From Coffea arabica (lineage: Eukaryota > Streptophyta > Magnoliopsida > Gentianales > Rubiaceae), in the NCBI RefSeq assembly GCF_036785885.1, contig NC_092316.1, forward strand, positions 48,555,001-48,619,000: a DNA stretch of 64,000 nt, in the 5' to 3' direction. The notes under the pieces are model-generated. The model was given only the letters and a program-made list of their open reading frames with translations. It had not been told where the DNA came from and ran no database searches. This document shows, piece by piece, positions 1-64,000 of the stretch. The stretch's first letter is position 1, and every line of letters starts with the position of its first letter. The position numbers and the translations under genes are program-made.

Positions 1-42
1 GAAGATAAGGACACGGCATCAAGCAGTCAAAGCATAAAATAA
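1..42 (+). pseudogene. 3' end of pararetroviral transactivator gene (cut by window edge)
   Basis: The first 13 codons and a TAA stop match the last codons of the transactivator copies that end at 9,211 (+) and 2,960 (-), with two substitutions just before the stop. Only the C-terminal tail is inside the window, so nothing can be said about the state of the rest. It shows that the viral cluster continues to the left of base 1. Confidence 0.8.
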
Positions 43-565
43 GACGTAAGCACTTACGTCACACTCCCGGAATCCAAAGTATATTATTCAAGTTCGCGGA
101 ATTGAAGAAAGAAGGAGTCCGTGGAAAAATCAATTCACATCCGACATTGAAGTCCGCCAAACATTTATAAATATGCAGACGCCATATGAAGGGAGGGGGA
201 ACTTGGAGTTGAAATTAGTGTTAGTAAGAAAGAATTGAGAAAAGCACTAGAGTTCTACTACCGATGGTCTTAAAATTTTCTCTCATGTATAAGAAATAAA
301 GGGAGAGAGAGAGTAGTGTGCTAGGCTATCATCTTGTACCTAACTTCTTCATTAATAAGAGAAACAAGTTTCTTCACATCTTTCCGTATTTACATCTGAG
401 TACGCTTAGAGGTAGGAAACGAAACTAAGCTATGCTGTAAAACTCTGAAGCGGCCCTTAAAGGAAGTCACCCCAGTGGTTGGAGGCTGCAACGCCCAAGT
501 AAGAAGTTCTCGGGGAGGTAGCCGCAGTTTTTGCGATTGAAAATCAGATCTAAGGTATGGAAGCG
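43..565 (+). promoter_or_regulatory. Pararetroviral promoter and leader, copy P1
   Basis: This follows the transactivator stop directly, where Caulimoviridae carry the pregenomic RNA promoter. Bases 43-60 form an inverted repeat of GACGTAAG around CA. It contains two ACGT cores and resembles the as-1/TGACG elements of such promoters. A TATA box (TTTATAAATA) lies at about 164-173, and an AATAAA signal at 295-300 sits about 125 nt downstream, as expected for the terminally redundant viral RNA. Four more copies occur at 2,428-2,959 (-), 4,648-5,065 (+, truncated), 9,212-9,740 (+) and 10,282-10,810 (-). Promoter activity is inferred. Confidence 0.7.
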
Positions 566-570
566 TGTTG

Positions 571-756
571 GTACCCAAATTTGCGGAAACATAATTTAAG
601 ATTGGGTTGGCTAACACAATATTTATATTTACTGTTCTTGATTCAAAAGATATTTTTATTTCTAAATTGTATTCAGGATGCATAATATTTATTGATAAAG
701 TAATAAAAAGATTAGACATATTTTCCATAAAATTTTCCATAAATGTCGATTTGAAA
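571..756 (-). other. Inverted fragment of viral leader with short filler
   Basis: Bases 571 to about 741 are the reverse complement of the leader region just before the primer site of the copy at about 5,128-5,297. About 742-756 is a second short inverted piece, complementary to sequence around 831-846 and 6,000-6,016. The sequence then resumes in + orientation in the third small viral ORF. Open frames crossing this patch are chimeras and not genes. Confidence 0.65.
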
Positions 757-873
757 CAATCCTTTGAAGAAATAATATTAGAAGCATTAAACATATTATT
801 AGATATTGAAAAAAGAAATTTAGAGAAAGTTGTTTCAAATCGACATTTACATTTAGTAAGAACCCATACATGA
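757..873 (+). pseudogene. 3' part of third small viral ORF (copy 1)
   Basis: This matches the 3' half of the small ORF at 5,813-5,989 but stays open past the point where that copy stops. It ends with a TGA overlapping the next ATG as ATGA (870-873), a typical spacing for polycistronic pararetroviral RNA. The 5' half is missing because of the inversion junction at about 756. The product is unidentified. Confidence 0.55.
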
Positions 874-1100
874 ATTCTGATAACTACAAACTAATAGAAC
901 CTACAAATTTAAAAATAGAAAAAGACCTATTTGAAATACAAAAAACAATAATATATGTGTAGAGATCTAAAGAAAGAAATTCAAATAATTAAAGAAAAAA
1001 TAGGAAAAACTGAAAAAATAAATTCAAAAGAAAAAACTACCGAAACAAGAAATAAAACCACCATTGAATATTTAACAGAACATATTGCTAAAATAAAATA
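870..1100 (+). pseudogene. Fourth small viral ORF, broken copy
   Basis: This is a second copy of the 71-codon ORF at 6,036-6,251. A missing dinucleotide in the AT repeat near 955 shifts the frame and gives an early TAG. Further single-base differences follow. The intact copy encodes a charged, Lys/Glu/Ile-rich, probably coiled-coil protein. After 1,080 the sequence runs on toward the coat-protein ORF, so this copy keeps the junction that the copy at 5,066-9,740 has lost. Confidence 0.55.
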
Positions 1101-1142
1101 GGTGAGTCTGAAAAAAATTTTACTTGCCTTTCAGATTCCGAG

Positions 1143-2419
1143 ATGGAAAATATAAGTAATAAACTCGATAATTTAATGATAAATATAAAATTAGATACAA
1201 AACTAGAGATGAATCCAAACATAAGCGATCTACCTTCAACCAGTAGACCCGCATCTTCATATGCTAGACGAAAGCCTGGTTCAGGAAATTCTTTCGTTTC
1301 ATCACTAATGAATATAGCAAAGCAAAAAGGCTATTTAGATAATGAAGGCTATACCATTTTAGATAGAAACACACCTGAAGCTATATTTCCTTTTGGTACT
1401 TTTTTAGATTTAGACTGTGTAAAAAATACTGAAGAAGCAATAGATAAATGGGAAATTGGATTAATATTAGCTGTTTCTATAAACAAATTAACATATGAAG
1501 AGGCAAAAGAATTTTTAGAGAGATCACTGGTAAATAGTGTTTCTCGATATTGGAAGACATTACCAGAAGAAACTAAGTCAATAATATTTGGAGAAGAAGA
1601 AGACATAAATGGTATGGTAACTAGAGCACTTGAATTAATTCGTCTTGAATTTGTTGGTGAAGGAAGTTATTTTAAAGATACTAATTCAGTTCAAAAATAT
1701 ACCGATGCACTATTTAGATTAACACTCTGTGATATATGTGAAATAGATAAATATATCTGTGTTTTTCAAGATTATTATTATAGAACAGATTCAAGAAAAA
1801 GAGAAACATATTTAGAAATGTTTTTCTCAAAAATTCCTGATCCATGGGGTAAAAAATTAAGAGAAGAATATAGTCCTGGAACAAAAGATACATTAGGAAA
1901 AAGAATATTCCATACATTAGATAAACTAAGTAAATGGTGTGAAGAATCTACACTCTTTAGAAAGACCCGTAATTTGAAATATCAATTAAAATTATGTTGT
2001 AATAATCTTAACATGCCTACCCAATAGGATGTGATACTCCTTATTATTATCATAAAATGAAAAATAAATATAAAAAGCGAAAATATTTTAAAAGAAAATA
2101 TATGAAGAAAAGAAAGGCAAAATACTACAAAAGTAGAGAGAAATTTCTGAAAAAAAAAGATATATAGGAGAAATAAATGAAAAAGAAATATAACAGATTG
2201 CCAATGTTATTTTGTAAAGAAAAAGGACACTTAGCAAATCAATGTCCTAAGAAATTTAATAAAAAGAGATTTGAAGTGGATGAGAATATTGTAGACTTGA
2301 TTGATAATAATGAATTAATAGAAATAAAAAGATTTGTAGAAATAGAGGAAATTTCTTCCGACGAAAGTATATTTATCTGTACAGATACAGAATACGAAAT
2401 AAGCGGTGAAGATGAGTAA
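1143..2419 (+). pseudogene. Caulimoviridae coat protein (capsid/nucleocapsid), frameshifted
   Basis: An open frame of 294 codons (1,143-2,027) is followed by a Lys-rich stretch, a CCHC zinc-knuckle region and an acidic C-terminus ending at 2,419. That is the layout of Caulimoviridae capsid proteins. The N-terminal third is Ser/Pro/Arg-rich; the middle is an alpha-helical, Trp-containing capsid core. Compared with the copy at 13,011-13,464, one G is missing near 2,023 and one T is missing in the zinc-knuckle coding stretch near 2,210, so the first Cys pair falls out of frame. The gene cannot give a complete protein. The 3' end runs straight into an inverted viral leader instead of the movement-protein gene. 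It is the only copy that keeps the N-terminal and central capsid regions. Confidence 0.75.
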
Positions 2420-2427
2420 AATAGAAA

Positions 2428-2959
2428 TGGGTCCAACACGCTTCCATACCTTAGATCTGATTTTTGACCGCAAAAACTTCGGCTACCTCCCCGAGGACTT
2501 CTTACTTGGGCGTTGCAACCTCCAACCACTGGGGTGACTTCCTTTAAGGGCCGCTTCAGAGTTTTACAGCACAGTTTAGTTTCGTTTCTTACCTCTAAGC
2601 GTACTCAGATGTAAATATGAAAAGATGTGAAGAAACTTGTTTCTCTTATTAATGAAAAAAGTTAGGTACAAGATGATAGCCTAGCACACTACTCTCTCTC
2701 TCTCCCTTTATTTCTTATACATGAGAGAAAATTTTAAGACCATCACGAACTCTAGTGCTTTTCTCAATTCTTTCTTCCTAACACTAATTTCAACTCCAAG
2801 TTCCCCCTCCCTTCATATGGCGTCTGCATATTTATAAATGTTTGGCGGACTTCAATGTCGGATGTGAATTGATTTTTCCACGGACTCTTTCTTTCTTCAA
2901 TTCCGCGAACTTGAATAATATACTTTGGATTCTGGGAGTGTGATGTAAGTGCTTACGTC
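2428..2959 (-). promoter_or_regulatory. Pararetroviral promoter and leader, copy P2 (inverted)
   Basis: This is the reverse complement of P1, with the TATA box at about 2,828-2,839. The ACGT palindrome at 2,942-2,959 has one arm mutated (GATGTAAG). It reads leftward into the coat-protein copy at 1,143-2,419, antisense to it. Together with P1 it forms an inverted pair of about 520 bp arms enclosing the coat-protein fragment. Confidence 0.65.
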
Positions 2960-4093
2960 TTATTCCATGCTCTGACTGCTTGATGCCGTGTCCTTATCTT
3001 CTTTTTTAGTACATGCTGGACACGTGTTATTTTTATGCTTCCTCATCCTGCACAAAGTCTTGATAGCTTTATTGCTGGATTTTATTCTGCTGCTTTCCAA
3101 TAAGCGTATTTTCCAATTTAAATAATTTATAGCTACTTCTGGAGTCTTTCCAACATATGTAGTCATTATAGAAGAAAATGCTCTATTTCCTCCGTATGTA
3201 CGAAATCCTTGTTTGGGTGTATTTTCTAGATTTTGCAAAACAATTCTCAACCCAGGTGCTCTTCGATAATGTATTTTTTCTTCTGAAAAATATTCATATT
3301 CCTTCCGCAGAGGATATACTTTTATCTCCAAGTCATCATATTTCGTGACTTTAATATGAGAAAAAGCATCATATTTATTTGAGTCTTCAAAATCTGGTCC
3401 AGCTGCAATAATTTTGAGCATTAATATATCCTTAGGACCATAAGTAGAATTATTTTGATAGATGTGCCTAACTCCATCTTGAATCCATCGTGGGAGCTTG
3501 GAAATTTCAGCAAAGGTTGGAGTAGTCATGTATATGGCATTGATTACTCCAAAATTGTACCACTTTTGAATAAAATTACAATCACATCCCTGTACACAAT
3601 TTATCCGAGGATAGATCCCCGTGAAATCCATATAATATGTATCGGTATTTTGCAAGGCATATAATTCTCTCATAAGAGAATTGTATTCAGTGACAAGCGG
3701 ATGCTCATGAATTATATTATTTAATATGGATATCCTCTGAGATGTCTGTTTCCGGCTAAAATCCGGTCTCAAGAATATTCCATCATTGAGAGTATTTAAT
3801 CCAAAACTCTCGATCTGTTGACAATCTTCTTGTCCCGGTGAAGGGGGAAGATTTTCTGTCTTATCTTTCTTGAACAGATCATATAATATTTCTTCAACCT
3901 TGTCGTAAAGGCTGAATGTATTCTAGCCTTTTTCGACATGCTTGATAAGAAGTTCAGAAACATCTTTATTTAGATCTTGATAATTCACAATATCCATTAC
4001 GTCATTGAATGACGTGTGCAATTGAGAAATTTTTTCAGATAACTTTGAGACCTTATCCAAAAGGATAGTTTGCTTATTCATTTGGCTTTCCAT
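2960..4093 (-). pseudogene. Pararetroviral translational transactivator (TAV/inclusion-body protein), copy 2
   Basis: The gene reads leftward from an ATG at 4,091-4,093, which overlaps the 3' end of the RNase H frame. The N-terminal part is a Leu/Ser/Lys coiled-coil-like region. The central part carries the aromatic and Trp-rich block typical of the minimal TAV domain, with a preserved Trp at the site where copies 3 and 4 have TGA. The C-terminus is basic with two Cys pairs and ends at 2,960. One in-frame TAG at about 3,923-3,925 replaces a Gln codon seen in the other copies, and is the only break noticed. By family knowledge TAV permits reinitiation on polycistronic viral RNA and forms cytoplasmic inclusion bodies. 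The family call rests on position (after RT, before the promoter) plus the domain look. Confidence 0.65.
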
Positions 4094-4640
4094 CTCTAGT
4101 GAGAAAATCTGCAAGGCAATTCTCATCAGACTTTATTAGTTCAATTTCAATCATAAATTCAGATAATGCCATTTGCCATCTAATTAATCTTTTATTTTGG
4201 GGCAAAGGTTTAATATTATTTTTAATAAATGCTCTCACTTGAGAATTATCAGTTCTTAACTTAAATTTCTTGGGTAACAAAAAGTAATAAAATTTATGAC
4301 AACCTCTTATTACTGCAAGTAATTCTTTCTCATTTATATGATATCTTTTTTCCGTATCTGAAAACATTCCAGATGCATATCCACATAATAACTTATTTTT
4401 TGTTTTTAAAACTGCACTCCAAACTTCTTCAGAAGCATCAATTTCTAATATAAGATTATCTTCATTTGATGGTAAAGTTAAAAAAAGTAAATTTTTACAT
4501 TGCTCTTTTATTCTCTTTACTAAAGCAATATGATTTTCAGAAAATTCATATTTATTATTTTTCTTCAATAATTTTTGCAATTCTTTTCTTTTATCTGCTA
4601 AGTTACAAATAAAATCAGATGCATAATTTAGGATTATTAA
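4074..4640 (-). pseudogene. Viral RNase H domain, truncated pol fragment (copy 2)
   Basis: This is the last ~185 codons of the viral polymerase frame, reading leftward. RNase H motifs are visible: the DASEEVWSAVL block, the NEKELLAVIRG block with its Glu, and an RTDNSQV block with its Asp. The frame ends a few codons further on than in copies 3 and 4, overlapping the TAV start in another frame, which is probably the ancestral arrangement. Upstream the RT domain is gone: at about 4,640 the sequence jumps to a promoter in the opposite orientation. Confidence 0.75.
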
Positions 4641-4647
4641 TAAAATT

Positions 4648-5065
4648 GGAATATTTATAAATATGCAGACGTCATATGAAGGGAGGGGGAACTTGCAGTT
4701 GAAATTAGTGTTAGTAAGAAAGAATTGAGAAAAGCACTAGAGTTCTACTACCGATGGTCTTAAAATTTTCTCTTATGTATAAGAAATAAAGGGAGAGAGA
4801 GAGTAGTGTGCTAGGCTATCATCTTGTACCTAACTTTCTTCATTAATAAGAGAAACAAGTTTCTTCACATCTTTCCATATTTACATCTGAATATGCTTAG
4901 AGGTAGGAAACAAAACTAAACTGTGCTGTAAAACTCTGAAGTGGCCCTTAAAGGAAGTCACCCCAGTGGTTGGAGGCTGCAACGCCCAAGTAAGAAGTCC
5001 TCGGGGAGGTAGCCGAAGTTTTTGCGGTCAAAAATTAGTTCTAAGGTGTGGAAGCGTGTTGGACC
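4648..5065 (+). promoter_or_regulatory. Truncated viral promoter/leader, copy P3
   Basis: It begins exactly at the TATA box (TTTATAAATA, about 4,653-4,662) and lacks the upstream ACGT palindrome present in P1, P2, P4 and P5. Downstream it keeps the AATAAA signal, the GA-rich stretch and the leader. It leads into the longest collinear viral stretch (5,066-9,740). Loss of the upstream elements should weaken it. Confidence 0.6.
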
Positions 5066-5299
5066 CATTTCTTTTATTAATAAGAAATTGTTAAGTTTTG
5101 ATATAGCTTGCACTCTATTCTCTTATCAAAAAATTTTATGGAAAATATGTCTAATCTTTTTACTACTTTATCAATAAATATTATGCATCGTGAATACAAT
5201 TTAGAAATAAAAATATCTTTTGAATCAAAAACAGTAAAAATAAATATTATGTTAGTCAACCCAAGGTTAAATTATGTTTCCGCAAATTTGGGCACCGAA

Positions 5300-5548
5300 A
5301 TGGTATCAGAGCCCAATGATCTCATAAATATTCCCCTAATCCCCAATGATTTCATGAATAATCTCACTATTGTCATAAATGATCCACTAATCCCCATAAA
5401 TAATCCAACAATGACCATAAACTATAGACAAAATAATGACGATGATTATATTTCAGACGAAGACTTTGAGACAAATCCAGTACCCATTAGATACTTTAAT
5501 AATGAAGTAGAATATGACGATTCTGATTGGCACTATCCATCTCCTTAA
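5300..5548 (+). CDS. Small viral ORF A (82 codons), unknown function
   Basis: The ATG at 5,300-5,302 overlaps the primer site, and the frame runs 82 codons to a TAA. The product has a run of Asn/Pro/Ile repeats of a short NDP-like unit followed by an acidic Asp/Glu/Tyr-rich tail; no family is recognised. The ORF overlaps the next one (start 5,514) in another frame. The frame is open further upstream through the leader, so the start is uncertain. Short ORFs after the primer site are common in Caulimoviridae. Confidence 0.4.
   Translation: MVSEPNDLINIPLIPNDFMNNLTIVINDPLIPINNPTMTINYRQNNDDDYISDEDFETNPVPIRYFNNEVEYDDSDWHYPSP
5301..5313 (+). promoter_or_regulatory. tRNA-Met primer binding site of the pararetrovirus
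   Basis: TGGTATCAGAGCC is the sequence complementary to the 3' end of plant initiator tRNA-Met, the minus-strand primer of Caulimoviridae and base 1 of their genomes by convention. It lies about 235 nt after the end of the repeated leader and just before the small ORFs, as expected. It is the only copy of the site in the cluster. Confidence 0.85.
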
Positions 5549-5816
5549 AATAGAAGAATGTCAAATATGTGACTCTATGTTATTCCTTATTAAAGAATAC
5601 GCATATCAGTTGCAACAATTAGATAAAAGAATTTCATATTATCAAGAAGAATGGCTTCATGTCACTTTATACAATTGTAACCCAGTTACTTGTCATGATA
5701 TATACAAGATTTTGAGAGATGCAGAACATGAAAAATATTTAATAACCAATAGATATGCAAAAATCAATAAAGAATTTACTATACATTATAGAGAAAATCA
5801 TTTAAATTCACCATGA
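5514..5816 (+). CDS. Small viral ORF B (100 aa), unknown function
   Basis: The ATG at 5,514 lies inside the end of ORF A, and the TGA at 5,814-5,816 overlaps the next ATG as ATGA. The predicted protein is helical, with several Tyr and His and one CQIC-like Cys pair near the N-terminus. No homolog is recognised. The tightly overlapping chain of ORFs A to D suggests polycistronic translation of the kind TAV supports. Confidence 0.5.
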   Translation: MTILIGTIHLLKIEECQICDSMLFLIKEYAYQLQQLDKRISYYQEEWLHVTLYNCNPVTCHDIYKILRDAEHEKYLITNRYAKINKEFTIHYRENHLNSP

Positions 5817-5989
5817 ATAACTCAGAAAGAATAACTTATTGTCTAGAATGTCAAAAATTTATTAGCCAAGATCTAGCAGCTAAAGCTAAAATAAATAAGA
5901 TAAGAAAACTTATTGTAAAATATTCCCTTGAAGAAATAATATTAGAAGCATTAAACATATTATTAGATATTGAAAAAATAAATTTATAG
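5813..5989 (+). CDS. Small viral ORF C (58 codons), probably prematurely stopped
   Basis: It starts in the ATGA overlap at 5,813. The N-terminal part has a C-x2-C pair followed by a Lys-rich helix. It stops at TAG 5,987-5,989. The second copy, at 757-873, reads through this position and reaches an ATGA overlap with ORF D, so this copy has most likely gained a frameshift a few bases earlier. Function unknown. Confidence 0.45.
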   Translation: MNNSERITYCLECQKFISQDLAAKAKINKIRKLIVKYSLEEIILEALNILLDIEKINL

Positions 5990-6035
5990 AGAAAGTTGTT
6001 TCAAATCGACATTTACATTTAGTAAGAACACATAC

Positions 6036-6251
6036 ATGAATTCTGATAACTATAAACTAATAGAACCTACAAATTTAAAAATAGAAAAAGACCTATTTGA
6101 AATACAAAAAACAATAATATATATGTGTAGAGATCTAAAGAAAGAAATTCAAATAATTAAAGAAAAAATAGAAAAAATAGGAAAAACTGAAAAAATAAAT
6201 TCAAAAGAAAAACTACCGAAACAAGAAATAAAACCACCATTGAATATTTAA
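6036..6251 (+). CDS. Small viral ORF D (71 aa), coiled-coil-like
   Basis: Starts at ATG 6,036 and stops in TTTAACAG at 6,249-6,251. The product is short, very rich in Lys, Glu and Ile and without Cys, with heptad-like spacing of Ile/Leu in residues ~10-50. By size and composition it could be a virion-associated-protein analogue, but that is a guess. A second, frameshifted copy lies at 870-1,100. Eight bases after the stop this copy jumps by deletion to protease sequence, so the coat-protein and movement-protein genes are missing here. Confidence 0.5.
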   Translation: MNSDNYKLIEPTNLKIEKDLFEIQKTIIYMCRDLKKEIQIIKEKIEKIGKTEKINSKEKLPKQEIKPPLNI

Positions 6252-6261
6252 CAGAACATGT

Positions 6262-8082
6262 TTATGCAAACCAACATGTTTTCCACAGCAATATCATGAA
6301 ACATTACCTGATCGAATTGGAATAGATATTTCTAATAACTCTATTATTTTAAATTCTGGAATACCTAAATCTCAAATATTACTTGGTTTATTCCTTGTAA
6401 AATGTCCCCCATTTTACTTCTATAATACAGGATTAGATATACTCTTAGGAAATAATTTTCTTCAATTATTTCATAGAGTTTTATTTGATACTTTACAATC
6501 TCAAATACATTTTAAAACTCCTTGTGGACATTGGATAGTAGTTAACCGACTTAAAAATGCTTATGCCCGTAAAATTCCTATTACTTTTCATACTCGCACA
6601 GGTCAGCGTGGTGATATTGGATATTCAGAAAAACCAAAAATACCAAAAGGAAATTCCATGCTAAAATATGAAAAATAATTACATTTAAAACAACTACAAT
6701 TAAAAACTATATCTACTACTTTAGAAGATATAAAAGGAAAATTACGATTAAGTTATACAGAAAATTCTCTTAAATTCTAGGATAAAAACCAAGATTATGC
6801 TGAAATAAAACTTAAAGATAAAAATAAAATAATTAGAGTTAAACCCATGAGATATAATCCTGATGAATTCAAAAGGCAAATTAAAGAATTATTAGAAATT
6901 CCTTTAATAAGAGAGAGTAATTCTCCCCATTCTTCACCTGCATTTATGGTAAGAAACCATGCTGAGATAATAAGAAATAAACCTAGAATGGTTGTTAATT
7001 ATAAACAATTAAATAGTGAAACCATATTTGATGGATACTTTTTATCATATAAAGAAACCCTTATAAATATGAGTAAAAGCAAGAAAATATATTCTAAGTT
7101 TGATTGTAAAAGTGATTTTTGGCAAATAAAAATGCACCTTGATAGTATTAAATACACAGCATTTTGTACTCCTCAAGGACAATATGAATGATTAGTTATG
7201 CCATTTGGATTAAAAAATGCCCCTCAAATATATCAAAGAAAAATGGATAAAATCTTTAAAGATTATCCTTTCTTATATGTATATGTTGATGACATATTAA
7301 TAGCTTCAAATTCAATAGAAGAACATTTAGAATATTTAAATATATTCTCTAATTTATGTTTAAAACATGGAATTGGGTTATCAGAAAAGAAAGCAAAAAT
7401 AGGACTAAAAGAAATTGAATTTTTAGGATTAGAAATAAATGGTGAAGGAATAAAAATGCAACCGCATATTTTAGAAAAAATACAAGCATTTCCTGATAAA
7501 TTAGAAGATAAAAAACAATTGCAAAGATTTTTAGGAACATTAAATTATGCATCTGATTTTATTTGTAACTTAGCAGATAAAAGAAAAGAATTGCAAAAAT
7601 TATTGAAGAAAAATAATAAATATGAATTTTCTGAAAATCATATTGCTTTAGTAAAGAGAATAAAAGAACAATGTAAAAATTTACCTTTTTTAACTTTACC
7701 ATCAGATGAAGATAATGTTATATTAGAAACTGATGCTTTTGAAGAAGTTTGGAGTGCAGTTTTAAAAACAGAAAATAATTTATTATGTAGATATGCATCT
7801 GGAATGTTTTCAGATACGGAAAAAAGATATCATATAAATGAGAAAGAATTACTTGCAGTAATAAGAGGTTGTCATAAATTTTATTACTTTTTGTTACCCA
7901 AGAAATTTAAGTTAAGAACTGATAATATTCAAGTGAGAGCATTTATTAAAAATAATATTAAACCTTTGCCCCAAAATAAAAGATTAATTAGATGGCAAAT
8001 GGCATTATCTGAATTTATGATTGAAATTGAACTAATAAAGTCCGATGAGAATTGCCTTGCAGATTTTTTCACTATGGATTGA
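6262..8082 (+). pseudogene. Viral protease remnant + reverse transcriptase + RNase H (copy 3)
   Basis: A single frame runs from about 6,262 to 8,082 with stops at 6,676, 6,778 and 7,189. The first ~140 codons include an ILLGNNFL block, the C-terminal signature of retropepsin-like proteases; the catalytic DTG part is deleted at the junction near 6,259. RT follows: a FDCKSDFWQIKM block with the first catalytic Asp (just before the 7,189 stop), MPFGLKNAP at 7,198 and the YVDDI box about 30 codons later. RNase H has a DAFEEVWSAVL block, NEKELLAVIRG and RTDNIQV. The frame ends early relative to copy 2. The polymerase converts pregenomic RNA to DNA in the Caulimoviridae cycle. From 7,007 onward the sequence is the left arm of the large palindrome. 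Confidence 0.85.
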
Positions 8083-9211
8083 AAGCCAAATGAATAAGCA
8101 AACTATCCTTTTGGATAAGGTCTCAGAGTTATCTGAAAAAATTTCTCAATTGCACACGTCATTCAATGACGTAATGGATATTGTGAATTATCAAGATCTA
8201 AATAAAGATGTTTCTGAACTTCTTATCAAACATGCCGAAAAAGGCCAGAATACATTCAGCCTTTACGACAAGGTTGAAGAAATATTATATGATCTGTTCA
8301 AGAAAGATGAGACAGAAAATCTTCCCCTTTCACCGGGACAAGAAGATTGTCAACAGACCGAGAGTTCTGGATTAAATACTCTCAATGATGAAATATCCTT
8401 GAGACCGGATTTTAGTCGGAAACAGACATCTCAGAGGATACCCATATTAAATAATATAATTAATGAGCATCCGCTCGTCACTGAATACAATTCTCTTATG
8501 AGAGAATTATATGCCTTGCAAAATACCGATACATATTATATGGATTTCACGGGGATCTATCCTCGGATAAATTATGTACAGAGATGTGATTGCAATTTTA
8601 TTCAAAAGTGATACAATTTTGGAGTAATCAATGCCATATACATGACTACTCCAACCTTTGCTGAAATTTCCAAACTCCCACGATGGATTCAAGATGGAGT
8701 TAGGCACATCTATCAAAATAATCCTACTTATGGTCCCAAGAATATATTAATGCTCAAAATTATTGCAGATGGACCAGATTTTGAAGACTCAAATAGATAT
8801 GATGCTTTTTCTCATATTAAAGTCATGAAATATGATGACTTGGAGATAAAAGTATATCCTCAGTGGAAGGAGTATGAATATTTTTCGGAAGAAAAAATAC
8901 ATTATCGAAGAGCACTTGGGTTGAGAATTGTTTTGCAAAATCTAGAAAATACACTCAAGCAAGGATTTCGTACATACGGAGGAAATGGAGCATTTTCTTC
9001 TATAACGACTACATATGCTGGAAAGACTCCAGAAGCAGCTATAAATTATTTAAATTGGAAAATACGCTTATTGGAAAGCAGCAGAATAAAATCCAGCAAT
9101 AAAGCTATCAAGACTTTGTGCAAGATGAGGAAGCATAAAAATAACACGTGTCTAGCATGTACTAAAAAAAAAGATAAGGACACGGCATCAAGCAGTCAGA
9201 GCATGGAATAA
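8078..9211 (+). pseudogene. Pararetroviral transactivator (TAV), copy 3
   Basis: Homologous to copy 2. The position of copy 2's ATG is ATT here (8,078-8,080); the next in-frame ATG is at 8,090. A TGA at 8,609-8,611 replaces the Trp codon kept in copy 2, splitting the gene into a coiled-coil N-terminal part and the conserved TAV core plus basic C-terminus (8,642-9,211). The last residues contain two C-x2-C-like pairs and a Lys/Asp/Ser-rich tail. The whole gene lies in the left arm of the palindrome and is mirrored at 10,811-11,944. Confidence 0.7.
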
Positions 9212-9740
9212 GACGTAAGCACTTACGTCACACTCCCGAAATCCTAAGTATATTATTCAAGTCCGCGCAATTGAAGAAAGAAGGAGTCCGTGGAAAAATC
9301 AATTCACATCCGACATTGAAGTCTGCCAAACATTTATAAATATGCAGATGCCATATGAAGGGAGGGGGAACTTGGAGTTGAAATTAGTGTTAGTAAGAAA
9401 GAATTGAGAAAAGCACTAGAGTTCTACTACCGATGGTTTTAAAATTTTCTATGTATAAGAAATAAAGGGAGAGAGAGAGTAGTGTGCTAGGTTATCATCT
9501 TGTACCTAACTTTCTTCATTGATAAGAGAAACAAGTTTCTTCACATCTTTCCATATTTACATCTAAGTACGCTTAGAGGTAGGAAACGAAACTAAACTGT
9601 GCTGTAAAACTCTGAAGCGGCCCTTAAAGGAAGTCACCCCAGTGGTTGGAGACTGCAACGCCCAAGTAATAAGTTCTCGGGGAGGTAGCCGGAGTTTTTG
9701 CGGTCGAAAATCAGATCTAAGGTATGGAAGCGTGTTGGAC
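9212..9740 (+). promoter_or_regulatory. Pararetroviral promoter and leader, copy P4 (left arm)
   Basis: The ACGT inverted repeat is intact at 9,212-9,229, the TATA box is at about 9,333-9,342 and an AATAAA signal follows at about 9,460. It reads rightward into the palindrome centre at 10,011 and on into its own mirror image, so a read-through transcript would be self-complementary. Confidence 0.7.
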
Positions 9741-9751
9741 CCATTTCTATT

Positions 9752-10010
9752 TTACTCATCTTCACCGCTTATTTCGTATTCTGTATTTGTACAGATAAAT
9801 ATACTTTCATCGGAAGAAATTTCCTCTATTTCTACAAATCTTTTTATTTCTATTAATTCATTATTATCAATCAAGTTTACAATATCCTCATCCACTTCAA
9901 ATCTCTTTTTATTAAATTTCTTAGGATATTGATTTGCTAAGTGTCCTTTTTCTTTACAAAAATAACATTGGCAATCTGTTATATTTCTTTTTCTTTTATT
10001 TCTGACTGCC
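9752..10010 (-). pseudogene. Coat-protein C-terminal fragment, left arm
   Basis: On the minus strand this encodes the CCHC region and the acidic C-terminal tail of the capsid protein, ending at 9,752. The last Cys of the knuckle is Tyr (LANQYPKK; the copies at 2,239 and 13,280 have Cys). The open frame that runs across the centre to 10,081 is a fold-back artefact of the palindrome, with only this part being capsid sequence. Confidence 0.65.
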
Positions 10011-10011
10011 A

Positions 10012-10270
10012 ATGTTATTTTTGTAAAAGAAAAAGAAATATAACAGATTGCCAATGTTATTTTTGTAAAGAAAAAGGACACTTAGCAAATCAATATCCTA
10101 AGAAATTTAATAAAAAGAGATTTGAAGTGGATGAGGATATTGTAAACTTGATTGATAATAATGAATTAATAGAAATAAAAAGATTTGTAGAAATAGAGGA
10201 AATTTCTTCCGATGAAAGTATATTTATCTGTACAAATACAGAATACGAAATAAGCGGTGAAGATGAGTAA
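10012..10270 (+). pseudogene. Coat-protein C-terminal fragment, right arm
   Basis: Mirror of 9,752-10,010, reading rightward: knuckle with Cys-to-Tyr change, then the acidic tail, stop at 10,268-10,270. Immediately afterwards the sequence becomes inverted leader, through the same breakpoint seen at 2,419-2,445. Confidence 0.65.
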
Positions 10271-10281
10271 AATAGAAATGG

Positions 10282-10810
10282 GTCCAACACGCTTCCATAC
10301 CTTAGATCTGATTTTCGACCGCAAAAACTCCGGCTACCTCCCCGAGAACTTATTACTTGGGCGTTGCAGTCTCCAACCACTGGGGTGACTTCCTTTAAGG
10401 GCCGCTTCAGAGTTTTACAGCACAGTTTAGTTTCGTTTCCTACCTCTAAGCGTACTTAGATGTAAATATGGAAAGATGTGAAGAAACTTGTTTCTCTTAT
10501 CAATGAAGAAAGTTAGGTACAAGATGATAACCTAGCACACTACTCTCTCTCTCCCTTTATTTCTTATACATAGAAAATTTTAAAACCATCGGTAGTAGAA
10601 CTCTAGTGCTTTTCTCAATTCTTTCTTACTAACACTAATTTCAACTCCAAGTTCCCCCTCCCTTCATATGGCATCTGCATATTTATAAATGTTTGGCAGA
10701 CTTCAATGTCGGATGTGAATTGATTTTTCCACGGACTCCTTCTTTCTTCAATTGCGCGGACTTGAATAATATACTTAGGATTTCGGGAGTGTGACGTAAG
10801 TGCTTACGTC
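10282..10810 (-). promoter_or_regulatory. Pararetroviral promoter and leader, copy P5 (right arm)
   Basis: Exact mirror of P4: ACGT repeat at 10,793-10,810 and TATA box at about 10,680-10,689. It reads leftward, toward P4 and through the palindrome centre. Confidence 0.7.
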
Positions 10811-11944
10811 TTATTCCATGCTCTGACTGCTTGATGCCGTGTCCTTATCTTTTTTTTTAGTACATGCTAGACACGTGTTATTTTTATGCTTCCTCATCTT
10901 GCACAAAGTCTTGATAGCTTTATTGCTGGATTTTATTCTGCTGCTTTCCAATAAGCGTATTTTCCAATTTAAATAATTTATAGCTGCTTCTGGAGTCTTT
11001 CCAGCATATGTAGTCGTTATAGAAGAAAATGCTCCATTTCCTCCGTATGTACGAAATCCTTGCTTGAGTGTATTTTCTAGATTTTGCAAAACAATTCTCA
11101 ACCCAAGTGCTCTTCGATAATGTATTTTTTCTTCCGAAAAATATTCATACTCCTTCCACTGAGGATATACTTTTATCTCCAAGTCATCATATTTCATGAC
11201 TTTAATATGAGAAAAAGCATCATATCTATTTGAGTCTTCAAAATCTGGTCCATCTGCAATAATTTTGAGCATTAATATATTCTTGGGACCATAAGTAGGA
11301 TTATTTTGATAGATGTGCCTAACTCCATCTTGAATCCATCGTGGGAGTTTGGAAATTTCAGCAAAGGTTGGAGTAGTCATGTATATGGCATTGATTACTC
11401 CAAAATTGTATCACTTTTGAATAAAATTGCAATCACATCTCTGTACATAATTTATCCGAGGATAGATCCCCGTGAAATCCATATAATATGTATCGGTATT
11501 TTGCAAGGCATATAATTCTCTCATAAGAGAATTGTATTCAGTGACGAGCGGATGCTCATTAATTATATTATTTAATATGGGTATCCTCTGAGATGTCTGT
11601 TTCCGACTAAAATCCGGTCTCAAGGATATTTCATCATTGAGAGTATTTAATCCAGAACTCTCGGTCTGTTGACAATCTTCTTGTCCCGGTGAAAGGGGAA
11701 GATTTTCTGTCTCATCTTTCTTGAACAGATCATATAATATTTCTTCAACCTTGTCGTAAAGGCTGAATGTATTCTGGCCTTTTTCGGCATGTTTGATAAG
11801 AAGTTCAGAAACATCTTTATTTAGATCTTGATAATTCACAATATCCATTACGTCATTGAATGACGTGTGCAATTGAGAAATTTTTTCAGATAACTCTGAG
11901 ACCTTATCCAAAAGGATAGTTTGCTTATTCATTTGGCTTTCAAT
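10811..11944 (-). pseudogene. Pararetroviral transactivator (TAV), copy 4
   Basis: Mirror of copy 3 with the same defects: lost ATG and the Trp-to-TGA stop (at 11,411-11,413). Its two open parts (10,811-11,380 and 11,411-11,977) translate identically to those of copy 3. Because the same mutations are on both arms, they predate the duplication or were homogenised afterwards. Confidence 0.7.
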
Positions 11945-13015
11945 CCATAGTGAAAAAATCTGCAAGGCAATTCTCATCGGACTTTATTAGTTCAATTTCA
12001 ATCATAAATTCAGATAATGCCATTTGCCATCTAATTAATCTTTTATTTTGGGGCAAAGGTTTAATATTATTTTTAATAAATGCTCTCACTTGAATATTAT
12101 CAGTTCTTAACTTAAATTTCTTGGGTAACAAAAAGTAATAAAATTTATGACAACCTCTTATTACTGCAAGTAATTCTTTCTCATTTATATGATATCTTTT
12201 TTCCGTATCTGAAAACATTCCAGATGCATATCTACATAATAAATTATTTTCTGTTTTTAAAACTGCACTCCAAACTTCTTCAAAAGCATCAGTTTCTAAT
12301 ATAACATTATCTTCATCTGATGGTAAAGTTAAAAAAGGTAAATTTTTACATTGTTCTTTTATTCTCTTTACTAAAGCAATATGATTTTCAGAAAATTCAT
12401 ATTTATTATTTTTCTTCAATAATTTTTGCAATTCTTTTCTTTTATCTGCTAAGTTACAAATAAAATCAGATGCATAATTTAATGTTCCTAAAAATCTTTG
12501 CAATTGTTTTTTATCTTCTAATTTATCAGGAAATGCTTGTATTTTTTCTAAAATATGCGGTTGCATTTTTATTCCTTCACCATTTATTTCTAATCCTAAA
12601 AATTCAATTTCTTTTAGTCCTATTTTTGCTTTCTTTTCTGATAACCCAATTCCATGTTTTAAACATAAATTAGAGAATATATTTAAATATTCTAAATGTT
12701 CTTCTATTGAATTTGAAGCTATTAATATGTCATCAACATATACATATAAGAAAGGATAATCTTTAAAGATTTTATCCATTTTTCTTTGATATATTTGAGG
12801 GGCATTTTTTAATCCAAATGGCATAACTAATCATTCATATTGTCCTTGAGGAGTACAAAATGCTGTGTATTTAATACTATCAAGGTGCATTTTTATTTGC
12901 CAAAAATCACTTTTACAATCAAACTTAGAATATATTTTCTTGCTTTTACTCATATTTATAAGGGTTTCTTTATATGATAAAAAGTATCCATCAAATATGG
13001 TTTCACTATTTAATT
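11940..13015 (-). pseudogene. Viral RT/RNase H, copy 4 (5'-truncated)
   Basis: Mirror of the RT and RNase H of copy 3, including the MPFGLKNAP block, YVDDI box and RNase H motifs, and the same stop (now at 12,831-12,833). The arm ends at 13,015 inside the N-terminal RT region, where + strand coat-protein sequence begins. Confidence 0.8.
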
Positions 13016-13464
13016 TGAAATATCAATTAAAATTATGTTGTAATAATCTTAACATGCCTACCCAGATAGGATGTGATACTTCTTATTATTATCATGAAAT
13101 GAAAAATAAATATAAAAAGCGAAAATATTTTAAAAGAAAATATATGAAGAAAAAAAAGGCAAAATACTACAAAAGTAGAGAAAAATTTCCAAAAAAGAAA
13201 AAGATGTATAGAAGAAATAAAAGAAAAAGAAATATAACAGATTGCCAATGTTATTTTTGTAAAGAAAAAGGACACTTAGCGAATCAATGTCCTAAGAAAT
13301 TTAATAAAAAGAGATTTGAAGTGGATGAGGATATTGTAGACTTGATTGATAATAATGAATTAATAGAAATAAAAAGATTTACAGAAATAGAGGAAATTTC
13401 TTCCGATGAAAGTATATTTATCTGTACAGATACAGAATACGAAATAAGCAGTGAAGATGAGTGA
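13011..13464 (+). pseudogene. Coat-protein C-terminal part with intact CCHC knuckle
   Basis: It starts abruptly at the right end of the palindrome with the segment that corresponds to about 1,968 of copy 1. It then has a long Lys/Tyr-rich basic stretch, the complete CCHC knuckle (CQCYFC...GHLANQC) and the Asp/Glu-rich tail, with stop TGA at 13,462-13,464. This is the best-preserved capsid C-terminus in the window. The next gene starts in ATGAGTGA, overlapping the stop. The capsid N-terminus is missing. Confidence 0.75.
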
Positions 13465-14651
13465 AATAAAAGAAGAGAAAAATAATACTTCTGAAATAAT
13501 AGATATTCATTCAGAAAAATTAGGAGAATATAGTCAAGAAGCACTCATAGATAGAAAAATATTAACAAAAATTCAAAAAAGTAATTTTTCAATAAATTCT
13601 TATAGTGGATTTAATGTACCTGCATTAGAAAAAATAAAATTTTATCTATGAAAACACCATATGTACTATGGAATAAATCTCAAGGAGAAAGCATTAGAAT
13701 TCAGCCTTACTACCAACAAAATAATGATCCCATTAATATCTAAAAAAGATATTTACAGCAAATTAGAAAAAATACCAGAAAAAATAAGAGAATCAATAGG
13801 ATGGATTCATATAGGTTCTATCCAAATGATTATTAGATCTACATTTAGAGAAGAATTGAATACACCTATAGACCTTGCTATAGTTGATAATAGAATAAAA
13901 AAATAGAGAAGAAGCAACTCTCGGAATCCTTAGAGGAAACCTTAAATATCAAAAACTAATTTTTAATATATATCCAAAAATCTCTTATAACATACAAGAT
14001 AAAGATTTTGATAAGACACTTTCCTTAATACAAGATTTCAAAAGAAAAGATTTCTTTTTTAATGGAAATAGACCATATTCCATTACATATATGATTTCTT
14101 ATGCTTTATCAAATACACATCATACTGAACATTTTTCAAAAACTGAATTTATTGATCTCCCTAAATTATTTTCCGAAGTAGGAAAAATATATCCTCCAGA
14201 AATTACTAATATAGAATTAAATGAGGAATTCAATTTAGATATAAGTCAAAAACCTCTATTAGACAAGCCAAATGCCTTGTTATCAAGATTATCTTATGCA
14301 GGAAAAATGGTTAGAAGTAATTCTTACCGTTTACCGAATATGAATACTAATCAAAAAATAACAACAAATTATAGAATAGAAACTAGATATTGCAATGGAA
14401 AAAATATGACAAATTGTAATATTTTAATAGATACAGGAGTTAATGGAAATTATATATCACATAGACTAATTGAACACTTACCCATTTTTCAATTAGAAAA
14501 CCCTTATCAATACACAAATTTTAATGGAGAAACTCATGAAATAACGGAGACTATAGAAACAGAAATTGAATTAACTGGTAATCGAATTCCTATTCGACTC
14601 CTAGTTGAAAATGAAGGATTTAATAATACTCTTGAAATAATGTTAGGATAA
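13457..14651 (+). pseudogene. 30K-type movement protein followed by aspartic protease N-terminal part
   Basis: The ATG at 13,457 overlaps the capsid stop. The first ~150 codons carry the core of the 30K movement-protein superfamily: a WIHIGSIQMII-type strand, a TFREEL segment and an IVDNRI block with the conserved Asp. A TGA at 13,649-13,651 stands where Trp is likely, and a one-base shift occurs near 13,905. Sequence then continues in another frame; in 14,091-14,651 a DTG box lies at codons 114-116 (ILIDTGVNGNY), the catalytic motif of retropepsins. A TAA ends it at 14,649-14,651; related-looking sequence goes on for perhaps 50-100 bases. Movement proteins enlarge plasmodesmata; the protease would process the polyprotein. 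Capsid before movement protein before protease/RT is the gene order of the cavemovirus/solendovirus group. Confidence 0.7.
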
Positions 14652-15132
14652 TCTTATGAAAGATTATATCCAGTAGGAAATAATTTTACATATAGCTGCT
14701 TTCCCCTAAATGTTCTTATATCCTAAGGATAATCTTTTGAAATCTTATGAAAAGTAATAGGATATACCTACTCTCTGTATCATCAGTGGGAGTGTCGTGA
14801 AATGCTCTTGGGATGGGCCTTGAAGAGTTGAAGGTCTGCTTTGATGTCAATTTGGGGAATCACATGTCTTTTTTTATTTTGAATCAGGGAATCACATGTC
14901 TACTTGTGAAGAATTTCCATGTGCCATGTGCCCAAACAACCCAAGCTTACCCTTATCTATAGGACTAGGAATTAAGATTAGCCCGAACATTAAATTGTGT
15001 AGGGGCTATTTAGAGATTGTTTAGACGCAACAAAAATTCCGTTTCAAGCTTGAGTCAACTCGAATTGACTTCAATTCAATGGTTCTTATTTGTGTAGGAT
15101 TACATCAATTTGAAGTTTACTAAAACTCGAAT

Positions 15133-15366
15133 GATTAATCTTTTTGATACTGTTAGTGTATAGTGTATACATTGGATCTACAAGTGTATATACTAATAGC
15201 ACATAAAAATTTTGAGTAAATCTTTTTATATATTGATGGTATGTATATTAGCAAGTGTAGATGCACACCATATATACAAAATTTGGTGTTCAAAATCAAA
15301 TTACAATGATGTGACATGCATCCAGACCTGTCAGTGTATATGCTGACAATATAAGAAAGATTAATC
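15133..15366. mobile_element. Small foldback MITE
   Basis: The ends are imperfect inverted repeats: GATTAATCTTTTTGATACTG on the left matches the complement of the right end (AAGAAAGATTAATC), and the match extends inward through GTCAGTGTATA-type sequence. The interior is AT-rich and non-coding. The superfamily is not clear. Confidence 0.5.
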
Positions 15367-15861
15367 CAAAAGTTTTATCCAAATTAAAAGCCAAGAATGT
15401 TGGTTAACATTATCGGATAATTGAGAAAAAGAAAGTCAATCGTTCTTTTGCAACATTAGTTAGAAACTCATTTTATCTTTCTATATAAAGTGGAAAACTT
15501 GGTCTTGTAAAGAGTAATACGGTCCTCTACAAACACTTTAAGTAGGTATCTATTTTATATTGTACTAAAGACAAATTTATATTTAGATGCAGTTGCTATG
15601 GATTACACCAATCAAGAATAGAAATATGATATGATCTCATAGGGTGGGTCTAAAGGAAGACGCATTCCTAATTGTAGATCTAGACTTTGCTTTGCTAATA
15701 TGTTAGCTCAAGAAATCTAGTCTGTTCATCACATAAATGACTTTGAATAGTAGATTATTTGGAATAATTTTTTGAATAAAATACTATATCACTATTTTGA
15801 TATGATATATATAAGATAAAAAGGAGATTGAAAAATACACTATTGATGCAAGCAAATACAT

Positions 15862-16100
15862 TTTTCAACAATGACTTATCAATTTTTAAAACAAACTCGA
15901 AATATAATACATTTTCAACAATGACTTATCAACTTTTTAAATTGGCTTTGAAGCTTTTCATTTACTGAATAAAGGTGCCTCCAACAAACTCGACATACAA
16001 TATATTTTCAACAATGACTCGTCAACTTTTTAATTTGGCTTTGAAGCTTTTCATTTACTCAATAAAGGCGCCTCCAAATCTGTGTGTACAAATGTATTTG
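15862..16100 (+). repeat. Tandem repeat, about 93-bp unit
   Basis: TTTTCAACAATGAC occurs near 15,862, 15,912 and 16,005. The last two copies are 93 bp apart and share the following CTTTGAAGCTTTTCATTTAC and GCCTCCAA blocks. The first copy is partial. Confidence 0.7.
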
Positions 16101-17577
16101 CATCACTTTTCTGTGAATTTATTGTTTAGGTAATTGGATGCCAATGTTTCATTGTAACATTAAAGCAGTGGCATGTGTTGACCTGCAATGCTAAACCTTC
16201 AAGACTAGTATATTTGTCACAAAATTTTTTCCCAAATCGCCAATTTTGCTTCATAGAAGATCATTGACTCTATATTGTTAGCATTATTCTCTAATTTGGG
16301 CTTCCAAACTTTGTTTTCTCAAAAATGGGTTAAATGAAAACCAGTCTGATTAGTTAGAGCCTAGGTCTGTATCAGTCATCTATTTGGTGTGATATGTAAG
16401 GTGTAAGGTCTGTTATGAAGATTAGGGTTACCTTAATGGAAGGTTCATTATAATCATAAAAGATTAGATCCCACTTTTTCATCTATATGCTAGCATTGTA
16501 TTATTAGGGTGGCTTGCCCCATTGATGACCACCATACAGATTTAGAAAAGGAGAGGGAGTCACATATGCTAGGTACACGATCCATAACGTTCCAATCAAG
16601 ATGCGAACCACAACATCCCAACCAAGATTTTCAGACATCTCTCAATCTCTCTCTCTCGATCTCCAATTATGGGATCATGGAAAATTCTACATATACAGTC
16701 TACATAAAAATTTGTTTCTACCACAACAATTCTGCTCTCGAGCCTTGAAGTACCTTTCCACTAGTTAAACGCAACAAATCCCCTCTAATACACTAACTGC
16801 TGCTCTCGTATAGCTTGAACAAATCCATTAGCTTGAGCTCACGATTTAATGACTGAAAATGCAGAATAGCTCTTGCAACAAGGGTTACAATTATGAACCT
16901 AGTTCATGTTTTGTATTGCAATATGGTATGGTCCAAGCAGTATAGATTCAACATTAATACACAATGGAGTTGGTCCACGAAAAATTCAGAACCCATGTCT
17001 CTAGAACACCCCGATCTTAGGCAGGTCATACTGTTGCCTTGTGTGGAATTGATATGGATTGCAAATATTTTCAGATTAAATCAGCCATAGTTATTTTTTT
17101 AAAGTTAGAATATACTAACTAGTTTGCAAGAAAGTAGAAGGGGGATTTAAGTCTTACCTCCAACTCAATTGAAATACAAATATTATATACTAAAATTTTA
17201 GCATTATAACTTAACGTCCACTATGGTGATGGTAACACGAAAGTATTACAGTATTCGGTTTGGTATCCTGCCGCGTTTGCATCATTTTATTAATATGTGA
17301 ATCGTCTTTCTCCTTCTGAATTTCTTGAAAATAATTAGAATAAACTAGTCGTCTGCATTGTTCTCGTCTTTTTTTTTTTTTGCCTTGCGAGCTACTTGTT
17401 CTAATATTTACGTAAGATGTTTTTATTCATTTTCAACTCAAAAGTTTTGTAAAATTTTTTAAAAGATTGTAAGACTTCTTTTTTTTTTTTTTTTTTAATC
17501 TTGAGGATCTAACTTCCTACATCTTTAACTCTTCAAATGCAACTGACTTTGGTGTTTCTTCTTATCATTTTACTCCA

Positions 17578-18123
17578 GGAAAATCATTCAAAACGTTCAA
17601 TACATGTTGTCAAATAAATTTTTTCATCATTTACTTTTAAAATAGTAACTTTTCGTCCTTTATAAAAATCAAGTTAGTAAATTTTAGTCTCAATCTAAAT
17701 TTTCAGCTACCTTTTACTTTGAATTCATCAAGTGATCTACACATAATCATTTTTTAGGGGCAAAATAATTAGATCCCATTTTAGTTAAGCAAGTGACCCT
17801 ATCCATATTTATTTCTGCCTCTAAAAAATTAGGATTTGACTCAAACCACATTCATTTTTTTCTCGCGAAAAAAGGGATTTAATCCAATCCATATTCACTT
17901 TTGCCATTAAAAATATGGTTTTGAATTTTTTGTATATAAAAATGATTGCATATGAGTCATATGATGATTTCAAACAAAAAAGTGATTGAAAATTTAGGTT
18001 GGGAGCCAAATGAGCCAAATTGTGCTAAATTAAACTCGTAAAGGACTTAAAATTAATATTTAAAGTAAATGACAAAAAAAAATTATTTGATGAGACGTGA
18101 AAAATGTTTTGAACAATATTTCC
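17578..18123. mobile_element. MITE of family A, copy 1
   Basis: The termini are GGAAAATCATTCAAAACG and the complement of AATATTTCC. Internal blocks (TTACTTTTAAAATAG, CTTTTGCC, AAAAAGTGATTGAAAATTTAGG) recur in the copy at 42,805-43,345 and partly at 37,165-38,545 and 47,590-47,735. Long weakly inverted ends and no coding capacity suggest a non-autonomous DNA transposon. Confidence 0.55.
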
Positions 18124-18345
18124 TTCTACTTCCACTTCATCATTTTGTAGATTCATTTACTTTTGAGTTGACTTTCCCATCCCCGAATGTTTTCAACTCC
18201 ACGACTGTCATCCTCCATGTGACCTTTTTATTTGACCACCTTCACGCTTTGAATTTTTTTTTTCAGGTCCCTTACCTTCCTGCTCTTTCGCGATTGCCGT
18301 GATAACATTAGGATCAACCAGCTGCCCAACTAAAAAGGCATTAGC

Positions 18346-18363
18346 AATTGCACCCCCGTATAA
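18346..18363 (+). repeat. Target-site duplication, 5' copy of the LINE
   Basis: AATTGCACCCCCGTATAA, identical to 24,573-24,590. The perfect match shows the insertion is not very old, in contrast with the many coding defects. Confidence 0.9.
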
Positions 18364-18914
18364 ATAAAAACCATTATTGGAGTGGTGTCTCTCATTTTGA
18401 GAGTGTTTTCTCTCGTTTTTAGAGAGAGAAATCTCCCTCTCGTGGGAGTCGTGTTCTCCTAACAACTTTTTCAAATTTTTCCTTCTGCGAGTCCCAAAAT
18501 AACAGAAAGCTACGTGAAACTTTCCCATTTTTTTTAGTTCTATTCATCAGATTAATGGAGTCCTGCATAACCATTGCAGCGATTCATCCCCTCTTTAGCT
18601 TTCAAACTAAGAACATCCACCTACGCTAACATAGCAATAGCTTATCGAGCTGATAGTCTTATGAGTTCACTCTACTGGTTCAAAGGAAATAGAAGTTGAC
18701 GTCTTATTTTTTCTCTTTCTCTGGTTTGTGTTTTTTACTCTCCTTTGTTTTAGTGTTCTTCAGGTCTTCCGCTCTTTCTAGCAGATTTTTGGATCATACT
18801 GCCTGGCTGTGGGGACGACGGACGGGAAGTGGAGGAACGGTGGTGTTTCCTTGAGTTGGACTGAGCTGCAGGGTTCTGAAAATCAAAGCAGTACAGGCGG
18901 TGGGATCTGTGGTC

Positions 18915-20315
18915 ATGGAGCGAATAGAGGAGGTTTTGAGGAAATTCTCCTTGTCGGAGAATGAAAGGGAAGGAGTTTGCCTGGGGACTGAGGATCTGGC
19001 AAATTGAATAAAGGAATGTAGGTTGAGTTTAATTGGTAAAGTTTGGGGGGATAAACAAGTCAACTTCAATGGCATGAGGAGTTTTGCAAATAACATGTGG
19101 CCTCAGGTAAGAAATTTAAAAGTAACAGAGATTAGAGCCAATATGTTTCAGTTTGTGTTTGAGTCTAGGAAGGATATTGATTTTGTGTTAAGTAAAAAAC
19201 CATGGATATACGATGGGCAGCCTCTAGTGCTGTTGGAATGGCAGACAGATCTGGAGGAGGCTTGTAGTAGGACTCTAGTATGGGTGCAGTTTTGGAATAT
19301 TCATCTTCACTGGGCAGCGAAGGAGGCAGGGAGGAAAATAGGAGGAATTTTTTAGGGGGTTAGGGAGGTCATTATTCCACAGGAGGGAGGGAAGGATGGT
19401 AAGCATCTGAAGATACTGGCTGAAATCGATCTGAGGAAGCCCTTACCTAGAGGGGTTATGGTTTGAAGTAATGGAGGGACAAGATGGATTGAGTTCAAGT
19501 ATGAGAAGTGCCCTGACTTCTGCTTCTGTTGTGGACTAATAGGCCATTCTGAACGAAATTGCAGTAGGAAGGGGATGCATATGGATAAGGAGAATCAGTA
19601 TGGCAACTGGCTAAGGACTAGTTTTCCAAGGAGTCCTCGGAGGAAGTTTAGGAGTGGGAGGGATGAAGAGCAGCCAGAAAAAGAGGTAGATAGGGAGCCC
19701 AGTCTGGATAAAGAAGGTTGCAGTCCACATTACCCTATGTTAACATACACCAAGGAATTCCATAGCTCAACTGGAAAAGCAGGTTCCTCAGGTGCAGGGG
19801 GTGAGGGGTTGTGTGTGGTTGATGAGGAAGGAACAGTTGGTAAGGTGGCAGAGCAGTTAGGGATGTCAGGGATGGGACAGCAGATGATAGGGAGGGAGGA
19901 GAGTCAGGGGGTGTGTTGTATACAGGAGGATGTCAAGGAAGTTACAGAGAAAGGCAGGGATGGAGGGTGTCAGGAAGGAACAATACCTGAGGGAGGGAAG
20001 GGTGAGAAAGGTGACAGTGGGCAGGATTCTATGTGGGTGGATGGGGAGAATGTGGGTGGGATAGGAGAGGGTAGAGTGGGAAAGGTAGGAGGAGGAAGGG
20101 GGAAGAAAGTAGACCACAATGCTAAAGCTGTTAATGCCAGTATAGGGAATTATAGAGTTAGTAAATCATGGAAAATAATAGTGAGGGAAGTCAGTAGAAG
20201 GAAGCCCCTGCAAGAGCTGGATGTGGGAAAAAGGAAACAGGATGAGAATGGAGGGAGTCAGGTAGAAGAACAGAGGGGGGTGCAAGCAGGAAAAAGGCTA
20301 AGCTGTGGGAAATGA
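18915..20315 (+). pseudogene. LINE ORF1 (nucleic-acid-binding, DUF4283-like plus zinc knuckle)
   Basis: The frame stays in phase from ATG 18,915 to TGA 20,313-20,315 (466 codons) but carries three stops (near 19,005, 19,353 and 19,465), each at a site where Trp fits the family. The N-terminal half has the DUF4283 look (SLIGKVWGDK, FVFESRKDIDFVLSKKPW). A C-x2-C-x4-H-x4-C knuckle (CFCCGLIGHSERNC) follows around 19,525-19,565. The C-terminal third is low-complexity, rich in Gly, Glu and Lys. ORF1 proteins coat LINE RNA. Confidence 0.8.
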
Positions 20316-20379
20316 CTGATGACAGGATGATGATTGTTGAGGTGGTGGAGCCCTCCCTTAATGGGGCTCCCAGTTTCCA

Positions 20380-23300
20380 ATGAGAGCTCTGGTGTAGAAC
20401 TGTCGAGGTGCGGGGAGCCCCTTGACAGTTCCCCAGCTTAAGGAACTAGTGAGAGTCCACTCCCCTTCTTTGATTTTCTTAGCAGAAACAAAAAAGAAGA
20501 AGAGTTACTTGAATAGTGTTAAGCAGTGGGTGAAATTTGATGATTTGTTTGTAGTAGATCCAGTAGGTACTGCTGGGGGTCTGGCTGCGTTTTGGAGGAA
20601 TAATCTCCAGGTGAAAATAATTTTGTTTACTAGTTTTACTATAGAGCTGCTTTTGGCTGATTCTGAAGGAAAAAGGGATTGGTGGTATATATGTACATAT
20701 GCTAGTACAGATGATAAGGTGAGAGAACAACAATGGGAAGTGCTTGAGATGAGAAAACAGATCTGGGGTGATTGTTGGGCACTCATAGGGGATCTAAATG
20801 ATATTACCTCTAATGGGGAGAAATGGGGAGGTAGAGCTAGGATTGAAGCTAGCTTTGAGAAGTTCAACAATTTCATTAGTAGGAATTCGCTGGTTGATAT
20901 TGGTTTTGAGGGAGTCCCTTGGACCTGGTGCAACAATTGGGACAATGAGGATGAGGTAAAAGAGAGGCTTGATAAAGTAATAGGAACAAGGCAGTGGTGT
21001 GATAACTTTAGGAAGGTTAAGTGTACTCATATAGAGACAGAGGCCTCTGACCACTGTGCTCTGATTCTAGACACTACCCCAGTGGCAAAACAAAGGAAAA
21101 GGAGATTTATGTTTGATAAAAGATGGCTTATGCAAGAGGGTGTGGGGGATGTGGTGAGAGAAGCTTGGGATAGGGACCAACAGAGGTCTAGGCTTTATAA
21201 GGTACAGTGTAAGATTAAGCAGGTCAGAGTTAACTTGCTGAATTGGAGCAGGAGGCTGAACATGAATGCCAAGCAAAATATTGATCAGATTAAAAGGGAG
21301 ATTAAGGAGATGAGGGAGAGTAGCAGCAGTGATAGTAGATGCAGGATTGCAGGTCTGAAGAGGCAATTAGCAGAAGCGCATAAGAGGGAGGAAATTTTCT
21401 GGAGCCAGAAGGCCAGGGTCAAGTGGTTAACTGAGGGAGATAAGAACACTAGTTTCTTCCATGCTAGTGTAATGAGTAGAAGGAGGCAGAATCGTATTAG
21501 TGTACTTCAAAGGAAGACTGGAGAATGGTGTAGAACTGAGGAGGAGATTTGTGAGGAGGTGGTAGACTACTTTCAGCAATTGTTTACTTTAGAGATCCCA
21601 ACTGAGTTTGATGAGATTCTGGAAGGGATCCCACTGGCCATTACTGCTGAGATGAACAAAATGCTCACCAGACCAGTTTCAGATCAGGAAATCAGCCATG
21701 CAGTTAACTCCATGCATCCTAACAAGTCTCCAGGGCCAGATGGTATGTCCCCTATCTTTTATCAGAAATTCTAGCATGTGCTTAGTAAGGATATTTCTAG
21801 TGCTATTCGTGGCTTTTTTCATTCTGGTCATATTCTTAGGTCCATAAATGAAACCATGATTAGTCTTATCCCTAAAACAGACTGCCCAACCAGAATCACT
21901 GAATACAGACCTATTAGTCTTTGTAACGTCCTTTATAAGATCATTTCCAAGGTAATGGCAAATAGACTTAAGACTGTTCTGGATGTTTGTATTAGCTCGT
22001 CCCAATCTGCCTTTGTTTCTGGAAGGCAGATCCTAGATAATGTCCTTATTGCATATGAGAGTGTTCACTTCCTCAAAAACAAACGAACTGGTAAGAATGG
22101 CTACATGGCTGTAAAGCTTGATATGTCTAAGACTTATGATAGGGTAGAGTGGGTGTTTTTGTCTAAGGTTATGCAGAAAATGGGCTTCTGTCCGAAATAG
22201 ATTCAGTGGATCCTTGAATGTATATCTAGTGTCTCTTATTCCATCAACATAAATGGAGATAAGAAGGGTTTTATAAAGCCAACTAGAGGGCTTAGGCAGG
22301 GTGATCCCCTTTCTCCATACCTTTTTCTGATCTATGCTGAAGGTTTTTCTGATTTGTTAAGAAAGGCAAATAGAATGGGTACTCTATCTAGCATGAAGAT
22401 TGCTAATGAAGCTCCTAGTCTGTCTCACCTGTTTTTTGCAGATGATTCACTCATATTCTGTCGTGCTGAGGCTACTGAAGCTACTCAGCTTATGAAGGTA
22501 TTGGATGTATATGGAAGAGCATCAGGCCAGCTAATAAACAAGGAGAAGTCATCAGTATTTTTTTAGCAAGAATGTAAAGGAAAGGCAGAAGGAGGAAGTT
22601 CTCAAGGTGCTTGAAGGGATGCAGCAGATGTACCAGAGTAAGTATTTAGGACTTCCACTGGTCATAAGGAGATCAAAAAGGCAGTGTTTGGGTACATTCG
22701 ACAGAAGACTATTAACAGACTTAAAGGTTGGAAGGAAAAGCTCTTGAGCCAAGCTGGTAAGGAGGTATTACTTAAATATGTGGTTCTAGCACTTCCTGCT
22801 TATGTAATGTCCTGCTGTAGATTGCCAAAGGAACTATGCAGAAATATATGCTCAGAGATGGCTAGATTCTGGTGGGGTCAGAGGGAGAATAAGAGGAAGA
22901 TTTATTGGATCAAGTGGAGTAGAATGACTGATATCAAGTCAGAGGGGGGACTTGGCTTTAGGACCTGCAGGATTTTAAAATGGCTCTACTGGGAAAACAG
23001 CTATGGAGGATTCAGACGAGACCAGATCTTCTAATGAGCAGAATAATGAAGGCAAGATATTTTCTTGGGAAGTCTATTTGGGAGGCACAGCAGAGAGGGA
23101 AGGATTCTTGGTGCTGGAAGAGTTTACTGAGTGCTAAAGGTTTACTGGAAGAGGGGATGAGAATAAGGGTGGGGGATGGTGCAACAATTAAAATTTGGGA
23201 AGATAGATGGCTGCCTGCTTCTGAGGATGGGAGAATAAGATCCCAGAGGAAGCCAGGTAGTAATATTCAAAGGGTCTGTGAGCTGATTAGAGATGGGAAA

Positions 23301-24522
23301 TGGGATCAAGAGTTGCTGGGGGCAGGAATTTGAGGAAACTGACAGAATTCATATAGCAAGGATACCTTTAAGCCTGGGGAAGGAGCAAGATAGGGTATAT
23401 TGGGCAAAAACTAATTCTGGTGCTTATACTGTCCAGTCTGGTTACAAACAAGCAAAAGAGATGAAGAAAGGGAATGGCTACTGCAAAGAAGTGCTAGAAT
23501 CAAGTAGTCATGGGAGACATAAGTCTCAGTGCTGGAACTTACTTTGGAAGATGAACATGAAGAACAAGCTCAAACACTTCATTTGGAAGTGTCTACAGGG
23601 AATCGTACCGACAAATGCTGTGATAAGGGGGAAATGTGATAAAGGTGATCCTATTTGTAGGTGCTGTGGTGAGCAAGCTGAGACACTAGAACATATGTTT
23701 TTTACATGTAGCTTAGCTAAAGCAATATGGAAAGTTGCTCCACTGAGTTGGGATGGATTGGAGGTTTTTACCAACAGCTTCTGGCATTGGTGGGAAGAAC
23801 TTAGAGGGGCTATGGGTAGGGAGAGTGGAAGAGACCACATTGTTCTCACTGTGCATATTTTGTGGCAAATCTGGAAGGCTAGGAATGACAAGCTTTTCAA
23901 CAATATTAGTAGAGATCCAATGGCGGTTGTTAACAAGGCAGTAATGGAGTAGAATGAGTACCAATTGGCTCAGGAAGAAAGGACTGGGGAGGTGGGACAG
24001 ACACTTGGAAAGGATGAGGTAAAGAGGGGGTGGGAGAGGCCACAAGGCAACTAGATCAAAATCAATACTGATGCAGCTCTACACAAGCAGGCCTGCAAAG
24101 CTGGATGGGGCATTGTGGCAAGGGATAGGAATGGGATGCTGGTAGGAGCCTGGGCATGTCCAGCTACAAATTGTGCAGAAGCACAAGTTGAGGAAGCTTT
24201 GGCGATTAGGGAGGCAATGGTGGTAGCTAAACGTAAAGGGTGGAGGATGGTGGAATTTGAATCAAATTGTAAGATGGTAGTCGACAAAATCAATGCACAG
24301 GAGGAGGAGATTAGCATAGCTACTATACTGGTAGACATATGGCGGTTAAAAACTGAATTTTATAAATATTGTTTTTCCTTCACTAGGAGGTCTAACAACT
24401 CTGTTAGTCACCACATAGCAAAGTATGCTATAGGCTTGGTAGATGTAGCTGAATGGAAGTGTGACTTCCCAGCATGGCTGCTAGAGCTAGCTCAAGCAGA
24501 TTTGGAGGAGCGAAGGCTCTAA
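20380..24522 (+). pseudogene. LINE ORF2: endonuclease, reverse transcriptase, RNase H
   Basis: The ATG at 20,380 starts an endonuclease beginning MRALV-stop-NCRGAG and containing IGDLND and SDHCAL blocks. RT begins near 21,720 (NKSPGPDG), with PISLCNV, a KLDMSKTYDRVEW block holding the first catalytic Asp, GLRQGDPLSPYLF and FADDS near 22,437. A Cys/His zinc-binding region (CRCCGEQAETLEHMFFTC) follows near 23,660, then a plant-type RNase H from 24,056 (INTDAA, EALAIREA). Stops at 20,395, 21,772, 22,198, 23,950 and 24,052 all sit at likely Trp codons. An extra T near 22,562 and changes near 22,670, 22,980 and 23,300 shift the frame. Confidence 0.85.
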
Positions 24523-24572
24523 CCTTGTATTAGTTTTAGTGATTAATATGATGTTGCCCTGTTGGAAAAAAA

Positions 24573-24590
24573 AATTGCACCCCCGTATAA
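24573..24590 (+). repeat. Target-site duplication, 3' copy of the LINE
   Basis: Identical to 18,346-18,363 and directly after the poly-A of the LINE. Confidence 0.9.
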
Positions 24591-24910
24591 TTATTGGACC
24601 TTGGTCCAATAATAAAAAAGAGCACCTTTAAAAGTTCTTCTATACATTAGGTTCGAAATTCAAATCTTACCCCTATACAAACTTCTTTAAATTCCCCCTT
24701 CACCTTATAGAGTAGGAATAGGTTAAATAGTTGTCATTACAAATCAAAAAAGAAAAAAAAATTGCACCCCTTGTGTTGTTTGAACTCTTTTGAAAATCAT
24801 GATGATTACAAATAGAGTATAAGTAAGTTAAATTGTTGCCATTACAGGCCAAAAAAAAAAAAAAGAAATTTGCACCCCCGATATTGTTTGAACTCTGTTG
24901 AAAATCATGA
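24591..24910 (+). repeat. SINE-like modules flanked by TTGCACCCC repeats
   Basis: GGTTCGAAATTCAAATC at about 24,652 fits a tRNA-type B box. It is followed by a tail ending in GTTAAATAGTTGTCATTAC and poly-A at ~24,760. A related tail (GTTAAATTGTTGCCATTAC plus poly-A) ends at ~24,865. Each poly-A is followed by TTGCACCCC, the core of the LINE target site, and the next ~35 bp (GTTTGAACTC..GAAAATCATGA) occur twice. This looks like successive retroposon insertions into the same target, each copying it. Confidence 0.5.
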
Positions 24911-26048
24911 TTACCAACCAGTTCCTTCGGCTCAACAATAACATCATTCTCTCCTGACCAATTCTTGGTTAAATTATTCTATTATTCTCTTAATATGTAG
25001 TAATTTTTTCTTTTCTTAGCTTGCGATTGTCTATCTAAAAAATTGGCAAAATCTTTTCTTTGTTTTGTAAGGTCCATTTTTTTGTTATATTTCAAGAGAA
25101 AAAAAAAAAGAAAAAGTGATTGATTATTACTTTCAGAAAAGCCACTGATGACACATGGGCTTTATGAGGGCATTCTGGGGCTCTAAAATTGCTTCATTTT
25201 GTGTTCTAACATATAGGCTCTAATTTATAGGCGGTTCAGTCTCCTTTGAATTTTCCGTTGATTCTTTTGGATCCATTCCTTCCTCTTAGTATAGAGTAGG
25301 AGTGGTGTAAAATAAAATTTATCGTATCCGCAAAAAAAAAGTATAGGCTTTATTAGGGCATTTTAGGGCTCTAGAGTTACTTTTTTACTTATATTTGCTC
25401 TAATTCCTTGAGACGGTAAGTGAACTTTTGCTAAATTTTTGCACTATCAAAGGGTTAAACTGCTATTTGGTCAAAGTTCAAAATTTGATTGGTAATTTAG
25501 TTAAACCTCAAGGAAGTAAATGCAATTAATACTTTCATTTATGTGTAGTAATCGTGAAAAAAGTCAATAAATCAACACAAATTGACATGAAAGAAAAAGT
25601 CAAATCAACACAAATTCATATTGGCCAAAAAGAGTAGTTTGAGCGAAAGGGACAGTATTTGGTATTGCCCGAATAATAGTTGTCGGGGAGTGGCAATAGA
25701 ACTTTCTAGCCTTTAACTTTCCCTTTATTCCCAAAAGGCCCAATCGTTTTTTGACTTGTGATTTGTTTGATCAATCAGAAACCAAAATTCTCATCTTTCT
25801 CTCTTTCGATCTGATCAGCAGATCCACCATCACTTCCAAGGTAATGATCCATTCGTCTCAACTCTCAATTAGTATTTGAATCTCGATTCCCTTTGATTTA
25901 CATTTTTCTTTTTGCAGTTTTTGTTTCTAATGTAAATTTTGCATGATATTTGAACAATTTTGTGGAGAAATTTCGGTTCTGATTTGAGAAATTGATTGAA
26001 TTTGGTGGTTAACGTTGAAGGTAATTACTTGGGGAAGAGGACGAGAAA
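24911..26048 (+). other. Intergenic region and probable 5' UTR of the SNARE gene
   Basis: AT-rich DNA. A further tail-like piece (AGAGTAGGAGTGG...poly-A) lies near 25,295-25,340. From about 25,780 the sequence becomes CT-rich (TTTCTCTCTTTCGATCTGATC), typical of a plant 5' UTR. A possible 5' UTR donor (AAG|GTAATG) is at ~25,840, with acceptor candidates before the ATG at 26,049. No other gene is seen. Confidence 0.45.
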
Positions 26049-28915
26049 ATGAGTCAGGTTTTTGATGGATACGAAAGGCAATACTGTGAGCTTTCGGCTA
26101 ATTTATCCAAAAAATGCACTACTGCCACTATCCTCGATGGAGGTCAGAAAATTTCCCCCTCTTCCCAATGTTTTTGTTAATTATTTTGTATGTTTGCGAG
26201 GAATTTACTGCTGAAGCTGGGGTTCATTTATGTTGGAGACTTTGATGTTGTGGTAATTATGTAGTATCCCAATTATTTTGAAATTGCATCAATCTCTGCT
26301 TGTTTTGTTTGAATAATTGCTAATCTTAGCTCAATTTGAGCTAAACATTTTGAAAATCATGCTTAATGGGATATTGTAACGAATTAGGTTAATATTGATC
26401 CAATATTGCAAAAGTTGAGGGAGATTAAGTTAGAATCAAGTCAATTGATGTTGAATTGAATTAAATTTGTGCCCTGGGGGATTTAAAAAATTGCTCCAAA
26501 TACAGTTGAAATTGATGCAAATTGCAAAAGTTGAGGCAGAATTCAGGTCGAATTGAGTTGAAAATGTGCCAGAGGATCGGAAAAATTGCTCCAAATTCAG
26601 TTGCAATTGATGCAACTTTTGTTGTTGTTGCGTTGGATGGAGATAAATGGAGTCAATGTTTCAAAACCTGGTCCATTTACAAACTAAAGAAATGTGATCT
26701 ATGAGTGATTTGTGTATATGTCTCCACTGCTTACAAATGTCAAGTCAAAGTTTTTCCCCCCCTCCTTGATAGGGATTTCCTTTGTGATCTTGTTTTGAAT
26801 ATATGCAGAGCAGAAAAAACAGAAAATATCTGAAGTAAAAGCAGGATTGGATGATGCTGATGCTTTGGTAACGTAATAGTATCTTCAGTTGGATGGAACT
26901 ACTTCTTCCTTTTTTTTTTTCCCAGTATAGGATTTAAGATGACTGTGGCTGCTTTTTTAATGTTGCAGATTCGTAAAATGGACCTTGAGGCTCGAAGTTT
27001 GCCGCCAAGTGTCAAGGCTTCACTTCTTGCTAAGTTAAGAGAGTATAAAACGGATCTGAATAATTTGAAGACTGAAGTAAAAAGAATCTCATCAGCTAAT
27101 TCTAATCAAGCTGCAAGAGATGAACTACTAGAATCAGGCATGGCTGACGCAATGATGGTATCCTCCAATCTTTTATTACAAATCATTTGAGTCCTATTCT
27201 GTTGACTCGTTACACAAATTGTCCAATATGTTGAAGCGTTTGCCTCTTGTTTCGAGTTGACAAACATTTCATGATTTCTTCTTGAAGGTATAGGCTTCTT
27301 CATCTATATAATGTTATCACCTTTTTATTCGATCGACATATTATTTGATAAGCTTTTGATGTATAATAGTAGTCACTGTATATGTATTGTATAAGTTGTA
27401 CTACTTCACTCTTCTTTCACCCTGCTTGTCTACAGTTGGACAGGATAAATTTTGACATGAGTTGTCTGTGTGTTGTTTGTATAATATGCATTTGGATAGA
27501 CATCTTGTTTTGAACCTTCTTTTCTAGCGAGTGTATCAGGGGTTACTAGGTATTGAAGCCTAAATGCTACAGAAGTAATGAATTTTAGTGCCCATTACAA
27601 TTAGCATAAATGGTGGCAGTTTATGCCTTCACCAAATGCTTTTCGATCTGAAGCTGTCTCAGGACTCCTATGCTGCTATTGTTTGCCAAAAAGAAATAAT
27701 AATTACATCTCCTCCAAGTGCAAATATGGTCTATAATATCATTTCTTGGCTAGTTTAGCGGGCTACGGTTAAGGTACAGAATAACCAAACCCAGTAATTA
27801 TTGTAAAACTAGGCACTGTAAGAAGAAATAGAATAGTGAGAAGTGAGAGGAACATGACAGAATTATCCAGGTCTTAGATTCTCCAACTTTGATCTCATAT
27901 CTACCAGTACTAGTTGGAAAATTAGTTTTTGTTCTCTTAGGACTTTCTGTAATCTGTATCTGCATCATGTGTTTATTCTTGGAACTTTGTTATTGTTCCG
28001 GTTCAGAAATTAGCATTTATAGACAATTTAAACAAGCTGCAGAATGTGCTTTACCAAATTATACCAATATTTTTTGAAATGATATTTATTTACACAGCCT
28101 TTTTTTAGCTCCCCAAACCCCATTAGTTAAAAGGATGTACAAGAAAATAGAAGGGGTGTGTATATGATTTCCCTGTTTCTACATGTCAAAGGATGTGCGA
28201 ATGCTACTAGCTCAACATAATTTGTTTGGTGATACTTCTTTGGGTGTTAATTGTTTCTTGAGACTATGTTACATGATGGAATACTGAAACGTGATGTTAG
28301 GTAGCTGCTGATCAAAGAGGGAGGTTGATGATGTCAACTGAGAGATTAAACAAGTCCAGTGACAGGATTAGGGAAAGTCGGAAAGTGATGTTAGAAACTG
28401 AAGATCTTGGAGTTTCGATCCTTCAGGATTTACATCAACAACGTCAGTCTCTCCTGCATGCCCATAATACGGTATGATTCCTTTAATCATCATATTAAAA
28501 GTAATGATGTAAGTTTTTTACTGGTGTGCAGCTTCATGATTTTCTTTTCTTTTTCTTCTATTTGAACGTAAACGTTATGCCAGTTATTATCTACCTGTGT
28601 TACTAGGTAATGAAATTTTTGTTGAAATAAGTTGACTTTGTATGCTCTTCTGGGAATAAGGAGTACATGTAAACCATTTAATTGCTTTGAAATATGAGCT
28701 AAGCTGACATTGTGTCTCTTATTTTTGAGACAAAACAATTGAGTAATTGTCTTCTTTTGCAGCTGCATGGAGTGGATGACAACATCAGTAGGAGCAAGAA
28801 GATACTGACTAACATGTCAAGAAGGATGAGCAGAAACAAATGGATCATCGGCTCCATTATTGCAGCTCTAGTCATTGCAATAATTTTGATTCTTTACTTT
28901 AAGCTCGCCCATTAG
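26049..28915 (+). CDS. VTI1: Vesicle-transport v-SNARE, VTI1 family (VTI11/VTI13-like)
   Basis: Coding exons are 26,049-26,142, 26,809-26,867, 26,969-27,157, 28,301-28,471 and 28,763-28,915. All introns are GT-AG and phases agree, giving 666 nt and 221 aa, the family's usual length. The N-terminus (MSQVFDGYERQYCEL) and the block IRKMDLEARSLPPS are hallmarks of plant VTI1 proteins, the first ~90 residues forming the Habc-like helical bundle. The SNARE motif spans about 125-195, with the zero-layer Gln in the LHQQRQSLL stretch, making it a Qb-SNARE. Residues ~199-217 are a C-terminal membrane anchor (IIGSIIAALVIAIILILYF) with a four-residue tail. It acts in fusion at the trans-Golgi, prevacuolar compartment and vacuole. 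The acceptor of exon 4 was set at 28,301 because the alternative AG three bases on would remove a Val/Ala residue the family keeps. The gene appears intact; which VTI1 paralog it is cannot be decided. Confidence 0.93.
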
Positions 28916-29454
28916 CGTGCCAGCTCTTCTTTGGGAAACCCGTTCACTTCTCACACTTTGGTTTGGAAAGTCATGTGTGGAAAATCTTAAATAGAATCTG
29001 CCATGCTGGTTTTGGTAGTTGTGTGTTGGGTCGATTGACCTTGTTGGTCCTGTTTTCTGCATATCATTGATTGTTATGTAATTGTAAAATGTAATACTGT
29101 CGTAACACATATTTATCAGTGTCATTAATCAGATTTATTTTGATCATCGATTACGAGATCTTTCTTTTGCTCTATTCATAGGGTTCTAATCTTGTATCGT
29201 CCTTGGGATGGAGAACTCAGCTGCCTTAGCTTGGTATTTACAATTCAATTGTTTTTTCACCTGCAGTTGAGCAATTAGGGCTATTAATGGCACTGGACAA
29301 TTAGCTTCTGATGGTCTTCAGAAATAAAAGAAATAGATGGAATTTGGTCAAGTCATTGATAAACTGAAGGAGCTAGTTGGTTGGTACAAGCTTCAAAGAC
29401 TCGACTCGTATTTTAGGATACTCGAATTAGTAATGTACCCAGTGGAAAAACGTT
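28916..29454 (+). other. SNARE 3' UTR and downstream DNA
   Basis: The first ~230 bases after the stop are probably the 3' UTR (AT-rich with TTGTTATGTAATTG-like far-upstream elements). No clear AATAAA is present before ~29,150. The rest is unassigned. Confidence 0.4.
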
Positions 29455-30182
29455 CCTCAGCATCTGGCCGTAAACCCAATTATCCATTTATAATCCATTT
29501 ATTTTAACTTTTTGTAAACTCATTTAAATTCATTTTTGCAAACTAAGTTATCAATTTATACCACTCTTTGTACCCATCATTAGTTTTTAATATTTATTTA
29601 TAATGTTCAATAAACTTAATTACCAATTTTTTTCATTTATACTCTATGTCACAAAATTACCTATTATTTAATAATTGAATAATAACAATATAAAAATTTG
29701 AACTAAGTACTATAAAAATTAATATAAAAACTTAATCCAAAAATTTTGAACCCCTAACATTTTTTTCATATATAAATTTAAAATTTCATTTTAGAAAGAT
29801 AAGAAAATAGGCTAAAATTTATCATAAATTAGTAATGCTGAAAAATGAGCAAGTTAACAAACTAAGAGAAAATAAAATAATAAGATAAAACCAACAAATA
29901 ATAATAATAATAATAATAATAATGAAACAAAAGTAGTTAACATCATGGCAAAATAAATAATTTGAAAAAAAAAATGGGTGGGAAAAAAGAAGAGACTTGG
30001 GGGGAAGAGAATTTTAAATGGGTTAATGGGTTTGATGGGTTACCCAATAATACCCATTTAATAAATGGGTATTATTGGGTAACTCATTTATACCTATATA
30101 CAAAAATTTAAGATACCCATACCCATCTATTCATGGACAGGTATGAATAAATTTAATTAAATGGATTGATTTGCCACCTCTA
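29455..30182. mobile_element. AT-rich non-autonomous element containing a 45-bp perfect hairpin
   Basis: The block is built from variants of CCCATTTATAATCCATTTA on the left and their complements on the right (AATGGGTATTATTGGG, TTAAATGGATTGATTTGCC). It includes (AAT)n at 29,896-29,923 and a perfect palindrome at 30,039-30,083 with 22-nt arms and a 1-nt loop. The organisation suggests a foldback or hAT-type MITE; the boundaries are approximate. Confidence 0.45.
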
Positions 30183-31087
30183 CTTCTGATTTAGAGACGA
30201 ATTAATTAAGGTTCAAATGCGACTGCACCGGTTCGACTACAGTTGTGGAAGTATTTCAATCCCTAATTGCAATTCTGTCCCTCCTTTCATGTACAATAGC
30301 GTGTAGTGACTAAAACAATAGCTTGGAAAAGAATTCTTCCTTGACAACAAATTGACTTGAGAAGCATTTGTCAAGCAACATTCTTAGAGCCTATAGGGTA
30401 AGCAGGAGATCTGCTCGTCTCACTTCCAGATATTGGATCCGTACAGCTAGTCAGCACGTGAGTTCATCAAGGAGTAAACTCACCCAGTAACCACAAGTCG
30501 ACCAAAGTACTACAGGTAAATTGTGACACTAAAATAGGCGGCTGTAAATCACTATTATATCAAACAGGTTATCATTGCAGACTCCTAATTAAGTGAAGGC
30601 TTTTCAGAAAAATTCTAACTGTGGTTCCAACAAGTTTAACCCAGAAACCACATCTCGAAGCTTATCTTTAGCAGTTCCAATTGGACAAAACAGTTCGTAC
30701 ACCTGAACAAATAAGTAATGCCGGGGGTAATAACTTTATACCATTACACCAAACTACATCAGAGGATGGAGTACACCAGTCCAAGAATCTTTTTCAGCAG
30801 CTCCACAGGTTCATATCTTCAGACAACCGGAACTGGAAATCCCTTAATACCCCAATATCCTCAGAAGAAAACCAATGACAGCATTTGGCAGCAATCGCCC
30901 AGCATCTTCTGGGAGGATATTGCTAATGCTGGATCACAATTCTGAAACCAGCAATGGAGTAGTCTCTAGATTTATGACGATCTAATAAACAATGGGCATT
31001 TTGGAACAAAGCTATGCGATTGAAGTGGAAATCATAGTCTGTTGAGTTACTCCATAAAGTGCACTTCATCGTTGACATACCAAAGCA
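30183..31087 (-). other. Region 3' of TOC1, including its 3' UTR
   Basis: No gene is recognised. The few hundred bases below 31,088 are expected to be the TOC1 3' UTR. Short + frames at 30,681-30,945 have no domain sign. Confidence 0.4.
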
Positions 31088-34000
31088 TCATTCATCAGGT
31101 GATGAATCCAAGTTAGTTACTTGGTCCTCCTCATCTTCATCCTCCTCTTCATCATCTTCATCATCTGCTGAAGCTGGTTGTCCATTGAGATCCACAGTAA
31201 CACCATTTATTTTCCTTACAAATTGTCCCCGTACACGAGGTCTCCTTTCTGCGAGCCTCTTTCTATTGACATACCTGATTTTCTTGTCAAAGCACCTTTC
31301 CTTCCTTTTCTGCCTGAACTTCATCAAGGCTGCCTCCCGACGGTCAATTTTACTTGCATTCCCTTCAGCAGAAGAAGAACTTCCGTATGATGGCCATGGA
31401 TGTGTTGTAGGTAGTTGGCCTGTTTGTAGGCATATTCCAACTTGGTAGTAGGGAAATGATGCCATCCCTGGCACATGGGGAGAACACTGCGGGATATGGC
31501 CATATTGAGGTAACATAGGTGAATGACTATGTACATCTGGTAGGTTCTTTTGATACATTGGGGAAGGTGGCACTATAACTTGATTCATTACTCCTGAAAT
31601 ATAATATGGATAAGCACTGTGTGGGTGAAACCCTGAAACATCATGGTGAGGCTCATTTCTTGGATGTGTAGGCACCTGAGAGAACTCATTTAAGTTCCTT
31701 TGTTGCAAGAATTCCAGTGACAAAGGTGGTGTACAGGACCTTTCCACAGAAAAGGAATCATGGATGCTGTCATTACTAGGACAACCTTCTCCATTGGAAC
31801 GGTTCTGAAGAGCATCATTAGTAATAGTTACTTGAGAATCAGTATTGATATGGCCACCTTGTGCATTAAGATTCTCTTCAATTGTCAAATGCTGACACAC
31901 ATTTTCATGCAATGGGGCACCATCCTGGCAGTTGCTTTTTGGCAAGCTTGATTTTACATATGTAAAGAAGGCAGAAGATTCGCCAATCTTTAGCTCACTC
32001 TTCTTTGGAAATGAGGCAATTTGCCCTGAAAAAGTTAGCAAAATCTTAATACGTATACTAGAGGGAAAATGAAAAAAAAAAACCTGAAAATTTATTACTA
32101 GCCCATTACTAATAATTCTTGTGAACAAATGGATAACGTGGGAGTTGAATTCTACACAAATTCAAAAGAAAATCAATGATTTAATTGTAGCACTTCATGG
32201 AGAATCATTAAACAATTACTTTCATTTAGAATGAAATTCACATTTTATCTAATTCCAAAATTTTCCTTTTCTATTCCTTTATGCCTTGCAGATTTTTGCA
32301 TTTCAAATTCCCATAGAAGAAATGCCCATCAAACTTGTACCTGATCCATGTTAGGAAGGTAAAAAACATGAGCAGCTACTAAAAAGATACTCATAAAATG
32401 TAGCTTAACTTGAGATAGAGAAACAGTGTTGCTACTCCACTACATAAAAGCATTATGCAATGAACAGGATTACTGCAAAAAACATTGGCTTTCATAGTCA
32501 CAATGTCCAATATTTTGTAAAGTGTCATAAAGTTGTATAAGCAATATTCTCATCTTCAACTCTACTTAGGATAGGGTTTATATAGAACAAAGCTGCATTT
32601 GAACTTGTGAAACTCCCACAAGCAAATGCTAAATAAAGTATTTTCAGTGGCATTAGCTAGACATTAGGATAGTAAGAATGCTTTGTGGGTACAAAATTCA
32701 GGGTTCCTAAAAAAATATTAAATCCCCAGATTACATGTTGAAGAATGTAAATAGCCTACCTATTTGAGCATGAAACACAATCTACAGCCAAGAGTTCATT
32801 TTTAAGTTTGGAAGAGAGGTTCTGACCTACCAAAATCCACAATAAAGTGGTGTCTATAAAAGATAAGGTGCAATCAGAGAACCCGATTCTCCTTGCTCAT
32901 GCAATTTAACATATGAAATCATGTGTAAACAAAGAAATTCAATCAAGAGTACTACAGTGGATGCACTACATTTCTAGCCATGAAACTGTAGCAAGATAGC
33001 ATGCAGAACATGGTGCAATGAGAATCAATCAATTCAAAAGCCAAAGCAACGAAGAACAAAAGGAATTAATGTAGGCTGTGAACAATAAATTCTGAACAAG
33101 CAAAAATGTATATGCCTCTAACCTGTCCTTCGATCACTCATTCCAGGCACATCAGGGAGACACTCTGATGTGACAATAATAACAGTCTCTACAGGAGCAT
33201 CTGCACTTGAAGGATTTTGCTGAAAATACAGATTGCACATTAGCGACCACAAAAATCAGAAGACATGGCTAAGTTAGGGAAAAAAAATTTAGCAGAAAAG
33301 CAACAAAATGGAAATTTGAGGTTGATTTGCACAACCCACTCATTGCAAACACCCTTCTGATACACAACTTTGTGGACATGAAGAATCTTTAATTGCCTCA
33401 GAAGGAATACTTAAATTTCTATGTTTACTTTTTTGATTGTTTGTTTCATGGTAAAGATACTATAGCTGAACTGAAACATTGACACCAAAATTCAGAAAAT
33501 ATGTTACAAAGTTGTACGTCAATCAAGTACTTAAGACCATAAACTGTCTCAAACAAATAAAGCTGCAAAATTTACTAAACGTGAGTTGTGACCATTTTTC
33601 TTGCATTAATCCATGCAAATTTCTTGATGAAGCAGCTTACTTGATAACCTGAAGCAGCCTCTTCAACTCCAGTTGGGCATGACATGAGTTAAATTGTGTC
33701 TAACTGGGTATCTTAGGGGGGGAAAAAGAAAACTAATCATGTTCTCTTTTGCACCCCTAATTTTTTTAAGCAAAATTACTTTTCTGAATTTTTAGCATAT
33801 TTCTGTTACATTGCTTAAAATGAGAAAAAATTGGAAAACTGGCACCAGTAGACAAGAAGATATATATTTAAATCACTCTCACCTCTTCTTCCTGATGGAT
33901 TGATGCACATGCTTCTGGATTAACACTTTTTCGGGATTTGTCATCAGTGTCATCAGAAAATAAAGTAGTACTGTTTGTGTTAGCATCACTAGGGTCTGAT

Positions 34001-35851
34001 ACGACCTGGTCAAAATCATAATTCAGTATGTTCTTCTCCGCTAGTCCAAGCTGTCAATGAAGAAAGCAAATTCCATTAAGGTCAACATGGCTGTAAAAAG
34101 CTTGAATATGTAGATAGAACAGAGAGGTGCATCTTCAGAATCTAAAGAAAGTCAAATCTTTTTCCCCCAATTTGGATATGTAATAAAACCAAAATTCTTT
34201 TAAAAATTGGTTTTTCAGTTTTCCATAATTGATCAAATGCTATATAATTTGGAAGCATGGCTGATAAAGCAAACAACCAACAGAAGAGAAAATATAATTT
34301 GTTGACAACAAGAAATCTAACAAGCACTCACTGTTCGCCTTCTTCTCCACATGTGAGTCCACAAGTTCAATAGTTCATTTGTGCGCAATGGCTTCACAAG
34401 ATAGTCAGCTGCTCCAAATTTCAAGCACTTGACAACAATAGAAACCTCGTCTTGCGCTGACATCACTACCAAAATAGCAACGAGAATCATTTTAAAACTA
34501 CTAAAGCGTAACCATGTACCATTTGACTCTATTTTACCAAATTGCCCAGGTAAGAAAAGTTATACTTACTGATGACTGGTATACGTCGCAATTCTTTATC
34601 CCTCATAATGTATTTCAAAAGTTTCAATCCCTTGGACATAGGAAGGTCAACTTCAGAAAGAATGATATCTATATCAGGCCCCTCAGCATTCAGTGCATCA
34701 ATCACTTGTCTGGGTGATCTCACAGAAGTCACTGAAATCAAAGGTCATCTTGCAAAGTTAAAGCATGTGATAAATCATTTTCAGTGCCTAAAGAAGTACA
34801 ATGGCTCACAACAAATTCAATGCATCAATGATGTAGAGATGCCTTCGCAACATTTTGTTCATATGCTTCACAAAAAACCAGATAGCATCTGACTTATACA
34901 GGAGAATGAAGGTAAATCTCAGTATTTTATTTAATCCCATCTCTGTTGTCTTGACAACAATCAAACACGACGCAAAGATATACCATCACCCCTTTTTTGT
35001 TCCCACCTTTCCACAAACTGTTACACATCAACATTTTCATACATTGATGAGAGTTACCAATTTTCCCCCGTTAATGAAGAAAACAGAATAAGACCTACAA
35101 ATGCCAAATCCACGGAAAGCAACAAGCAACAAAAACTGTGAATGCAAACCAGAACTATTTGGTGAAGATGCAGGTTTATCATCAATATTTTGAAGCCTTC
35201 ATATTATTTCCATTCCTTTCTAATATAACGAAAAATATCAAGCTATATCTCTTATAAACCTTGGATTTGAAACTGAGAAATTTTTCAAGGCAAAGCACTG
35301 TTCTTTTTGTTTTCCTTCTAATTTCTTACCTGAACCACAAACTTTCACCAAAGCATTATAGTGGATAAACATAAACACAAATACATAGTTACTAAATCAC
35401 TTAAAAACAACTTTTCAATTAGATCCCTCCAGCTCTATAAAGGTCTTCTGGACTTACCACGATGATTAATGAAAACCTTCATGATTAAGATCCAGCGTCT
35501 ACTACACCAGGTTACAGACAATTGAAGCATCATATAAAAGTAAAACACCAATCAGCATGAAATGATTCTGCAACCAACTTCATCCTAATACTTGGTCCCA
35601 ATTTTACAACTTTTTAATCTTACAAGCAACAAAGTCATGATATTCCAGGTATGTTAAACTAAATATACAACTTTCATTAAGATACACATAAATAATCATA
35701 CAAGGATTATGAATATACCTTGGTAAGAACATTTACACAAAAGTGTAGAAACCTCCTTAGAGCTCTTGGAATCATTATCACATAGTAAAATCCTGACTTT
35801 ACTCCTATCTATAAACCCATCTCCACTCTTCCCTATATCACCCTTCTCCAT
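31088..35851 (-). CDS. TOC1: Two-component response regulator-like APRR1 (TOC1), clock repressor
   Basis: Coding exons, in transcript order, are 35,851-35,719, 34,731-34,570, 34,465-34,332, 34,050-33,883, 33,219-33,123 and 32,025-31,088. All have GT-AG borders and matching phases; the total is 1,632 nt, 543 aa. Residues ~18-143 form the pseudo-receiver: the phospho-acceptor site reads SEVDLP (Glu71 in place of Asp), while the DYLVKPLRT Lys is kept, as in other TOC1 proteins. The LGLAEKN and [11 protein letters not shown] blocks after it are TOC1-specific. The CCT motif is at ~460-503 ([17 protein letters not shown]... to RGQFVRK), followed by a very acidic tail. TOC1 is a nuclear evening-phase repressor that binds DNA through CCT and represses morning clock genes. 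No stop or frameshift was seen. It is shorter than the Arabidopsis protein (618 aa) but in the usual range for other eudicots. Confidence 0.95.
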
Positions 35852-36400
35852 CAATTCCACCCCAAAAATCTTCCAAAAGTATTATATTAATCAGGGACCC
35901 CAATTCCACCAATCCCAAAAATTCCCTACAACAAAATTCCCATAACCAAAAATGACTAAAAACAAAAAAAAAACCAAAAAATCCCCCTCTTTTCAACTAC
36001 AACATAGATAATAAATTAGAATAAACCACGGTCAAAACTTCCACCAGAAATTCCACTTTCCAGATACAACTAGACTTATGCTGCAGTAAACCGGCGCACA
36101 GGAGGCGCAAGTTGGCAAAAATCCCTCCATAAAAAAGCAGAACTTGTAGCAATCAACTGGCAACTGGGTCTGAGCCAATCATTAAAGTAAAGGGCCAAGA
36201 TTGAATCTTTTCCACAAAAATCAACGACACAGAAAAGAAGAACAAATATCTCAGCAGCCCACCATGGATATGGCAAACGTTATTATCAACCCCACAAAAC
36301 ACTCTCCCTCACACACACACACACAGTAGACACAGGAGTAGAAGGTGCAAGAAGAACAAGAAAGGCTGAGGAGTGAAAATGAGGTCTTTGCTGCTGTTCT
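35852..36400 (-). promoter_or_regulatory. Probable 5' UTR and core promoter of TOC1
   Basis: The region upstream of the TOC1 start holds a (CA)n microsatellite at about 36,310-36,325. The transcription start is probably near there, giving a long 5' UTR. Start site and any UTR intron are not determinable by eye. Confidence 0.35.
36243..36251 (+). promoter_or_regulatory. Near-match evening element upstream of TOC1
   Basis: CAAATATCT differs by one base from the evening element AAAATATCT, through which CCA1/LHY repress TOC1 in Arabidopsis. It is ~390 bp upstream of the TOC1 ATG. A one-mismatch 9-mer in AT-rich DNA can occur by chance. Confidence 0.3.
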
Positions 36401-37164
36401 GTCGTCTCAGCCTTGGCTTTTTCTTGGCGAATTTATTACTATTTTAATTGCACTTTTTTCGGTTAATGGTTGATGCTAATGTGCGCTGACACAGTTGGAA
36501 TCTCTAGTACCCGTCCGATCTTAAAAATGAACGGTTCAGATTCAGACAGCTGGGTGTAGAGTGCACGAGTGCGTAGAATAGCATGGAGTCTTGCGTGGAA
36601 GGGTAAAAACTGAAAAAGCCAAGGGAAAGCGCGTGACACTAAATTGCTAGATTTTGGGAGGGGCAGGGAGTGTGGGTATAAGGTTTAGGAGCTGTTTGCG
36701 AGGTTTGAGATAGAGAGAAGGCCACGTCATCCAAAGATCTCAAAAAGGGGAAATGGGTAAGGGATGGTGTATCAAGATGGATTCAAGAATCAGGGGCAAC
36801 ACGTGTATCTTTTCTTTACTTTGGGCCCTCCCCCAGACAAGTTTTTCTAATTCTTTTGATTTTTTTGTTGTTGTAGGGCTAACCAAATCTAATTGGCTCT
36901 AGCTAGATGGCCACATTTACGGAAAAAGAGTACAGTCAAGTTGCAGTGATCACTTGATTCCAAGGGTTGTTGCTAATTTGGTGTTTGTGGATTAAGTTTT
37001 GAGTTAAGGAGTGTTTTGCGAATTTGGTATTTGCGCATGTTAAGGGTTGGTTATCCGTTGCTTCAAGTATAATGGTGATAACTTCTTCTTCTTCTTCTTT
37101 TTTTCTTTTGTGGGTGTGTTAAAGTTAATTATCTAATATTTCATCTTTTTTTTTGTCTCGTTTT
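36401..37164. other. Intergenic DNA upstream of TOC1
   Basis: Lower AT content than the surroundings to ~36,850, then poly-T and CTT repeats near 37,085. No gene is seen; distal TOC1 promoter elements may lie here. Confidence 0.4.
36800..36805. promoter_or_regulatory. G-box (CACGTG) upstream of TOC1
   Basis: A perfect G-box inside ACACGTGT, about 950 bp upstream of the TOC1 start codon. G-boxes bind bZIP/bHLH light regulators; function here is inferred from position only. Confidence 0.3.
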
Positions 37165-38545
37165 GAAATCCAATATGTTTTGAAAAAAAATGAAAAATCG
37201 TTCAAAACATCCATCACATTTTGCAAATTGACTTTTATCGTCCATCACTTTCTAAAGTGTAATTTTACGTCCCTTAGAAATTCAGATTAGTTAAATTTGA
37301 TCCCTACTTATGTTTTCAACTAGTTTTTTGTCGAAATTTACCACGTGCCTTGCATATGATCATTTTTTGGGGGCAAAATTGTTAAATTAAATTTTACATA
37401 ATCCCATTTATAGTCCCTTACATTTCATAAAATGAATTGTTTCATCTCTCACATTTCACAAAATAAATTTTTCATCTCTCAAATTTCACAAAAATAAATT
37501 TTTTGATCGCTTATTGACCATGTGTACAAATAGTTTTTTTTTTTAAAAAGTACATGTATATATCTATTTGATTTTATCTAAACAGACTAATTGTAGTTGT
37601 ATACATGCTATTCAATAGATATATACGTGGGTTCAAAACTAAGAATTTTGTTTTAAACCTATATATATATATATATATATCTATTTGATTTCATAATGTG
37701 AACCTATTCAATAGTTGTGCCTTTTCTCTTTTAGCAATAATTCATTTATTGAGTTGTGTAATAAGCATATCTAATTAATCGGTGCTAATTCGAATTCTAT
37801 AGTCATGCTAACAAATTGTAGTTTAAATTTAAAGTTTATATTCACCACCTTCAAGACCAACAGTAACATTACTTGCTTTACGATTGTCATAAAATTTAAA
37901 ACTGTTAATCTTTATCTCTTTTTGTCATACTTTTCTTTTATTTATTTTTTCTATCCAATTTTAATTCGATATAAACACTTTATAATGTTTAGAATTAAAT
38001 GTCTTCTTTGTTTTCAATTTTCGAGTAAAAGGAAATGAACATGAGTAAAAAAATTAATAATCTTTTTTAACCCCTATATATATCTATTTAATTTCACTTG
38101 AATAGTACGTTCAGGCGAAATCAAATAGAAATATATTACATGCTATTCAAATTGTTCAAGTGAAATCAAATAATATATACATGAGTTCAAAAAAAAGTTA
38201 TTCATATACATGATCAATGAGAGATGAAAAAATTCATTTTGTAAAATGTGAGGGGCGAAAGAAATTCATTTTGTGAAATATGAGAGATGAAACAATTCAT
38301 TTTGTGAAATATGAAGGATTATGGATCAGATTATGTAAATTTTGATTTAACAATTTTGCCCTTAAAAAATGATCACGTGTAAGGCACGTGATGGATTTCG
38401 ACCAAAAACTGATCGAAAATTTAGGTAATGACTAAATTTGACCAATGTGAATCTATAAGGAACGTAAAAATACACATGTAAAAGTGAGGAACGAAAAAAG
38501 TCATTTTGTAAAATGTGAGGGACGTTTTGAATGATATTTTCAAAA
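37165..38545. mobile_element. Non-autonomous element of family A with ~370-bp inverted ends
   Basis: The left arm (about 37,185-37,540, from CGTTCAAAACATCCATCACA) is the imperfect reverse complement of the right arm (about 38,190-38,540, ending GGGACGTTTTGAATGA). Shared blocks include ATCATTTTTTGGGGGCAAAATTG versus its complement, and repeated CTCACATTTCACAAAAT units. The centre holds a (TA)n run at ~37,659-37,681 and no coding sequence. Long inverted ends suggest a MULE-like or foldback element. Confidence 0.65.
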
Positions 38546-38640
38546 AAATATTCGGCAAGAGATAGGTTTGATTTAAGAAGCAGGTAGGAGATAAGGTGAT
38601 TAAAATTCAAAACTTCTAATTCCGGAGATCTTAACTTTAA

Positions 38641-40000
38641 GGGATAATTTCACAAACTTCCCCTGAAGTTTATGACAATTTCACTCGACTCCCCTCAGTT
38701 TTACAAATTACACTGACCTTTCTTATCACAATAAAATGACTATAATAACCTTCACTTAATAAATAAATCATAGTACAATGAAATGAAATAAAAAAAAAAG
38801 AAAAAAATCTGACCTTTTCGACTATCTTATTTACAAGTTATAACTAACAACAATTCTCTTTTACTCAGTATTACTCCATTCTCGTCCATCAATCCCTTCT
38901 TCCTATAACTAACTCTCAAATTACTACCAACCATTGCCTATAATTGCAACCAATCATACCACAAGTGATCTCTCAAGCTTTGCTATATATTCCTATTTCT
39001 CTTTTCTTCTTTTTGGAATTGCCAAATCACAAATTTAGTTGAGAGATTAGATTTAATGGATGAAGTAAAATCCAATTTCGTGGTCAAACTAAAGGTGATG
39101 AAGAGGCACATAATAATAATGCAATCATTGGTCAAAAGAGAAAGAGGGATTGAAATTGGTAAATTTGCTAATTTATTTATTATCCATCTAAAAATCTTTT
39201 TAAGGTGTTAACAAGTACATTTATATTTCTTTTTATACTTGACAATTGTTGGTTGTAGTTTTGCTATGGAGATAGAGTTTCTTTTCTATATTTAAGGCAT
39301 TAACATATTTGGAGATTTGATGGTAGGCTAGATTATTTTGTTTTGAGAAGGTGTGGACATGGGTTTAAAGTTTGGGGTGTAATTAGTTGTAAATAAAATT
39401 TTGATTTTTGGCAAAATGAATTTCTTGAAAACCTCTATAGTCATGATGATCCCTTTCCTTTTCTCAAATTTGATTAATCCCATCCATGCCTAAATCTCCC
39501 CTAATGATTTTCTTCAAGGCCATAATGTGGCTCATGTATTAGGAGTTAAGTCACTTATTTAGAACCAAACCATGACATCCTATATTGAAAATTATGCAAA
39601 CACAAAAGCGGTTGATTGTGAATTTGACCATTCCATAGAATAGTATGGTAAGAATATTTATAAAGGATGGAACAAATCTTCAAAATTGAATGCACGTTTG
39701 GGAGAAGCAATTTTATGATTATGATGATGGAATTGATTGGGTTTAGAATTTGAAATTAGACTATTTATTAGGCTAGTTTGTTAGTATAGTGGGTTTGGTT
39801 GAGATATGGAAGATAGCAAATTAGCAAAATAAATTTTTGTACAAAAGGGATAGTTTAGGGTTTTTGAGAAAAAATATAGCTTTTTGGACCTATATTGTTA
39901 TGTAAACAGTAAAGTAAGGGAGGTAGGTGTAATTTAATAAACTTGAGGGGAGGTCTTTGCAATTGTGAGAAACCTCAAGGGAGGTTTTTGAAATTATCCC
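38641..40000. mobile_element. 1.36-kb non-autonomous DNA transposon (MULE-like)
   Basis: The ends are inverted repeats of about 80 bp. The left starts GGGATAATTTCACAAAC and the right ends with the complement (GTTTTTGAAATTATCCC); both continue with CTCCCCT-rich matches. Flanks TAACTTTAA and TTGCTTTAA agree at 7 of 9 positions, compatible with a 9-bp target duplication. The interior has no open frame of note, so movement would need a transposase in trans. Confidence 0.7.
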
Positions 40001-41373
40001 TTGCTTTAATCAAGAAGTCCAGTATTTTGGATGTAGTTTTGTAACTAAAGAACTTTTTTATTTTCAATAATTTTAACAAAAATTTTTTGTTGAAATTGAC
40101 AACCTCATTAATGTCGCAATCTCCCACCATCTCAAAAGCACAAATAGATTGATTTGATAATTGATTGTTTAGTTCCCTAATTACAAAGTCGGATCCCCTT
40201 AATTAGACTGGGCTAACAACACGATTGGAAGTTGACATTAGAAAGAGGAGGTTCTCTATAGTTGCAAGTACGACTTTAATATCTAAATCGAGTAACTTAT
40301 AACAAGACTCATATTTAGGCTCTAAAATAAAATTAATGACAAAAAGAAAAACTTTTCAGATTTCAAGTTAGGGCCTGATTTGGACTTTGAATTCATATTG
40401 CAACTACCAAGGCCTTTCATTTGGGAAATACTTGTCGTGTTCAATTTTCTGACCTCAAAACGAAATGCACGCCCTTCTAAGAAAGGAAAATGCGGGAGCC
40501 TCACCCGCATTATCTCCTTAAGTATAGTTAAAGCATTTTTTATATAATTTCACATGACTTTTAAGAAGTTTATCATAGTTATAAAAAGACTTCTCTCGTG
40601 CTCTTTTATTCTATTACTATATTTTTTTAAGTAGGAGAAGCTCTTTTATTTTATTACTATATTTTTTTTAAGTACGAGAAGATTCTAAATTCAAAACTTT
40701 CTACTAATAATTTCTCTCGTCTTAAAGTTCAACCTACTCCTTTCCCACGCTCATAGTTAAAAGATTATTACACACGTCTCCTTTAATTGCATAGAATAAA
40801 CATTGTAATTATTTTTTCTTTTTTACAAAATATGAAAAGCAAAAAAGCAACAATGAAACACAATAACCATCTTAGACATTCCCTGGCCATCAAAGGTATC
40901 TTCTCAAAATAGCTGTAACTTTCCCAACCTTAATAGTTTGATGGCCTCACCCTCAATCCTCACTATCTTGTGCTAACTCTATTATACACTCTATATACAA
41001 ATGTTTCTTTGTGTTTCATTGTCGTAACCACAAATTTCAAAGTTTTTATCTAAACAATTACTATGACAAACACAAAAAATATAAAGAGACATATAGACCC
41101 CCTACCAAAAGAGAAAAATGTCAAATAAATTAGAAAAGTTTTGTGTTCTTAAAAGGAAAATTGGAGTCCTTTTTGTTGTTTACATAATTCAGTAATCGAA
41201 TTTCTTGCTAAGAGACTATGGAATCAATGTATGAAGTAAAAGATTTGTGCTACATACTACATAGGTATGGGAGTGGAAAATTGCAGGACCGGAGGAATTT
41301 GGGTTCAAGGTTGCCAACACAATTGGTTTTATGAGGCCTAGAAGGCATTTCAGTGCCAAGTGAATTGACTCCA
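40001..41373. other. Intergenic AT-rich DNA
   Basis: No gene, RNA or clear transposon end was recognised. Near 40,600-40,690 a ~55-bp segment (CTCTTTTATT.TATTACTATATTTTTTTAAGTA) is duplicated in tandem. Confidence 0.4.
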
Positions 41374-41775
41374 ATAGCTAGTTTGGGAGATGAGATTTGA
41401 GAAGAAAAGAAAGAAAGGGAAGAGAAAGTTAGGATTTTTCAACGTTTGGGAGTTTTAGTGAAATAGAAAAGAAAAGAATTGGACCGATTTGGGAGGAGTT
41501 ATAGTTTAAAAAAATTTCCATCCCAAATCGGGCAAAAAGCAAAGGAAAGCTGTGGAAAGCCTACAAAAAATTTTTAAATTGCCCATTTTATCATTGAAAA
41601 GCTATTAAATAAAATTTTTATTGACCAATGTGTCCAAAATTATCTCCTTTCTTTCATAAACTCTCAAATAATATTAAAATTTCTTCTCTTCTTTTCTTAT
41701 CCTTTCTTTTCTCTCATAACTTAACCTTTTTCTTCTCTTCTTTTCTTTTCTATCCTCAACTCCCAAACTAGCTAT
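41374..41775. mobile_element. MITE with ~21-bp terminal inverted repeats
   Basis: The left end ATAGCTAGTTTGGGAGATGAG matches the complement of the right end (CTCAACTCCCAAACTAGCTAT) with one mismatch. The interior is purine-rich on one side and pyrimidine-rich on the other, so the whole element could fold. About 400 bp, no coding capacity. Confidence 0.7.
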
Positions 41776-42804
41776 AAGGGTGAATATTGAAAAAGTAGCA
41801 GGGAAAAAGAATGATAAGTACGTCAAGTTTGCGAGTTTAGGATAAAAATGAAAAAAAAAAGAAAGTTTAACACACAAAAGAATAGAAGAGGAGAGAAAGG
41901 ATTAAATCTTCTTTTTTATTGTTTGGGAGCCTTGAGCAATTAAAGAAGAGAAAATGTAAGTCTAGATTGCTATTTTTGGAGTTTTTGTAGAAAAATGTAT
42001 TATAGCAATTTGATATAAATGAAATAAAAATGTGATTAAAAACTGTGTTCATGAAAAATGTAAAATTTTTTTGTTAAACAATTACAATCCAAACAAGGTA
42101 ATCTCTTGGATTTACAAATATATCTTAGCACTCAACTAACTTGATGTTTATTTGAGGGTAACAATAGCATGAGAAAGAGCTCACTGTATAAAATAGCTTT
42201 TTCTCCATTTATTCCCACTTATGGTATAAAAGGAAGGCAAGACATATAAGCCATTTTTAGTTGGTTAATCCTTCCATATCCAACTTAAACTACCTAACGA
42301 AAAAAAATTTCAATTCTTTCCAAATCTTTTGTTCTTTGTGCAACTTAAACTCCCAAATGAAAGAAAATTTCAATTTCTTTCCAAATCTTTTTTCATTTTC
42401 TATCGTTTCCTTGTATCAAGGTTCAAAGGTATATAGATTTTATGGTGTATTTTGAGAGTAATACCTTTAGTTAAATTCAATATTAGATGATGAAACAAGT
42501 ATTTTAATCATTAAATTGTACAATTTCTAATATTTAAAATATAAAAATAGTATGATGGTTGAATAATAAAAATTGAGGTAATGATTGCCTAATAAACCAC
42601 ATAACTTATATTTTTGTTATTATTATGATTTAAAATATAAATCCATGCATAGCACAGATCACAATAAGCTTTTATTTGTGTTAGCATTATGGATTTGGTT
42701 CTTAGTTTGAAACCTCAAAATAAGGGTTGTACGTTTAATTGTTCAGATTTGAATAGTGTCTTCTAAATTATAATAAATCTTTGGGGAACTATACAAAATT
42801 AACT
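41776..42804. other. Intergenic AT-rich DNA
   Basis: Two near-copies of a ~55-bp segment (CAACTTAAACT.CC.AA.GAAA..AAATTTCAATT) lie at about 42,280-42,400. No gene is seen. Confidence 0.4.
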
Positions 42805-43565
42805 TTTTAAAATCATTCAAAATATCCCTCATATTTTGCTAAATAAAATTTTCATCCTTCACTTTTAAAATGGAAAATTTACATCATTTGTAAAATCAAA
42901 TTGGTAAAATTTGGTCCCAACTTAAATTTTCGATCATTTTTTTACCTTGAATCCACAACTTAACATACATACAATTATTTTTTTAGAGGAAAAAAGATTG
43001 AATCCTATTTATAATTAAACAAATTATTCGACTCATATTTATTTTTGCCTCTAAAAAAAGCATCTAACCAGAATTATATTCATTTTTTTAATCTAAAAAA
43101 GTGGTATTTGACCCAATCCATATTCATGTTTGTCACTAAAAAATGAGATTTGACATTTTTGTATATAAAAATTGGCTACTTGCGAGTTGCATAGTTAGTT
43201 CAGACTAAAAAGTGATTCAAAGCTTAGATTGGGATGAATTTTTGTTTACTTGAATTTGTAACGAATGTAAAATTAATTTTTTTAAAATGAACAACGAAAA
43301 AAATTCACTAGTAGAATTTGATGGATATTTTGAACGATTTTTTCCTGTCTCTTTTTCGTGTTAGGAAACTTGGAAAATTAATTTTGTTTACTTGAAATTG
43401 TAAGGAACTTAGATTGGGACAAAATTTTGTTTACTTGAATTTGTAAGAAATGTAAAATTAATTTTTTAAAAATAAAGAATGAAAAAATTCAATAGTAAAA
43501 TGTGATGGATATTTTGAATGATTTTTTTCCATTTCTTTTTCGTGTTAGGAAACTTGGAAAGCAGA
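42805..43565. mobile_element. MITE of family A, copy 3, with duplicated right end
   Basis: 42,805-43,345 corresponds block by block to the copy at 17,578-18,123 (AAAATCATTCAAAATATCCC, CTTCACTTTTAAAATGG, CTAAAAAGTGATTCAAAGCTTAG). The right end plus its flank (GATATTTTGAA.GATTTTTT...TTTCGTGTTAGGAAACTTGGAAA) is repeated at about 43,405-43,562, offset by ~186 bp. The duplication includes non-element flank, so it arose after insertion. Confidence 0.6.
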
Positions 43566-43695
43566 AATAAGAGATTTCTCCATCACAACGACCGCACAAA
43601 AAAGAAAATTAACCGTTAGGCGTCACCGCCAAAATTTCAATACCTACCACTATTTAAATGCATCCAACCAAATAACATTGCCCCCTTTCTTGTAC

Positions 43696-44112
43696 TAGGG
43701 CTGCAAACGAATCGAACCGCTCGCAAGCGGTTTGAGTCAAACTCGAGCTCGAACTCGATTTCAGAATATTAAGCTCGTTCGCGAGCTTGAGTATATATAT
43801 ATATATATATATTTTTATTTTTATTTAATAATAAATTATGTATATTATATATATTTTTTATTTTTTATTTTTATAGTAAAATTACGTATATATCCTTAAT
43901 ATTTTATTATTTATTAAGAAAAAAATATTATTTTATTTATTTTTTTAAAAATAAAATAATTTTTTTTAAATTTTTTTCGAGTTTGAGCTCGGCCGAGCTC
44001 GAAAATTGCTGGCTCGTCGAGTTCGAACTCGAGCTCGAGCTTGGTAAAATTTAGTCGAGACTCGGCTCGATTAGCTCAAAACTCGACTCGACTCGGCTCG
44101 TTTGCAGCTCTA
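43696..44112. mobile_element. hAT-type MITE
   Basis: The terminal inverted repeats TAGGGCTGCAAACGA and TCGTTTGCAGCTCTA differ at one position. Flanks TCTTGTAC (43,688-43,695) and CCTTGTAC (44,113-44,120) match at 7 of 8 bases, the 8-bp duplication typical of hAT. The interior has GAGCTCGAACTCGA-rich arms around an AT-rich centre with (TA)n at 43,793-43,811. Confidence 0.8.
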
Positions 44113-44120
44113 CCTTGTAC

Positions 44121-44391
44121 AAATAAGCATATTTATCTTTTCTGATTCAGATAAATGGGAAGAGGTTTAGGGAGCCCTAGGAGGAAGAAGTTGCTGAGAT
44201 GATGAGACAAAAATATTCAATCTTGTCAGGTTAGGTCTATTTTGTAAACAAAAATTTTCTCTTACTTCATTGCTTCCAATGTTAATTTTGAATATGTGCT
44301 TTAGACGATGTGTTGTTTGGGTTGGTTCTGGAATTGTATCCGAGTTATTTGAGAAAGGGTTTCTATTTGAAATATACTAATTGAGCTTTTT

Positions 44392-44438
<47 letters not shown>

Positions 44439-46526
44439 TTTCCTGCTATAAATAGTACTGGTAGATAATTTTGCCTTCTTGGCCAAAGGAACAGAAGACC
44501 TTGGGGCAGAAAGATGTACCTTTTCGCAAACAAAGATATAACTCTAGACGAACAAAAAAAACTTCTAGGTTGCAAGCATGTTAATGATAGTGATTGGGAG
44601 TTTTGTATAGATTATGAGAGCAATGGATTTTCACTATAGAACTTTGTGATCATGATGCTTGGTGATTAAAGATGAAATTTGCAGGCCAAGTCTAGCTTAT
44701 TGAGCTTTTAATATGGCTGCTAAGTGTGTAAAGAAGCATCCAAAAGTCTAGCAAAATGTTTTGCAGCTTCTTGGTCTTCAACATATTCTTATTCTGAATG
44801 TGCTTAAGGTTACAAGTCAAAAAACAAGTGGAAAATATTTTGTTATGAGTGACAAGGTAATACTGAGTTTGTTTTGCAAATCAAAGGAAACAAAAAATTG
44901 TTGAATCTAGGAACTACATTTGTTAAGATACAGCATTACATTGGTAATTATTACTAGCTATTTATTTAGCAAGCTATCACCTTTAGCTCACTTTACATTC
45001 CTAGTAACTAACTTCACAATATGCTAAAATAACTAACTAGTATATCAAAGGACATGATAATTTGAACCTTTCAAGGAGAAAATCATGAATTTTAGAAATG
45101 GGATTCATTTTGATCTACCATAAAGCGAATGACATGAAAATGCAAGTAGTAATTAAGATTCCCACTCATGGGTTAGTAATTTGTAAGTTCTCAATGAAAA
45201 CCAGAGAGCAAAGTAACTTACCGTGGAAAAAAATGCTAATAAACAACAAAATCAATCATAGAATTCTACTTTCTATAAAATGTTTACAAAATCTTTCATC
45301 AAAATTATAGAAGAAATTGAGAAATGGTGAAATTCGCTGCCAAAATTACAATGTGGTAAACAGATTATGCACTAGAATTCAGACTTCGATCTAAAAGATC
45401 ATACAAACTTTAAGAATAAAATATTAAGTACTTGGAGGAGGAAATTAGTTCATTATGCATCAAGTATTTTGTTTCTAGATAAAATTGGTTCACCATGCAC
45501 AAACAATACATTGTTTGAAGGATATACGATTTACTCTTTTATGGTTCATTTTATCTACCCCTAAGAGTACTTTTTTTGTAAGTCATAAAGGGATAAAAGA
45601 TCTATTTTTCAAACAATAGGATGTTTTGTATCGTGAGCCAACTTGATCATGGAAAAAAGTATTTAGCGTGTGATGAACTCATTTTGTCCTCTAAGTACTG
45701 TACTTTCTGCTCTTCAAGCTTTACACTTTGTTTGAGAATCAAGTATGAATTCCAATAATCTGTTTGTGTAACGCATCTTTGTTTTTTAATTATGCATTTC
45801 TCAATATCCTGCCATATTTTTGATGCAAGATTATGAAAAACTGTTTTACAGTTGTAGAATGCTGTCCATGGTTTTGTTGTTTATTGATATTTGATTTTTT
45901 TTAATCCTTTTTCTACTTTGCTCTTTTTTTTTAATTCATTAGAACTCACAAAATACTATAGCATGAGTTGGAATGTCACAAAACTTTGTACCAATTGTTA
46001 CTTATATTTATTGAATTGTGACGTTCCATTTCTCAAATTGAATATAAAAGAATAATTAAAAACTCAAATTGTAGCTTCTTTTTTAAAAATTTTTTCTAAC
46101 AAGAAAAGGATGTGGCCTAAGAAACGGGAGGGGGACAAGGAGATTTGAATTTGGGTTCTTAATTTCCGGGGTCTCAACTAAATGTAAGAAACAGAGAAAA
46201 TAAAAATAATAAAGAGCATAAAATGGGACTTGACATGTGTTATGGATTAGGGCCGACTGCTATCTACGAAAAAGGGTCTCTTAAAAAACTAGGAGCCATA
46301 CCTAGATATTGGATTACAAATGTATATAGTCACCAAAGATTTTTTTTTTTTTTTGTGGAAAATCAATTTTTATATTCTTGAAAAGCACAAAGCTAAAACT
46401 CTTCCCCTAAACAACTCCAAGTCTTTCGAAACTGGAGAATTACTTGTGGAACTACATATGTGAGGGGAGAAGGTTGAGGTTTTACTCTTGAACACTTTCC
46501 TGTACCCAAAAATGTCAGTTGCGAGT
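44121..46526. other. Intergenic DNA with a long poly-T run
   Basis: 44,391-44,435 is almost pure T (~45 nt), which on the minus strand would be a poly-A, compatible with an old retroposed insertion. Elsewhere no gene is recognised; small frames (44,301-44,575, 45,098-45,310) look like chance. Confidence 0.4.
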
Positions 46527-46535
46527 TTAATTCTA

Positions 46536-46866
46536 GGGATAAAAACAAAAAAATCCCCATGTGGTGTACCTAATATACAAAAAAGTCCTCCGTGGTTTCA
46601 AAATATATAAAACGACACTTTATGTTTTGAACTAAATTGGAAACTAACAAAATTCGTTAAATTTAATGAAAATGATGGTTTCGGCCATTAAACTTACCGG
46701 ATTCTGTTAAGTTTTCCGTTAAATTTACCGGATTCGGTTAAGTTTAATGAATTTTGTTAGTTTACAATTTAATTCAAAACATAAACTGTTGTTTTGTATG
46801 TTTTGAAATCATTGAGAGCTTTTCTGTGTATTAGACATACCATAAAGGGCTTTTTGTTTTTAACCC
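46536..46866. mobile_element. Foldback MITE with perfect 9-bp target duplication (MULE type)
   Basis: The ends GGGATAAAAAC and GTTTTTAACCC begin inverted arms of ~130 bp that pair along their length (TTTATGTTTTGAA, AAACTAACAAAATTC and complements). TTAATTCTA flanks both sides (46,527-46,535 and 46,867-46,875). The 9-bp duplication fits a Mutator-like element. No coding capacity. Confidence 0.85.
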
Positions 46867-46974
46867 TTAATTCTACTCTTCTAGTTTTAAAGCAAAAGTT
46901 GAGTCAGTCAAAGCTATTCAACCGACATGTATTTAGTCAACAAAAGTAAAAATCTAACGCATCATGAGTCATGA

Positions 46975-47189
46975 CCTGTTTGGTAAACAAGTTTTTGGCT
47001 AAGTTTGTTTGTTACAAGTTTTTAAATAATTTTAGCTATAATAACTTTAAAAAATTTCTCAAAGTTTTTAAACTATATACTTCAAAATATTCAAAAATTT
47101 ATATACTTCAAAATTTTTTTCTATAACTTTTACAGTAAGTTACAATAAAATTTTAGACAGACATTCAAAAAATTCATTTGCCAAACGGG
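46975..47189. mobile_element. Short MITE (CCTGTTTGG / CCAAACGGG ends)
   Basis: CCTGTTTGGTAAACAAG on the left and the complement of CATTTGCCAAACGGG on the right are imperfect inverted repeats, with AT-rich self-complementary interior. Target duplication not resolved. Confidence 0.45.
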
Positions 47190-47589
47190 ATAAAACAAGG
47201 TGATTAATTCCATGGCCTTTTAATTACAAGGTTCCTACCGGAAAAGCCATGGAATAGTGTGGTATCACAGATGCAGCCACATTCCACAATAATGGAAAGG
47301 GTAAAATCCAAAAAACTTCCCTGTAGAATGGCTGAAAGTCAAGAAGCCTTCTTATCATTCAAAAGTATATCCATAAAACTCCCTAGTAGTTTAGACTGGG
47401 TTGAAAATTAACCTACTATTTAGTTAAGTTACCTGCAAACACTGTACACATAACTAAAAATTGACACTTTTGTCTAGATTAATTCTTTTTATTTCTTATA
47501 TTTTATTTTCTAGTTTTTCTTTCACTATTCTTTTCCATTTTGAGTGCTTTTAATTTTTTCTAAATTATCCTTTTCCCCTAAAATTTGTG

Positions 47590-47735
47590 AAAGGAAAAAT
47601 TATATAAAATATCTCTAACATTTCATCAAATTATTTTTTTGCCCTTCACTTTTAAAATAGTAACTTTACATCCCTTACAAAGTTAAGTTGGTAAAATCTG
47701 GTTCCAATTTAGATTTTTAACCACTTATTACCTTG
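47590..47735. mobile_element. Left-end fragment of a family A MITE
   Basis: GGAAAAATTATATAAAATATC..., CTTCACTTTTAAAATAGTAAC and ACCTTGAATTCATTG match the left third of the copies at 17,578 and 42,805. It abuts the decayed hAT transposase, whose C-terminal coding ends here. Confidence 0.5.
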
Positions 47736-50700
47736 AATTCATTGTTGATTTCACATCTATAAGTATTCGGTCTATTATCAAAAGCAAGAATCTCTAATTC
47801 AAAGAACTTACAAGGATAAAATTTTGCAAGATAGATAAACTGTTCTTTATCAAATGATAAAAGTGAATTACTTGGGTTTATACAAGCCATGTGAAGCAAC
47901 AATTCTGTATTTACTCCATTAAAACAATGATTAAATTTTAGGAGTTGCAAGTTTATTGTACTACAAAAAAAAAATCAACTCGGATAGTGATGAAGATTTG
48001 TGATTTCTTGAGCCTTTTCTCGAGATCTCCCTTAAGTAATAAACTTTTCATCCATTTGAAGAATAATGATAACATGTTTTCCACAAAACAAACTAACTTC
48101 ATTAAACAAAGAATCCTATCCACCATCCTTGGTCGCTTGCAGTTGTTGTTTAGAAATTTTAACCAAATTCATTGCATTTACAATATTTTGATCTTTACTA
48201 TGTAGTGCTTCAAACAATGAATTTATTATTCCCATAATTTTTTTTATCAAATATAATATAAATGCAAACTCAAAATATTATAAAGAATTAAGGAGTGCAT
48301 GGCATGACCTTTTTGTTCCAGAACACCTTCATTATCAATTATTTGAAGAATATCTACCACAGAGTCAATGAGAATTGATTTTAGTGAAGATCCATAATGT
48401 TATGTTAATCCCAACGTTTGTCACAAGTTCGTTGAAAGCTTGTATCTATAATGCAAAACCTCGGCTTGTTGCAAGTTCACAACTGATTAAATCTTCAACA
48501 AATTCTTGAAATTACTTTTATTTAGAAATTTCTTGTCGCTTAGCTGAACCTTCAACCACATGCACTAAGGTGACCAGTTTGTTGTACATAAAATATATTT
48601 GAACAAGTTTTTTGCACCTCTTACTAATAACAATTGAGGTTGATAGGCAAAATAATGAATACAGTATGCAGATATATTTCCTTTCAAGATTAAAGATTTT
48701 AAACTATTGTATTCACCTCTTATATTACTAACTCCATCATATCCCCATCCACAAACTTGTGAGATGATTAAACTATCAATTTGTCATTTTAAAAGACAGA
48801 GCGGTATTGTCACTTAGATGGAGAATGCCAAAGAAACGCTCTATGAAGCATTTATTAGAGCTAAATTGTGTGTTTAGTTTGTAAATATTCCCCCTTATTT
48901 TGTTTAAATTTTGTGTTAATTGTTGCAATCTACTCATATTTGGTGTTTGGTATTATTTTTAGGACTGCATTAAAGGTTGAATTTTCAAAAGACATCGTTC
49001 TCTAAAGGGTGACCCGTTTTGATGTGCTGTGAAATCCGAATGTCGTGGGATGTAAAGTGGGCCTAGCTTGGGATGCTTGTCGATGATTTGGAATGGAATC
49101 TTTATTTCCTTTATGGACTAGGACACTAATTATTTAAGTTTATGGACGATATATTCAGCTTTCTTTCTAGTACTAGTATTTTTTTTTTTTAGTATTATAC
49201 TCTAATAAGGATCCTTTTAGTGATAGGAAGTCCGTGAGTAATAGGATATATGCACTTCTAAATTAGACATTAAAAGGAACGAAGTAAGCTAGAAGGGAAC
49301 ATCAATTATCTTGCCTTTGTTTTCCTTTCATAAAAATAAATTTACCATCATTCTTTTTCTTCTTTTTCTCTTCAATAATAAACCTAGTTTTTCTTTGGCT
49401 GTGAATCCACATTGAGGAGTGGCTAATTCCTTTTCTAATTGAAGAATAATCAAAACTTTGGTTCATCAAATACTGCAAGATCTAATTTAGTTTATTTGTT
49501 TCATGTATTTATAAATATTTATATATTCTCTATTCGCTCTCGAGATGATTATTATGCATGATTAAATAACTGGCCACTATTTAATTATCGATATAATCTA
49601 CTACCATCTAAATATCAAATCTGTAATTATTTGATGTTTTTAGTGTTTGTGGCAAGTGATATAATTTGATTGTAATAGAAACTTTTGAATATATATCACG
49701 AAAATATAAATAATCTAATCTAAATGAACTAAGCTTGCACGTTTGCTGGTTAGAATTGGTAACCTTTCTAATAATTAATGATGTCAATAGATTAAATCCT
49801 AAGAGCTTGTTAGGATTGTCTAGTTGGCAAAGGAAATAATTTGTTGTGATTATCGATGCAGTAAGGCAGGTTGTCAGAGTTTGTTGACAATTATAATCAG
49901 TTTATTTATAAATAAATGATTTATATCTTTGCATCAATGATTAGTTAAATGAACTAAAGTGGTAATTAATCCTTTGACTAAAGATTTGTCTTTTATTGAT
50001 CTAGTTTTATTTAATTTTGTAATTTTATCTTTGTTGGCTATTTAGATTAATTTCTCACAATCCCCCATTTATTTATTGTTTCCTTTACAAAGAAATAAAT
50101 CCTCCAATCCCTATGGATACGGCCCTACTCACCACTATATTTGAATTTATATTTTTAGAGTAGAAATTTATTTTTGCTGGTTTGACACCGATAGCATCCT
50201 TGTGAATTTACATAAAGTAAGACAATAGTCATTTGCTCTTTCATTGATGTATCATAATACTTGTTATCCATAATAGCAAATAAATAATTGATCCCTAATT
50301 TCATCAACAATAACATTTGTAATCTTTCTGGTCAACACATTTGTCATAATATCTTCCTGAATCTCAGGAGCTATGAGTTTAAGAATTTTAGGAGCATTTT
50401 CCAAGACTATTTTTCCAATATCATCTTATGATTTGCAAGAAAATGAAAAAATTTCAAAAAATTTCCTTGACTATCAGAGGTATCAGATTCATCATGCTAC
50501 GAAAAGCCAATCCTTGATGTAGCAGGAATTTAGCACAATCGATTGAAAATGAGATATGAGTTCTATACTCCAATCTTATTTTATCAGAATCTCTAGAAAG
50601 TGCCACTTCAATGTGTTGATTTAGATTCGATAAATTTTGACATTTTCTCCAAACTACATTGTGAGCACTAGCAAAACAAAAAACATGAACATCAAATCTA

Positions 50701-51200
50701 TCTTTGTTTTTCTAATTTGTAAATCCTACTAATAGAATTTTCTCCACTACTTTACTCCTTTATATCTAGTCTATAGAGATAGCAACATAAGCAAAAGCAG
50801 CATCTTTCTCAATATTATACTCCAACCATTCTTATATTTATGAAACCACTTCTTGACAAATCGATGAGATTTATTTCCAAACATTATTTGTGGAAAAAAA
50901 TGCCCATGAGGTTGACATGGTTCCTTTTGTAGATAGTATCTTTTAATTTCAACTTGAAAGTCAGGGCAATAAGCAATAATCTTATTTCTTAACCTAGGAT
51001 TAGCTAGTGGTTCGTCTAAATTAATTTTTAAAAGATTTTCTTATGATGGTTTCTACCATTATCAAGATCCTTGGATTGCTTGATAGTAGATAACTCTTTC
51101 TCTTTTTCCTTCCTCTTGAAATACCTTCACATAACTAAATAACATAAAAGTAATATTCATTTCGTCCCAATTTGTTTGTTGAAATACTTCACCACTTCTT
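47735..51200 (-). pseudogene. Decayed hAT transposase (DUF4371 / TTF-type zinc finger, C-terminal dimerisation)
   Basis: Reading leftward, recognisable pieces appear in the family's order. A start with KRKEKEKE and an NHVNLMGIFF block lie near 51,100-50,900. A C-x-C-C-Y-L-type segment is near 50,780 and ENAPKILKLIAPEIQEDIM near 50,370. WGYDGVSNIRGEYNSLK follows near 48,740, an RTCDKRWD block near 48,410, RGRSREKAQEITNLHH near 48,010 and VNTELLLHMACINPSNS near 47,890. These are hallmarks of the plant hAT group annotated as TTF-type or zinc finger MYM-type 1-like. It is full of stops and frameshifts and is interrupted by the segment at ~48,800-50,205. Only fragments of ~75-90 codons remain open (e.g. 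47,717-47,950). Confidence 0.75.
48800..50205. other. Insertion inside the decayed transposase
   Basis: Transposase-like sequence stops near 50,205 and resumes near 48,790 on the minus strand, with about 60-70 family residues missing between. The intervening 1.4 kb is AT-rich and non-coding. Near its right end, CCCTATGGATACGGCCCTACTCACCACTA-type sequence (50,110-50,141) is reminiscent of a repeat common in plant retrotransposons. Ends and type are not resolved. Confidence 0.45.
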
Positions 51201-51285
51201 TGATTGTGATGTTGGTGTTTCTATTTCCAATCTTACATTCACAAATACAAAATTTGAATTAAAATGGCAACATGCATATGATTAA

Positions 51286-51708
51286 GGCACCGTTTGGTTG
51301 AGGGAAAGGGAAAAAAAGGAAAAGAGAGGACTCTAGTGGAAAGGAAAAGAAAGAAGAGTAAAGAAAACCTAAGTCCATCCATATTGTTTGGATTACAGAA
51401 GGAAAGAAAAGAAAACTATCACGCATTAGTTACATTTTTATCTATAATTTAAAAGTCTAATTTATAAACACATGATAGGTATAGATATTTTAGAAAATTT
51501 AAAAATTTTCTTTGATCTTCATGTCACTTGCCTCTGTTTCTGCCCACTTTTGAACGGAAAGCAAGCTGACAAAGTATAACTAAATGTTATCCATCCATTT
51601 CCCTCCCAATCCTTTCCTTTCCTTCCCTAAAAACCAATCCAAATGTCAAAAATCTTATCGCTCAATTTCCTTTCTTTTTCTTCCCATTTCCTCAAAACAA
51701 ACAGTGCC
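51286..51708. mobile_element. Tourist-like (PIF/Harbinger) MITE
   Basis: GGCACCGTTTGGTTGAGG at the left and the complement of CCTCAAAACAAACAGTGCC at the right are inverted repeats. TAA flanks both ends (51,283-51,285 and 51,709-51,711), the 3-bp TWA duplication of this superfamily. The interior is AG-rich on the left, CT-rich on the right, with no coding sequence. Confidence 0.75.
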
Positions 51709-51711
51709 TAA

Positions 51712-53060
51712 AAGAAGGGATTATATTATAAAAGATAACTAAAAGGAGCTTTGATTTTCTTAATATGATAAACATTTTGAGACATATCAATAGGAAATAC
51801 GATACTTTCAATAGAACGGAGGGAATATATTAAATAGTAAACTATATATACACACACACACAACACACACATACCACGCACGCACGCACATCCCCAATAT
51901 ATTTCAAGAACTAAAAAGTAACAATGTATTCATTTTCTCACAATATAGTCAATAGTCAAAATTGTTAAAACTATAACCAATTTTTTATCCCAAAAGAAAA
52001 CATCATCAAGTAGATATTCACAAACAATTGCTAAGCATAAAAAGGGGTTAATAAACCAAGTTTGAAGAATAACAAGTTTCTGAAAAAAATTAAGAGATAC
52101 TTGTTTTGGAGCTTTGGGATCGGAACTTCAAGATCAAAACTTCTTTAGCTTTTTTTTTTTTTGGCTTTTCTAATGGAATACTAAGTACAAAAATAAAGAA
52201 ACTAAGGGACACTAAGTGCAGACGATGGCCACAGAAATTTCTTATGGCTAATCAGATGGTTGATTGGAGAAGAAAGAAGAGTTAAATATAATAAACTAAT
52301 CTTTTTTTCTTAGCAATAGTAACATTTACAATTATTACTAACCTGAGGAAAGGAGATATGCTCAATTAAGTCAACGAGAAGCCAGATGGAACTAAACTAT
52401 CTCTTGACCATATGTGTATACTATTGCACTCGTTGAATTCATTAAACCAAGAAATTCTTGCATTTATGCTAGGAACAAACTAATTGACTAATATGACTTT
52501 TTTAATACAAATTACAAAAAGTGTGATCTATAACTAAAGTGAAACATATAGTACATTGGAATTTGGAGTTATATATATTGCTAAATGATTCTTCTTTCAC
52601 TTACTTGTTGACAAGTTACATATATAATCTCATTATATCATAGTTATTTCAAAAATCAATAGGGAACAACTTGAAATTTTGAATACATCATAAGCCTAAT
52701 AGTGAAACGTTTGTGGCCCTTGCAAGGCTCACCACACTTATGAAACACAACTAAACCTTAATTGTAATACTCTTCTACTTCTTTATAATGCATACCAATT
52801 TTATGTTTTGTTAAGAGAAGGTTCTTCCATTTTCGATTTGCCAACCTTATAGATGGAAATTTTCGACCATCATCCAATTTTACGCTAATTTATATGCATT
52901 AGAGTTTTTCCTAGAGGTGTCAATCAAGCATCATGAGCCGAGTTTTTAAAATGTCTAAACTCGACTCACAAAAATAAAGTAGAATTTTCGAGCTTTTGGG
53001 CTCAACATCCAATGCTCATGGCTAGTTTTTCAAAATAATCACAAAAATAAATTTGTTTGA
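51712..53060. other. Intergenic AT-rich DNA
   Basis: Contains a compound (AC)n/(GCAC)n microsatellite at about 51,848-51,890 and poly-T near 52,150. No gene or RNA is recognised. Confidence 0.45.
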
Positions 53061-54739
53061 AAAGTGGGAGTAATTGGGATTTTTTTTAATATTAACATCA
53101 CCGAAATATTTAAATGTGATGACCGTTTTGTTTTTGATTTTTTTAAGTGTCAGACTTGGTGTCTGACACAAAATTTTTCTTATAGAATATGTCTGTCATT
53201 GCACAATAGTGTGCGGCAACAGACTCAATTTTTTTTAAAACTTTTAACATTTATGCCATCGCAGAAGTCTATGCAACGACATATACAATTATTTGAAATG
53301 AATTTTATTAAACACAATTTTATAAAAATAATAATTTAAGACATATTTTAAAAATATGTGTCTGTTGCTACACAAGGATGTGCGGTGACAAACACTCATT
53401 TAAAAAAAAAAAAAAATCATGGGCAACCGTTGATTATTGCCGTTGATTATTCCAATCAACATCAACCGAGGCTGGGACCCCTAAAAAAATTAGATCGATT
53501 GGATCAATGGCTTTATGGCTGTTGGATGACCCAGAAAGTTCTATAAATAGCCCTCCATTTGGACGATCCAGTCACACAATCCCCATTTTTGAGATATGAT
53601 TCTCTCTTACTCTCTATCTCTCTATCTCTATCCTCTCTTCCTCCCTATTTGGCCCCCTGGGTTGTTGGCCACCACAAAAGATTCAAGTCTTTGTGGAATG
53701 GGAGGTCAATGGTTCAAACATTCCATCAATTTGTTACTAACATGTGCTTCTCCAAATCAATATGAGTGCATAGTATATTGGTCCGATAATGGTTTAGTCC
53801 CTGTCGATTTTCAATGGCCAGTTGGGTCTCCACTCTTAGAATATGTTAAAGTAGCAATAGGGGTAGGAGTAGATATAGATGTTGCTAATTGACCTCCCTA
53901 TTTCTATATCTCTATTTCTCCACCGCGTTTCACTTTTCAACATACCTTTCACTTTCTGCTATTTCTGGTAAGTGAACTATTAAAATATTATTACCTTCAT
54001 TATCTAATAAATTAAGTATAACAATAATATTATATATTTTGTTACAGTTAGTCAGCACATTTTCAAAGTTTTCGCAAGGAGTAGCAAATTTACAGCTTTA
54101 AAGGTAAGTATTGTATTTATTTCAGTTACACTGATATTTATATCCTTGCCTATTAAAATAATACATATTTTTAATTTTGTAAATAATCATGCTACTTATG
54201 TGAATTTGTAAGCATGATTATTATGTTAGTTTTGTGGATAAGTTACATTATTATTATTATGTCACCTATATGAATGTTTCGTTTTGTGGATAAGTTAATA
54301 AATAATTTTCAGTTTTGTCGATAATCATGATTGTGTTAAGTTGAGGAATTTGTAAACATGATTATTATGTTAGTTTTGTGAATAAATAATTTATAAACAT
54401 GACTATTATGTTATTTTTTTGGATAAATGATTATGTCATTTACATTAATTTTTAGTTTTGTGGATAATCATGATTATGTAAATATAGAAAAAATAACATG
54501 CTCTAGTATGAAAAATTTTAAATCATGATTTGGTAATTGTGATCGAGTTGATTTATTTGTATAATGGTTGTACATTGCCATATAGGAAAACACTATAGTT
54601 TTAGGAGTGAAGAATAAAAAATTGTTTAACATTATCCTCCAAAAAGTTATTTATTTAGTAACAATAACAAATGATAAAGATGTACCGAAAAATAATTGTT
54701 AGGTTAAAAGGAAAATGTTAGCAGGCATTGCATTTGTGG
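53061..54739 (+). other. Repeat-like region with recurrent TGTGCGG motifs and a promoter-like block
   Basis: ATGTCTGTCATTGCACAATAG...TGTGCGGCAACAGA near 53,188-53,225 recurs in variant form near 53,353-53,390 and, weaker, near 53,260. Such short subterminal repeats suggest a DNA transposon, possibly CACTA type, but no termini were identified. Downstream, TCTATAAATAGCC (~53,540) is a good TATA box followed by a CT-rich leader and a short frame (53,596-53,892, 98 codons) of unknown product. 54,000-54,500 is a patchwork of ATGATTATTATGTTAGTTTTGTGGATAA-like repeats. Confidence 0.35.
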
Positions 54740-55300
54740 TTCAGTTTTATTGGGGAGGAAAAATACCTTGACGCTATAAATACATTGACCCAGACGATCC
54801 TTAAACTGTATTCATCCCGAACTTACTTCGGTAAGATAGGAGGCATTTGAGATATTGAGGTACCTTAATCAAGGCATGCAAATGGCGCTTGATCACATTG
54901 ACCGTCAAGAAGCTGGCCCATTTACCTTCATGATGTACCATACCATGAGCCTGTCGAGTGTCTACCCAGGGAGGTACGTGGCTATGGCCGAGGTAGCAGG
55001 CATCACAGACTGGCCACGGGGCTACATAGGATGATGTGCTTATCAGTCAAAATACTCTGACTTCAACCTATGCCGAAGACGGCTCCCCATCTACACGCCA
55101 CCTCCTCCTATTGGTGCTTTCTCCATACATGTATATGTTCCTATGTTCGGGTATGACTTCGTTATTGTAGCTATGCTCGTACCCGCTTTTAGCTACACTA
55201 TAGGTGAGAGCTCTTTTGTAGTGTGCCACAAGCACGAGTCCCATCCCCATGATCAGAGTGGTGTTGGCTTTGATCATATCTACAATTTCTTGGGTTCCTT
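54740..55300 (+). pseudogene. Unidentified GC-richer coding-like fragment
   Basis: The base composition rises sharply from ~54,740. One frame between ~54,850 and ~55,300 is open except for two adjacent stops near 55,030; it reads like protein (QEAGPFTFMMYHTMS, AEVAGITDWPRG, TPPPPIGAFSIHVY). No family is recognised. It could be the end of another transposon or a retroposed gene fragment; it stops where the LTR-like sequence begins. Confidence 0.35.
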
Positions 55301-55881
55301 GTGAGGATGGTTATTCTGGCTCGGGTATCCCGAGGTCTCGCCCAGTAATATCTCCTGAAGCGCCACCTCGGCGGTTACCAGTTCATGTGACATCCACCTC
55401 AGTACCGCCTCGGCTAACATCCTTAGCCGAGGTGATACCAGGGCATCCGACACTTGTGGAGAGGTGAGATGTGACCTCTGACACCTCCGATGCCTGACGG
55501 AAAGCTGCTCTGACACGCCGTCTGAACCTGACGGATGTCCCATCACGTCCTTTCATAGAGATCAATCAAGTCCATCAGATGCAATGACCATATCAGATCT
55601 TTAGGGACCCGTGCTGGCAGTCCCTCTCTCATATCCGTCTTCTATAAATACTCAACACCTTTACTGAGAAGGGGGATGACCATTTTCCTGGTAAAACACA
55701 CTACTCTTTCCTGTTACATCACTTTCTCATAGCCGAACTGACTTAAGATTCGGAGTTATACCGGGGGATTCAGCCCCTCTTCTAACCTAAGCAGGTGATC
55801 TCGTCCAAGAGAGCTGCCCAAGATAAAAATACTTCTTCAGTTCGGGTGACTCACTCCAACGGGACGAAAATCACCTCTTCA
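55301..55881 (+). repeat. 5' LTR of Tat-lineage Ty3 retrotransposon
   Basis: The right end is certain within a base or two: ...CTCTTCA is followed by AT and the primer site at 55,884. A TATA box (TCTATAAATAC) lies at ~55,641, with the RNA start expected ~30 bp further. The left border is inferred from a TGAGGATGG at 55,301 and the onset of CGAGGT-rich sequence typical of the element. No matching 3' LTR is in the window. Confidence 0.6.
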
Positions 55882-55883
55882 AT

Positions 55884-55901
55884 TGGCGCCGTCTGTGGGA
55901 A
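55884..55901 (+). promoter_or_regulatory. Primer binding site of the Ty3 element
   Basis: TGGCGCCGTCTGTGGGAA starts three bases after the LTR end. TGGCGCC is the start of primer sites used by Tat/Athila-type plant Ty3 elements. Confidence 0.75.
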
Positions 55902-55918
55902 GTCGAAGACATCGGAAT

Positions 55919-58900
55919 ATGAAGCCTGCGCGTTCTAGGAGCGGAAAAGCTCTCACTATTGGGGCTGAGCAAAGCAACGCAGCCCACCAGGAAGACATCT
56001 CTGAAGGGCAGGAGTCCCCAAGGATTCAACCCGCAAACGAAGAAGTCATAACCCGTATGGCCGAGTTTGTAAACGAAAATCCCAACATCTTTGAGGAGTT
56101 GGGTAGGTACCTTAAGAGGCAAGGCAAACAGAAGGCTGAATCCTCTAAAAGGAAGTCGGATGGGTCTCCTGAAGACTCATCTGAAGAGGAGTCGGATGGG
56201 AGGCGCCTAAGCCGAAGTGCCTCAAAACGGGCATTCTCCAAGGCCACCTCTAAGGTAGCCTCATTGACAAAGGCCTTTTCCCAGGGACTCTTGGGACGGC
56301 GACCTGAGGAAGAACCTCGGCCCCTGGAAATACCCGGGGTGAATTACATGAGGGCTCCACCCTTCACTGATGACATCAATGAGGAAAGGGTTCCTCCAAA
56401 CTTCAAGCTCCCCTCGATACCATCCTATGACGGCCGAGGTGATCTCGAGAATCACATCCACGCCTTCATCTCGGCCTTCCGCCTGTATTGCATCCCTGAC
56501 CCTGTCATATGCTGGGCTTTTTCAGTATTTCTCCAGGGGACGACTCGAAAATGATTTTGGGGCTTAGAACTCAGGAGCATCTCAACCTTGGGGGAACTCG
56601 TAGAGAGATTCCTCCATCGATTTATTTCCTCCCGACCTACGACCAGGACCTCGGCATATTTGCTGAATATGCAACAGAACCCGGGAGAGTCACTTCGATC
56701 GTACGTCCAGAGATTCCATGAGGAAAGCGTACAAATACCTGACCCCAATGAGCAAGTCACTATTGCTGCTTTCACCCATGGGCTTGTTTCCGGAGTATTC
56801 AACACGAGGATCCACAAGAAGTATCCCCGCACACTCCACGACCTGTGGTTGAAGGTCGAGAAGGGCATACAGGCCGAGGACCTCAACCGCATGAAAAAAG
56901 AAGTACAAGCTGCTCGCCCAAGGGCTGACGCCCGAAGAGGGAAGGAGCCCAGCCGAAGTGAAGTGGGGACAGGAGGTGGCTTCCAAAGTCCTGGCCGAGA
57001 CCGCCGCAGTGTGTTTGACAGGATTTCTAAGGGGAAGGCACCCATCCTTGAGTCCGAGCTGACTCCCATGAACACCACCCGATTTCGGATGTTATCCGTC
57101 ATAGAACAGAACAACCTCGGGAAGGCACCTCCCAAGATGTACGGCAGCAGGGATAAGAGGAACTCGAACCTCTACTGCCTATACCACCGGGATATAGGAC
57201 ATGAAACCGAGGATTGCAACGATCTCAAGAGGGAGATCGAGAACCTCATCCGACAAGGAAACTTGAAGCAGTTCATCCGCCGAGGTGGAGGTCATCAGCG
57301 TGACGAAAACCGACGTGATAGACGAGGTGACCAACGCCGAGACGAGAGGCGGACGTCGAGAAGCAGCTGTCGGCCTCCTGAGGATCCTAAGGAGACAAAA
57401 AGGCCTCCCCGAGATGGATCTTCAGGCCAGGGGTTGGGGTACGGGCCAAACATTGCCGGACTTATTAACACTATTGCCGGAGGTCCGACGGGAGGAGATA
57501 GCCAGAACTCCCGGAAGAGGACCTACAGACAAGCTAAACCGGATCAAGCAGAGTCGAGTTCTCGCCTATCCGAAGTCATTTCCTATGGCCCTACCGATCC
57601 TGTCCCAGCCGCCTCGAGTAGCCACGAGGCACTAGTAATCGAAGTGCTCGCCAACAATTACATCGTTAAGAAAGTCTACATTGACCCCGGGAGTTTGGTA
57701 AATGTCATTTATCTCCGCACTTTTGAGAGCCTTAAGTTGGCTAGGGAGCACATGACTCCGGTGCGGACTCCCCTTGTAGGGTTTGGGGGACAAATCGTCC
57801 ATCCCGAGGGAATGGTGACCCTGACGGTGACCGTGGGACACCACCCCCGCTGCCGAACTATCCCTGTGAACTTTGTGGTGGTTAAGGCCGACTCTCCATA
57901 CAACTTGCTCTTGGGTCGACCCACTTTTAATGCTCTGCGGGCGGTGTACTCCACCTACCACCTGAGCTTCAAGTTTCTTATCCCCGCGGGAATCGCCGAA
58001 GTCAGTAGCGACGTCTGCGCTGCTCGGGAGTGTTACCTCGCCACCTTACAAGCAACTTCCACATCGACCGTCGATGTGAGACCCGAGAAGAGGTCAAGTA
58101 TCCTCTCGATAGATTGCGTTGATCCTCAGCAAGCCGAGAAGATCCCAAGGCTGGAGACTGGGGATGAGGTGGAAGAGATTCCCCTGGACCCCACGAAACC
58201 TGATCGGATGGTCCGCATCGGCACTCGACTGCCAGGCCCGATTAAAAGAGGTATGGTGGACCTCCTCAGAGATTATCGGGACGTCTTCGCTTGGGCCGCA
58301 GATGAGGTTCAAGGAGTTCCGCACCACCTCATGATATATGAGCTGAACGTCGACCCCCAAGTCCGCCCGGTTAAACAGAAAAGAAGGCACCTCGGCCCTG
58401 AGCGCAGCCGAGCTGTGCGTGGAGAAGTGGACAAACTCCTGCTCTCGAAGATAATCCGAGAGGTCCAATATCCAACATGGTTATCTAACCCGGTCATGGT
58501 CAAGAAGGACACCGGGGTTTGGAGAATGTGCGTCGACTTCACCGACCTCAACAAAGCTTGTCCCAAGGATTGCTACCCATTGCCCAAGGTCGACACCTTG
58601 GTGGACTCGGCGATGGGTTATGAGGTCCTTTGCTTTTTTGATGCCTTCAAGGGGTATCACCAGATCGGAATGAGTCCAGAAGATCAGGAGAAGACTGCCT
58701 TCTACACTGACTAAGGCACATATTGTTACACCACCATGCCTTTCGGACTGAAGAACACCGGGGCTACGTATCAACGCTTGGTTAACCAAGCTTTTAAATC
58801 TCAGATCGGCCGGATTGTCGAGGCCTACGTAGATGATATCCTTCTCAAGAGCCACACGACCTCCACATTCCTTTCCGACCTAAAAGAAGTCCTGAAAATC

Positions 58901-61160
58901 CTTCGGGAGATGCGAATGATGCTAAACCCCAAGAAATGTGTTCTCGGGGTCACTTCGGGGAAGTTCTTGGGCTACCTCGTCTCCAGACGGGGTATTGAAG
59001 CAAATCCGGACAAGGTGAGGGCAATCCAAGAAATGTCTCCACCTCGGTGTGTCCGCGACGTCCAGAGGCTGACGGGGCGGTTGGCCGCCCTGAACCGGTT
59101 CTTATCGCAGTCAGCCTCCAAGGCACTGTTATTTTTCAAAGTTCTCAAGAAGGCCGACGACTTTTCCTGGACTAAAGAGTGTCAATAGGCGTTTGAGCAG
59201 TTAAAGGAATACCTCAACCACCTCCCAACACTCACCTCACCTCGTCCGGGGGACAAGTTATTCTTGTACCTATCTGCTGCGGCCGAAGCTGTAAGTGCCG
59301 TGCCGATAGGGAGGAAGGTGTACAAATGCCTGTTTATTATATTAGCCGAGTCCTCCGAGGTCCGGAAACCAGATACACTCAGGCGGAGAAGCTCGTGCTG
59401 GCCTTAATCTATGCAGCTCGTAGACTTAAGCCCTACTTCTTAGCCCACCACGTTTGCTTGAGGACTGACCAACCACTTCGGCAAGTCTTATCACGGCCAG
59501 AGGCTTCTGGACGTCTTACTAAGTGGGCCATTGAGTTGGAGGAGTACGACTTATCTTACGAGTCTCGCACGGCAATCAAAACTCAAGCCCTCGCGGACTT
59601 CCTAGCCGAGTTCACTTTTGATGAGGTGAATAAAGTCACCCCGGCCACTACCCAGGTTACCACCCCGTCTATCGTCAAGCCTCAACGCTGGACTTTGCAT
59701 GTGGACGGTTCGTCCAATAGTGAGGGTAGTGGGGCAGGCTTACTTCTCGAAAACCCCCAGGGAGAGGTGTGCTCGTACGCTCTGAGATTTGACTTTGCTG
59801 CCTCTAACAATGAAACCAAATACGAGGCTGTTATTGCCGGCCTACAACTAGCTCGAAAACTCGGAGCCTCACACATCTTGGTCTATAGTGACTCCCAACT
59901 CGTCGTGTGCCAAATACTAGGTGAATACGAGGCCAGCGAAGAGGTGATGCATCGTTACCTCTCCAAGGTCCTCCAGCTGGCGACACACTTCGAGTCTTTT
60001 GAAATCCAAAGAATATCGCGGTCACAAAACAGAAGGGCTGACGCCCTCTCCCAGCTTGCTTCTACCTCTTTCTCCGACCTGAACAAGACGATTTTCGTAG
60101 AAGTCCTAGCCGAGTCAGGATATATAACTGAGGTCGTGTACCCCGTCTACCTTGGGGACACCTAGATGGGGCCCCTAACTCGATTTCTAAGCCAGGGTGA
60201 GCTCCCTGAAGACCGAGCTGAATCACGGAAGTTTCAACGAAAAGCCGCTCGGTACACCCTCCGACAAGGTCTTTTGTACAAGAGGTCTTATTTCGGCCCC
60301 TGGCTGCGATGTATCACGCCGGAGGAAGGTGAGAGAATCCTCCAAGACATACATGAAGGACTTTGTGGTGCTCACGTCGGCTATAGGATGTTCGTTAAGA
60401 AAGCTTTATTGCTTGGGTACTTCTGGCCGACCATGAGGGTAGATGCCCAGGTCATGGTCCTTAGTTGCCCCTCCTGTCAGCACCACGCCCCTGAGCACCA
60501 CCAGCCGACCAACCTTATGATCCCCATCACCTCGCCGTGGCCATTCGAGCAATGGGGAACTGATATAATCGGCCCATTTCCAAGGGCTCCAGGCAACTAT
60601 GTCTACGTGATGGCAGCAGTGAATTATTTCACCAAATGGGTTGAGGTCGAGCCCCTGAGAAGCATCACCGGGGCTGCTGTTCAAAAATTCTTTTGGAAGA
60701 GCGTGGTTTGTCGCTTCGGCCTGCCCCGGGTGGTCATCTCGGATAATGGCAGGCAGTTCGTGGATAATCCTTTCAAGGCGTGGTGTGAAAACTTGGGGGT
60801 TAAGCAATATTTCACTTCGGTTGGACACCCTCAGGCAAATGGACAAGCCAAAAACTTCAACCGAACTCTCCTCCATGGATTCAAGACCAGGCTACACCGG
60901 GTTGGATCGTCGTGGATGGAAGAGCTCCCCAGCGTGCTGTGGTCCTACCGAACCACGTCGAGATCAGCAACCCAAGAGACTCCGTTTTCCTAACTTATGG
61001 GTCCGAGGCTGTCGTCCCAACCGAATTCATTACCCCGAGTCCACGAATGGCCGCATATGCTGCCGAAGTCAATGAAGAAGAACGGCAAGTTGACCTCGAC
61101 CTCGCCGAGGAGAAGCGTGATATGGCCGCGGCCAAAGTCGCTATTTACAAAAATATCCTA
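55919..61160 (+). pseudogene. Tat-lineage Ty3 gag-pol polyprotein, broken and 3'-truncated
   Basis: Gag starts at ATG 55,919 and includes a Ser/Lys/Glu-rich leader and the retrotransposon gag core (GRGDLENHIHAFISAF; LRSYVQRFHEES). A CxxH...HxxxDC knuckle-like stretch follows near 57,175. The protease has a DPG box (YIDPGSLVNVIY). RT has WRMCVDFTDLNKACP, MPFGLKN and AYVDDILL near 58,830. RNase H 1 begins ~59,326. A second, archaeal-type RNase H (LHVDGSSNSEGSGAG, YEAVIAGLQLA) lies near 59,690-60,050; the dual RNase H marks the Tat lineage. Integrase has its zinc region (CPSCQHH), WGTDIIGPFP and ISDNGRQF, but NGQAK where the catalytic Glu belongs. Stops at 56,552, 58,712, 59,186 and 60,163 and frameshifts at ~59,200-59,326 and ~60,970 inactivate it. 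The frame is cut at ~61,160 in the integrase C-terminal region. Confidence 0.85.
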
Positions 61161-61162
61161 AC

Positions 61163-64000
61163 TGTGACGCCCCACATCTCCCTAAGGCGGACCAAAGGGT
61201 ATCCGCGGACGCCTGCCCAGCTCACGCCAGGACTCAAGCAATTCCATTCAATTTCAAACCGAACTAAACACTTCGATGAGAGTAACATGAATACAATAAT
61301 GCGGAAGCGTTCAAGCTTAATAAGTCACTTAATGTATAACCAGTACATTGGGTAATCATGAAACGACTTAAATTCAAAGTACACATCAGGGCCCAAACTT
61401 TTCAAGTTTACAATTTTCAAAAGTACAACCCAAACCAGGGCCTAGTCAAAATTTATAACAGGAGTCTTAACAAAATTACAACGGATGGTTTCTCCATATT
61501 TCTCCAAAAGTCGGTCCTGTTAAGGAAAACAAAACTATAGGGTGAGCTAAACGCTCATGAGGCCAAGAACACACAAGCAAGCACTTAGTCAAATAACAAA
61601 CCCAAATTTAATAAATAAAGCCATGTCTTTTCAATAATCAATCATTCAAACAGGAAAAGTAATCAGAAACAATTCAAGGATATAGTAGCTCTCAGGAGCT
61701 AAGTTCCACTCGATCTGCCGATGTCATTCGTATACCTTCCCGCATTGACCCTCCTGTCAACCGAGTCGGTATTTCCATTTCCGTAAATCACCACTTACTT
61801 TCCTCCGTCCACCGTACACCCCAAGGGCCCACAAGTCTATTATTGGGAGATACTCTACGAGTATGCCAAGTAAGACCTCTTATTAGGTCGAGCTTATGTG
61901 TATCTCATGGCTCGCCCCAGTCCCCGACCAAGCCCATTACCGGCTCGAATCTAAGGTTGGCCTATGAGTTTGGGCGTCCCCCATTCATTTGAAGGTCGAG
62001 GAGGTTCACTCCAACGACACAAGCATTCATGACATAACATTACATTTCATTCATTCATTCAATACATTCCATTCATTCATTTGAAATTAGAACGAGTGCG
62101 ATAAAGTACGCACCCGCCCTTATTTTTAAAACTTTCAACAAATACCACAATTAAACAAGTATCAAAATTCACACACTTGACACTCACCGAGCAATTCAAT
62201 AAAAATTATTTTCTGGGAGTTCAAGTGTCCGCGGTGAGATCCTCTTGAAGGTCTCCTTGCGCGCCTGGCAATTTAATAGCGAATAATCATACAATTAACC
62301 CACTTATCAAGAAGATTGTACATTAGTACAATCTAAGGATTATTTCGCAAAAAGGAACCTCAATTACACGTAAATCGAGGTTCAACTTGCCTTTTATTAT
62401 GTACAATAATATTTGAGTTTTTATCTTGAAAATCGTAAGCAAAACGTTTAAGAATATCAAAAGAACAAAGAGTTTTTGAAAAACTCTATTTCTTTGGAAT
62501 TGAAAAATTTTTCAGTTTTATGATGAATCTTTGAAAAATCATAACTCGCTCGGTATAAGTCGAGAATTGGAAAACTTTATACCGTTGGAAACCTCTTAGA
62601 GAGTATTATAAGTTCGTAGAAGACACTTTTCCATGAATCGAAGTGAAAAGCGGTAAAAAATGAGCTTGAAAACGCAGGGTTGGTTTTCATGGCAGAATTA
62701 AGTTGGATTTCGGCCAACTTTGGAAATTCGGCACGATTCACACGTTGTAAACCGGCCTCTGAAATTTGCAGCTCAATTAGTGTTACAAGTGAGGTTTATA
62801 ACAAAACAAGCGGATCAAGAATCAGAGTTTCGAGTACCGAGATACGGTAGCCCGAAGTTGAGCAAATTCAAGACTGGATGAGAATTTTCCAGATTTGAAC
62901 CTCCAACATGAGGAATTTAATTGGGTATCGAAACGAACTTGGATTGGTACCAAAATTGGCAGTATTTCAATACTATATGGAAAGTATCTCTCTATCGAAT
63001 TTTGAGGAAAAAATACCTTCGGCAAGGTAGTTAATTAGCCCACCAAAGTTCAAGAAAAATCCTAAGGCAATCTGTCTTTGACTTGCATTTCCCAATTTCC
63101 AATCGTCTAACCAAGAAAGTTATCCAACCATGGTTCATTTGTGAAATAAGGGTCTAAGATACACCCATAATATCTTTGGTAAGTGTTTAATATCAAAAAC
63201 ATCAACTAACAAGTTCACTCCAAGATTTGGTTCCAAACCAGTCCAAACATTAGGGTTTTCCAAAACAGAGCAGTCCACTTGTTTCAGTCACAAATCAGTC
63301 AATATAGCTTGAAATCGAGCATGGCTTACGCCTTTGGAAAATACATTCATAGGACTAAAATATCACAGAAGAAATCATTTCCAAATTCGGCACCCAACTG
63401 GTTCAAATTCGGGCATCAAGTTGCTGCCTGACCACTTCATTCCAGACGAACAGAGCAACAGGACAGCGAACTTAAAACATTTGGTTCGGCTTGCTCACAA
63501 AGAATCAGAACGTGCATTATATACTAAATTAAAGCTAGGAATGTCTAGTTTCAAACGCCACTGACGGCACATGATTTTGACATCCGAGGACAGAGTTATA
63601 GCCAAAATACTACTGCTGGTCGGAGTCATACGCGAATCAGTTTCCAGATTTGCTGGTTTCTAAAAAAAATTCATTTGCCCATTCAAACCTCGTTATTTTT
63701 CAATGAAATTTTCCACACCTCTAATACATCATATAAGCATCCAGTTCAAGCCATTAGTTCATTAAAAACTGGCCTTAAAATGGCCGAATAAAACAGGGGT
63801 AGAATCGGAAGTTTTCGCTTCTTGCACCCAATGAAGTTCCTACTAATTACCCACCACTAATGCATCATTATAATCACTAAACCAACAATATAATCACCAT
63901 TAATTATCACATCAGCAACAACAACCCAAGTGTGGGAATTCCAAGAACCCACAATCACATTTTTACACCATAATCAAGTAACTAAGTGCATGCATGAGCT
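61163..64000. repeat. LTR-like sequence inserted in the Ty3 element, to window end
   Basis: The integrase reading frame stops being recognisable right before TGTGACGCCCCACATCTCCC. A TGTNACGCCC start is common for LTRs of plant chromovirus (Tekay/Del) elements, which can be several kb long. No coding domain is seen in the following 2.8 kb. A 22-bp hairpin (AGATTGTAC..GTACAATCT) is at 62,313-62,334, and CATTCATT repeats are near 62,045-62,085. The right end and internal region are outside the window, so this could equally be a solo LTR or another repeat. Confidence 0.45.

Follow-up and report, generated by a model that had tools for sequence, protein, structure and literature searches.

In tomato, the transcriptionally competent siRNA areas (TSAs) are rearranged inverted-repeat endogenous pararetroviruses (Valli et al. 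2023, as given in the available text of PMC10377300). The same text describes the eBSV of banana (Musa balbisiana), in which viral fragments are duplicated in the same and in opposite directions, and soybean, where caulimovirid- and TE-derived inverted repeats feed DCL2-dependent 22-nt sRNAs (its reference 89); it is also proposed there that plants may draw RNA-based defence from inverted-repeat virus insertions (its section 3.5). In human fold-back inverted duplications, the available text of PMC3907307 gives spacers of at least 766 bp and insertions instead of microhomology at 5 of 21 such junctions. Coffea is named within the Petuvirus-03 cluster in the available text of PMC9794742, so that coffee caulimovirids as such are already known; among the literature matches listed, no account was found of the present locus or of any coffee caulimovirid palindrome.

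The window analyzed here, 64,000 nt of Coffea arabica, includes a cluster of about 15.2 kb of rearranged endogenous caulimovirid (pararetrovirus) DNA, within which lies a palindrome. The left arm (7007–9998, + strand) and the right arm (10024–13015, –), its exact reverse complement, are 2992 nt apiece. An earlier note on this DNA had claimed residue-identical mirror arms of about 3 kb in which position i pairs with 20,022-i, and this is exact: base i (7007–9998) is complementary to base 20022-i at all 2992 positions (0/2992 mismatches), and the identity is unbroken right up to both arm ends. Beyond the arms, the mirror symmetry is gone: when 6000–6999 is divided into ten 100-base bins, nine have 22–34 matches and the remaining one has 41. 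The arms are separated by a spacer of 25 nt (9999–10023), made up of 5 nt that continue the left arm, the 3 nt GAC, and 17 nt from a templated copy; the central positions 9999–10011 have no pairing base. A chance origin is ruled out, the expected number of such repeats being about 10^-1680.

What do the arms carry? On the + strand of the left arm, the C-terminal part of a reverse transcriptase (RT) with RNase H occupies 7192–8082, its frame interrupted by a stop directly upstream (7189–7191). RT with a tethered RNase H1 was confirmed in 7192–8079 (PF00078, 1.9e-18; PF17917, 1.7e-20; PF17919, 1.7e-17), and the structure model (pLDDT 87.5) had a Vaccinivirus polymerase as its top BFVD match (43% identity, best of 50 listed). 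Searches of viral_contigs with this piece returned 0 relatives, either with the single sequence or with an alignment (A1, 30 hand-picked proteins of the 120 listed, 406 having been found). The movement protein (PF01107, 8.5e-13, 13899–14648), coat protein (PF22909, 3.5e-11, 1095–2024) and aspartic protease (PF02160, 1.9e-4, 6244–6675) were also identified, the last by a marginal match (21.4 bits against a cut-off of 21.3). Two frames follow at the position of the transactivator/viroplasmin (8039–9211, +), namely 8039–8611 and 8612–9211, with an in-frame stop between them in both arms; in the copy at 2960–3922 (–) the same frame is open across this point. These frames are putatively TAV-like by position alone; no profile matched them, and the AlphaFold model has a pLDDT of only 31.

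The viral intergenic region (9212–9743, +) has an as-1-like motif (9212–9230), TATAAATA at 9335 and AATAAA at 9461, which we take to mark it as a putative promoter-like region; its mirror in the right arm lies at 10279–10810 (–), with TATAAATA at 10687. Joined to it at 9743|9744, and inverted relative to it, is the zinc-finger end of the coat protein (9744–9998, –). This inverted junction was spanned in 3 of the 42 genome matches listed (best 40 of 166 candidates scored), all inside the cluster, and a third copy carrying it, U1, lies at 2174–4630 (–; zinc finger on +, remainder on –). Another viral copy runs into the left arm (4650–7006, +), with an intergenic region, a Met-tRNA primer site (5301–5312), the protease and the RT start; its joint near 6262 was spanned in no examined locus. 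The primer-site motif of caulimovirids, TGGTATCAGAGC, has one exact occurrence, at 5301; only this exact site is informative, since 4 sites were found with two or fewer mismatches against 3.26 expected. To the right of the palindrome, a further copy (13011–14651, +) runs from the coat-protein end through the zinc finger and the movement protein to the protease. Scans for tRNAs and Rfam families gave 0 hits.

The cluster is flanked by a duplication of about 150 bp of host DNA (left copy C7:48554403–48554552; right copy 14771–14923, +), which is present as a single uninterrupted copy on the homeologous chromosome (best 40 of 827 candidates scored). The duplication and the empty homeologous site point to one old insertion; the two flanking copies differ at 5/150 sites (CI 1.1–7.6%). 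Host DNA differs between the homeologs at 369/15817 sites (2.33%), as calculated from 6 of 12 BLAST blocks, leaving out one block of 282 nt (10 mismatches), one of 158 nt (74%) and four short blocks of repeats. (TOC1 does not tell the subgenomes apart, since its C7 and C8 exons are at about the same distance from the C. canephora protein.) If the arms were as old as the homeolog split, the probability of zero mismatches between them would be 2e-31. The palindrome thus has at most about 4% of the age of the split, or else was recently homogenized. On the clock used here, it would post-date Arabica polyploidy, for which 350–610 ka is given in the available text of PMC11018527.

The sequence that was duplicated is apparently older. 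The arms differ from U1 at 80/2198 sites (3.64%, over 2428–4630) and from copies at other loci by 3.4–17.9% (alignments of at least 400 sites), the least difference of any other copy being 2.4%. Neighboring viral copies, which the earlier note had put at several percent from the arms, indeed differ from them by 2.4–4.8% substitutions. In the comparison of the arms with U1, CG/CHG sites have an excess of transitions (32/388 versus 35/1084, P 1.6e-4), and both arms have in-frame stops and differences from other copies in common. This excess and the shared decay suggest that the copy had probably gone through decay as methylated host DNA before it was duplicated. Origin from a fresh viral dimer is rejected on account of the old decay common to both arms.

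How did the palindrome arise? The earlier note had offered recent inverted duplication, gene conversion and an assembly fold-back. The first is best supported, by the zero divergence, a parental left flank, a right junction with microhomology that was spanned at no other examined locus, and a templated insert in the spacer. At the left end, the stretch 6900–7110 is continuous in 11/11 matches (from the examined stretches of 10 other loci), and the right-end junction (12900–13130) is spanned by 0/28 matches in the examined loci. The left arm thus continues the normal virus order and the right-end junction is absent from the other loci examined, which suggests that the left arm is the parental copy and the right arm the derived one. 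At the right end, RT (–) is joined to coat protein (+) through the 5-bp microhomology TAATT (13011–13015; P 0.011 for at least 5 bp). The 17 nt of the spacer are part of a 21-nt exact copy (10007–10027 = 10049–10069, zinc-finger + strand) that overlaps both the spacer and the right arm, and the slip within the center has 4 nt of microhomology (TAAA). The palindrome is an inverted copy adjoining its template, with a spacer, as expected of a fold-back.

From these features, it is probable that the 2 × 2992-nt inverted duplication arose by a recent fold-back or template switch in one decayed copy inside the old caulimovirid insertion. In a lineage leading to Arabica, during repair or replication of this copy, left-to-right synthesis would have broken inside the zinc-finger piece and then resumed, after one short slip, with its own strand as the template. 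About 3 kb would then have been copied backwards, to 7007, and a jump via TAATT would have led out into the neighboring coat-protein copy. Some details fit this account less well. The first, fold-back switch at the center has 0–1 nt of microhomology (by eye), that is, no clear inverted microhomology, and the GAC of the spacer is left unexplained. (A 15-nt AT-rich match of 9991–10005 to 29318–29332 (–) could hint at another donor, yet is probably due to chance.) U1 has the inverted junction, yet is as distant from the arms as the nearer unlinked copies (3.4–5%), which is unexpected under a simple duplication history.

Equal identity would also result from gene conversion between the arms, for which long inverted repeats are substrates. 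The palindrome could then be as old as the insertion, its arms having been kept identical by conversion, an explanation that we consider unlikely. Other inverted repeats of the virus bear on it: repeats of at least 200 nt occur at 8 of 17 other examined loci, four of which have near-centered viral palindromes. (These loci were hand-chosen, for better or several close-by matches, from 28 places outside the cluster; the best 40 of 136 candidates were scored in the genome search, and the counts are lower bounds.) Such structures were thus not rare for this virus family in the coffee genome, contrary to the earlier expectation for plants. The C19 and C20 palindromes, apparently homeologous, seem to predate the subgenome split, and such long life would suit conversion; but their arms are only 90.5% and 84.4% identical, and no inverted repeat at the other examined loci exceeds 97.3%, so that conversion does not keep arms of this sort identical at those loci, and 100% is an unusual trait of the present arms rather than the rule. 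The identity of the present arms, moreover, is undiminished at both ends.

Somewhat less likely still is an assembly artefact, in which a fold-back read (from a missing adapter or a chimera) was built into the contig. Fold-back reads do give exact identity and a center with a short spacer. Such a read, on the other hand, mirrors the flank to the end of the read, but the symmetry here stops at 7007/13015. A single assembly fold-back is rejected as a sufficient cause, since it leaves the right-hand junction unexplained: at 13015 the symmetry gives way to a different viral copy, joined through microhomology, and this would take a second, independent error. The presence of this intergenic/zinc-finger inversion in U1 too, outside the palindrome, also argues against an artefact. 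Furthermore, the assembly was likely made with hifiasm from HiFi reads, and the Arabica reference individual in the paper on it is a di-haploid line, which would leave no alleles to confuse; if so, library fragments of about 20 kb would be enough to cover 6 kb. That the palindrome was made in extrachromosomal viral DNA and integrated ready-made is very improbable: much of the cluster may have entered jointly, given the single flanking host duplication, and ends of this virus tend to fall together at its primer site, but the insertion is old (by the differences in its duplication), arms of that age would have diverged, and the decay is identical in both.

Whatever its origin, the palindrome retains a promoter-like region in each arm, the two pointing at each other across the center, and a hairpin RNA is therefore predicted. 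A transcript from near 9365 would fold into a perfect hairpin of about 634 bp, a substrate from which Dicer-like enzymes could make siRNAs directed at the leader and coat-protein end in related viruses and copies. The predicted folding energy is -491.8 kcal/mol, compared with a mean of -107.7 for 20 shuffles, as a result of the palindrome itself. The siRNA effect, as read from the sequence, might be limited by the AATAAA about 100 nt past the predicted start, which might terminate the transcript. More speculatively, the locus could be a newborn antiviral hairpin gene: a post-allopolyploidy fold-back in a dead insertion, leaving two opposed viral promoters and a heritable source of siRNAs against the virus family. 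This is offered as a tentative idea. If the palindrome is transcribed, it would yield double-stranded RNA of the type used in plant virus silencing.

How, then, does the coffee locus compare with the known systems? Like the tomato TSAs, it is a rearranged endogenous caulimovirid in inverted-repeat conformation with a predicted hairpin RNA, but its arms are identical and its spacer is 25 nt, and the hairpin is only predicted. Of the TSA traits of transcription with dense 22-nt siRNAs and of silencing of matching transcripts, transcription may be expected in coffee from the promoter-like motifs. As in soybean, a genomic inverted repeat is the hairpin source, in coffee a predicted one. Unlike eBSV, the coffee arms combine broken frames with a perfect palindrome, and no infectivity is claimed. 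With the human fold-backs, it shares the inverted copy, the spacer, short microhomology and occasional templated insertions; it differs in its 25-nt spacer, its interstitial position, its mere 3 kb per arm and the lack of clear microhomology at the fold-back switch. The locus bears on how long a perfect 3-kb palindrome survives in a plant chromosome, and, being datable against the empty homeologous site, on whether such a hairpin may be born by accident and then function. Inverted-repeat viral loci are already known, and the coffee palindrome is probably an unusually young one among them.

The window corresponds to C7:48555001–48619000. Its palindrome at 7007–13015 has the geometry claimed in the earlier note, down to the exact coordinates: base i pairs with base 20022-i at 2992 of 2992 positions in the left arm (7007–9998, + strand), and the right arm (10024–13015, - strand) follows a spacer of 25 nt (9999–10023). 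Base-pairing symmetry ends at both outer arm ends. The whole looks like a real, recent and perfect inverted duplication inside an old virus insertion. It is improbable that the palindrome is an assembly artefact. A single fold-back read mirrors unique flank to the end of the read, which the palindrome does not do, and an artefact would require two errors, one of them coinciding with a 5-bp microhomology. The published C. arabica assembly, probably the source of this sequence, was made with hifiasm from HiFi reads of 20-kb fragments (1,198 Mb in 132 scaffolds), and the Arabica reference individual is a di-haploid line, according to PMC11018527.

By its gene content, the cluster sequence is endogenous caulimovirid DNA. 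Pfam matches include reverse transcriptase (RT) with RNase H (7192–8079), a movement protein with a protease match below threshold after it (13899–14648), a caulimovirus protease barely over its cut-off (6244–6675) and a coat protein zinc knuckle. A caulimovirus coat domain was matched by profile at 1095–2024, and positions 5301–5312 are an exact match to the Met-tRNA primer site. The RT–RNase H piece found its best match among solved structures in the "enzymatic polyprotein" 8r0s (2.2e-74), and its model was topped by a Vaccinivirus polymerase (43% identity) among the 50 BFVD matches listed. Two frames downstream of RNase H occupy the expected position of the transactivator gene; in profile searches, no transactivator profile matched either.

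How old is the insertion? The cluster extends from about C7:48554553 to window position 14770 (~15.2 kb) and is bordered on either side by a host duplication of ~150 bp (9403–9552 of the fetched stretch L011, and window 14771–14923), the copies of which differ by 5 mismatches in 150 aligned bases plus a 3-bp gap (3.3%, CI 1.1–7.6%). On the homeologous chromosome C8, this host sequence is single-copy, with an 8-nt gap and collinear flanks on either side, and thus represents an empty homeologous site. The cluster is best read as one old insertion, and its long target duplication suggests repair of widely staggered breaks. The host flanks differ between C7 and C8 at 369 of 15,817 sites (2.33%; 1.5–2.9% per block, from the longer 6 of 12 aligned blocks). 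By the 3.3% of its flanking duplication, the insertion would be roughly as old as the homeolog split, dated to 4–6 million years in PMC11018527. A TOC1/PRR1-type gene exon in the window (31.1–32.2 kb) is identical to a Coffea canephora protein at 308 of 313 residues. Window 18351–24592, missing from C8 with flanks that overlap by 4 nt, holds a LINE-like element (a zinc knuckle, a sub-threshold endonuclease match, and RT and RNase H parts seen by eye). At 55850–61355 are GC-rich retroelement remains with gag and integrase domains and an RT slightly below cut-off, presumably of Ty3 type, judging by gene order. About 20–30 kb left of the cluster, the fetched stretch L009 carries a direct repeat of 4,225 nt at 99.93% identity (1–4225 and 5476–9700; C7:48525001–48529225 and 48530476–48534700), which may be a second duplication of very recent date or else two long repeats forming a pair.

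The dating of the palindrome is unusually clean. There are 0 differences between the arms in 2992 positions, giving a 95% upper bound of 0.1%, so that the arms have diverged by no more than 4.3% of what separates the homeologs; on the split date this corresponds to about 0.17–0.26 million years, by a crude clock. On that clock, the bound would fall after the Arabica polyploidy, for which PMC11018527 gives 350–610 ka. The palindrome would thus be either far younger than the insertion or recently homogenised. A third viral copy in the cluster, U1 (2174–4630, - strand), has 80 differences from the arms in the 2198 sites compared over 2428–4630, and 6 more in the 254 sites of its zinc finger. For the other fetched loci, 17 in all, divergence from the arms is 3.4–17.9% where 400 or more sites could be aligned.

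Inverted repeats 200 nt or longer occur at 8 of these 17 loci (65–97.3% identity), and four of the eight, on C19, C20, C1:40560 and C12, are near-centred viral palindromes (84–95%). The C19 and C20 palindromes can be aligned to one another and look homeologous, in which case their common ancestor would be older than the separation of the subgenomes, and palindromes can persist here for millions of years as their arms diverge. Such drift opposes the idea that gene conversion maintains arm identity, and makes the case of 100% identity stand out. Three palindromes are centred beside the primer site (C12:22539721–22540412, C19:41772461–41773721 and C20:46892560–46893833; fetched stretches L030, L021 and L022). 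When the 17 loci are set against the window, 19 right ends of the virus family are truncated within 4650–5890, and 10 of these fall at 5290–5325, adjoining the primer site (expected 0.55; the range was chosen post hoc, and C19/C20 and both C12 halves are non-independent), as does 1 of 14 truncated left ends. This clustering fits a model in which the minus-strand discontinuity is where viral DNA integrates or is joined. At C11:51786001–51806000 (L015, L016), a stretch of ~17.5 kb derived from this virus family includes inverted repeats of 4,765 nt (96.7%) and 2,009 nt (97.3%), a further candidate hairpin locus.

The duplicated copy was probably already dead and methylated when copied. Both arms share a stop in the RT frame (7189–7191) and one in the next frame (8609–8611), a position across which U1 is open. 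Four copies compared, 7 differences in the intergenic region are private to the arms. Of the changes separating arms and U1, 67 are transitions and 13 transversions. With both directions pooled, transitions of the C-to-T type are more frequent at CG/CHG (32/388) than at CHH sites (35/1084; P 1.6e-4), as expected for methylated DNA. At 9743|9744 the intergenic region is joined to the zinc finger in inverted orientation. Among 42 genome matches (best 40 of 166 candidates scored), 3 cross this join, namely the two arms and U1; it arose within the cluster and predates the palindrome. Simple duplication does not account for the distance of U1 from the arms despite this common join, that distance being comparable to that of the nearer unlinked copies.

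The predicted product of the palindrome is a hairpin RNA. The intergenic region retained in each arm contains an as-1-like motif, TATAAATA (9335 + and 10687 -) and AATAAA, the last ~100 nt past the predicted transcript start; the two promoter-like regions point at each other across the palindrome centre. If transcription began near 9365, the RNA would fold into a perfect stem of 634 bp with a 25-nt loop, and the 621-nt hairpin core folds at -491.8 kcal/mol, against a mean of -107.7 for 20 shuffles. In tomato, rearranged inverted-repeat caulimovirid loci are reported to give 22-nt siRNAs able to degrade matching transcripts (PMC10377300, section 3.5).

How did the palindrome form? The left-end stretch (6900–7110) is spanned by 11 of 11 matches in fetched stretches of 10 other loci, so virus order there is normal. 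The right-end stretch (12900–13130) is spanned by 0 of 28 matches among the fetched loci, and of 38 matches to the centre the sole one spanning it is the palindrome itself. Together, these results point to the left arm as the likely parental copy; within the fetched loci, the right junction is unique. It joins RT (-) to coat protein (+) via TAATT, a 5-bp microhomology (chance 0.011). At the centre, the left arm continues for 5 nt, followed by GAC and 17 nt of templated copy, which fall within a 21-nt exact copy of zinc-finger + strand (10007–10027 = 10049–10069) that overlaps the right arm by TAAA; the first switch there is without clear microhomology. A history of three template switches, two of them central and the third at the exit, fits fold-back or template-switch repair. 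The human fold-back duplications described in PMC3907307 likewise include some templated insertions, and 13 of 21 junctions there have 2–8 bp of microhomology, but their spacers are far longer than the 25 nt of the coffee palindrome.
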